Of a stretch of DNA of 31,941 nt, positions 1 through 31,941 are shown in pieces. The notes beneath the pieces are model-generated. The model did no database searches. It was not told where the DNA came from and saw only the letters and a program-made list of their open reading frames with translations. Position 1 is the stretch's first letter, and each line of letters starts with the position of its first letter. Position numbers and translations under genes: made by a program. The stretch is taken from positions 1 through 31,941 of the IMG/VR virus record IMGVR_UViG_3300030117_006269, one strand, 5' to 3'. Origin of the DNA: a virus.

Positions 1-46
1 TTATTTGAATATAATTTAAGCACTCTTGTAGTGTGTTGTTTTTCAT
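1..46 (-). CDS. Partial CDS at the left edge, N-terminus only
   Basis: Leftward frame starting at the ATG at 46-44 and running off the window after 15 codons (MKNNTLQECLNYIQI). A strong ribosome binding site (TAAGGAGATAAACA) lies directly before the ATG. It follows the ParB-like gene (stop at 58) by 11 bases, so it is probably the next gene of that leftward operon. Too little is visible to assign a function. Confidence 0.6.
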   Translation of the reverse strand, partial: MKNNTLQECLNYIQI

Positions 47-57
47 TGTTTATCTCC

Positions 58-804
58 TTAATATGTAAATAGTCTAACTTTATTTTTATTTAATTCGTTC
101 CAATTATAGATTTCTTCTATTATTTTAAGATAATCATTTCTTTTTGTTTGCTGTGTCAGTTTAGCAGATTGTTTTTTAATTTTTCTTACAAACCTGCTAT
201 GATCATACACTTTACTATTAAATAAAACATCCATAGCATTAACAAAAGTTCTTGTCTTATAAAATTTAACGTATGGTTTTAATTCTGTTAACATTTCAGC
301 TTTACGAACAGCATTTTTATAATCCTTGCAAATAAATACACCATCATTAAACATTGTTTCAAGGTTTGCACTTCCACTTTCTCCTGCTAAAAAGTTTAAA
401 GATTCTCTTACTCCAAGACCATATTTTTTCTTAAAAGCCTTATATTTATAATATTCGGCATAACCAAGCTCGCAATAAGAATCACAAAATTGTGCAGTTG
501 ACCAATTAGATTGATTTGAGTTTAATAATTGAAGCATACGAAGTGTCATTGATTCAATTATTTGATAATAAATAGGCATTTTAAGTCTTTTAAGAGCTGT
601 AAACCTATGCTGTCCGTCATATATTCTATAATATTGATCAACTACTAATGGAACTTCAAGCTGAACTTCTTTAAAAGAATTATACAATTTTTCTACAACA
701 TTTGGTTTTATACTCCTGTTTCCATCTACAAAACTAAATTTATCATAATCTTTAGTTTTATAAATATAACCAACAGCTTCATCTTTATTTTTTTTGTTTA
801 TCAT
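58..804 (-). CDS. ParB/Srx-like nuclease-domain protein
   Basis: 248 residues. The N-terminal half carries a ParB-like domain: an NR-(S)I segment at 29-32, a VVEKLYNSF helix at 36-45, a PLVVD strand, and the signature DGQHR at 63-67 followed by a helix (FTALKRL) and PIYYQI. In ParB/Srx families this Arg-containing pocket binds nucleotide or supports nuclease chemistry. The remaining ~165 residues are Lys-rich and helical, with no domain I recognise. No canonical ParB helix-turn-helix is evident, so a plasmid-style partition role is not supported; phage proteins of this type are usually called ParB-like nuclease-domain proteins. The start overlaps the upstream XRE gene by 20 bases, suggesting translational coupling. 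Domain confident, role unknown. Confidence 0.75.
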   Translation of the reverse strand: MINKKNKDEAVGYIYKTKDYDKFSFVDGNRSIKPNVVEKLYNSFKEVQLEVPLVVDQYYRIYDGQHRFTALKRLKMPIYYQIIESMTLRMLQLLNSNQSNWSTAQFCDSYCELGYAEYYKYKAFKKKYGLGVRESLNFLAGESGSANLETMFNDGVFICKDYKNAVRKAEMLTELKPYVKFYKTRTFVNAMDVLFNSKVYDHSRFVRKIKKQSAKLTQQTKRNDYLKIIEEIYNWNELNKNKVRLFTY

Positions 805-1015
805 TTTTATTATCCTTTGTTTGTTTTGTTATTATAAATAAATCTTCTACGCTACATCCAAGTATTCTTGAAAGCCTTACTGCCTTTAAGACACCCATCT
901 CCCTCTCGCCTGTAATATACTTATACATTGTACTCTTGCTACACCCAATAGTTTCTGCTACCCATTTAGGCATCAATTCTTTTTTCTTTAAATATTTTTT
1001 TATATTATTTTTCAT
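785..1015 (-). CDS. XRE-family helix-turn-helix regulator
   Basis: 76 residues, nearly all one Cro/CI-type HTH domain: MPKWVAETIGCSKSTMYKYITGE (positions 15-37) gives helices 2-3, followed by LKAVRLSRILGCSVEDLFI, the usual XRE end. The Lys/Asp-rich tail overlaps the ParB-like gene. No clear Shine-Dalgarno precedes the ATG, but a perfect 7-bp inverted repeat (1027-1045) lies directly upstream, as expected for an autoregulatory operator. Phage Cro-like or plasmid copy-control regulators have this size. Which promoter it represses is not shown. Confidence 0.85.
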   Translation of the reverse strand: MKNNIKKYLKKKELMPKWVAETIGCSKSTMYKYITGEREMGVLKAVRLSRILGCSVEDLFIITKQTKDNKNDKQKK

Positions 1016-1026
1016 TTTTGCAATAT

Positions 1027-1045
1027 ATTGTACGCAGAGTACAAT
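1027..1045. promoter_or_regulatory. Inverted repeat, likely operator of the XRE gene
   Basis: ATTGTAC-GCAGA-GTACAAT, a perfect 7-bp dyad with a 5-bp spacer, 12 bases before the start of the 76-aa XRE gene. On the minus strand the left arm contains TACAAT, close to a sigma70 -10 box, so repressor binding could block that promoter. Dyad symmetry and spacing fit XRE dimer operators; binding is inferred. Confidence 0.5.
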
Positions 1046-1299
1046 TATTTTAAAGTTTCCATTTCAGCTTCAACAATTTTATATTCCCATTCTCGTCTTT
1101 CTTTGTTAGTCGGTCTTCTTGCAGGAAGCAAAGGGATTCCTACTGCTTTTGCTCTTACCATCCAACTATAAAGCTCTTTTCTTCTTTTTCTTGACATTCT
1201 TTTTTTTGATTTATTATTAACAGGTTTTTTACAATTACAACATTCAATATTATTGTTTGTTTTTATAAATCTTTTTAATAATTTTCTAAATGCCTTCAT
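1045..1299 (-). CDS. Small basic protein with a terminase-small-subunit-like C-terminal module
   Basis: 84 residues, strongly basic. A short Cys cluster (C20, C21, C23) is followed by a Lys/Arg stretch. Residues 44-80 match the C-terminus of the terminase small subunit at 6121-6807: both have W-x2-RAKAVGI-x2-LP-x-(R/K)RPT-x5-(E/A)W-x3-I. The gene lies between two XRE regulators with an ATGA overlap and AAGG at good spacing. The shared module could be a protein- or nucleic-acid-binding tail; this copy has no HTH, so it could compete with or regulate the terminase protein. That role is inference; the sequence match is direct. Confidence 0.7.
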   Translation of the reverse strand: MKAFRKLLKRFIKTNNNIECCNCKKPVNNKSKKRMSRKRRKELYSWMVRAKAVGIPLLPARRPTNKERREWEYKIVEAEMETLK

Positions 1300-1490
1300 T
1301 TTAAACCTTCAGGAAACAAGTCCTTGACCTTGCAGTTTAAAAGCTTACACATAGCTCTAATTCTTTCTTTAGATGGAACTCTGTCTCCTGATATATAAGA
1401 ACTAATATCAGAGGGGTGAACACCTAGCTGCTGTGCAATATACCCTTTTCTATAGCCTGAATCCCATATCACTTGTTTGATATTATTCAT
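1296..1490 (-). CDS. XRE-family helix-turn-helix regulator, first gene of its operon
   Basis: 64 residues, a bare HTH_3 domain: GYIAQQLGVHPSDISSYIS (positions 16-34) gives helices 2-3, then PSKERIRAMCKLLNCKVKDLFP. It is not a close paralogue of the second XRE protein at 785-1015. The ATG is preceded by AACGGAGTG, a good ribosome binding site. A promoter-like pair (TTGCAT-17-TAAAAT) and a hairpin/dyad lie 40-90 bases upstream, so this is probably the first gene of the leftward regulatory operon running to the left edge. Confidence 0.85.
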   Translation of the reverse strand: MNNIKQVIWDSGYRKGYIAQQLGVHPSDISSYISGDRVPSKERIRAMCKLLNCKVKDLFPEGLK

Positions 1491-1526
1491 TTTTCACTCC
1501 GTTTAAAATATCTGTTTATCTTTATA

Positions 1527-1576
1527 ATGCTGATTAGCATCAATTATATTTTACAACATTTAAATTAACTATGCAA
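1527..1576 (-). promoter_or_regulatory. Leftward promoter plus dyad before the XRE operon
   Basis: Minus strand: -35 TTGCAT (1576-1571), 17-base spacer, -10 TAAAAT (1553-1548). Transcription would start near 1541, directly over the dyad ATGCT-GATT-AGCAT (1527-1540), a plausible operator for the XRE proteins encoded just downstream. The 14-mer TTATAATGCTGATT that includes half of this dyad recurs at 3829-3842. Confidence 0.5.
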
Positions 1577-1642
1577 ATTATAATTCACATTTATAATAAA
1601 ATTTATAATATTCCTTTCAAAATATAACATAACATTTATAAT

Positions 1643-1945
1643 TTATAATGCTCGCCTACCGAGCGAGTCTTGTTTATCTTGAGAGCCTAATGTACTGCCA
1701 AACTGCATTAGGCTCTTTCCTTTTAAATTAATTCTTGCATAATAATTAGCAGTATTTATAATATTACTACTCTTGTAATTGTTTGGTTCGATACTTTTAG
1801 GGTTACAAGTTTTTAAATGGTTACTAAAAGGGGTTTTCACGATAGCCATATAAGGTGAGGCGAAGGCAACGTCACCTCGTGATAGATGATTCAGCATTGA
1901 AAGTAGTTGCCCATGTCGTAGTTCTGAATAGCTATGATTGTCCAT
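1643..1945 (-). CDS. Doubtful 100-aa reading frame in the structured region
   Basis: An open frame with a passable GAGGTAAGACATC before its ATG. Codon choice differs from neighbouring genes: CGA three times plus ATC, GCC and ACC, where the other genes favour AGA and A/T-ending codons. The frame runs straight through the 11-bp hairpin at 1682-1716. I see no recognisable domain or membrane segment. It may be a transferred gene or a chance frame in a structured RNA locus; I lean towards chance. Confidence 0.25.
   Translation of the reverse strand: MDNHSYSELRHGQLLSMLNHLSRGDVAFASPYMAIVKTPFSNHLKTCNPKSIEPNNYKSSNIINTANYYARINLKGKSLMQFGSTLGSQDKQDSLGRRAL
1682..1716 (+). terminator. 11-bp perfect hairpin, terminator-like on the + strand
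   Basis: Arms AGAGCCTAATG (1682-1692) and CATTAGGCTCT (1706-1716) pair perfectly around a 13-base loop. The right arm is followed by TTCCTTTT on the + strand, a moderate U tract, while no upstream + gene is visible. It may instead be a structural element of an RNA made from either strand. Confidence 0.45.
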
Positions 1946-1974
1946 GATGTCTTACCTCTATAAGGTTTAAAGAA

Positions 1975-2021
1975 TTGGGCAGAGCGAACCTATTATTTTG
2001 GGGTGGGTAAGCTCTGTCCAA
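1975..2021. repeat. 11-bp stem flanked by 13-bp direct repeats
   Basis: TTGGGCAGAGC (1975-1985) pairs with GCTCTGTCCAA (2011-2021), with one G-U pair and a 25-base G-rich loop. The stem is bracketed by the direct repeat TATAAGGTTTAAA at 1959-1971 and 2033-2045. The symmetric arrangement suggests one functional element. Confidence 0.55.
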
Positions 2022-2077
2022 GCTATCATACATATAAGGTTTAAAATATAAATTATAATACATATTTATAATAGAAT

Positions 2078-2136
2078 TATTTAGTAATTAACAGAAAATA
2101 ATAGTGAATTTCCTCTTCAGGGTGAATTACTAAATA
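2078..2136. repeat. 12-bp perfect inverted repeat
   Basis: TATTTAGTAATT (2078-2089) and AATTACTAAATA (2125-2136) are exact reverse complements around 35 bases that contain GTGAATT twice. It lies 7 bases before the terminator at 2144-2173. Candidate RNA stem or protein-binding site. Confidence 0.5.
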
Positions 2137-2143
2137 TAATAAT

Positions 2144-2173
2144 AAAGGGTATCTCTTAATTGAAATACCCTTT
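2144..2173 (-). terminator. Bidirectional rho-independent terminator after the methyltransferase gene
   Basis: AAAGGGTAT (2144-2152) and ATACCCTTT (2165-2173) form a 9-bp stem with a 12-base loop. Leftward transcripts end in CCCTTTATTATTAT and rightward ones in CCCTTTTTATTAT, so both directions have U-rich tails. It is 3 bases past the methyltransferase stop codon and likely ends the leftward operon that starts near 5690. Confidence 0.75.
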
Positions 2174-2176
2174 TTA

Positions 2177-2797
2177 TTATAGTAAAGATAATTGTTTATC
2201 ATTTGTTTTAATATTTTTGGCTTGATTAAAAACGTGTAGTCCTAATTTTGGCTCAACACAATTTCTTAAAATTTGTCTTTTGTTGGGTAGTTTATATTTA
2301 TCTAGGTTAATATTTAATTGTTTTTGTAATTGTGGTATTTGTGCAGTTCTAATATCATCATTTTTAATATTAATATTTTCAATACCAAAGTTACTCCAAA
2401 ATAAATGCCGTTGTATTAATTTACCATGTATTAAAGGTTCGTAATATGGTTTTACATTTTCAACAACCCATTTGCATTTAGAATTATATTGTAAAAATAT
2501 AATCTCTTGATATAACGTCATATCAGGATATTCAGGTTTTGTATTTCTATATCTAACACAAATATTTTGCCTAAAACTGCTATGGCTTTGACATGGTGGA
2601 GATGACCATATAAAATCGTATTTATGATAATTTTCTAATAAATACAAATGAGCATCTCCAATTATAACATTGTCATTAGGGTAAAAGTCTGAATATATGT
2701 TAGCAATTTGTGGATTAATTTCAACAGATGTAACCTTAACATCTGTCCATAATTGACGATTACCACCTATTCCACTATATAGATTTAATATTTTCAA
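2177..2797 (-). CDS. Minimal DNA cytosine-C5 methyltransferase
   Basis: 206 residues; would transfer a methyl group from S-adenosylmethionine to cytosine C5. Motif I LYSGIGGN (6-13) binds the cofactor, with E26 (VEIN, motif II) and D48 (GDAH, motif III). Motif IV is SSPPCQS (65-71) with catalytic C69; motif VI is ENV (113-115); a motif VIII-like QRHLFW is at 129-134; a motif X-like N-C-V-E-P is at 179-183. Only ~45 residues separate VIII and X, so the target-recognition domain is very small compared with typical enzymes of 300 or more residues. The start is TTG at 2797, chosen because AAGGGATAAC precedes it and no ATG fits. It abuts the upstream 119-aa gene. Likely role: protection from host restriction. 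Confidence 0.85.
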   Translation of the reverse strand: MKILNLYSGIGGNRQLWTDVKVTSVEINPQIANIYSDFYPNDNVIIGDAHLYLLENYHKYDFIWSSPPCQSHSSFRQNICVRYRNTKPEYPDMTLYQEIIFLQYNSKCKWVVENVKPYYEPLIHGKLIQRHLFWSNFGIENINIKNDDIRTAQIPQLQKQLNINLDKYKLPNKRQILRNCVEPKLGLHVFNQAKNIKTNDKQLSLL

Positions 2798-2798
2798 A

Positions 2799-3158
2799 TT
2801 AGTTATCCCTTATATTTGATTTTATAATACTCCATATCTCCCATATATCAACAGATAAATGAATAGGACTAGATAATTCACCATTGTCAAATATTTGCCT
2901 AATTATAGTTTCATTAAACAATTCATTTTCCATGTCATTTATTATTGAATTAGCTAACATTATTTGATATTGTTTATTTTTTATTTTAATTTCAAAGCTT
3001 GGGCATAAGTCATTAGAATAAGAAATATCTATACAACCCAATCTAGCAAATTCATTTATAACATCAACATTATTATATAATTCAACATCTTTAAATATTT
3101 CTTTGCAATAATTTTGATACTGAACATTATAACTTTTCATATTCCAAACGTGATTCAT
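2799..3158 (-). CDS. Hypothetical protein upstream of the methyltransferase
   Basis: 119 residues, no family recognised. Predicted soluble, mixed helix/strand, with a beta-like segment FEIKIKNKQYQIM near 54-66 and an amphipathic C-terminus. It has a strong AGGAGATAAATAAA ribosome site and ends one base before the methyltransferase start, so the two are co-translated. A partner role for the methyltransferase is possible but only by position. Confidence 0.65.
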   Translation of the reverse strand: MNHVWNMKSYNVQYQNYCKEIFKDVELYNNVDVINEFARLGCIDISYSNDLCPSFEIKIKNKQYQIMLANSIINDMENELFNETIIRQIFDNGELSSPIHLSVDIWEIWSIIKSNIRDN

Positions 3159-3159
3159 T

Positions 3160-3249
3160 TTATTTATCTCCTTTTATAATAGTTATTAAGTATGATGCTA
3201 TAAAAATAGCAGTTAAAATTATAATGTGTCCTAATACTGATTCTTGCAT
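3160..3249 (-). CDS. 29-aa single-pass membrane peptide
   Basis: MQESVLGHIIILTAIFIASY then LITIIKGDK. Residues 5-25 form one hydrophobic helix with a short positive C-terminus. It has a consensus ribosome site (AAGGAGAATAA) before the ATG at 3249-3247, overlaps the upstream 57-aa gene by 19 bases and ends one base before the next ATG. The initiation signal and tight packing argue that it is real. Function unknown. Confidence 0.6.
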   Translation of the reverse strand: MQESVLGHIIILTAIFIASYLITIIKGDK

Positions 3250-3404
3250 TTATTCTCCTTAATAAATTGTTCTGCTTTTTTTCTTGTTTCAAAATGGTCA
3301 ATAACCTCATCATTATGTACTACTAAATAATCTACCATTTTCATACCAATATTATTATTGCCCCAATCTTTTTCATATTCAATTTTTTCAATTTTATATT
3401 TCAT
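3231..3404 (-). CDS. Small hypothetical protein, 57 aa
   Basis: Starts at ATG 3404-3402 inside a TAATG junction with the 60-aa gene, with AGGAGATAAATA as ribosome site. Contains an MKMVDYLVVHNDEVIDHF stretch and a Lys-rich end (RKKAEQFIKENK), resembling small phage proteins that modify host functions. No domain assigned. Its last codons carry the ribosome site of the 29-aa peptide gene. Confidence 0.6.
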   Translation of the reverse strand: MKYKIEKIEYEKDWGNNNIGMKMVDYLVVHNDEVIDHFETRKKAEQFIKENKCKNQY

Positions 3405-3586
3405 TATTTATCTCCTATTATAATATTTTTTTTATGTTCATTTGGGATATAACAACCATTTTTTAATCCAACGAATACATACTCGCAATATTCAAAAAAA
3501 GGCGTTTCATACACAAATTCAAGCCTTGATTTATAATTCTGTTGTAGTGCATCAAGATTCTTATTTATAAATGTAGTATATTTCAT
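3404..3586 (-). CDS. Small hypothetical protein, 60 aa
   Basis: MKYTTFINKNLDALQQNYKS opens a mixed polar/aromatic protein ending in KKNIIIGDK. AAAAGGAGACAAA before the ATG is a good ribosome site. It ends in a TAATG overlap with the 57-aa gene. No recognised family. Confidence 0.6.
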   Translation of the reverse strand: MKYTTFINKNLDALQQNYKSRLEFVYETPFFEYCEYVFVGLKNGCYIPNEHKKNIIIGDK

Positions 3587-3605
3587 TTTGTCTCCTTTTT
3601 ATTGT

Positions 3606-3767
3606 TTATATTTCGTCAAGTTTTTCATCTGCATATTTTATCAAACTACTTAATGCTCTTAAGACATAATTATTGTTATTACATTTTCCACTATCTACAT
3701 CATTTAATAAAATATTTATATCAAAATGTAAATTTTTTAATAATTCATTTAATCTTGCATCTATCAT
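3606..3767 (-). CDS. Small hypothetical protein, 53 aa
   Basis: The frame is open to a TTG at 3800 with no ribosome site. I chose the ATG at 3767-3765 because AAAAAGGATAAAAAAA precedes it. This start puts the whole 13-bp tandem repeat (3803-3841) upstream in non-coding DNA. The protein is helical (ARLNELLKNLHFDINILL) with an Asn run. Function unknown. Confidence 0.55.
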   Translation of the reverse strand: MIDARLNELLKNLHFDINILLNDVDSGKCNNNNYVLRALSSLIKYADEKLDEI

Positions 3768-3802
3768 TTTTTTTATCCTTTTTTTAAAATTAATTATCAA
3801 AT

Positions 3803-3842
3803 TTATAATTCAAAATTATAATTCAAAATTATAATGCTGATT
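3803..3842. repeat. Tandem 13-bp iteron-like repeats
   Basis: TTATAATTCAAAA occurs at 3803-3815 and 3816-3828, then a third partial copy (TTATAAT) runs into TTATAATGCTGATT (3829-3842), a 14-mer also found at 1522-1535 beside the XRE promoter. The minus strand reads TATAAT in two copies. It lies between two leftward genes: a possible internal promoter, regulator site or iteron. Confidence 0.5.
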
Positions 3843-3851
3843 TATAATAAA

Positions 3852-4049
3852 TTACTTGCTAGATTTTGAAAATATCCCAAATTTTTTGATTGGTTTGGGT
3901 TGAAAATTTATAATATTGTCAATAGCTGCAATTACTTTATTCAGTTTAATATATGCCGTTGAGTATTCGATATTATGTATTACTTTCATATCTTGCTTAA
4001 TATCTAATAATAATTCAAGTAATTGATTTAAAGATTTGTATATGTTCAT
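3852..4049 (-). CDS. Small hypothetical helical protein, 65 aa
   Basis: I chose the start at MNIYKSLNQLLEL (ATG 4049-4047) because ATGGAGCAAAAAAC gives it a ribosome site; the earlier ATG at 4073 has none. It is probably a helical bundle or coiled coil (LLELLLDIKQDMKVIHNI) with a basic Pro/Lys tail (QPKPIKKFGIFSKSSK). No family recognised. Confidence 0.55.
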   Translation of the reverse strand: MNIYKSLNQLLELLLDIKQDMKVIHNIEYSTAYIKLNKVIAAIDNIINFQPKPIKKFGIFSKSSK

Positions 4050-4129
4050 GTTTTTTGCTCCATATTTTAGCATTTAAGCTAGTTTTTTGTTTAGTTGGTT
4101 GTTTACCTTGCATTGATAAAAAAGTACGT

Positions 4130-4303
4130 TTATTTAACCCTTTTTAATTCGGGGCGTATTTTTTCTACCTTATTACAAATTTCATTTTCAAATTTTTCAA
4201 TTAATAATGCTATCATATTGTAAGTTAAATTTTCTTTTATTTGTCCATAATATGCACAAATATTTACTATTTCATTTTCTGTATAATAATCTTCGTAATT
4301 CAT
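4130..4303 (-). CDS. Small hypothetical protein, 57 aa
   Basis: MNYEDYYTENEIVNICAYYG then a helical section (MIALLIEKFENEICNKVEKI). It is preceded by AACGAGGTAAACAAA, identical to the leader of the neighbouring 60-aa gene. Acidic/aromatic N-terminus and two Cys, no known family. Confidence 0.55.
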   Translation of the reverse strand: MNYEDYYTENEIVNICAYYGQIKENLTYNMIALLIEKFENEICNKVEKIRPELKRVK

Positions 4304-4317
4304 TTTGTTTACCTCGT

Positions 4318-4500
4318 TTATTTAGTTATTTTAAATTTGTAAAATGTGTCTGTTAATTTGTTGTTAACTATTTCACTACATAAGCAATATTTAAAGCCAT
4401 TATATATAAAATAGTTCATGTTCCTTTGGTGGTCAATTAAATAATTTGATACATTAATTTTATCTAAATTATTAAAAAATTCATTTTTTGTTATTTTCAT
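4318..4500 (-). CDS. Small hypothetical protein, 60 aa
   Basis: MKITKNEFFNNLDKINVSNY opens a basic/aromatic protein with an FIYNGFKYCLCSEIV core, probably beta-rich. Its 23-base translation-start region (4498-4520) is an exact copy of the one at 4301-4323. Function unknown. Confidence 0.55.
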   Translation of the reverse strand: MKITKNEFFNNLDKINVSNYLIDHQRNMNYFIYNGFKYCLCSEIVNNKLTDTFYKFKITK

Positions 4501-4581
4501 TTTGTTTACCTCGTTTATTTTTGTTTATCCTAATACGCCTAATTAAAGGCGTTTCAACCTCGATAGGTATCATCAGTTAGG

Positions 4582-4989
4582 CTAGTTATTTATTAAGCTG
4601 ATAAAGTTATCCTTTGTTTTATCTGTTAAATTATCATTTAATAAATCGTTTGTTATTTGTTCTCTTTTAATATCGTTGATTACATCTTGTAATATATGTT
4701 CCCCAACTATGTAAACATACATATTGACGACATGTTCACTTTCGGAAAAATTCGTTGTAACCTCTCCAAAATGTAATTCCTCATATTCTTTTATTTCGTC
4801 TATAACTTGAAAAACTTTATTATCAAGCCATCTTTCAGCCTCGTAACGTCCTATAATGTAATAATCTGTATTAAATAAATCGTGATGTATATCATATATA
4901 TCTTTATCAAGATAATTTTCATCATAATTAAGATTTTCTTTAATTATTGTAATTGCGTGTTCTTTTATTTCTTCTTGTTTGTAATACAT
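4582..4989 (-). CDS. Conserved-looking acidic phage protein, 135 aa
   Basis: Acidic, helical. The core HHDLFNTDYYIIGRYEAERWL (35-55), followed by EVTTNFSESEHVVNMYVYIVGE, resembles unnamed proteins often seen in the accessory regions of lytic and aquatic phages, but I cannot attach a named domain. AAAGGATAAACAAAC precedes the ATG. It is the longest gene in this small-gene chain. Acidic early phage proteins are often inhibitors of host enzymes or DNA mimics; that is only a possibility. Confidence 0.65.
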   Translation of the reverse strand: MYYKQEEIKEHAITIIKENLNYDENYLDKDIYDIHHDLFNTDYYIIGRYEAERWLDNKVFQVIDEIKEYEELHFGEVTTNFSESEHVVNMYVYIVGEHILQDVINDIKREQITNDLLNDNLTDKTKDNFISLINN

Positions 4990-5007
4990 GTTTGTTTATC
5001 CTTTATT

Positions 5008-5232
5008 TTATTTAGTTAAAGTAAATTTATCATTAATGGTACAATATGTAATTTTTAAATTATATTTATATTTAAAATGCCTTAAAACATTATCAAATAA
5101 ATCTATACCTTGTTTAATATCAGCATAAATAAAAATGTTATTTTCTTTATTTAAACAGCCTACTAATAAATAATTTCTTGCATTATTAAATAAATTAATT
5201 TCTTTTTTAATTTCATTAAATATTTTTTGCAT
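5008..5232 (-). CDS. Small hypothetical protein, 74 aa
   Basis: A helical N-terminus (MQKIFNEIKKEINLFNNARN) is followed by alternating strand-like segments (YLLVGCLN, NIFIYADI). AAAGGGATAAACAAAA precedes the ATG. No recognised family. It lies between the 51-aa and 135-aa genes of the leftward chain. Confidence 0.55.
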   Translation of the reverse strand: MQKIFNEIKKEINLFNNARNYLLVGCLNKENNIFIYADIKQGIDLFDNVLRHFKYKYNLKITYCTINDKFTLTK

Positions 5233-5252
5233 TTTTTGTTTATCCCTTTTTT

Positions 5253-5408
5253 TTATTTGTTATAGTTGTATAAATAATCTTTTATATCATCACCCAACCG
5301 AATTAAACCAACTCCAATTATTCCATTTAAATCAATTACAACATCTATTAAATCGGATATTGTTAACCCTTCATTTAATACTAAATCTTTTATTTTTTCT
5401 TTATCCAT
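5253..5408 (-). CDS. Small hypothetical protein, 51 aa
   Basis: MDKEKIKDLVLNEGLTISDL leads into a hydrophobic VVIDLNGIIGVGLIRLGD segment and an acidic/aromatic end. ATG at 5408-5406 with AAAGGATATATATA before it. The GLTISDLIDVV section could be a short helical hairpin. Function unknown. Confidence 0.6.
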   Translation of the reverse strand: MDKEKIKDLVLNEGLTISDLIDVVIDLNGIIGVGLIRLGDDIKDYLYNYNK

Positions 5409-5422
5409 TATATATATCCTTT

Positions 5423-5641
5423 CTAGTTAAATGTTGGGTTAGTCCAATTATTTTTTCTGTATGGGTTGCAACCCTTATTAATTAAATGTTTAGCTGTATA
5501 TACTTTGAATTGTGGTAATTGACAACTATCATTAAAATCATCCATACATTCAATTGCATCTTCTTTATATTCATAGCCACCAACTACTAAATCACTATCA
5601 TTACAATATACAAAATATTTATAGTTATTATTTATTTTCAT
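5423..5641 (-). CDS. Small hypothetical protein, first gene of the leftward accessory operon
   Basis: 72 residues with a compact alpha/beta pattern (YKYFVYCNDSDLVVGGYEYK, then a helix DAIECMDDFND). AAAGGATAAACATA precedes the ATG. It is the first gene after the divergent region and the best candidate for the earliest leftward transcript from the promoter near 5690-5717. No family recognised. Confidence 0.6.
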   Translation of the reverse strand: MKINNNYKYFVYCNDSDLVVGGYEYKEDAIECMDDFNDSCQLPQFKVYTAKHLINKGCNPYRKNNWTNPTFN

Positions 5642-6120
5642 TATGTTTATCCTTTATTTTAGTTATTTAAAATTTAAAATCTTGTCAAGTTTACTTTACA
5701 TTACAGACTTAAGTCAAGTATTATTTTCGAAATATATTTTACATGAGGCAAAACAACGGGCTACTCTATACATATATATAAATACATAAGTAATACATAT
5801 AAGTAATAAAGGGTTAATACATAGCTAAATAAATAAGATAAAAGATTAATTAAGTAAGTATTCAAATAATAAAAAAGATATATTAAAAGTATGATATTAT
5901 GGGTTTATTCATGCCTCATTTATAATTTAAGATGTCCACTTATGCACAATCTATTAACATGATAAGGGGGTGTTGATAACTTGTTGACAGGGGTAAGGCG
6001 TATGGCGTAAATACTACATGGGGGTATCACACTCCTCGAAAATATAGATTTTTATATCCGAAAAAGGGTGTTTCCAAAAAAATTATGAAATAAGTCCGAT
6101 ATATTTGTAGATTATGTCCT
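5642..6120. other. Divergent control region with DnaA-box-like sites
   Basis: 479 bases between the leftward accessory operon and the rightward terminase small-subunit gene. The leftward promoter is at 5683-5717. An AT-rich block (5770-5900) could serve for unwinding. TTATGCACA (5940-5948) fits the DnaA-box consensus TTWTNCACA, and TGTTGATAA (5971-5979) is a one-mismatch box on the other strand. TTGACA (5984-5989) is a possible rightward -35 box. The 10-mer CGTAAATACT (6006-6015) recurs at 10561-10570. No open reading frame is convincing. Confidence 0.55.
5683..5717 (-). promoter_or_regulatory. Leftward promoter with palindromic operator
   Basis: Minus strand: -35 TTGACT (5717-5712), 18-base spacer, -10 TAAACT (5693-5688). 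A perfect 10-bp palindrome, GACTTAAGTC (5706-5715), overlaps the -35 box, so a repressor there would block RNA polymerase. A second TTGACA (5688-5683) lies just downstream but has a poor -10. It would drive the small-gene chain ending at the terminator 2144-2173. Confidence 0.55.
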
Positions 6121-6807
6121 ATGAAGAAAGATGAATTAAGGTTGCTAGGAGTATTTGATAGGGCTATTGAGATGTATGCTGTGAATCCTGAAATATCTCA
6201 TCAGGAGGCTTCTGATATGCTTGGTATTAATCGCAATACTTTGATTAAGATGCGTAAGAATCCAAACTTTTGGGAAAAGGTGTATGAGACTTATATGCAG
6301 ACCTTTGAAGGTAGTGTTGTTTCTGTGCTTATGGCGGCAGTAAGAGAAGCAGTAGCAGGTAATGTACAGGCACAACGATTAGTATTAGAGCATAGTGGTA
6401 AATTACAGAAGAATATAAATATTACTATTGATTCGCCTTTTGAAAAATGGCTAAAGCAGTCAGATGGTGAGATTAAGGTAGATAATGCACAAGATGCAGA
6501 AATAGTGTCTGATTTAGAGGCTTTATCGCCTGAATTTGCTAATTTGCCTGAAAGAAGTGCAGATAATAGTCCAAAGCATGCTATGGATGAGCTTAAAAAG
6601 CTCCGTAAAGCACAGAATAAAGCTAAATCTGCTTCAAACCGAAACAGACTACGCAGACAGCAACATAAGTGGCTTAAAAGGGCAAAAGCAGTAGGAATTG
6701 ATCCGTTGCCTAGAAAAAGACCTACAGCAGGTCAAAAACAAGCGTGGAGAGATAGTATTATTGCTAAAGAGTTACAGATGAAGGCATCGAAATCGAAGAA
6801 GGGATAA
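6121..6807 (+). CDS. Terminase small subunit-like HTH protein
   Basis: 228 residues. Residues 22-50 form an HTH (PEISHQEASDMLGINRNTLI), followed by the helical section typical of phBC6A51/terminase-small-subunit proteins (VSVLMAAVREAVAGNVQAQR, LVLEHSGKLQ). These proteins recognise phage DNA and feed it to the large subunit. A Glu/Asp-rich linker (110-150) leads to a very basic C-terminus whose residues 181-217 match the 84-aa protein at 1045-1299. It is the only rightward gene in this section, alone between a divergent region and the convergent head genes, and its 3' end overlaps the MuF-like gene by 44 bases. No good Shine-Dalgarno precedes the ATG, so the exact start is uncertain. Confidence 0.75.
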   Translation: MKKDELRLLGVFDRAIEMYAVNPEISHQEASDMLGINRNTLIKMRKNPNFWEKVYETYMQTFEGSVVSVLMAAVREAVAGNVQAQRLVLEHSGKLQKNINITIDSPFEKWLKQSDGEIKVDNAQDAEIVSDLEALSPEFANLPERSADNSPKHAMDELKKLRKAQNKAKSASNRNRLRRQQHKWLKRAKAVGIDPLPRKRPTAGQKQAWRDSIIAKELQMKASKSKKG

Positions 6808-7255
6808 GTTGGCAGTAACAAAACTCTTTACATACTGAAAAACCACTAGCAGGTAATCCAACAGCTTCCCATTCATTCCACGTTCTTACTTGACCAACCC
6901 TTTTTTGACAATCTACGCATATTCTTGGAGTTCCAACAGATACCCATTGCATATCTACGCTATCCCCATAAATTCTATCCTGTCCAAGTCGAGATGCATG
7001 CATAGTTGCTGATACAATTCCACGTTTAAGGGTATTTCGAAATTCCCCGAAAATTCTTCCATTTGTGGCAAGATCATTTCCAAGAATATTAACGATTTCT
7101 CGCTCTGAAACTCCTGCGTTTCGCAATAGTGCAATTTCTCGTTCAATTCTTGTAACAAAGACATCAATTCCATATCCAATTCCGAGTGTTGCCCACAAGA
7201 GGACATTTTCATCTTCTTCTTTAAGATTTTGCGAATTTTCTGTCTCATCAGCCAT
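6764..7255 (-). CDS. MuF/SPP1 gp7-like minor head protein, short form
   Basis: 163 residues. After a helical N-terminus, the C-terminal half (93-152) has the pattern of phage head-morphogenesis (MuF) domains: C113-x2-C116, a G-x3-T-W-x2-W segment, GLPASG, then C142-x3-C146-x-C148 and QLIP, equivalent to the usual C-x2-C ... P-H-x2-C-R-C-x-L-P zinc-like motif. The His is replaced here by Ser/Val-Cys. Typical MuF proteins are longer, so this is a compact version. These proteins sit near the portal and are packaged in small copy number. It is last in the leftward block, with a TAATG overlap to the gp10-like gene. Confidence 0.65.
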   Translation of the reverse strand: MADETENSQNLKEEDENVLLWATLGIGYGIDVFVTRIEREIALLRNAGVSEREIVNILGNDLATNGRIFGEFRNTLKRGIVSATMHASRLGQDRIYGDSVDMQWVSVGTPRICVDCQKRVGQVRTWNEWEAVGLPASGFSVCKEFCYCQLIPSSISMPSSVTL

Positions 7256-7749
7256 TATTTTTTTAAATGTTTAGATATTAAACGATGTATTGCTTTTATA
7301 TGTGCTTTCATTCGTTCATTTGCACTTTTTCTTAAATTTCCTTTTGGTGTAAAAAATGGATTTCTAGCAGGAACAGGTTTCCCAATGATGTAAGGTGTAA
7401 ACTTTTTAGTCCATGAATTTCTTACAATTATATAATCGTTTAAATGATACTTTAAATACCCTGCTGCATGAACTTCTCCATCTATTGCCTTTATAGATGC
7501 TAAAGCATTTCCTGAATGTAAAAGAGCTTGTTGTTTTGTTCCTTTTCTTGCACCACTTCTTTTTTTAGAATAGCCTTTTCTTGCAATCTCCATAGTGCCT
7601 TCTGTAACATTCCTTAATTTGCCTTCTTTTATCATTCTTCTAGCATCTTCTGCTAATGTTTTTGCACCTAAATTGCTATAATGTTTTAAAATATCAGGCA
7701 GTTTTCGTTCTAACTTGCCAAAATCAAAAGTTGTTTTTATATCAATCAT
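7255..7749 (-). CDS. HK97 gp10/Mu gpG-like head-tail joining protein
   Basis: 164 residues, basic. The N-terminus (LERKLPDILKHYSNLGAKTL) is followed by a GTKQQALLHSGNALASIKA segment typical of phage virion-morphogenesis/tail-completion proteins, then strand-rich sequence and a P-A-R-N-P-F motif (near 129-134) as found in gp10-like families. These proteins act at the head-tail interface or tail terminator. It is located between the 78-aa gene (8-base overlap) and the MuF-like gene. Family call moderate. Confidence 0.6.
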   Translation of the reverse strand: MIDIKTTFDFGKLERKLPDILKHYSNLGAKTLAEDARRMIKEGKLRNVTEGTMEIARKGYSKKRSGARKGTKQQALLHSGNALASIKAIDGEVHAAGYLKYHLNDYIIVRNSWTKKFTPYIIGKPVPARNPFFTPKGNLRKSANERMKAHIKAIHRLISKHLKK

Positions 7750-7978
7750 CTATAATTTCTCTAGCAAAGTTCTCACCTAAATTTTTAGCTTTAGAATATC
7801 TAGGCATTTCTTTCATAATAATATTTTCAGCAAATTTTTCAGCCCACTCTCGTGGGTTGTCTAAAATTGTTTCAATATTACCCTCTAAACTTATATTAAA
7901 GTTCTGTAGCTCTTTGAGTTGCTTGACGTGCTGCTTCAAAGATTGAGAGTTTTTGGTTTCTTTGTTTGTTTGCGGCAA
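7742..7978 (-). CDS. Small conserved-type protein between portal and head-tail joining gene
   Basis: 78 residues. The C-terminal part (N-P-R-E-W-A-E-K-F-A-E, then Y-S-K-A-K-N-L-G-E-N-F-A) looks like short proteins often encoded beside portal genes. The start is unsettled: the longest frame begins at a TTG (7978) with no ribosome site, deep inside the portal gene (83-base overlap in another frame). Translation may instead begin by coupling near the portal stop. The end overlaps the next gene by 8 bases. Function unknown. Confidence 0.5.
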   Translation of the reverse strand: MPQTNKETKNSQSLKQHVKQLKELQNFNISLEGNIETILDNPREWAEKFAENIIMKEMPRYSKAKNLGENFAREIIDD

Positions 7979-9215
7979 TAGTTAGCTCTGCTTGTTCTAA
8001 AGTTAAGTCTTGGTTATATTCCATTAATAAACCAATTTCATCTATCAAATTTAGTTCTAATCTGTGTTTATCCCAAAGGATTTGATCTTGCACAGTTTTT
8101 GGATATTCAGGCTCTTTGAAATCTACACCCATTTCGCTAGGTAAGTTTACGCCAAAACTCCTCGCAATTTGACGTTCAACGTAATAAAAATCCTGCTCAT
8201 ACATTCTCCAAAGAGCCAAATCGTCTTGATAATCTTCATTTCTTTCTAAATCTTTTATCATCATTGAAACACCTGATGGCATTTCACCACCTTGTTCTGC
8301 CCATTGTATCGTAAGATGATTATTTTGAGCAACTAACTCTACAAGAAACTTAATATTTTCAATAACTTCATTTACATTACCTTGTGGTGCAACAATCTGA
8401 TAATTAGCACCTTCAGGAAGTTCTAAAGTAACATCTGAACCTGTACGCTGATTATTACCCATTTCTGCTCCTGTCATTACAGGTTGCCCAAACATTTGAA
8501 ATCGAAGTCCGAGTTGCATTTCTGTCATTGCAATATTTACATGCTCATTTGTATTAATAAGATCATTTGCACCTTCAACATAAAAACTATCTGTCTGATT
8601 TTCTCTGTGTGTAAATACAAATGGCAAAATACCATAATTGTGTGGTATTTCATCTAATATATTACCATCTTCATCCATGTGAACGTATTTTTCTGCATCC
8701 CAATATGCGTATTGCATTTTTGGAGCTTGTGAAGCATCTTCTACAGCTTGCAACATTGGATAAGATATAGAAATTGGAACAAATGGATCATCACCAAAAA
8801 AGACATGAAAAAAGTAAACAGGTCTATAGTCAAAAAAAGGAGAACCATTATTTACAGGAGACGATCCACCTTCGTTCCAAACAACTCTAGTTGCAATAGT
8901 ACCAACAAGTCTAGTCATACGCTCTACATGCTTCATTCTTGCAGGTTTATATATAGTAAGTCCATCGTACTTATCGCCTGCGTTTCTTACAGCACCTATC
9001 GTATATATTCTTGACATCTTGTTAATAAATTTGCGTGTAATATTGGCTTCCACAGGAGGTATTTCCCTAAAAGTAGCACCTGAAAACATACTTGATATAT
9101 AGTTGGCAGTATTATTACCATTATAATAGTCAAGTAGCTTTTCAATATGATCTTCACGACTTTTTGCGTTAGCTAGCTTTAATTCTTTTATTGATTCTTG
9201 TATTAAATCCATCAT
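7896..9215 (-). CDS. Phage portal protein
   Basis: 439 residues, within the portal size range. Features seen: an N-terminal DYYNGNN segment, a conserved IARKFINKM-like helix (TRKFINKMSRIY), a long loop-rich body, GILPFVFTHRENQ, a helix with NLINTNEHVNIAMTEMQL-type sequence (the usual clip/stem area), and a Gln/Glu-rich helical C-terminus. The dodecameric portal forms the DNA entry vertex and docks the terminase. It directly follows the terminase large subunit with an ATGA overlap, the normal order. Motif-level evidence alone is modest; position makes the call firm. Confidence 0.85.
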   Translation of the reverse strand: MMDLIQESIKELKLANAKSREDHIEKLLDYYNGNNTANYISSMFSGATFREIPPVEANITRKFINKMSRIYTIGAVRNAGDKYDGLTIYKPARMKHVERMTRLVGTIATRVVWNEGGSSPVNNGSPFFDYRPVYFFHVFFGDDPFVPISISYPMLQAVEDASQAPKMQYAYWDAEKYVHMDEDGNILDEIPHNYGILPFVFTHRENQTDSFYVEGANDLINTNEHVNIAMTEMQLGLRFQMFGQPVMTGAEMGNNQRTGSDVTLELPEGANYQIVAPQGNVNEVIENIKFLVELVAQNNHLTIQWAEQGGEMPSGVSMMIKDLERNEDYQDDLALWRMYEQDFYYVERQIARSFGVNLPSEMGVDFKEPEYPKTVQDQILWDKHRLELNLIDEIGLLMEYNQDLTLEQAELTIAANKQRNQKLSIFEAARQATQRATEL

Positions 9216-10519
9216 CTTTTAATTAATTTCACCTCTCTGTTTTTAATAGGAAACCTATTTATGAAAAAATATCTTACCATATCACAACCATGATCGTGAT
9301 AACCATCTTTTAAACTTTCAGGTTTAAGATCGCCTGTGCTTTCAGGGTATCTTAAACTTTCTAAATCTTCTTGTATGCCTTTACAATGTTCGTCAATATG
9401 AAATCTTCTACTACCATCAGCACTTTCTATAAATCCTCTAACATGACTTTCTCCTGATGGTTTATTACGAGAAGTACGATCTCTAACGGACTTAACTATT
9501 ATACCATGTCTGCGAAATATCTCTATATCTCCAAGCCCTGATTGCCCTTGTGCTTGTGAACCTGCAGGATCACCATAATATTCTACAACATTGTATTTTT
9601 TAGCCTTAATCAGCTCTACTAATGTATCAGTTTTTATGTTTTCTTCATGTATAATTTCGTCAATCATGTTAATATGTGATACACCACCGACTTTATATAC
9701 CTGAAACCAACCAACAGCAGGCATCCTATAGCCGAAGTCAATAGCACAGTAAGTATGAAAATTAGGGTTATAAGGATAATGACCAACATCAAGATTCCTA
9801 TCAAAAGGATATACCCTGCCTGCAAAAGAAGTAAATTTTGCTCCATATTCTTGATCAAAAACCTCCTTTGACATATTGCGTTTACGTTCAACTATTACAG
9901 GATTTTGTTCGCCTTTGGGATATGCGTAATGATTTTCCCATGCAGGAGCAGTATGTGATTCCCACATATTGTCCTTTTTGCCTAAAAGATATTTATCATA
10001 TACCCAATTAAAGCCTTGTGGAGTTGTAATAAAAATAGCTTTTCCATTTCTACGACCAACAGCAGGAGATATATACATATCCCATATTTCCTGTTTCATT
10101 TTAGCAGCCTCATCTAGCACTACTAAATCGTATTCATCACCAACTAAAGAATCAGGATTATCTGCTGACAATCCTTCAATCGAACTTCCCCATTTAAATC
10201 TTACATATTGATCTTTTTCAGATGATTTTACAACGCTAGACTTATTTGGTATTACCATTGTACGCCATATTTCATCAAATAGAAGTTTCGACTTTTTATA
10301 AGATAGCCCAACAAGTGCAACTTTCTTATTGGGCATAGATGCAACAAACGATGCCTCTTTAGCAGAAGCAAATGTTTTTCCATAACCACGACCACATACA
10401 ATAACAAAAAAACGAGAACTCTTTTTCTTTGGAAAGTGCAACTTGGATTGACCACGATGAGGTTTATACCCCATAAAGTCAAACCATTCTCTTTTGTATG
10501 TAATAAGGCTTTTATCCAA
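9212..10519 (-). CDS. terL: Terminase large subunit
   Basis: 435 residues, normal length. ATPase: Walker A CGRGYGKT (42-49), Walker B DLVVLDEA (131-138) with catalytic Glu137, coupling motif ITTPQG (164-169). Nuclease (RNase H fold): D261 in AIDFGYR, D317 in YGDPAG, D409/D413 in HDHGCD. It cuts concatemers and pumps DNA into the prohead through the portal encoded just downstream. The only available start is TTG at 10519 (a stop lies four codons upstream), with no clear ribosome site. It is transcribed away from the capsid genes, leftward from the region at 10520-10673. Confidence 0.95.
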   Translation of the reverse strand: MDKSLITYKREWFDFMGYKPHRGQSKLHFPKKKSSRFFVIVCGRGYGKTFASAKEASFVASMPNKKVALVGLSYKKSKLLFDEIWRTMVIPNKSSVVKSSEKDQYVRFKWGSSIEGLSADNPDSLVGDEYDLVVLDEAAKMKQEIWDMYISPAVGRRNGKAIFITTPQGFNWVYDKYLLGKKDNMWESHTAPAWENHYAYPKGEQNPVIVERKRNMSKEVFDQEYGAKFTSFAGRVYPFDRNLDVGHYPYNPNFHTYCAIDFGYRMPAVGWFQVYKVGGVSHINMIDEIIHEENIKTDTLVELIKAKKYNVVEYYGDPAGSQAQGQSGLGDIEIFRRHGIIVKSVRDRTSRNKPSGESHVRGFIESADGSRRFHIDEHCKGIQEDLESLRYPESTGDLKPESLKDGYHDHGCDMVRYFFINRFPIKNREVKLIKR

Positions 10520-10673
10520 ATTTTAATGCAATTAAATTTTAAGGTTATCAACAAAAGTATCGTAAATACTTGCATTTTAAAACTACATTAATTTAAGTTA
10601 AGGCATCTGAATTGTGCAAGAAAATGTGGATAATGTGTGGATAACTTGTGCATAACTAAAACAAAGGAAAGAT
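10520..10673. other. Divergent intergenic region with phased DnaA boxes
   Basis: TGTGGATAA at 10625-10633 and 10636-10644 (exact reverse complements of the consensus TTATCCACA), then TGTGCATAA at 10647-10655. All three share orientation and start exactly 11 bases apart. A fourth degenerate element, TGTGCAAGA, begins at 10613. TTATCAACA (10545-10553) is a one-mismatch box on the other strand, and CGTAAATACT (10561-10570) is shared with 6006-6015. It lies between the divergent terminase and scaffold genes: candidate replication origin and/or bidirectional late promoter. Confidence 0.65.
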
Positions 10674-11192
10674 ATGTCCGAAGAAAAAGTACAAGAGAAC
10701 GTACAAGAAAGCCTAGAATTACAGGTAGAGAATAAACCTGAAAGTGCCGACAATGGTTTATTGCAGGAAGTAATGTCTAAAAAAGCTACAATTAAAGAAT
10801 TGCAAGCTAAATTAGCTGATTATGAATCTGCAAATGAAAAAGCAAGGCAAAAACAATTATCAGAAGATGGCAAAAAAGATGAACTCATAGCTGAACTTAA
10901 TTCTAAAGTTGAGCATTTGTCAGGCGAATATAATCGTCTTTCAAAGTATGAAGAAGATGAAAAAACTAACCTCATCGCTTCTATTGCATCTGATGACAAG
11001 GAAGCAGAAGTTCTTTCAAAAGAAAGTCTTTCTACGCTTCGATTATTAAAAAGTAAAATTACTTCAACAGTTTCTGAAACTCCTCCTGCTCGTGGATCGG
11101 TTGGAAATCAACTTCCTACTGATTTTACACAAATGAAAAAAGCAGACAGAAAAAGAAATTGGAAAAGTATTTTAAATCAATATTCAAAATAA
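10674..11192 (+). CDS. Capsid scaffold-like protein
   Basis: 172 residues, acidic and Glu/Lys-rich. Most of residues 25-90 should form a coiled coil (ATIKELQAKLADYESANEK, KKDELIAELNSKVEHL). The C-terminus is basic (KKADRKRNWKSIL), as in scaffold proteins that contact the coat protein. No protease is seen nearby. The ribosome site ACAAAGGAAAGAT is good. First gene of the rightward structural operon, 57 bases before the major capsid gene. The scaffold call rests on position and composition. Confidence 0.75.
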   Translation: MSEEKVQENVQESLELQVENKPESADNGLLQEVMSKKATIKELQAKLADYESANEKARQKQLSEDGKKDELIAELNSKVEHLSGEYNRLSKYEEDEKTNLIASIASDDKEAEVLSKESLSTLRLLKSKITSTVSETPPARGSVGNQLPTDFTQMKKADRKRNWKSILNQYSK

Positions 11193-11249
11193 AATTAACT
11201 CTACTTGAAGGTCTTTTGACAGATGATAGAGAGTAAAATGGAGTAAAAA

Positions 11250-12308
11250 ATGGCTTTAAGTAATCCTTTAGCTTCTAATATGCTAATTGGTGGTGTAGAT
11301 AGCTCAAGCACTATGGGTGCTAATGCAGATACACTTGCTTTAGAGTTTGTACCTGAAGTATGGGGGCAAGCAATATTAGAATCTTTTAATAAAAATACAG
11401 TAATGACACAATGTGGAACTAATTTATCAGGAATTGCACAATCGCAAGGTGGGGATAAAATTAAATTGCCTCATGTTGGAGTTCCAACAGTAAAGGCTGT
11501 AACACAAAATGCAGATGTTTTAGAACAAGACAATTCAGGCACAGATACAGGTGTTGATACAGAACTTGTTATAGATCAGCATTATGCAGCACCTTTATGG
11601 CTTCCTGATGCAGTAAAAGTTCAAGCTGCTTATGATATGTTTGAAGTATATTCAGGTCAGCTTGGATATGCTATTGCTAAAGCAGTTGATAATCATCTAA
11701 TGTACACAGTTGTAGCAAAATTAACATCTGTTCTTGGAAGTGGAGATGGTGTAAATGCTAATACTACAATGAATGTAGAAGTTGGAGAGGCTTTAACTCC
11801 TGCTCATCTTGCTTCATTAATGGGTATTATAGCAGGTGAAACAGGAAATGTTGATGGATGGAAGATTGTACTTTCACCAAAAGCGTATGGATCATTAGCA
11901 AATACAAGTAACTTTGGAAATTCATGGACACAAGGTCTTGCAGGATTAAATTCTGATTTGCAAGGTGGAAATGGAATTGTTGGTAGCTTGCTTGGTATGC
12001 CTGTTATTGCTTCAAATAGTGTGTTTATGGATGTTGGCTCTGTTGCACAAGCAGCAGGTGCAGGCATACATACTGCATGGGATGGTTTTGATACAGGTGC
12101 ATCAACAGATGATGATTATTTGAGAGGTTTTGCAATCCATGATAGTGCTTTGTATTGGGCTATTCAGGATCAAAACATCAAAAGGTCTTATCAGCATGTT
12201 AAGATGTCTGATCTTATTTCTGTTGATTCTCTTTATGGAGCAGTTGCAAGAGCAGCAGATAGTGCAGGAAATAGAAGAATAATTGCATTAACAGATAGTA
12301 AAACTTAA
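11250..12308 (+). CDS. Major capsid protein (HK97-fold, inferred)
   Basis: 352 residues. N-terminal arm rich in Ala/Ser/Asn, FVPEVWGQAILESFNKNTVM (typical coat-protein opening), KIKLPHVGVPTV, DNHLMYTVVAKL helix, GWKIVLSPKAYGSLANTSNF, an exposed GLAGLNSDLQGGNGIVGSLL stretch and a final strand-rich part. Its size, its place right after the scaffold and the GGAG-TAAAAA ribosome site fit the most highly expressed virion gene. Which coat subfamily it belongs to needs a profile search. Confidence 0.88.
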   Translation: MALSNPLASNMLIGGVDSSSTMGANADTLALEFVPEVWGQAILESFNKNTVMTQCGTNLSGIAQSQGGDKIKLPHVGVPTVKAVTQNADVLEQDNSGTDTGVDTELVIDQHYAAPLWLPDAVKVQAAYDMFEVYSGQLGYAIAKAVDNHLMYTVVAKLTSVLGSGDGVNANTTMNVEVGEALTPAHLASLMGIIAGETGNVDGWKIVLSPKAYGSLANTSNFGNSWTQGLAGLNSDLQGGNGIVGSLLGMPVIASNSVFMDVGSVAQAAGAGIHTAWDGFDTGASTDDDYLRGFAIHDSALYWAIQDQNIKRSYQHVKMSDLISVDSLYGAVARAADSAGNRRIIALTDSKT

Positions 12309-12326
12309 TAGTTAGTGTATTAAAAT

Positions 12327-12362
12327 ATATGAGGGTGGGATGTCGAGGTTCTGCCCTCATAT
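12327..12362 (+). terminator. Hairpin after the capsid gene
   Basis: ATATGAGGG (12327-12335) pairs with CCCTCATAT (12354-12362) around an 18-base loop, 19 bases past the capsid stop. There is no U tract: AAGGAG of the next gene follows directly. It is more likely an mRNA 3'-stabilising or attenuating element that leaves partial read-through to the genes downstream than a full terminator. Confidence 0.5.
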
Positions 12363-12379
12363 TGATAAGGAGATATATA

Positions 12380-12559
12380 TTGAGAACATTTAAATATAAT
12401 GGAACAAGAATTAAAGACAGGGGAGAACTTCGTGATTTTCCTGAAAAAAAATTAACTCCTGAAAAACTGCAAAGATTAAAAGAAAAAGGTTGGGAAGAAG
12501 TAATTAAGAAATCTAAACCAAAGCCTAAAACAAAGCAAAAAAGCAAAAAGAAAAAATGA
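12380..12559 (+). CDS. Small basic protein after the capsid gene
   Basis: 59 residues. I chose the TTG at 12380 because AAGGAGATATATA precedes it; the upstream ATG at 12329 lies inside the hairpin and has no ribosome site. The N-terminus (LRTFKYNGTRIKDRGELRDF) may be a small beta fold, followed by a Lys-rich C-terminus (KPKPKTKQKSKKKK). The TGA overlaps the endolysin ATG. Could be a minor head or decoration protein. Function unproven. Confidence 0.6.
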   Translation: MRTFKYNGTRIKDRGELRDFPEKKLTPEKLQRLKEKGWEEVIKKSKPKPKTKQKSKKKK

Positions 12560-12963
12560 TGCCTGATTTTAAATCACTTGTTAAACGCATTGGCTCTAAT
12601 GAGGGTTTTGAAAGAACGCCTTATAAGTGTACTGAAGGAGTTTGGACTATTGGGCATGGATTTACTTGGATTACAGAAGAAGAATCTTTACACATATTAG
12701 CAGGCAGAGTATCAAGTTTACATTTAGAGCTTGGAAATAAATGGTCTTGGTATGATGATTTGCCTCCTGAAATACAAGGCGTAGTTGTTGAGTGCTGTTT
12801 CCAACTAGGTGTTACAGGATTTTCTAAATTTAAAAAAGCTATAGCACATATGAAAGATAAAGAGTGGCAGTTAGCAGCAGATGAAATGCTTGATAGTTTG
12901 TGGGCAAAACAAACACCAAATAGAGCAAATAGACTTGCCACTATTGTCCGAGATCATGGTTAA
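12556..12963 (+). CDS. GH24 lysozyme-type endolysin
   Basis: 135 residues, the size of small T4-type lysozymes. Catalytic Glu is E16 in SNEGFERTPYKC; the fold motif WTIGHG (30-35) carries T31, equivalent to T4 Thr26. The position of T4 Asp20 is C25 (Y-K-C-T-E-G). Cys is common here in phage GH24 enzymes and, as I recall, is tolerated in T4 mutants, so activity is still expected. No signal peptide, so a holin is needed, and membrane proteins follow immediately. It hydrolyses the MurNAc-GlcNAc bond of peptidoglycan. ATGA overlap upstream, TAATG overlap downstream. Confidence 0.9.
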   Translation: MMPDFKSLVKRIGSNEGFERTPYKCTEGVWTIGHGFTWITEEESLHILAGRVSSLHLELGNKWSWYDDLPPEIQGVVVECCFQLGVTGFSKFKKAIAHMKDKEWQLAADEMLDSLWAKQTPNRANRLATIVRDHG

Positions 12964-13244
12964 TGGAAGAATGGACAGGGCTTCTTGAAAAATTTGGGCT
13001 TCCTGTGGTAATGCTACTTGGCATGTCATGGGGAGCAGTTCATCTTTTCAAATGGTTAGCTAATGATTTAATGCGACAGCTTCAAGATAATGCAACAAGA
13101 ATTGAAGCGATTGTAATTAAACTTATAGATAATTCAAAAAAAGAAAGAGAGCAACATAGGCAAGAATCAAAGGCAAGAGATCAACAAATGACTACTCTCA
13201 TTGATTTAATGGTTAAGCTAACAGGCAATGGTCTTAAAAAATGA
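12963..13244 (+). CDS. Holin-like protein 1 (TM plus coiled coil)
   Basis: 93 residues. One N-terminal hydrophobic helix (LPVVMLLGMSWGAVHLFKWL, 13-32) is followed by a charged coiled coil (IEAIVIKLIDNSKKEREQHR). This is the BhlA/UviB-type holin layout. It directly follows the endolysin with a TAATG overlap, the normal place for a holin. The opening FGLPVV resembles the FPIAIA opening of the protein at 13937, suggesting paralogy. Confidence 0.65.
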   Translation: MEEWTGLLEKFGLPVVMLLGMSWGAVHLFKWLANDLMRQLQDNATRIEAIVIKLIDNSKKEREQHRQESKARDQQMTTLIDLMVKLTGNGLKK

Positions 13245-13651
13245 ATAAAAAAGATATAGATGCTAAAATAAAGCAGAGAGAAGTAAAGCAAAGAATTATG
13301 AAGGATAGGGCTATTTATGTAGTTTCTATTCTAGCTTTACCTAGTATTTGTCTTATGGTGGGTGCTTTAATTTATTCAGCAAAAACATTAGGTGAATCAC
13401 AACTAGCAGTAATATCAGGACTTGTATCTTCTGTTACTATTGGACTTATTACAGTATTACAAAGAATTACAGGTGCAGAAAAAGAAGATCCACTTGTATC
13501 TATTGCTAAAGAACTTGTGACACACATTACAGATTCAAATGAAGGTAGTAAAGAAATCATAATGGATGACAAATCTATTAGAATACAGGGTAAAGATTCT
13601 AAAATTGTTCAAGGCAAAAATTTAATATACGGCAATGACAAAGATGAATAA
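13241..13651 (+). CDS. Two-TM membrane protein, holin candidate
   Basis: 136 residues. A Lys/Arg/Asp-rich N-terminus (1-23), TM1 at about 25-46 (YVVSILALPSICLMVGALIY), a short loop, TM2 at about 55-72 (LAVISGLVSSVTIGLITVL), then a ~60-residue soluble tail ending in a beta-like repeat (KSIRIQGKDSKIVQGKNLIY). A two-TM holin (class II topology) would fit, but the long C-terminal domain is unusual. Coupled to its neighbours by ATGA overlaps. Confidence 0.6.
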   Translation: MNKKDIDAKIKQREVKQRIMKDRAIYVVSILALPSICLMVGALIYSAKTLGESQLAVISGLVSSVTIGLITVLQRITGAEKEDPLVSIAKELVTHITDSNEGSKEIIMDDKSIRIQGKDSKIVQGKNLIYGNDKDE

Positions 13652-13940
13652 TAGAATTAGTGATAAAACAAGTTTAAATATCAGTTTGCCTATGATTATA
13701 CAAGTGGTTGGATTTATTTCTGCTATGGTTTGGGGATATAGTCAGCTTACTACTAGAATGTCTTTTGTTGAAAATGAAGCCAATAGAAATACACAAACAA
13801 TTAAAGAAATTAAAGATTTACAAGATGCACCTATACCAAGTGATATAAAACAAGATACAAGATTAGATTATTTAGAAGCAAATATCAGAAATAATAATGA
13901 TGATATAGAGTACATTAAAAGAAGGATGTTTAGTGAATGA
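13635..13940 (+). CDS. Single-TM coiled-coil protein in the lysis cassette
   Basis: 101 residues. TM at about 18-35 (LPMIIQVVGFISAMVWGYSQ), then a long charged helix (RNTQTIKEIKDLQ ... RLDYLEANIRNNNDDIEYIK). It overlaps the two-TM gene by 17 bases; the start may be the first ATG or the one three codons later. Topology fits a spanin-like or accessory holin subunit. No lipobox is seen. Confidence 0.55.
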   Translation: MTKMNNRISDKTSLNISLPMIIQVVGFISAMVWGYSQLTTRMSFVENEANRNTQTIKEIKDLQDAPIPSDIKQDTRLDYLEANIRNNNDDIEYIKRRMFSE

Positions 13941-14236
13941 CAGATGAAGCTATAAAATTAGTGCAAGAATTAGGTTTTCCTATTGCAATAGCTGTAGCAT
14001 CTATGGGGATGTTAGCATGGGTTATGAGGTATATTTTAAAAGACAAGGTTGAAGGAACACTAAATCGCTTTGATACACGCCATGATCATTTGTTAAAAGA
14101 ATTAGATGAAGTAAAAAAAGAAATGCATCTGCGTTTTGATCAGGAAAGAGATGATACAGAAAAGATTAAAAAGTGGTGTAGTGAAATAAAATCAGATTTA
14201 AAAGTTTATATAGACTTAACAATGAAAGGTAAATAA
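13937..14236 (+). CDS. Holin-like protein 2 (TM plus coiled coil)
   Basis: 99 residues. TM at about 13-34 (GFPIAIAVASMGMLAWVMRY), then a coiled coil (HLLKELDEVKKEMHLRFDQE). Same architecture as the protein at 12963-13244 and a similar N-terminus, so likely a diverged duplicate. ATGA overlap upstream, TAATG overlap downstream. Confidence 0.6.
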   Translation: MTDEAIKLVQELGFPIAIAVASMGMLAWVMRYILKDKVEGTLNRFDTRHDHLLKELDEVKKEMHLRFDQERDDTEKIKKWCSEIKSDLKVYIDLTMKGK

Positions 14237-14436
14237 TGAAAGCATTAGTTAAAGCAATAAAAGGTATGGCTATTAATATGGTTATAGGTCAATTAGAAGC
14301 TAATAAAAAAGAATTAGCTAAAAACATAGCATCTAAAGTGGAAATTCCATTTGTCAAAGAAAAGGATGAAATTGCACTTGCAGAAGGAATTTTATCAGCA
14401 TTAAAAGAACTTATTGAGGATATGAATAAAAAGTGA
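14236..14436 (+). CDS. Small helical protein in the lysis cassette
   Basis: 66 residues, mostly amphipathic helix: ALVKAIKGMAINMVIGQLEA, then AKNIASKVEIPFVKEKDEIA. No true TM segment but membrane-surface binding is possible. TAATG and TGATG overlaps with both neighbours. Function unknown. Confidence 0.55.
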   Translation: MKALVKAIKGMAINMVIGQLEANKKELAKNIASKVEIPFVKEKDEIALAEGILSALKELIEDMNKK

Positions 14437-14654
14437 TGTCTGCTTCTTTTATGCCTATGGTTTTAAAGTATGTGATGCCTAAAATTACAGATCACATTAT
14501 GAAAGTATTTAAATTAGATAAAATGCTTAAATACATGGAGTTGCCTAATGATGCAGATTTAGCAGCAGAAAAGGCTTTAAAAAAATGTGAAGATATGCAA
14601 TATGAGATTGATGCTATGAAGCAATTAATAAAAGATTTAGATAAAAAAATATGA
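14436..14654 (+). CDS. Small helical protein in the lysis cassette
   Basis: 72 residues from the ATG at 14436; a GTG one codon earlier is also possible. Met-rich N-terminus (SASFMPMVLKYVMPKITDHI), then an acidic/Lys coiled coil (AEKALKKCEDMQYEIDAMKQ). It resembles the preceding 66-aa protein in charge pattern. ATGA overlap to the fibre-like gene. Confidence 0.55.
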   Translation: MSASFMPMVLKYVMPKITDHIMKVFKLDKMLKYMELPNDADLAAEKALKKCEDMQYEIDAMKQLIKDLDKKI

Positions 14655-15499
14655 ATGATTTAACCTTGCAAAACACTATAGATGAAAATTTAAGACCTGT
14701 TAAATCAGGTGATAAAGTTTCAGCCCTTGAAATATCTACAGAAAAAGTAAGGGTAAAAGATTTAGAGGTATTAGGTTCTACAGAAGGTGTATCTGCATCA
14801 GATAGCACCAAACTACCTTTAGCAGGTGGAACTATGAGTGGTAATGTAGATTTTGGTGATAATGATATTACAAATGTAGATTCATTAGATACTGATAAGT
14901 TTAGTATAGCAGGTGGTTCTGAAATGACATCATTAGCAGGATCAGCAGTATCAGATAATTCTAATGCAGTAATACCATCTAATAGAACAGTAAAAACATA
15001 TGTAGATTCACTTGGTGGTCAAATAATAGGATATACATATTTACAGCCAACAGATGTACATGTAACACATGAAATACAAAACAGCTTAACTGTAGAATCA
15101 TCTACACATCAAATAACATTTAATACTCCTCCAAGTGAAAAGGTAGAGATTGAGTTAAGCTGTTTTATCAATGTATCATCTACAGATACTAATATTGATG
15201 TAGGATTAAGTGATAATAGCACTTACAATTCAGTAGGGCAACAATTTGAGTATGATTTTAGTGGTGTTTATTTTACAGATGATGAAGTAGATGATGATAT
15301 GCTAACTGTAAAATGGGTTTTAGAAGCATCTCAATTAGCTACTGTAGGTGCTAGTAATACATTTTATGTAGGTTTTTCAACAGCAGGTGTTACTAAAACA
15401 GCTTATTTATCTTATGGATTAAGAAGCACACATAGTGTATCACATCCACCATTTATTTTAAAAGCAACAAGTTTACCATCATCAATTTATACAGGATAA
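14651..15499 (+). CDS. Tail fibre-like structural protein
   Basis: 282 residues. LPLAGGTMSGNVDFGDNDIT (55-74) is the repeat found in many phage tail-fibre shafts, followed by N-R-T-V-K-T-Y-V-D-S (about 111-120), also typical of fibre stalks. The C-terminal ~150 residues are Thr/Ser/Val-rich beta sequence, likely a receptor-binding or decoration domain. Its place after lysis genes and before connector genes is unusual for a fibre. ATGA-coupled to the previous small gene. Confidence 0.65.
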   Translation: MNDLTLQNTIDENLRPVKSGDKVSALEISTEKVRVKDLEVLGSTEGVSASDSTKLPLAGGTMSGNVDFGDNDITNVDSLDTDKFSIAGGSEMTSLAGSAVSDNSNAVIPSNRTVKTYVDSLGGQIIGYTYLQPTDVHVTHEIQNSLTVESSTHQITFNTPPSEKVEIELSCFINVSSTDTNIDVGLSDNSTYNSVGQQFEYDFSGVYFTDDEVDDDMLTVKWVLEASQLATVGASNTFYVGFSTAGVTKTAYLSYGLRSTHSVSHPPFILKATSLPSSIYTG

Positions 15500-15503
15500 T
15501 TAT

Positions 15504-16289
15504 ATGCCAACATTTCAAGGAAATCCATTAGCAAACTTTTACAAAAGAATAATGCAAGTTAGTCAATCTTCTAATACAGGATTTGATAACTCTAGCAGAA
15601 TTATAGAATCAGGTGATGGTGTATCAAGTGCAGTAGCCATAGGTAAAGCAGGATTAAGTGTAAAGCCAACTAGCACAGCATTAGATGCTACAGGTAATTT
15701 TAATGTGCAGACAGCAGGTGGTGATCAGATATTACAAGCTAACACAACAGATTCTACTGTAAAAGCAGGTGCATCATTAGCAAATGTGCTTACAATGCAC
15801 AAATCTATGGGAACTTATGACCTTACGCCAACAGCAGGCTACCATTATCCACTTGTAGCAAATAACATGCATTTTGAAACAGCATTAGCAGCAGACAATG
15901 CTTTTGGAAATGGAACTGATCCCTCAACAACATTAGATGTTAATGGGCTTACTGCACAAGAAGATGCAGTAGCATATTATTGGTTTATTCAACACAACAT
16001 TACATTAGATGCTATAAGATTTTTAGTTACAGCAGATGGAAGTGTTACAACCAACATGCATTTATTAAGTTATACATTAGATACAAGTTCAAATCATGGA
16101 GATTTATCAGCAGGTGTAGTTTGTGCTAGTGGAACTGCATCAGCTACAGCAACAACTATAAAAACAGGAACTATGACACTAGATTCAGCAAATATAGATA
16201 GTGGAAAAGTTGTTATAGCATTTATAGAAAATGCAACAGATACAAGTGATGTATCTATAAATTTAGATGTTTATTACCATATTAGATAA
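15504..16289 (+). CDS. Virion surface or fibre-like protein
   Basis: 261 residues, low in charge and rich in Ala/Thr/Ser/Gly: an N-terminal PLANFYKRIMQVSQSSNTGF segment, GDGVSSAVAIGKAGLSV, and a C-terminal beta-rich domain (ITLDAIRFLVTADGSVTTNM ... KVVIAFIENATDTSD). It resembles trimeric fibre or head-decoration proteins of environmental phages. Four bases separate it from the previous gene. Function by context only. Confidence 0.55.
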   Translation: MPTFQGNPLANFYKRIMQVSQSSNTGFDNSSRIIESGDGVSSAVAIGKAGLSVKPTSTALDATGNFNVQTAGGDQILQANTTDSTVKAGASLANVLTMHKSMGTYDLTPTAGYHYPLVANNMHFETALAADNAFGNGTDPSTTLDVNGLTAQEDAVAYYWFIQHNITLDAIRFLVTADGSVTTNMHLLSYTLDTSSNHGDLSAGVVCASGTASATATTIKTGTMTLDSANIDSGKVVIAFIENATDTSDVSINLDVYYHIR

Positions 16290-16298
16290 GGAGAAGAA

Positions 16299-17822
16299 AT
16301 GCCAAGCTTTACAACAACAACAAGTATAACAACAGGAAGGGGAGATACTTTAACTGCAACAAAAACAGGTGAGTATGAAGATGTTTTTAATGTAAGGCAA
16401 GAATGTGATAATGTTAATGGTTTTATTACATTGGTGCTTGGTGGTTCAAAAGGTCAATCTGTTTTAGAAGATTGTAAAACATTGATAATTAAAAACACAG
16501 GTATAGTGTCTGCTGAAGTTCAAATAAAATCAGAGCAATGGTCACAAGGAACTCCTGATACTAATACAGATGGATCAGGTGGTGTTTCACATCAAACATT
16601 TTTACTAGCTGTTGGTGATTATATGATGCTACCAAATTTTAGGCAAATAAACTATGGCTCTACTGATGGTTCAGGTGCAAATGCTTATCAACTTACAAAC
16701 CAAGCACCTGATTCTAATATGTATGTTGCAGTTAATAACCCTGCAGGTGGTGATGCACAATTAGTTGCAGAAGCTATTGATGGAACAGAAACAGAAATAG
16801 ATGTAGATGATGCAGATTTTTTTAAAGTAGGTGATTTAATAAGAGTAGAAAATGAAATAATGGAAGTAGAAAGTATAAGTTCTGATACACTTACAGTAAT
16901 AAGAGGAACACATGGATCAGCTAAAGCATCACATTCTGATAATACTGCAATTAGATTTCCATTCTTTAATGCTTATGCAGACTTTGATAAGTTTTCTACT
17001 GCACAAACAGATGCATCAGGTAGATTTAAAGCTATGAACTTTTTTGGTTATGGTAGAACTGAAGGTGAAGCAGATGGAATTGTAGCAGGTTCAGTTTCAG
17101 GCAAGTTTTATGAAGCAGGGTATCAAGAACTAGGGTTATCAGGGATAACAGCATCAACATCTACAGGTTTAGATGCATCAACTGCTTATGCTTTTGATAT
17201 AGCAGTAGATGGTGGATCAGATCATACACTAACATTTACAACAGATTCTTCTAATGGTAATTTTGGTGGTGTAAATGGATTAATACAAAAGATTCAAGCA
17301 GCACTAGATGCACAATTTTATACAACAAGTTCTAATCTTTTAAATAAAAAAGTTTTTGTTGGTATAGTAGATGGTGATATAAGATTTACATCAGGACAAC
17401 ATTTATCAACATCAGCAATATCAATAACTGCACCTGCAAGTGGAACTACACCTTTTGGAGTTGGTGCTATTAGTATGGCTGTAGGTGATATAGAAGCTGC
17501 TATTCCTGCAAAATTACCTGTAGATACAATAAATGATAAAAGATCAAATGTATCAGTTCCAAATACTACTGCATTTTTTTATGATGATGGTCATGGTAAT
17601 ATAGTAGGTGCATGCACAGGAACAATAAATTATGAAACAGGTGCTATAGATTTGCAAGGCTGTCCACCTAATGCAAACTTTGTTGTAGATGCTAATTATG
17701 GATCAGCACATTCAGGTGGTAATGAATATGCTAATACAGTAGGTAATAGCTTGGTTTCAGTAGCAGGAAGAAGCGTTAATAGTAAAATTAATGCAATAGT
17801 AGAAGTAATAGGATTAAAGTAA
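16299..17822 (+). CDS. Large virion structural protein with an embedded surface module
   Basis: 507 residues, almost all beta-rich and low in Lys. N-terminal domain (1-150) of FTTTTSITTGRGDTLTATKT type; residues 156-220 carry a small module (KVGDLIRVENEIMEV ... TVIRGTHGSAKASHSDNTAI) that recurs in the connector protein at 18776; the C-terminal half has repeated Gly/Ser/Thr strands (VDGGSDHTLTFTTDSSNGNF). Probably a fibre, decoration or whisker protein. GGAGAAGA precedes the ATG. Confidence 0.55.
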   Translation: MPSFTTTTSITTGRGDTLTATKTGEYEDVFNVRQECDNVNGFITLVLGGSKGQSVLEDCKTLIIKNTGIVSAEVQIKSEQWSQGTPDTNTDGSGGVSHQTFLLAVGDYMMLPNFRQINYGSTDGSGANAYQLTNQAPDSNMYVAVNNPAGGDAQLVAEAIDGTETEIDVDDADFFKVGDLIRVENEIMEVESISSDTLTVIRGTHGSAKASHSDNTAIRFPFFNAYADFDKFSTAQTDASGRFKAMNFFGYGRTEGEADGIVAGSVSGKFYEAGYQELGLSGITASTSTGLDASTAYAFDIAVDGGSDHTLTFTTDSSNGNFGGVNGLIQKIQAALDAQFYTTSSNLLNKKVFVGIVDGDIRFTSGQHLSTSAISITAPASGTTPFGVGAISMAVGDIEAAIPAKLPVDTINDKRSNVSVPNTTAFFYDDGHGNIVGACTGTINYETGAIDLQGCPPNANFVVDANYGSAHSGGNEYANTVGNSLVSVAGRSVNSKINAIVEVIGLK

Positions 17823-17831
17823 GGAGTAAAT

Positions 17832-17906
17832 ATGAAAAAAGGTATGGGTTACGGCAAGAAAAAAAAGAAAATGACTAAAAAGAAAAAACGTAGAAGGAGT
17901 TATTAA
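17832..17906 (+). CDS. 24-aa ultra-basic peptide
   Basis: Begins MKKGMGYG and continues with Lys and Arg runs to KKRRRSY: 14 of 24 residues are Lys/Arg, none acidic. TAAGGAGTAAAT is a consensus ribosome site, and its own last codons carry AAGGAG for the next gene, whose ATG follows the stop codon directly. Too short for automated callers, but the initiation signal and context support it. Likely binds nucleic acid or an acidic protein surface. Confidence 0.6.
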   Translation: MKKGMGYGKKKKKMTKKKKRRRSY

Positions 17907-18092
17907 ATGCCTAAAACATCTTATGTAAAAGGTGTTAGCATGGCAGGTTTGACAACTAGGCAAAAATCATCTATGCGTAGACACAAAAATCATCATACTG
18001 CAAAACATCTTAAAGCTATGGTAGCTGCTATGAGAAAAGGAAAAACTTTTACACAATCTCATAAAATGGCAATGAAAAAAGTAGGTAGGTGA
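17907..18092 (+). CDS. Small basic His-rich protein, 61 aa
   Basis: 16 Lys/Arg, five His and no acidic residue. Core GLTTRQKSSMRRHKNHHTAK then HLKAMVAAMRKGKTFTQSHK, two likely amphipathic basic helices; the G-K-T-F-x-Q-S-H-x2-A tail is common in small phage proteins of this kind. AGAAGGAG precedes the ATG. Second gene of the basic island. Confidence 0.65.
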   Translation: MPKTSYVKGVSMAGLTTRQKSSMRRHKNHHTAKHLKAMVAAMRKGKTFTQSHKMAMKKVGR

Positions 18093-18093
18093 A

Positions 18094-18351
18094 ATGGCTA
18101 AATATCAAGGCAGATCAGTTAGATTAAATAAGCCTAGCAGAATTACCAAAGGTCAAGCAGGCTATGGTCGTAAAAAGTTTAAAGTATTTGTAAAGTCAGG
18201 CTCAAAAGTAAAAAAAGTTATGTTTGGCGATCCAAATATGCGAATTAAAAAATCTAGTCCTGCTAGAAGAAAATCATTTAGAGCAAGGCACAGATGTGCT
18301 ACTGCAACAGATAAAACAACAGCAAGATATTGGTCGTGTAAAAAATGGTAA
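18094..18351 (+). CDS. Small basic protein with RARH...RYWSC motif, 85 aa
   Basis: N-terminal basic part, then VMFGDPNMRIKKSSPARRKS (42-61) and FRARHRC ... TTARYWSCKKW. I recognise this as a widespread unnamed phage protein type whose usual form has a Cys after RARH and a C-terminal YWSC, a possible metal or disulfide pair (C68 and C82). Only two acidic residues. It overlaps the next gene by 7 bases. Function unknown; often near head genes in other phages. Confidence 0.75.
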   Translation: MAKYQGRSVRLNKPSRITKGQAGYGRKKFKVFVKSGSKVKKVMFGDPNMRIKKSSPARRKSFRARHRCATATDKTTARYWSCKKW

Positions 18352-18530
18352 AAAGAAGAAAAAAAAGCACAGTTAATAAAGCAGGTAATTATACAAAACC
18401 TGCTATGAGAAGAAGATTGTTTTACAGAATAAAAGCAGGCAGTAAAGGTGGTAGAGCAGGTCAATGGAGTGCTAGAAAAGCACAAATGTTGGCAAGAGCA
18501 TATAAAAAAGCAGGTGGAGGTTACAGGTAA
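18345..18530 (+). CDS. Small basic protein with GQWSARKAQ motif, 61 aa
   Basis: No acidic residue at all. NKAGNYTKPAMRRRLFYRIK and GSKGGRAGQWSARKAQMLAR followed by YKKAGGGY match another common unnamed phage family (the usual form is K-A-G-x-W-S-A-R-K-A-Q-x-L-A with a GGGY end). Overlaps both neighbours. Likely nucleic-acid binding by charge. Confidence 0.75.
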   Translation: MVKRRKKSTVNKAGNYTKPAMRRRLFYRIKAGSKGGRAGQWSARKAQMLARAYKKAGGGYR

Positions 18531-18775
18531 TGGCACTTAAAAAATCACAGAGATCGTTAAAAAAATGGACTAAACAAGATTGGGGCTATCTGACTAAAGG
18601 CGATGAAAAAAAGCCTAGATCAAAAAGAGGTAGATATTTGCCAAAATCTGTAAGAACTTCATTGACTAAAAGTCAAAAAGCTTATGAAAATAGAAAAAAA
18701 AGAGCTGCTAGCAGGAGTGGCAAACAAAGAGCAAGTTATTCAAAAAAAGTTAGAAGAAAAATGAGAGGTAAATAA
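18530..18775 (+). CDS. Small basic protein with KKWTKQ and RYLP motifs, 81 aa
   Basis: SLKKWTKQDWGYLTKGDEKK and R-G-R-Y-L-P-K-S-V-R resemble a third widespread unnamed phage type (LKKWTxQxW ... GxRYLP). The C-terminus is a Lys/Arg/Ser run (KRAASRSGKQRASYSKKVRR) like a histone tail. It ends exactly before the connector gene ATG. Last gene of the basic island. Confidence 0.75.
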   Translation: MALKKSQRSLKKWTKQDWGYLTKGDEKKPRSKRGRYLPKSVRTSLTKSQKAYENRKKRAASRSGKQRASYSKKVRRKMRGK

Positions 18776-20011
18776 ATGGCTACTGCACCAATATATTGCA
18801 CGCATAAAGAACTTAAAAGAGTGTATCCTAATATAGATGCATTTGATACTAAAACTCCTATTTATGGTTGGGAATTAGGATTTACAGATGCCTATGATTC
18901 TACTATAGATATATATTATGCTAATAATACAGGATTAGTAACTGATTTATTTTGGGATGGTGCAAAGCTACCAAAGCTTAAATTAGTAGATAGTGATACT
19001 TCTAACAGAACTACATTAGGTGGTTCAATGGATGAAGATGCAGTTACAATGACAGTAGGCTCATCTACAGGACTTGCAACAGGTGATATTATAAAAGTAA
19101 ATGATGAATATATGATTATTACATCAATAGATAGTGGAACAGTAATAGGTGTAACTGCTGTAGCTAGGGGTATGTTTGGAACTACTGCTGTAAAACATGT
19201 TATAGGTAGTGGTGTAAAGCTTATAGTAGATGCAAGTGAAAGCATACAAGATGCAAGTTCAGCTTCTGATGGTGCTACTTTTTTTTATGATGCACTATTA
19301 GATTTGTGTGTAATTTTTGTAGATACTAAAAATCCTGCTGATTATTTAATAGAGGCAGGAGAAAATTTTAGTAGCATGGTTACGCAGGTTAGAACAGATG
19401 CAAGTAGATATTTAGATAGTAAGCTTGATCCTAATTTGCCTCGTGAACAGCTAAAAGATAAAAGTGGTAATTTTGATTACATGATTATTCGTAGCACGGC
19501 ACTAATCGCAGCAGCTTTTCTTATTCGTTCTACTGATCCAACAAATGCAACTGCTACTGCTCTTATGGAAGAAGCACAAGGAAATATTGATGCCCTTAAT
19601 GATGGCAAAGCTGCCTTATCTTGGCAAACTACTCGTGATGCTTCTCGTGGCATTATAAGAGATGTAACCTACACAGATGGTAAAATTAGACCTGTAGATA
19701 CAAGAGGTATGTGGAATGGTACTTTTGATTTGGTAAAGGTGCAAATAATTACAGGTGGCGTGCTAGGAACTGCAACCTATTCAGTATTTACTAAAAATTC
19801 AGATACATTAAAAACTAATCAGGTAGTAACTGCAGAAAAAATAAATGGCGACTATCAGCCTTTAGCAGGTGGATTACAGATTAGGTTTGCAGGTGAAACA
19901 GATACAACGGAAGCAGCTGCAAATGATGAATGGGAAATAGAAGTTATGGGTGCAACTGAACATATTGATGCTTCAGGTGTAAAAAGCGTAAATAATTCTA
20001 GGTGGCTGTAA
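18776..20011 (+). CDS. Head-tail connector-like protein with inserted module
   Basis: 411 residues. The start (IYCTHKELKRVYPNIDAF) and a later helical part (VRTDASRYLDSKLDPNLP ... MIIRSTALIAAAFLIRSTD, ALMEEAQGNIDALNDGKAAL) resemble DUF1320/gp6-type connector proteins, which are normally ~150 residues. Here residues about 85-150 insert the module also seen in the 507-aa protein (GDIIKVNDEYMIITSI ... ARGMFGTTAVKH), and a C-terminal beta domain is added. It probably sits at the neck. Overlaps the next gene by 10 bases. Confidence 0.6.
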   Translation: MATAPIYCTHKELKRVYPNIDAFDTKTPIYGWELGFTDAYDSTIDIYYANNTGLVTDLFWDGAKLPKLKLVDSDTSNRTTLGGSMDEDAVTMTVGSSTGLATGDIIKVNDEYMIITSIDSGTVIGVTAVARGMFGTTAVKHVIGSGVKLIVDASESIQDASSASDGATFFYDALLDLCVIFVDTKNPADYLIEAGENFSSMVTQVRTDASRYLDSKLDPNLPREQLKDKSGNFDYMIIRSTALIAAAFLIRSTDPTNATATALMEEAQGNIDALNDGKAALSWQTTRDASRGIIRDVTYTDGKIRPVDTRGMWNGTFDLVKVQIITGGVLGTATYSVFTKNSDTLKTNQVVTAEKINGDYQPLAGGLQIRFAGETDTTEAAANDEWEIEVMGATEHIDASGVKSVNNSRWL

Positions 20012-20436
20012 CATTTGTAAATAATTGGAAGAATATTGCCGACAAGCTCCAAAATAAATTTAGAGCTGAATTTGGCAACACCATGTCAGTTTATATTGGT
20101 GAAGGCGAATATAGTGGAAACCAATTTCTTAAAATCATACCTACCACAAATGAAATTTTAGAAAGATATGTTCATGCAGAATTAAGACAATATAATTTTC
20201 AATTAGTATATTATTTTATGGATGCCAACATAAAAAAAAGTGCATTAACACAGATGTTTCGTGTTTTATCAAGAATAGAATCCCTAATTGCTCAAAATAG
20301 AAACTTAACTTTAGCTGATAGTACAGAATCTATAAGTGGCAGAATTACAGATTATGAAATTATAGAAGGCGAAGAAGGATTTGAATATTTAGTTGAAATG
20401 AATTTTAATTGTCTACATCTAGGAAATATTAGCTAA
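20002..20436 (+). CDS. Tail completion protein-like, copy A
   Basis: 144 residues, GTG start at 20002 inside the end of the connector gene. It is a paralogue of the next gene: both begin (A/S)VTF-x-NNW, share GNQ-x-L-x-I-x-P, a RQ-x5-YF section, KKS-x3-Q-x2-R-x-LSR-x-E, a TL-x-D element and EYLV-x3-(F/Y)-x-CLH near the end. Position between connector and tail tube suggests a tail terminator or neck role. Confidence 0.65.
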   Translation: MAVTFVNNWKNIADKLQNKFRAEFGNTMSVYIGEGEYSGNQFLKIIPTTNEILERYVHAELRQYNFQLVYYFMDANIKKSALTQMFRVLSRIESLIAQNRNLTLADSTESISGRITDYEIIEGEEGFEYLVEMNFNCLHLGNIS

Positions 20437-20870
20437 TGTCAGTAACTTTTACCAATAATTGGGATAACGTGCTAAATAAACTAGAAAGCATTGTTAAAAC
20501 AGAGTTTAAATCTACTTTAAAAACATATCGTGGATTAGGAAATGTTATGGAAGGCAATCAATATTTAAGAATATCTCCTGTTGGTAGTGAGCTAATTGAT
20601 TATTCAGATAATTTAGAAACAAGACAATTTTCTATTGATTTATTTTTATATTTTAAAATAATTAATGCTAAAAAAAGTGATACAGATCAAGTTTTACGCA
20701 TTTTGTCAAGATTGGAAACTATTATAGGCAATAATATCACAATGACATTATCAGATAATACAGTAGCTTATAATTGCAGAATAGAATCTTCTGAATTAGA
20801 CACAACTAATCCTGAAGAATATTTAGTTAATTTAGATTATAAGTGTTTGCATCAAAATAGTAGTGCATAA
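20436..20870 (+). CDS. Tail completion protein-like, copy B
   Basis: 144 residues, the same length as copy A and aligned without large gaps. Differences concentrate in the middle (YRGLGNVMEGNQYLRISP), while the aromatic core is kept. TAATG overlap with copy A. Ring proteins at the head-tail junction sometimes occur as related pairs; a hetero-oligomer or subfunctionalised duplicate is plausible but unproven. Confidence 0.65.
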   Translation: MSVTFTNNWDNVLNKLESIVKTEFKSTLKTYRGLGNVMEGNQYLRISPVGSELIDYSDNLETRQFSIDLFLYFKIINAKKSDTDQVLRILSRLETIIGNNITMTLSDNTVAYNCRIESSELDTTNPEEYLVNLDYKCLHQNSSA

Positions 20871-20900
20871 TAAATAAAATAATAGAATTAAATAGTATAT

Positions 20901-20951
20901 GTTAATTAACTTAAAGTATTGGTTTAAATAAAAAAACAGGACTTTGTCCTG
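20901..20951 (-). terminator. Palindrome and antisense-oriented terminator before the tail genes
   Basis: GTTAATTAAC (20901-20910) is a perfect 10-bp palindrome. CAGGAC (20937-20942), loop TTT, GTCCTG (20946-20951) forms a tight hairpin that on the minus strand is followed by a run of seven T, a textbook rho-independent terminator, though all nearby genes are rightward. On the + strand there is no U tract. Confidence 0.55.
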
Positions 20952-20975
20952 CTATTGTGCTATACAGGAGAATTT

Positions 20976-21170
20976 ATGAAGATAAAATTAAAAGATAAAG
21001 AGAAACCAATCAGTTTAAATTCAGGATGGTGTTTTATGAACACAGGTTTTGATTTAAATGTTTTAGAAAAAATTAATTTAGGAAAAATGGTTGAGGTTGA
21101 TAAAATACCAAAGCCTGCATCAGAATTAGTTGAGCAAGTTAAAAAAACAAAAAAGAAAGGAGTTAAATAA
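20976..21170 (+). CDS. Small protein before the tail tube gene
   Basis: 64 residues from the ATG at 20976, chosen because ACAGGAGAATTT precedes it; an ATG at 20955 lacks a ribosome site. MKIKLKDKEKPISLNSGWCF opens a small soluble protein with a Lys-rich end (VEQVKKTKKKGVK). No family recognised. TAATG overlap with the tail tube gene suggests a coupled tail function. Confidence 0.6.
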   Translation: MKIKLKDKEKPISLNSGWCFMNTGFDLNVLEKINLGKMVEVDKIPKPASELVEQVKKTKKKGVK

Positions 21171-22204
21171 TGGCTGTAAACGCTAGTGCTTACTCACCAA
21201 AGCAATTTTCATTTTTAATAGCAGAGCAGGATGATTTTGGAACAATGAATCTTGATTCTACAGGAGGAGCATCTAATGATGCTAATAATTGGGTAGCAGT
21301 TGATGTTGATTCTGTTGGTAGTCCTACTTTGAATCTAAACCAAGTATTAGAACATAGGACAGGTAGTCGTGTTCTTCAAGCAAGTGATTTTTTTCAAGAT
21401 AATAAAGCTAAAGTTATGGAAATGTCAGTAAGTGGTACTGCTACTACTGAAGCTTTAGATTTAATGTTGGGTAATTTAACGCAAGGCGATACATCTCCTT
21501 ATTTGCTAGCTTGTGATTCAGGTTCTCAAACATTTACAACAGGAACAGCAAATCAAACAGCAAATCAAATACTTTCTATAGCATATAGTTCTCCTTCTAG
21601 TGGAAATACTTTAGCATTTAAAGATTGTTTTTGTACTGCGATTACTTTAAATGGTGATGCAGGAACAGAAGGTGGTAGAATTAAATTTACTGCTACATTT
21701 AAAACAGGAAGTTTGCCTGCTGATTTAACAAATACTGCTATTGCAACAGATACAGCAATTACCAACAATAATTATTTTATGAGTAATTGGGTATCAGATT
21801 ACAGAGTTTTAGCAGGTATAAGTGATGTTCTTGTAAGTAGTTTTTCATTAAATGTTGAAAATGATATGGTTTTTATGGGTGCTACATCAACAGGATATGA
21901 ATCATGTGCAAGAGTTGGTGAAATATCTGCAACAGCAGACTTTACAGTTAAATATGATGATAATACAGATGTATTATTTGAAAATTTCCATGATCAAGTT
22001 TCAGGAGCAGCAGCAGGTGAAGGACAAACTCTTATGTCTACTGACAATACACCTTCTGATGGAGAATTTGAATTTAAATTTGCTAAATCAGTTATGACAA
22101 ATGTAGCTTTTAATGAGGGCGATGCTATGATGTTAGATGTTTCAGTTAAAGCAGTTGGAGCAGGAATTGGATCAAGTGATGCACTATTTGAGGTTGCTTG
22201 TTAA
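21170..22204 (+). CDS. Major tail tube protein
   Basis: 344 residues, low in charge and Thr/Ser/Asn/Gly-rich. The early part (SAYSPKQFSFLIAEQDDFGT), a VMEMSVSGTATTEALDLMLG segment, GGRIKFTATFKTGSLPA and late VSSFSLNVENDMVFMGA resemble siphovirus tube proteins, with alternating strands for a beta-sandwich ring. Position before the frameshifted chaperone and tape measure is the classical order. At 344 residues it is long for a tube protein and may carry an added domain. AAAGGAG before the ATG is strong. Confidence 0.75.
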   Translation: MAVNASAYSPKQFSFLIAEQDDFGTMNLDSTGGASNDANNWVAVDVDSVGSPTLNLNQVLEHRTGSRVLQASDFFQDNKAKVMEMSVSGTATTEALDLMLGNLTQGDTSPYLLACDSGSQTFTTGTANQTANQILSIAYSSPSSGNTLAFKDCFCTAITLNGDAGTEGGRIKFTATFKTGSLPADLTNTAIATDTAITNNNYFMSNWVSDYRVLAGISDVLVSSFSLNVENDMVFMGATSTGYESCARVGEISATADFTVKYDDNTDVLFENFHDQVSGAAAGEGQTLMSTDNTPSDGEFEFKFAKSVMTNVAFNEGDAMMLDVSVKAVGAGIGSSDALFEVAC

Positions 22205-22494
22205 TGGAATCTATAAAATTAAAAACAGGGCGTGAAATAAAAATTAAAGATATATCTCTTGACGAGAGAGATGAAATGCTTGATAGTGTAGAATACACCT
22301 ATGACGATAAAGGTAATGTAGGTGGGGTGAAAATGATGCACTCCACCATTACCAAATGGCTTCGTTATGGGCTTAATGGTCAGGCAAGTGATGAGTTTAT
22401 TTTAGGCTTAACCTTTGAAGAAAGAACTGAAATCTTTTTAAAGATGCAAGAACTTATCTTAACGGGGGAAGGGAACGCCTCCAACTCGAAATAA
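22204..22494 (+). CDS. Tail assembly chaperone, short (G-type) product
   Basis: 96 residues from the ATG at 22204, in a TAATG overlap with the tube gene. Helical, acidic and small (SIKLKTGREIKIKDISLDER ... TKWLRYGLNGQASDEF). It matches the lambda G position between tube and tape measure. A U UUA AAG slippery heptamer at 22437-22443 lies 17 codons before its stop, and the downstream T-type frame has no start codon, so a fraction of ribosomes should shift -1 to make a 238-residue G-T fusion. Confidence 0.75.
   Translation: MESIKLKTGREIKIKDISLDERDEMLDSVEYTYDDKGNVGGVKMMHSTITKWLRYGLNGQASDEFILGLTFEERTEIFLKMQELILTGEGNASNSK
22437..22443 (+). other. Programmed -1 frameshift slippery heptamer
   Basis: T TTA AAG in frame with the chaperone gene fits X-XXY-YYZ exactly. 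The -1 frame has a TGA at 22428-22430, six bases before the heptamer, and is then open to 22919, so the shift must occur between 22431 and 22494. A short G-C hairpin (22464-22468 with 22478-22482) lies 20 bases downstream. Confidence 0.6.
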
Positions 22495-22919
22495 ACATTC
22501 ATTCGGATTGGTGTGGAGGCTGTCAGTACCATACATATCCGTATGATGCACAAGTTCCTGTTTTAATTAATGGAGTTCGTGAAACACGCACATTTAAATG
22601 TGATGAAGATGTATGGCAAGTAATTGATTTATTAATATTAGAGGTAAAACAATCGAATGAAAAAGGTAAAGAGTTTGATATTGCGAAGTCGGTCAATGCT
22701 CAATTACCTTTTTTTTGTTGTAGAAACATTGTTCAATCGAGAAAACATCAAAAAGACATTGAGAGGTATATCTATTGTGAGCAGTTTGGTATATCACCTT
22801 ATAAAGGAAGTTATGGAGAACAGCCTGCAAAGTGGGTTGATAAAGCGTTTATCATTAAAAATGCACTCGCTAAAAAACAAAGGGATGAGATAGATGGCAG
22901 AAGAAAAAATAATAATTAA
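22443..22919 (+). CDS. Tail assembly chaperone T-type extension, expressed by -1 frameshift
   Basis: 158 codons in the -1 frame with no ATG, GTG or TTG anywhere, so independent initiation is very unlikely. The product would continue the G protein as DARTYLNGGRERLQLEINIH, then W-C-G-G-C-Q-Y-H, and hold six Cys (extension positions 24, 27, 53, 92, 93, 112) and a Trp/Lys-rich end. It overlaps the tape-measure start by 26 bases. In lambda-like phages the G-T fusion coats the tape measure during tail assembly. The Cys pairs hint at metal binding, not standard for lambda T. Confidence 0.7.
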   Translation, partial: DARTYLNGGRERLQLEINIHSDWCGGCQYHTYPYDAQVPVLINGVRETRTFKCDEDVWQVIDLLILEVKQSNEKGKEFDIAKSVNAQLPFFCCRNIVQSRKHQKDIERYIYCEQFGISPYKGSYGEQPAKWVDKAFIIKNALAKKQRDEIDGRRKNNN

Positions 22920-24600
22920 TTTTAAAGCTGTAGGAAATAAAGAGCTAACTCGTGCTGTAAGAGAATTAGATAATGCTACTCGTTCATTGCAAGGAAAGCA
23001 GGAAAAATATAATGAACAATCTATTACAGGCATTAGAAATAACAGGCTTCAAAGTAATACTTTTGCTACGCTTCGTTCTAAAATTTTACTTGTAAATTTT
23101 GCTTTGGCAATGGGTGTTAGACAAATGATTCAATTTACAAGACAAGCTGCTAGTTTGCAAGATGTAAATCGTGCATTTAATACATTGCAAGGTGGTGCAA
23201 ACAATGGTACTTTAGCTATAGATAAATTAAAAAAAGCTACTGATGGTACTGTATCAGAATTTGATTTATTTCAACAAGCAAATAATGCAATGATACTAGG
23301 AATTACTAAAAATTCAAGCGAAATGGCTGAAATGTTTGACATAGCACAACGACTTGGTCAAGCTTTAGGTAGAGATACTGCATCATCTGTTGAATCACTT
23401 ATCACAGGTATTGGTCGTCAATCTCGTCTTATGCTTGATAACATTGGTATTATAGTAAAATCAGATGAAGCATATGAAGATTATGCAGAAAAGTTAGGAA
23501 TATCTGCTGAAAAACTAACTGATGCACAAAAGAAAACTGCTTTTTTAGAAGCTACGATGGAATCTGCAAGAGAAAAAGTTGCTAGTTTAGGCGATGAACA
23601 GTTAAGTAATTCACAAAAAATGGAAAAAATGCGTGTAGCAGTTATAGAAGCATCTAATGCACTTGGTGAAGCACTTATGCCTTTAGTAATTCCATTAGCT
23701 AAAGGATTAGAATTACTTGCAAGAGGTGCAGAGGCAGTATTTGATGCTTTTAGTGGAGCTAGTATAAAGGTAGAATTTGAAGCATTGGTAGAAGAATTAG
23801 CTTTTTTAGAATCAGCCGAAAAAGATTTATTAAGCAGATTAGAACAATTTGGTGAATTTAAACCACCTATGATTGCAGGAATGTCTGATGAATTTGTTTC
23901 AAAGTTTGGAGATATGGATTCAAATATACTAGGTATGCTTGAAACATTAGAAATGTTAAGAAATCAAATAAAGCAATTAAAAGAAAGTATTGAAAATGAA
24001 TTAGATGGAGTTGTAGAAAAAACAGGTCTTGCTAAAGCATTAGAAGATATAAATAAATTATTTGATGAGCAAATTAAAAAAGCTAAAGAATCAAGCGAAG
24101 CAATTTCTCAATCTGCAGCAAAACAAGGTATGTCTTATAAAAATGCAGGTCTAGCAGCACAAAACGCAGCAGCACAAGTAATACAAGCAGAAATGGTAAA
24201 AGCTATTGGTAGCTTTATGTCAGATGCTTTTGCTAAATTTGGTATTGCAGGAGTTGTTCTTGCAGCAGGTGCATCTGCAGCAGTTGGCTCTTTGTTTGGT
24301 GGTGCAGTAACAGAAGCAAAAAAATTAAAATTTGAACAAGGTGGTCTTATTGGTGGTCGCAGACATTCACAGGGTGGAACTATTATAGAGGCAGAACAGG
24401 GTGAATTTGTCATGCAAAGAAGTGCAGTACAATCTATTGGAATTGAAAATCTTAATCGTATGAATCAAGGTGGAGGTGGTGGTGCATCAGTAACAGTAAA
24501 TGTATCAGGTAATGTTATGAGCCAAGATTATGTAGAAGGTGAATTAGCAGAGCAAATAAAAGAAGCTATTAGAAAAGGTAATGATTTTGGAGTTTCATAA
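22894..24600 (+). CDS. Tape measure protein
   Basis: 568 residues; by the usual 1.5 angstrom per residue it would set a tail of about 85 nm. N-terminal part typical of tape measures (ELDNATRSLQGKQEKYNEQS), a hydrophobic segment (LRSKILLVNFALAMGVRQMI), the conserved FNTLQGGANNGTLAIDKLKK region, long helices, a hydrophobic Ala/Gly segment (GIAGVVLAAGASAAVGSLFG, about 449-468) and an ending F-E-Q-G-G-L-I-G-G-R-R-H-S-Q-G-G seen in many tape measures. AAGGGATGAG precedes the ATG. It abuts the next gene. Confidence 0.9.
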   Translation: MAEEKIIINFKAVGNKELTRAVRELDNATRSLQGKQEKYNEQSITGIRNNRLQSNTFATLRSKILLVNFALAMGVRQMIQFTRQAASLQDVNRAFNTLQGGANNGTLAIDKLKKATDGTVSEFDLFQQANNAMILGITKNSSEMAEMFDIAQRLGQALGRDTASSVESLITGIGRQSRLMLDNIGIIVKSDEAYEDYAEKLGISAEKLTDAQKKTAFLEATMESAREKVASLGDEQLSNSQKMEKMRVAVIEASNALGEALMPLVIPLAKGLELLARGAEAVFDAFSGASIKVEFEALVEELAFLESAEKDLLSRLEQFGEFKPPMIAGMSDEFVSKFGDMDSNILGMLETLEMLRNQIKQLKESIENELDGVVEKTGLAKALEDINKLFDEQIKKAKESSEAISQSAAKQGMSYKNAGLAAQNAAAQVIQAEMVKAIGSFMSDAFAKFGIAGVVLAAGASAAVGSLFGGAVTEAKKLKFEQGGLIGGRRHSQGGTIIEAEQGEFVMQRSAVQSIGIENLNRMNQGGGGGASVTVNVSGNVMSQDYVEGELAEQIKEAIRKGNDFGVS

Positions 24601-27438
24601 ATGGCAATAGGAATACCTGCAAATTTTAATAATGATATACAAAGCAATCATACTAGTATTGTTCCATTAATTGTTATAAGAACTTATGGTCAAGACAATG
24701 CTATTTATTTATCAACAAATAGTGGAAATATATTGACAGGATTAGGTGTAAATTTTAAGCCACTTTTATTAAATGTTCCATCTTTAAAAGAATCAATAGA
24801 TTTAGAAACAAGAAAATACAAAATAAGTTCAGTTACTTTAGATTGCAGTAATGTAGAATATCAAGGAACAAGATTATCAGATGAAATATATGAAAAATTT
24901 GGTTCTTTGATGAATACAGAGATTAGAATATTTTGGTCATCACCATCAACTACAGATTTAGGTTTTTTTGATATTGTTCCTTATGATCCTGCTGATCCTA
25001 ATCAGTATTTTAGAGCATTTCAAGTATATACAGGAACAGTTAGAAGATATTCACATACAGATGAAAAAGTAAAAATAGAGTTAGAAGATAGATCACAAGC
25101 ATATTTACATAAAGATTTGCCTTTGCCTGAAAATTATTTAGGAACAGGTAAAGATATACCTGATAAATATAAAAATAAACCTATTCCTATGGTTTATGGA
25201 TATGTTGATAAAAGTCCACTTTTGCAAAAATATTCAGAATCAAGTGTAGATGATGATTTGCTTGGACAAATTAAAGGTATTCCTGATATACAATTAGTTC
25301 AAGAAATTGATACAGATAATTGTGAATATTTAAGTCCTGCAATTTATGTTTTTAATAATGATGGTTATAATCATGTTTTACAAGACCAAGAAAAAATTTT
25401 AATTAAAGATGAAGATGGTTTTTCTACTCATAATATTCCTAAACAATATTATATAAGTAACAATATTATTACTTTGCCATCTATTTATAATTTTGATTTT
25501 ACACTTAATGATGATATGGATGATATAGATGCTGCTTTAGAAAATACAAATGTTAAAAATTTAATATCATCAAGATTAATTCAATGTTATAGAGAAAATT
25601 TAATTTCTCATTGGTTAGTTAATCAAATATCAGATGGTGGTATTGGCTATGGTATAACCTCTGAAGAATTTACTGTTGGTGGTGTTAGTGGAAAACCATC
25701 AGGGATTAATAATAATTTTACTTTTGGATATATAGGTGGAAATGGAGGAGAGCAAGGTGTTATAAGTGCAAATATAAATATTTCTGATTTAGCTAATATT
25801 GATTTTCAAACAGGTATTTTAAAAATAATATTTCCTGAAATTAAAGATTTTGACAGTAGTTCAAAAATAGCTTCTGCATTAACAGGTGAATTAGGTGCAT
25901 CTTTTGAATCAGGAGGTGCATCATATCAAGTACAAATTAATTTTTATGATAAAACAGGTTTGAGAGATAATTTAGTTTTAGCAGGAAGCTCTAGTGGGGG
26001 AGTGTTTACAACTCCTGAAATTATAACAACAGCAGATACAAGTTTTAATAATATTTATGATTTTCCAAATAATGAATATACTTTTAAACTAGCACTTACT
26101 TCTATACAAGGTGCAACAAATGCTACATTTAAATTATCTTCCCTTGATGGAAATGAATTAAAACATAAATATTGGTATAATATTAGTTTTAATGATAAAA
26201 TATTTTATGGAAATATTGCAGGTAGATTATCATCAGGAGTAGGAGTTTCACCAACTGCACCTAGTGTAATATCAAATATAATACAAAATGAATTAAATGT
26301 GGATACAGGTAATATAGCAACCTTGCCTACTGAATATTCAGATATGCAATATGCATTTACTGTTCATAAAAAAATTAATTCTAAAAAATTAATAGAAAGT
26401 ATAGCATCAGCATCACCTTTTATACCACATTTTAATAATCAAGGTAGTTTTAAGTTTAATACAATTCCATCTAGTAATCCAAGTTCTGATCATATAATAC
26501 AAGAATCTAAAATTATAGATTTTTCTTATAAAAGAACAAAAATTGAAGATGTAAAAACAAAAGTAGAATTAAAATATAAAATAGATTATGCTAGAGATGA
26601 ATTTGGTAAATCTGTAATAAAGCAAGAAAATAATGCAGATTATTTTGATTATTATGGATTTATAGATAACAATGGAGATGCTATAACTGATCATTCTTTA
26701 TCTACATTAGCAGTTGATGATGATAGGGGTAAATACATAAGAGATGATTTAACTGCTGATAAATTTTGTCAATGGTTATTAGATTATCATAAAAATCAGC
26801 ATTTAATTATGACAGTAAAATTACCATTGTCAGTTGGTTTACCTATTGAGGTTGGTGATATAGTAGAGTTTGACAAGCTACTAGGAGATGTAAAACCTTA
26901 TGGAATAGATTATAAAAATAATTTTATTCTTAATAATCAAAAATTATTTCCTAATTTTATTGTAACATCTACTAATAAAACTTTAGATATGGTTACTATA
27001 GAATGTGAGCAATTACATGAACTTCTTATAAATTTTTTAACTCCTCAATGGACTACTTTATATGGTGAATCTTCTGATGTTTTTCAAGGTGCTGCTATTA
27101 ATACTCCTACAAATTTTGCATATGGTAATATAACAGATACAGCAGATGGTTGGCAAGACAGATTAAAAGCTGAAATCCCATCTATAAAATATATTGGAGA
27201 GTTTAAATTTACAGGTTTAGCAGGTGCAACTCCAATATTTCAATTAACAGGTAATACACAATATTACAATTATGAAGATGATAGTGGTAGTTTAGGTGGC
27301 ATATTAGGATTTTTTGAAGGAGGTGCTATTAGTAATCCTGCAGATGTATGGGTATATGGAATTATATTAGAAGGTGATAGTGAAGTTACCACTAATTATT
27401 TTTCAGGAAACATGAATGTTTTTGGTGAACCAATATGA
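24601..27438 (+). CDS. Tail tip / baseplate hub protein
   Basis: 945 residues, the largest gene here. N-terminal region (SIVPLIVIRTYGQDNAIYLS, later YKISSVTLDCSNVEYQGTRL) and the Y-G-Y-V-D-K-S-P-L-L element resemble distal tail proteins of environmental siphophages. The centre (350-540) is strand-rich, Gly/Asn-rich, maybe carbohydrate-binding. The part near 750-830 (GLPIEVGDIVEFDKLLGDVK, TLDMVTIECEQLHELL) looks like a tail-hub beta domain. Directly downstream of the tape measure, where hub and adhesion proteins lie. Confidence 0.65.
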   Translation: MAIGIPANFNNDIQSNHTSIVPLIVIRTYGQDNAIYLSTNSGNILTGLGVNFKPLLLNVPSLKESIDLETRKYKISSVTLDCSNVEYQGTRLSDEIYEKFGSLMNTEIRIFWSSPSTTDLGFFDIVPYDPADPNQYFRAFQVYTGTVRRYSHTDEKVKIELEDRSQAYLHKDLPLPENYLGTGKDIPDKYKNKPIPMVYGYVDKSPLLQKYSESSVDDDLLGQIKGIPDIQLVQEIDTDNCEYLSPAIYVFNNDGYNHVLQDQEKILIKDEDGFSTHNIPKQYYISNNIITLPSIYNFDFTLNDDMDDIDAALENTNVKNLISSRLIQCYRENLISHWLVNQISDGGIGYGITSEEFTVGGVSGKPSGINNNFTFGYIGGNGGEQGVISANINISDLANIDFQTGILKIIFPEIKDFDSSSKIASALTGELGASFESGGASYQVQINFYDKTGLRDNLVLAGSSSGGVFTTPEIITTADTSFNNIYDFPNNEYTFKLALTSIQGATNATFKLSSLDGNELKHKYWYNISFNDKIFYGNIAGRLSSGVGVSPTAPSVISNIIQNELNVDTGNIATLPTEYSDMQYAFTVHKKINSKKLIESIASASPFIPHFNNQGSFKFNTIPSSNPSSDHIIQESKIIDFSYKRTKIEDVKTKVELKYKIDYARDEFGKSVIKQENNADYFDYYGFIDNNGDAITDHSLSTLAVDDDRGKYIRDDLTADKFCQWLLDYHKNQHLIMTVKLPLSVGLPIEVGDIVEFDKLLGDVKPYGIDYKNNFILNNQKLFPNFIVTSTNKTLDMVTIECEQLHELLINFLTPQWTTLYGESSDVFQGAAINTPTNFAYGNITDTADGWQDRLKAEIPSIKYIGEFKFTGLAGATPIFQLTGNTQYYNYEDDSGSLGGILGFFEGGAISNPADVWVYGIILEGDSEVTTNYFSGNMNVFGEPI

Positions 27439-28088
27439 TAATAAATTCAGCAAATATAAAACCTGCAAAAGTAGCAGATAAACATTATCTAGGTACTTTA
27501 AGCTATACCAATGGTCAAAGAGTAGGTGTAATTAGAAAAAATGGTATTATTATAGATAGCACTTTAATAATTCCATCAATAGTAGATGGTGTATTATCAG
27601 TAGAAAATATTACATTTAATTTAGGCATTGAAACAGATCAAGATAATGAAAAAATATATTACAACAATGCTAGTTTAAAAGTAAAAACCTATAATCAAGG
27701 TATAGATATATTATTAGATAAAATTAATATACCTTTAGAAGTAGATACAGATGCTACGCAGCAGGTATTAGAATTTGTTAATTTTGATACAGAATTGTTT
27801 AAAATACAAGAAGTAGATCAGGATCAAACATTTGATATAATATTTCAGGTTATTGTTAATAACTCTATAGCACAAGAAATATTTGTTAGATTTGAATATA
27901 AGCCATCAAATAATTTAGGTGATGTAAATGGTGATGGTGTTATAGATTTAAGGGATTTAGTAGCATTATCAGACCATGTAGTGCAAGGTAAAGAAATTAA
28001 TAAACCTGAATATGCTGATATAAATAAAACTGATGAAATAACAAAGCATGATGTAATAGAATTGAGCAGGAGAATTTTACATGGCTAA
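27435..28088 (+). CDS. Tail protein with C-terminal dockerin-like domain
   Basis: 217 residues. Residues 1-158 are strand-rich and unassigned. Residues 161-217 look like a type I dockerin: the first calcium loop is perfect (D163, N165, D167, G168, I170, D174), followed by a helix (DLVALSDHVVQG). A second duplicated half (D195-I-N-K-T-D-E-I-T-K-H-D206, then VIELSRRIL) has lost one ligand (Thr199 instead of Asp). In cellulosomes such pairs bind cohesin domains in a Ca-dependent way. ATGA overlap with the hub gene, 8-base overlap with the next gene, so clearly part of the tail operon. Confidence 0.7.
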   Translation: MIINSANIKPAKVADKHYLGTLSYTNGQRVGVIRKNGIIIDSTLIIPSIVDGVLSVENITFNLGIETDQDNEKIYYNNASLKVKTYNQGIDILLDKINIPLEVDTDATQQVLEFVNFDTELFKIQEVDQDQTFDIIFQVIVNNSIAQEIFVRFEYKPSNNLGDVNGDGVIDLRDLVALSDHVVQGKEINKPEYADINKTDEITKHDVIELSRRILHG

Positions 28089-28593
28089 TTTATATTATGG
28101 TGATGGTAATTGTAGTGTGCAAGGTGATATTAGAGCAATACAAATAAACTTTACAGGTGCAATAGAAATAACAGATAAAACAACTGATTCATTTGTAGTA
28201 ACTGCTAAAAATAACAGGGTTATATTTTACCCACTAGGTACAGGAATATTAGCAGATTTATTTGATTATGTAGGAGAATTTAGAATAACATCTGTAAGGG
28301 CAGTAGATTCTAATGCAGATTTTATATCTGTAACTATAAATGAGCAAAATGATTACATACAAAATGTAAATACTAATGCAGAAGATGCTACAATAAATAT
28401 AGATGATATGGATACTACATATATAAAAGATAGAATTATTGTTAGAACAATAGTTTTACCTAGTAAAAAACCTAATCAAATATTAGCAGATGAGTATTTA
28501 TCAGGAGAAATATCACAAGAACAATTAGATGATATAGTGTTAGCTACACCTGCACCACAGGTAACATCTATATCTACAGGAACATCATATTAG
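28081..28593 (+). CDS. Tail-tip associated protein
   Basis: 170 residues. Beta-rich first part (IRAIQINFTGAIEITDKTTD ... FVVTAKNNRVIFYPLGTGIL), with FRITSVRAVDSNADF later and a Ser/Thr/Pro-rich C-terminus. No named family. Its start lies 8 bases inside the dockerin-like gene, indicating coupled expression. Likely a small tip or fibre-attachment protein. Confidence 0.55.
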   Translation: MANLYYGDGNCSVQGDIRAIQINFTGAIEITDKTTDSFVVTAKNNRVIFYPLGTGILADLFDYVGEFRITSVRAVDSNADFISVTINEQNDYIQNVNTNAEDATINIDDMDTTYIKDRIIVRTIVLPSKKPNQILADEYLSGEISQEQLDDIVLATPAPQVTSISTGTSY

Positions 28594-28602
28594 GAGTAAT
28601 TT

Positions 28603-29781
28603 ATGGCAGGTAATTATCAAAATGTAGGCAGACCAAGATTTTGGGTATCAACATTACAATGGTTAGATTCATTAGGGATGATAGATTCTAATGCTAATGA
28701 TACACTATTAAGTGGGAAAAATTATAAAAAATTACCATATATAAATTCTACAGAAGCTACAAATTTCAAGGGTGGAGGAGGTGACCCTTTTGAAATTAGT
28801 TTTGATATAAAAAATTCTGTTAATTGGGCAAATGTTATGCCTGATGATAATAGTTTTTTTATGTTACTTGGACATAATTTTCAAGCTGAAATTATAAATA
28901 ATGTTGATTTTAGAGTAGTATATGGATCAGACAATCAAAATTTAGCACAATCACCATATTTAAATTATGTTAATCTTGGTGAGATTTATAAAAGAAGTCC
29001 ATATCAAGGTTTTTCAATAGGAACAGCAAATAATGCACACAACAATCCATATAATACAATTAAATTATATTTTAGCAATTATACATCGGCAAATGATAAA
29101 CTTTTTTCATCATTTTTATATGGAACATTTTATACAATGCCACATAGTCCTGATTTAAATCTTACTTTAACTAGAGAATATGATGGAACTAAAACATTAG
29201 AAACAAAAGGTGGATCAACACTTACTAATAGTTATTGGAGTAAGCAGCCTAATTGGGGTAATGGGCTACCTGCATGGCATTTATACCAACAAACTAATGC
29301 TAATGCACCTGCATCAGATGTACTTACACCTTTGGCTATAAATGGCAGAAGGGTATGGAATCTATCATTTTCATATTTACAAGATCAAGATGTGTTTCCT
29401 GAAATATCTAATTTAGCAAATTGGGAACATAGGCAACCTGCAAGTGGATTAAGCAATAATAACACTACACCCTATGATGGTGATTATTATTTAAAAAATG
29501 AACAAGATGACTATAATCCTGCAACTGATACAAGTTTAGGATTTGGAGGTAGTTCACCTAGAAATTTTGCACTTTTAAGTGATGCAAGTAATAAAAATTT
29601 TGTATCTCAAGTATTACATAAAACTAATGGTGGTGTATTACCTTTTGTATTTCAACCTGATAGCAACAATTCAAATCCTGATCAATTTGCTATATGTATG
29701 TTTGACCAAAACAACTTTCAATTTAAACAAGTTGCCAACAATGTTTATAATGTTTCTATGACGATTAGAGAGGTGTGGTAA
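28603..29781 (+). CDS. Distal tail protein, possible receptor binding
   Basis: 392 residues; begins MAGNYQNVGRPRFWVSTLQW, rich in Asn, Ser, Tyr and Trp, with long loops. The end (GGVLPFVFQPDSNNSNPDQF, then FKQVANNVYNVSMTIREVW) resembles closing strands of tail-tip proteins in aquatic phages. TAGGAGTAATTT precedes the ATG. Last rightward gene; its stop touches the stop of the leftward NinB-like gene with no gap. Confidence 0.6.
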   Translation: MAGNYQNVGRPRFWVSTLQWLDSLGMIDSNANDTLLSGKNYKKLPYINSTEATNFKGGGGDPFEISFDIKNSVNWANVMPDDNSFFMLLGHNFQAEIINNVDFRVVYGSDNQNLAQSPYLNYVNLGEIYKRSPYQGFSIGTANNAHNNPYNTIKLYFSNYTSANDKLFSSFLYGTFYTMPHSPDLNLTLTREYDGTKTLETKGGSTLTNSYWSKQPNWGNGLPAWHLYQQTNANAPASDVLTPLAINGRRVWNLSFSYLQDQDVFPEISNLANWEHRQPASGLSNNNTTPYDGDYYLKNEQDDYNPATDTSLGFGGSSPRNFALLSDASNKNFVSQVLHKTNGGVLPFVFQPDSNNSNPDQFAICMFDQNNFQFKQVANNVYNVSMTIREVW

Positions 29782-30132
29782 TCAGGGAAGTCTTGATTTT
29801 CTCGGATCACGAACAGGAAAACCTTGTTCTGCTGCATACATAATAACTCTGTCAATATAATCAGAAAATTCATCAACATTCATTTCTTTAGTTGAACCAA
29901 TTTTAAAATGTGCTTTGCAAACATCGTGCATTTCTTCAGCATGATACCCACATTGCCTGCCAAACTCTTTTAGTATTGCCCAATAATAGTTGTTTTGGGC
30001 TGTATTTCGCATTTTAGAGGGCTTAATATCAATATAGCACTCATTACCCTCAATAAGATTTAAATGCTTTGCTAAAGCTTTACTATTATGCCATACTATT
30101 TTGCCATTAATTATTTTAGCTGTAAATCTCAT
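29782..30132 (-). CDS. NinB-like recombination protein
   Basis: 116 residues. The core S-K-M-R-N-T-A-Q-N-N-Y-Y-W (about 39-51), then GYHAEEMHDVCKAHFKIG and EFSDYIDRVIMYAAEQGFPV, matches small phage proteins of the NinB/Orf type (R-S-x2-Q-N-x-Y-W ... EEMHE). Lambda NinB (Orf) helps load recombinases on SSB-coated DNA. ATG at 30132 overlaps the HNH gene stop. Context with RusA and HNH supports recombination. Moderate confidence. Confidence 0.6.
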   Translation of the reverse strand: MRFTAKIINGKIVWHNSKALAKHLNLIEGNECYIDIKPSKMRNTAQNNYYWAILKEFGRQCGYHAEEMHDVCKAHFKIGSTKEMNVDEFSDYIDRVIMYAAEQGFPVRDPRKSRLP

Positions 30133-30416
30133 ATAACAAAAAACCTTCGCAATAAATTAAAAGCATCTTTCCATAAATTTATATTGTATTTATACTCAAA
30201 CTTTTGATTGCCTATCTGATGTCTTTCTGTGTGATGTTTTCTACAAAGAGGAATACAAGTATAATCTTTAAATCCACTTTTATTTGCACCACCCATTCCA
30301 CGAGCTTCCAAGTGATCAGGATCACATGGACTAATACCACAAACCAAGCAAAATTGCCTGCGAATGTAATCAAGATATTTCTTCGATGATAATTTCTGTT
30401 CTTGGTTTTTCATCAT
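30129..30416 (-). CDS. HNH-type endonuclease
   Basis: 95 residues from the ATG at 30416; a TTG at 30458 is possible but has no ribosome site. Zinc-knuckle pairs C-L-V-C and C-x2-H-H frame D-P-D-H-L (candidate catalytic His), followed by G-M-G-G, IPLCRKHHTERHQIG, the normal HNH core. It resembles the small HNH proteins of the NinG/recombination group. Located between RusA and the NinB-like gene, overlapping RusA by 47 bases. Confidence 0.75.
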   Translation of the reverse strand: MMKNQEQKLSSKKYLDYIRRQFCLVCGISPCDPDHLEARGMGGANKSGFKDYTCIPLCRKHHTERHQIGNQKFEYKYNINLWKDAFNLLRRFFVI

Positions 30417-30783
30417 AAACTTTTTCTGCCTGTATTCTGCATATTTGACTATCGTCAATTATAAATCTGTTTTTACCTTGAATTATGTCCATTATCATTT
30501 TAATATAATTGTCAAGGTCAGCACGAGATTTATTATATTCAGGAGCATTGTCTTTTAAAATATGTTTGTATTTGCCTGATCTGTAGTGAGATTTAGGTCT
30601 TTTGGTATAGAATGTAGCAATCATTTGAATATTGCCTTCTAGTGGTTTTTTTGGCTTAAATCGAGCTATTTGTAGCCATATTTGTTTCTTGTCTTTTGCT
30701 GATGGATCATACATTCGCCCTGATCTAGTAGAACGATGTCTTTTAAGAGGTATTGGATTACCTTTAAAAGTAAATTTTATCAA
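30370..30783 (-). CDS. rusA: RusA-type Holliday junction resolvase
   Basis: 137 residues, normal size. FKGNPIPLKRHRS opens the fold; YTKRPKSHYRSGKY, then P-E-Y-N-K-S-R-A-D-L-D-N-Y-I-K carries the acidic residues D89 and D91 with K95, and D110/D111 in FIIDDSQI complete the metal site. RusA cuts four-way junctions as a dimer. ATG overlaps the upstream nuclease gene. Likely serves replication intermediates before packaging. Confidence 0.88.
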   Translation of the reverse strand: MIKFTFKGNPIPLKRHRSTRSGRMYDPSAKDKKQIWLQIARFKPKKPLEGNIQMIATFYTKRPKSHYRSGKYKHILKDNAPEYNKSRADLDNYIKMIMDIIQGKNRFIIDDSQICRIQAEKVYDEKPRTEIIIEEIS

Positions 30784-31331
30784 TTATTTTCTTCCATATA
30801 TATTTGATCTAACATGTGTTCTGAATTAAACACCACATTCAAATCTGAATTGGAAATCTCTATATTGTCTTTGGTTAACAACATTGTTTCCATACCTCTT
30901 GGTCTAATATCGCCTTTTTTATAAAATTTACCTTTTTGTCTTAATCCATTTCTACTTATCCATCCACATACAGTTAATATATCATTTTTTTTATTTAATG
31001 AAGCAAATATGTATACGTTAGTTTTATAAATATTTTTATCTTGCAATGGTTCAAAATTATTAATATAATTAATTTTTGGTCTAACAGTTCTTGTCATAGT
31101 TTTTATATCTACAATATTTCGACCAACTTTCATATCTTTTCCACCATCAAAACCTGTATCGCCTTTTATTAAATCCATATTACATTCATGCAATATTGTA
31201 TTTTGTCCTATTATTCCTGTAAGCTGTTGATCTATTGTACCATTGTTTATATTTCTTTTTCCAAAATTATATTTTTTAATTAAAGATAAAGAATATTCTT
31301 TTATCTGTGGTTTTATTTTAATATCAAACAT
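30780..31331 (-). CDS. PD-(D/E)XK-type nuclease
   Basis: 183 residues. Helical start, E49 in TILHEC, D62 in TGFDGGKD and D75-I-K77 in NIVDIKT match the E ... D ... (D/E)-x-K order of restriction-like nucleases. The rest is strand-rich with Y-K-T-N-V-Y-I-F-A-S and V-C-G-W-I-S. It could be a phage recombination or DNA-processing nuclease; the pairing with RusA supports that. No ribosome site is clear before the ATG. Confidence 0.7.
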   Translation of the reverse strand: MFDIKIKPQIKEYSLSLIKKYNFGKRNINNGTIDQQLTGIIGQNTILHECNMDLIKGDTGFDGGKDMKVGRNIVDIKTMTRTVRPKINYINNFEPLQDKNIYKTNVYIFASLNKKNDILTVCGWISRNGLRQKGKFYKKGDIRPRGMETMLLTKDNIEISNSDLNVVFNSEHMLDQIYMEENN

Positions 31332-31356
31332 TTAACTTAATTTATAATATACAACT

Positions 31357-31488
31357 TTATTCAGATTCCTCTTTTTCTTCTCTGCGAACAGAATTAACAT
31401 GTCTGCATTTTTTACAAATTCCTGCATCCCAATGCTTTTCATATCTGTAGATTGGCTCTCCACAGCAATCACTTAACATATCTTCCAT
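31357..31488 (-). CDS. 43-aa zinc-ribbon-like protein
   Basis: MEDMLSDCCGEPIYRYEKHW then D-A-G-I-C-K-K-C: a C-C pair and a C-x2-C pair form one zinc ribbon, followed by an acidic tail. Similar tiny ribbons occur in many phages. AATGGGAATAAATATTA before the ATG, TAATG overlap with the 29-aa gene. Function unknown. Confidence 0.65.
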   Translation of the reverse strand: MEDMLSDCCGEPIYRYEKHWDAGICKKCRHVNSVRREEKEESE

Positions 31489-31577
31489 TAATATTTATTC
31501 CCATTTAAAAACACAAATAATAAAAATCCTGACATGCAACCAACCCAACAACCACCAACAAAAATTAAGCATTCCAT
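31488..31577 (-). CDS. 29-aa single-pass membrane peptide
   Basis: Hydrophobic peptide with three Cys (MECLIFVGGCWVGCMSGFLL), one TM helix and a short polar end. AAAGGG-TTATAAATT precedes the ATG at 31577. It overlaps the 74-aa gene by 13 bases and the zinc-ribbon gene by one. Small size limits confidence; the tight junctions favour a real gene. Confidence 0.5.
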   Translation of the reverse strand: MECLIFVGGCWVGCMSGFLLFVFLNGNKY

Positions 31578-31789
31578 AATTTATAACCCTTTCTTTGTTT
31601 ATAATTATAACCCCAAGTTTCTCTTAATGCACAGGCTTCACACATCCTTTTAATAAATTTATGGTCTAGGTATGTAAACCAATCATAGAAATTACACTTT
31701 TTTGCCTTCTTATTGCAATAATGATCACAAATTCCAAGAATATAATCTCCATATTTCATTGATGGTGATATGTCTTTGACTTCTCTCAT
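31565..31789 (-). CDS. Small Cys-rich protein, 74 aa
   Basis: Six Cys: C-D-H-Y-C (21-25), C32, and M-C-E-A-C (49-53) spaced like a zinc-binding cluster, with aromatic residues (FYDWFTYLDHKF) between. Starts in a TAATG overlap with the right-edge gene. No named family. Confidence 0.6.
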   Translation of the reverse strand: MREVKDISPSMKYGDYILGICDHYCNKKAKKCNFYDWFTYLDHKFIKRMCEACALRETWGYNYKQRKGYKLWNA

Positions 31790-31941
31790 TAATCGTTATC
31801 ATCAGGTTGTGGTAAGTCTAATTCTAATCCACAATCATCACACATTAAAAACTCGTGTACGTTTATATCAGGTTCAGCTTTTTGGTAAAATGTATTTTCG
31901 TGCTGACATGATTTTTGTCTATGTATATGGTAATCGTATAC
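31789..31941 (-). CDS. Partial CDS at the right edge, C-terminus only
   Basis: Fifty codons open to the window end, finishing with a stop in a TAATG junction. The visible part holds S-C-Q-H-E and M-C-D-D-C-G-L, which could make a zinc site, and an Asp/Pro-rich end (DLPQPDDND). The missing N-terminus prevents assignment. Confidence 0.6.
   Translation of the reverse strand, partial: VYDYHIHRQKSCQHENTFYQKAEPDINVHEFLMCDDCGLELDLPQPDDND

Follow-up and report, generated by a model that had tools for sequence, protein, structure and literature searches.

Five consecutive small genes (g1 to g5) in the virion operon of the marine phage DNA analyzed herein encode strongly cationic mini-proteins and belong to families that travel together as a mosaic cassette. 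In the lineage of the window (the whole analyzed stretch of 31,941 nucleotides), the cassette can be exchanged and is apparently dispensable; it is classed as accessory because near relatives have part of the set or none that was found. Its last two genes are best described, from their sequence matches, as a split DUF5872-type protein. Three things appear to be new within what was searched: the mosaic assembly of the cassette, the split and highly charged DUF5872 pair, and the connection between g3 and a predicted prohead protease.

Layout, composition and authenticity of the island

The five genes and the two proteins bordering their slot are listed below.

16299..17822, + strand: 507-aa putative virion protein that borders the slot upstream; partial match to phrog_4406 (virion structural protein), E 3e-8
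17832..17906, + strand: g1, 24 aa, 14 K+R, 0 D+E; Lys/Arg-rich peptide that opens the cassette
17907..18092, + strand: g2, 61 aa, 16 K+R, 0 D+E; HHTxKHLxxM...GKTFTQSHKxAMKKVGK family; phrog_31838, E 8e-7
18094..18351, + strand: g3, 85 aa, 27 K+R, 2 D+E; RARH...YWSC..W domain; phrog_7595, E 8e-17
18345..18530, + strand: g4, 61 aa, 20 K+R, 0 D+E; GQWSARKAQ...GGGY; phrog_17747, E 3e-33
18530..18775, + strand: g5, 81 aa, 31 K+R, 4 D+E; SLKKWTKQ...RYLP...GKQ; phrog_14910, E 1e-14
18776..20011, + strand: downstream border of the slot; 411 aa, in a structural position, called 'neck' in the first-pass annotation; anchor for the slot analysis

The first-pass annotation described five small basic genes, tightly coupled and placed in a structural operon. 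The coordinates, lengths and composition were exact. Only 6 of the 312 residues across the five coupled genes are acidic, with none in g1, g2 or g4, and the isoelectric points are 11.4-12. At an assumed expectation of 11% acidic residues, the probability of 6 or fewer among 312 is about 8e-10. The proteins flanking the island have 9-14% acidic residues, and the four larger island proteins rank as the top four in cationic charge among all open frames of at least 50 aa in the window. The tight coupling is borne out by abutting or overlapping stop and start codons: the junctions are an abutting TAA-ATG, a 1-nt gap, a 7-nt overlap, a 1-nt overlap, and again an abutting TAA-ATG into the 411-aa gene. 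The operon placement is correct because the island is enclosed by the genes for the major head protein (11250-12308) and the tape measure (22894-24600). An AAGGAG site precedes g1; promoters and terminators around the island were not in excess of those in shuffled sequence. No PHROG gave the 411-aa product the name of a neck protein. In most loci the upstream border of the slot is formed by relatives of about 510 aa.

Other features of the window are also recorded here. The genes of the head module (6764-12308) are divided between the strands: the minus strand carries the terminase large subunit together with a portal-like and two small genes, and the plus strand those for the scaffold-like and major head proteins. 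Residues 163-237 of the 16299-17822 product and residues 89-150 of the 18776-20011 product both match positions of about 1291-1365 in phrog_4406, as if a shared domain had been inserted; direct BLASTP of one product against the other showed no shared domain. Adjacent 144-aa tandem paralogues, 39% identical, are encoded at 20002-20436 and 20436-20870, in a head-tail joining position. A 217-aa protein (27435-28088) ends in a dockerin-like repeat recognized by eye (GDVNGDGVIDLRDLVALSDHV), which is unusual among phage tail genes.

The median dN/dS of g2 to g5, measured against relatives more than 70% identical, is 0.11-0.15 (0.15 for g2). Homologues of g2 to g5 were found in large numbers in IMG/VR contigs, with the families present in hundreds of contigs from aquatic phages; the g2 alignment has 11 invariant residues, 4 of them His. 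The dN/dS values and the conservation rule out chance open frames, and judged by these measures g2 to g5 are genuine genes; so is g1, by the recurrence of such a peptide at this position in many phages. The claim that the proteins carry motifs of widespread phage families without known function also held, the families being phrog_31838, phrog_7595, phrog_17747 and phrog_14910. Profile comparisons of g2, g3 and g4/g5 as mutual paralogues were negative.

Co-occurrence, fusions and the accessory slot

Co-occurrence was measured in loci around an anchor gene. Loci anchored on g5, with at least 3 kb on each side, contained g4 in 32/32, g3 in 30/32 and g2 in 13/32 cases, and loci anchored on g4 contained g5 in 26/26 and g3 in 18/26; both sets had been selected because they resemble the window, and some of their contigs are related. 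For this reason, the co-occurrence was retested with a distant g3 anchor, 36-38% identical to the g3 of the window. Here, g4 and g5 were each found in 15 of 28 loci, mostly no more than 1.5 kb away and often at 250-500 bases. The gene orders include g3 g4 g5, g4 g5 g3, g2 g3 g4 g5, g4 g5 g2 g3, and g3 g2 g4 g5. Among isolates, g3, g4 and g5 are present in HMO-2011 and the roseophage CRP-13, and g4 and g5 in S-EIV1 and the Methylophilales phage MEP402. Fused neighboring genes suggest parts that act jointly. Fusions were found of g4 with g5 (L056:2475-2939, L218, L220, L263, L225), of g5 with g3 (L045, L072, L027), and of a g1-like stretch with g2 (L264, L026). The fusion at L225:5498-6643 joins g4, g5, a DUF6321 domain and a GTYGSKVGRPKKK stretch in 381 aa, and is nearly a one-chain island. 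The first-pass annotation had named the joint travel of the motif families as a test, with families that do not travel together as the argument against its proposal; since they do co-occur, in shuffled orders and with fusions, that argument falls away, and the coupling proves tighter than could be judged from the letters of the window.

The content of the slot varies among relatives of the 411-aa protein. The contents were a basic peptide alone, g3 alone, a peptide with g3, g4 g5 g3, peptide g2 x g4 g5, peptide g3 x g2, or nothing that was found. A 22-aa GTYGKKVGRP peptide occupies the slot in record G002, and some 'empty' slots may harbor very short peptides. In G001 (35.8 kb) and G008 (30.7 kb), records that are possibly incomplete, g2, g3 and g5 were nowhere found. 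Another basic mini-protein of 48 aa (KKVSWTYGGKRYSGTLIPSRETKTHRFARTANGKIKKIRKRG), absent from the window, lies in the slot of two relatives (L348:3623-3769 and L350:9855-10001). Island genes share 80-98% identity in phages whose flanking proteins are often just 30-65% identical. A swap of a single gene is seen in L192, where g4 has 98% identity and g3 35%. Across about 40 diverse phages, the neighbors of the g4-g5 pair are mostly late genes, with terminase subunits, endolysin, portal, adaptor and tail among them.

Relatives of the individual proteins

Relatives of g1 were collected as 66 unique basic peptides of 20-45 aa that lie directly before a g2-g5 gene with a Shine-Dalgarno-like site ahead. 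A Lys/Arg tail is common to them, and 59 of the 66 have Y-[GH] near the start. GRP occurs in 21 of the 66, typically as GTYGKKRGRPKKK, compared with a mean of 1.1 and a maximum of 5 after shuffling. The AT-hook is a minor-groove DNA-binding motif, and we take the G-R-P of the g1 relatives to be its core. The likeness to AT-hook peptides lies in this core, which many g1 relatives share; the difference is that the best g1 relative reaches 14.0 bits with the Pfam AT_hook model (PF02178), below the cut-off of 17.4, and that the core is absent from the g1 of the window. For these two reasons, the AT-hook is treated as a lead and not as a family membership of g1.

The g3 protein was modeled by AlphaFold2 from 34 sequences as a small beta-plus-alpha domain with a pLDDT of 92.8 and a pTM of 0.77. 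By this model, g3 is a confidently folded domain and not a disordered protamine. Sequence and fold searches with g3 against solved structures (PDB) gave no match. Among predicted viral structures, the fold matched proteins named XkdF and ChaB as well as ORF125 of Vibrio phage ICP1, and a Tunisvirus protein matched weakly. ICP1 ORF125 (L438:9709-10545) carries Peptidase_S78_2 at residues 36-160 (E 6.6e-10) and a g3-like C-terminus, which is supported by sequence motifs and the predicted fold. In the head operon of ICP1, the portal and scaffold genes flank the gene, and the protein is a predicted capsid maturation protease in published work (PMC9040626, PMC7567579). In the parts of the ICP1 literature that were consulted, a g3-like domain on this protease was not found mentioned. 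The motif and fold likeness to ORF125 (Gp125) ties g3, as a predicted relationship, to head assembly in one lineage; the domain in ICP1 is the tail of a protease within the head operon, whereas g3 in the window is free-standing among basic mini-proteins. The domain also occurs elsewhere: directly behind a cytidyltransferase gene in HTVC008M, fused to a cytidyltransferase-like protein in L137, and, in HTVC111P, within a group of DNA-binding and methyltransferase genes that precedes the head genes.

A weak match to DUF5754 (PF19058) was found in 12 of 39 g3 relatives (E 0.1 or lower, best 0.004). DUF5754 corresponds to Tlr6F (PMC12220804), which has been reported from almost every polinton-like virus as well as from several virophages, many giant viruses and some phages, and for whose role no clue was available (PMC4642659). 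These matches, together with the weak structural match in Tunisvirus, suggest that g3 is probably related to the Tlr6F/DUF5754 of giant and polinton-like viruses, although the g3 of the window itself scores 12.2 bits, far under the Pfam cut-off of 27.4.

Bacterial homologues of g4 and g5 were found by scanning bacterial genomes with the S-EIV1 protein. Each is a single chain of about 185 aa, and the carriers include Micromonospora, Salinispora, Geodermatophilus, Mycobacterium, Rubrobacter relatives, Pontibacter and Nostoc; the first part resembles g4 and the second g5, with the order kept. Because the S-EIV1 protein had been the query of the scan, the profile tests were redone without the S-EIV1 rows. 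HHalign then gave a probability of 99.4 (E 5e-22) for g4 and 98.8 (E 9e-17) for g5, with shuffled columns below 1. An HMM of the cellular fusion scored 68.9 bits on the g4 of the window and 47.0 bits on its g5. The bacterial proteins in turn match DUF5872 (PF19197) at E 4e-6 to 7e-3, mostly just under the cut-off and one above it. The identity as a split DUF5872-type protein therefore comes from matches to a bacterial protein that itself matches DUF5872. Neither g4 nor g5 of the window alone gave a Pfam match, so they are called homologues of the DUF5872 halves and not filed members. Many carriers of the cellular fusion come from desiccation- or radiation-tolerant groups (Rubrobacter relatives, Geodermatophilus, Blastococcus, Modestobacter, Pontibacter).

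Both halves of the DUF5872 proteins of Actinobacteria, Rubrobacter, Bacteroidota and Cyanobacteria are homologous, in order, to g4 and g5. The chain is single in bacteria and in some phages, where the two halves are fused, and is divided between two overlapping genes in the window. The phage pair also differs in its charge (about +0.33 vs +0.03 per residue) and in having no Rho_N-like C-terminus. Rho_N is a nucleic-acid-binding fold, and it is found on some cellular homologues, above the Pfam cut-off in L373. A viral scan with a Rubrobacter DUF5872 protein returned two loci only. In the algal virus CpV-BQ1, both DUF5872 and DUF5754 are annotated (PMC12085832).

The g4+g5 region of the bacterial proteins is 21% basic and 18% acidic, with a net charge of +0.03 per residue; in phages, the averages for the g4 and g5 families are +0.24 to +0.32. 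The phage versions are without most of the acidic residues of their cellular homologues. In every G+C class, loci above 42% G+C included, the g2-g5 families have a net charge per residue of +0.19 to +0.32; other open frames of at least 150 aa in the same loci (n=974) average -0.03 (sd 0.045). A+T-rich coding was rejected as the source of the charge, as the neighbors have normal numbers of acidic residues and loci above 42% G+C retain the charge. Whether the phages lost acidic residues or the cells gained them, the phage g4 and g5 would have the expected look of a protein bound to a polyanion, and other causes are possible.

With g3, g5 or the cellular fusion as the query, PDB sequence searches gave nothing significant. 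A fold search likened residues 121-180 of the cellular fusion, a part absent from the phage proteins, to the helical end of Ctf4/AND-1 with Z 7-9; this likeness was set aside because such Z values are common there. The 'HVA1 family' label of a CRP-901 homologue was not reproduced by Pfam.

Proposed role and competing explanations

We tentatively favor the reading that g1 to g5 are accessory, late, low-copy DNA-binding proteins of particle assembly, a role that we consider possible rather than probable. In the proposed mechanism, the mosaic cassette in its fixed slot of the virion operon would have its cationic mini-proteins expressed late. They would bind nucleic acid without strong sequence specificity and work jointly on newly made phage DNA around packaging, with the folded g3 domain perhaps directing the set to the assembling head or its DNA. 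The DNA would be organized, protected or tethered, and a low-copy entry into the head may follow. DNA binding around assembly is favored because the neighbors are late genes, the charge appears selected, sister peptides of g1 are AT-hook-like and Rho_N is a partner domain; DNA binding plausibly gains indirect support from these features. The clustering and fusion of the families and the place of g3 at the end of ICP1 ORF125, in a head operon, also speak for the favored reading. Points against the favored reading are that the g1 of the window has no GRP, that near relatives exist without the set, and that g3 occurs beside or on cytidyltransferases and, in HTVC111P, ahead of the head genes. Positive charge alone predicts DNA binding weakly.

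The possible dose was estimated for a 40-kb genome and 415 sets, one per major capsid subunit, as a typical T=7 head has 415 such subunits. This number of sets would offset 53% of the phosphates at a cost of about 15 MDa of protein on top of about 26 MDa of DNA; with 50 sets, the share falls to 6%. Basic proteins are not known as large contributors to phage DNA neutralization, and the dense packing leaves little room (PMC3281028). A low-copy organizing, protecting or tethering role is favored because bulk neutralization does not fit, the head having no space for the doses that it would take. The charge balance in the capsid that the first-pass annotation had suggested is implausible in bulk, given the added mass and the near relatives that are without part or all of the set.

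The label 'protamine/histone-like' was not sustained either. Protamines are Arg-rich and have no stable fold; the island families are mostly Lys-rich, with R/(R+K) of 0.25-0.38 in the A+T-rich class, g3 is confidently folded, and the set is apparently dispensable. The g1 peptide alone would fit disorder. No protamine family was matched, and Pfam and PHROG scans as well as PDB sequence and fold searches gave no match to histone, HU or H-NS-like families, an absent match being no proof. The idea of a system of its own gives way to parts that are known, unnamed families. The island is encoded with virion genes, and g3 alone can lie elsewhere. Virion-internal basic proteins of DNA viruses, such as the DNA-binding proteins of PBCV-1 (PMC3281028) and the protamine-like proteins of other viruses (PMC6163548), are tied to packaged DNA, and the likeness to them is an analogy only. 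The same analogy extends to T4 internal proteins. No sequence relation to any of these was shown, and several PBCV-1 examples are about 60-70 kDa.

Several features of the island would also suit proteins that coat DNA inside the cell, shielding phage DNA from host nucleases or defense or silencing host DNA, while staying unpackaged and being transcribed late only incidentally. Accessory phage genes are often dispensable, exchangeable cassettes in a fixed slot; the hints of DNA binding (Rho_N on the cellular homologues, GRP in the g1 relatives) would serve such coating proteins, and g3 and g4/g5 are found away from head genes too. The tight coupling within the late operon, the mostly late neighbors and the presence of g3 on a predicted prohead protease make this reading doubtful. 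That same protease, with g3 as the C-terminus of ICP1 ORF125, would suit head-assembly adaptors. In that reading, the small basic proteins would have scaffold, portal or terminase as acidic binding partners instead of DNA, and g3 would dock proteins like the ICP1 protease into the prohead. The structural match to a protein named XkdF and the position between capsid and tail genes agree with adaptors; it is nevertheless unlikely that this is their function, as the g3 domain is also found on or beside cytidyltransferases and the bacterial g4+g5 fusions have no sign of a head function.

The island might instead be a hot spot that gathers unrelated basic genes with no shared function, their charge being the product of A+T-rich, lysine-biased coding. 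The variable content and order and the 31% G+C of the A+T-rich window would be expected in that case. This explanation is improbable and already weakened: the families fuse with one another, the clustering holds with the distant g3 anchor, loci above 42% G+C keep the charge, and the depletion is specific to acidic residues. Proteins that bind RNA or ribosomes and tune late-infection translation would resemble small ribosomal proteins in size and charge, and Rho_N domains can bind RNA. Pfam and PHROG scans matched no ribosomal protein family and the context is late and structural, which leaves this explanation very improbable.

Returning to the favored low-copy DNA-binding role, a bolder form of it can be stated. 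Many aquatic tailed phages may carry an exchangeable 'nucleoid kit' that dresses their DNA during packaging, part of which would be a split, supercharged cellular protein, with mini-domains also found in algal giant and polinton-like viruses. Taken as a whole, this form is rather unlikely. Trypsin yields no peptide of 7-35 residues from g1 and only one from g5. Trypsin-based proteomics would largely miss the island proteins, and this may explain the lack of virion reports.

The findings provide a concrete partner set: a probable Tlr6F relative that lies beside or fused with the DUF5872 halves, near an AT-hook-like family, and that also occurs on a predicted protease. If these proteins do act on DNA at packaging, they would be a common marine exception to the essentially naked DNA of tailed phages.
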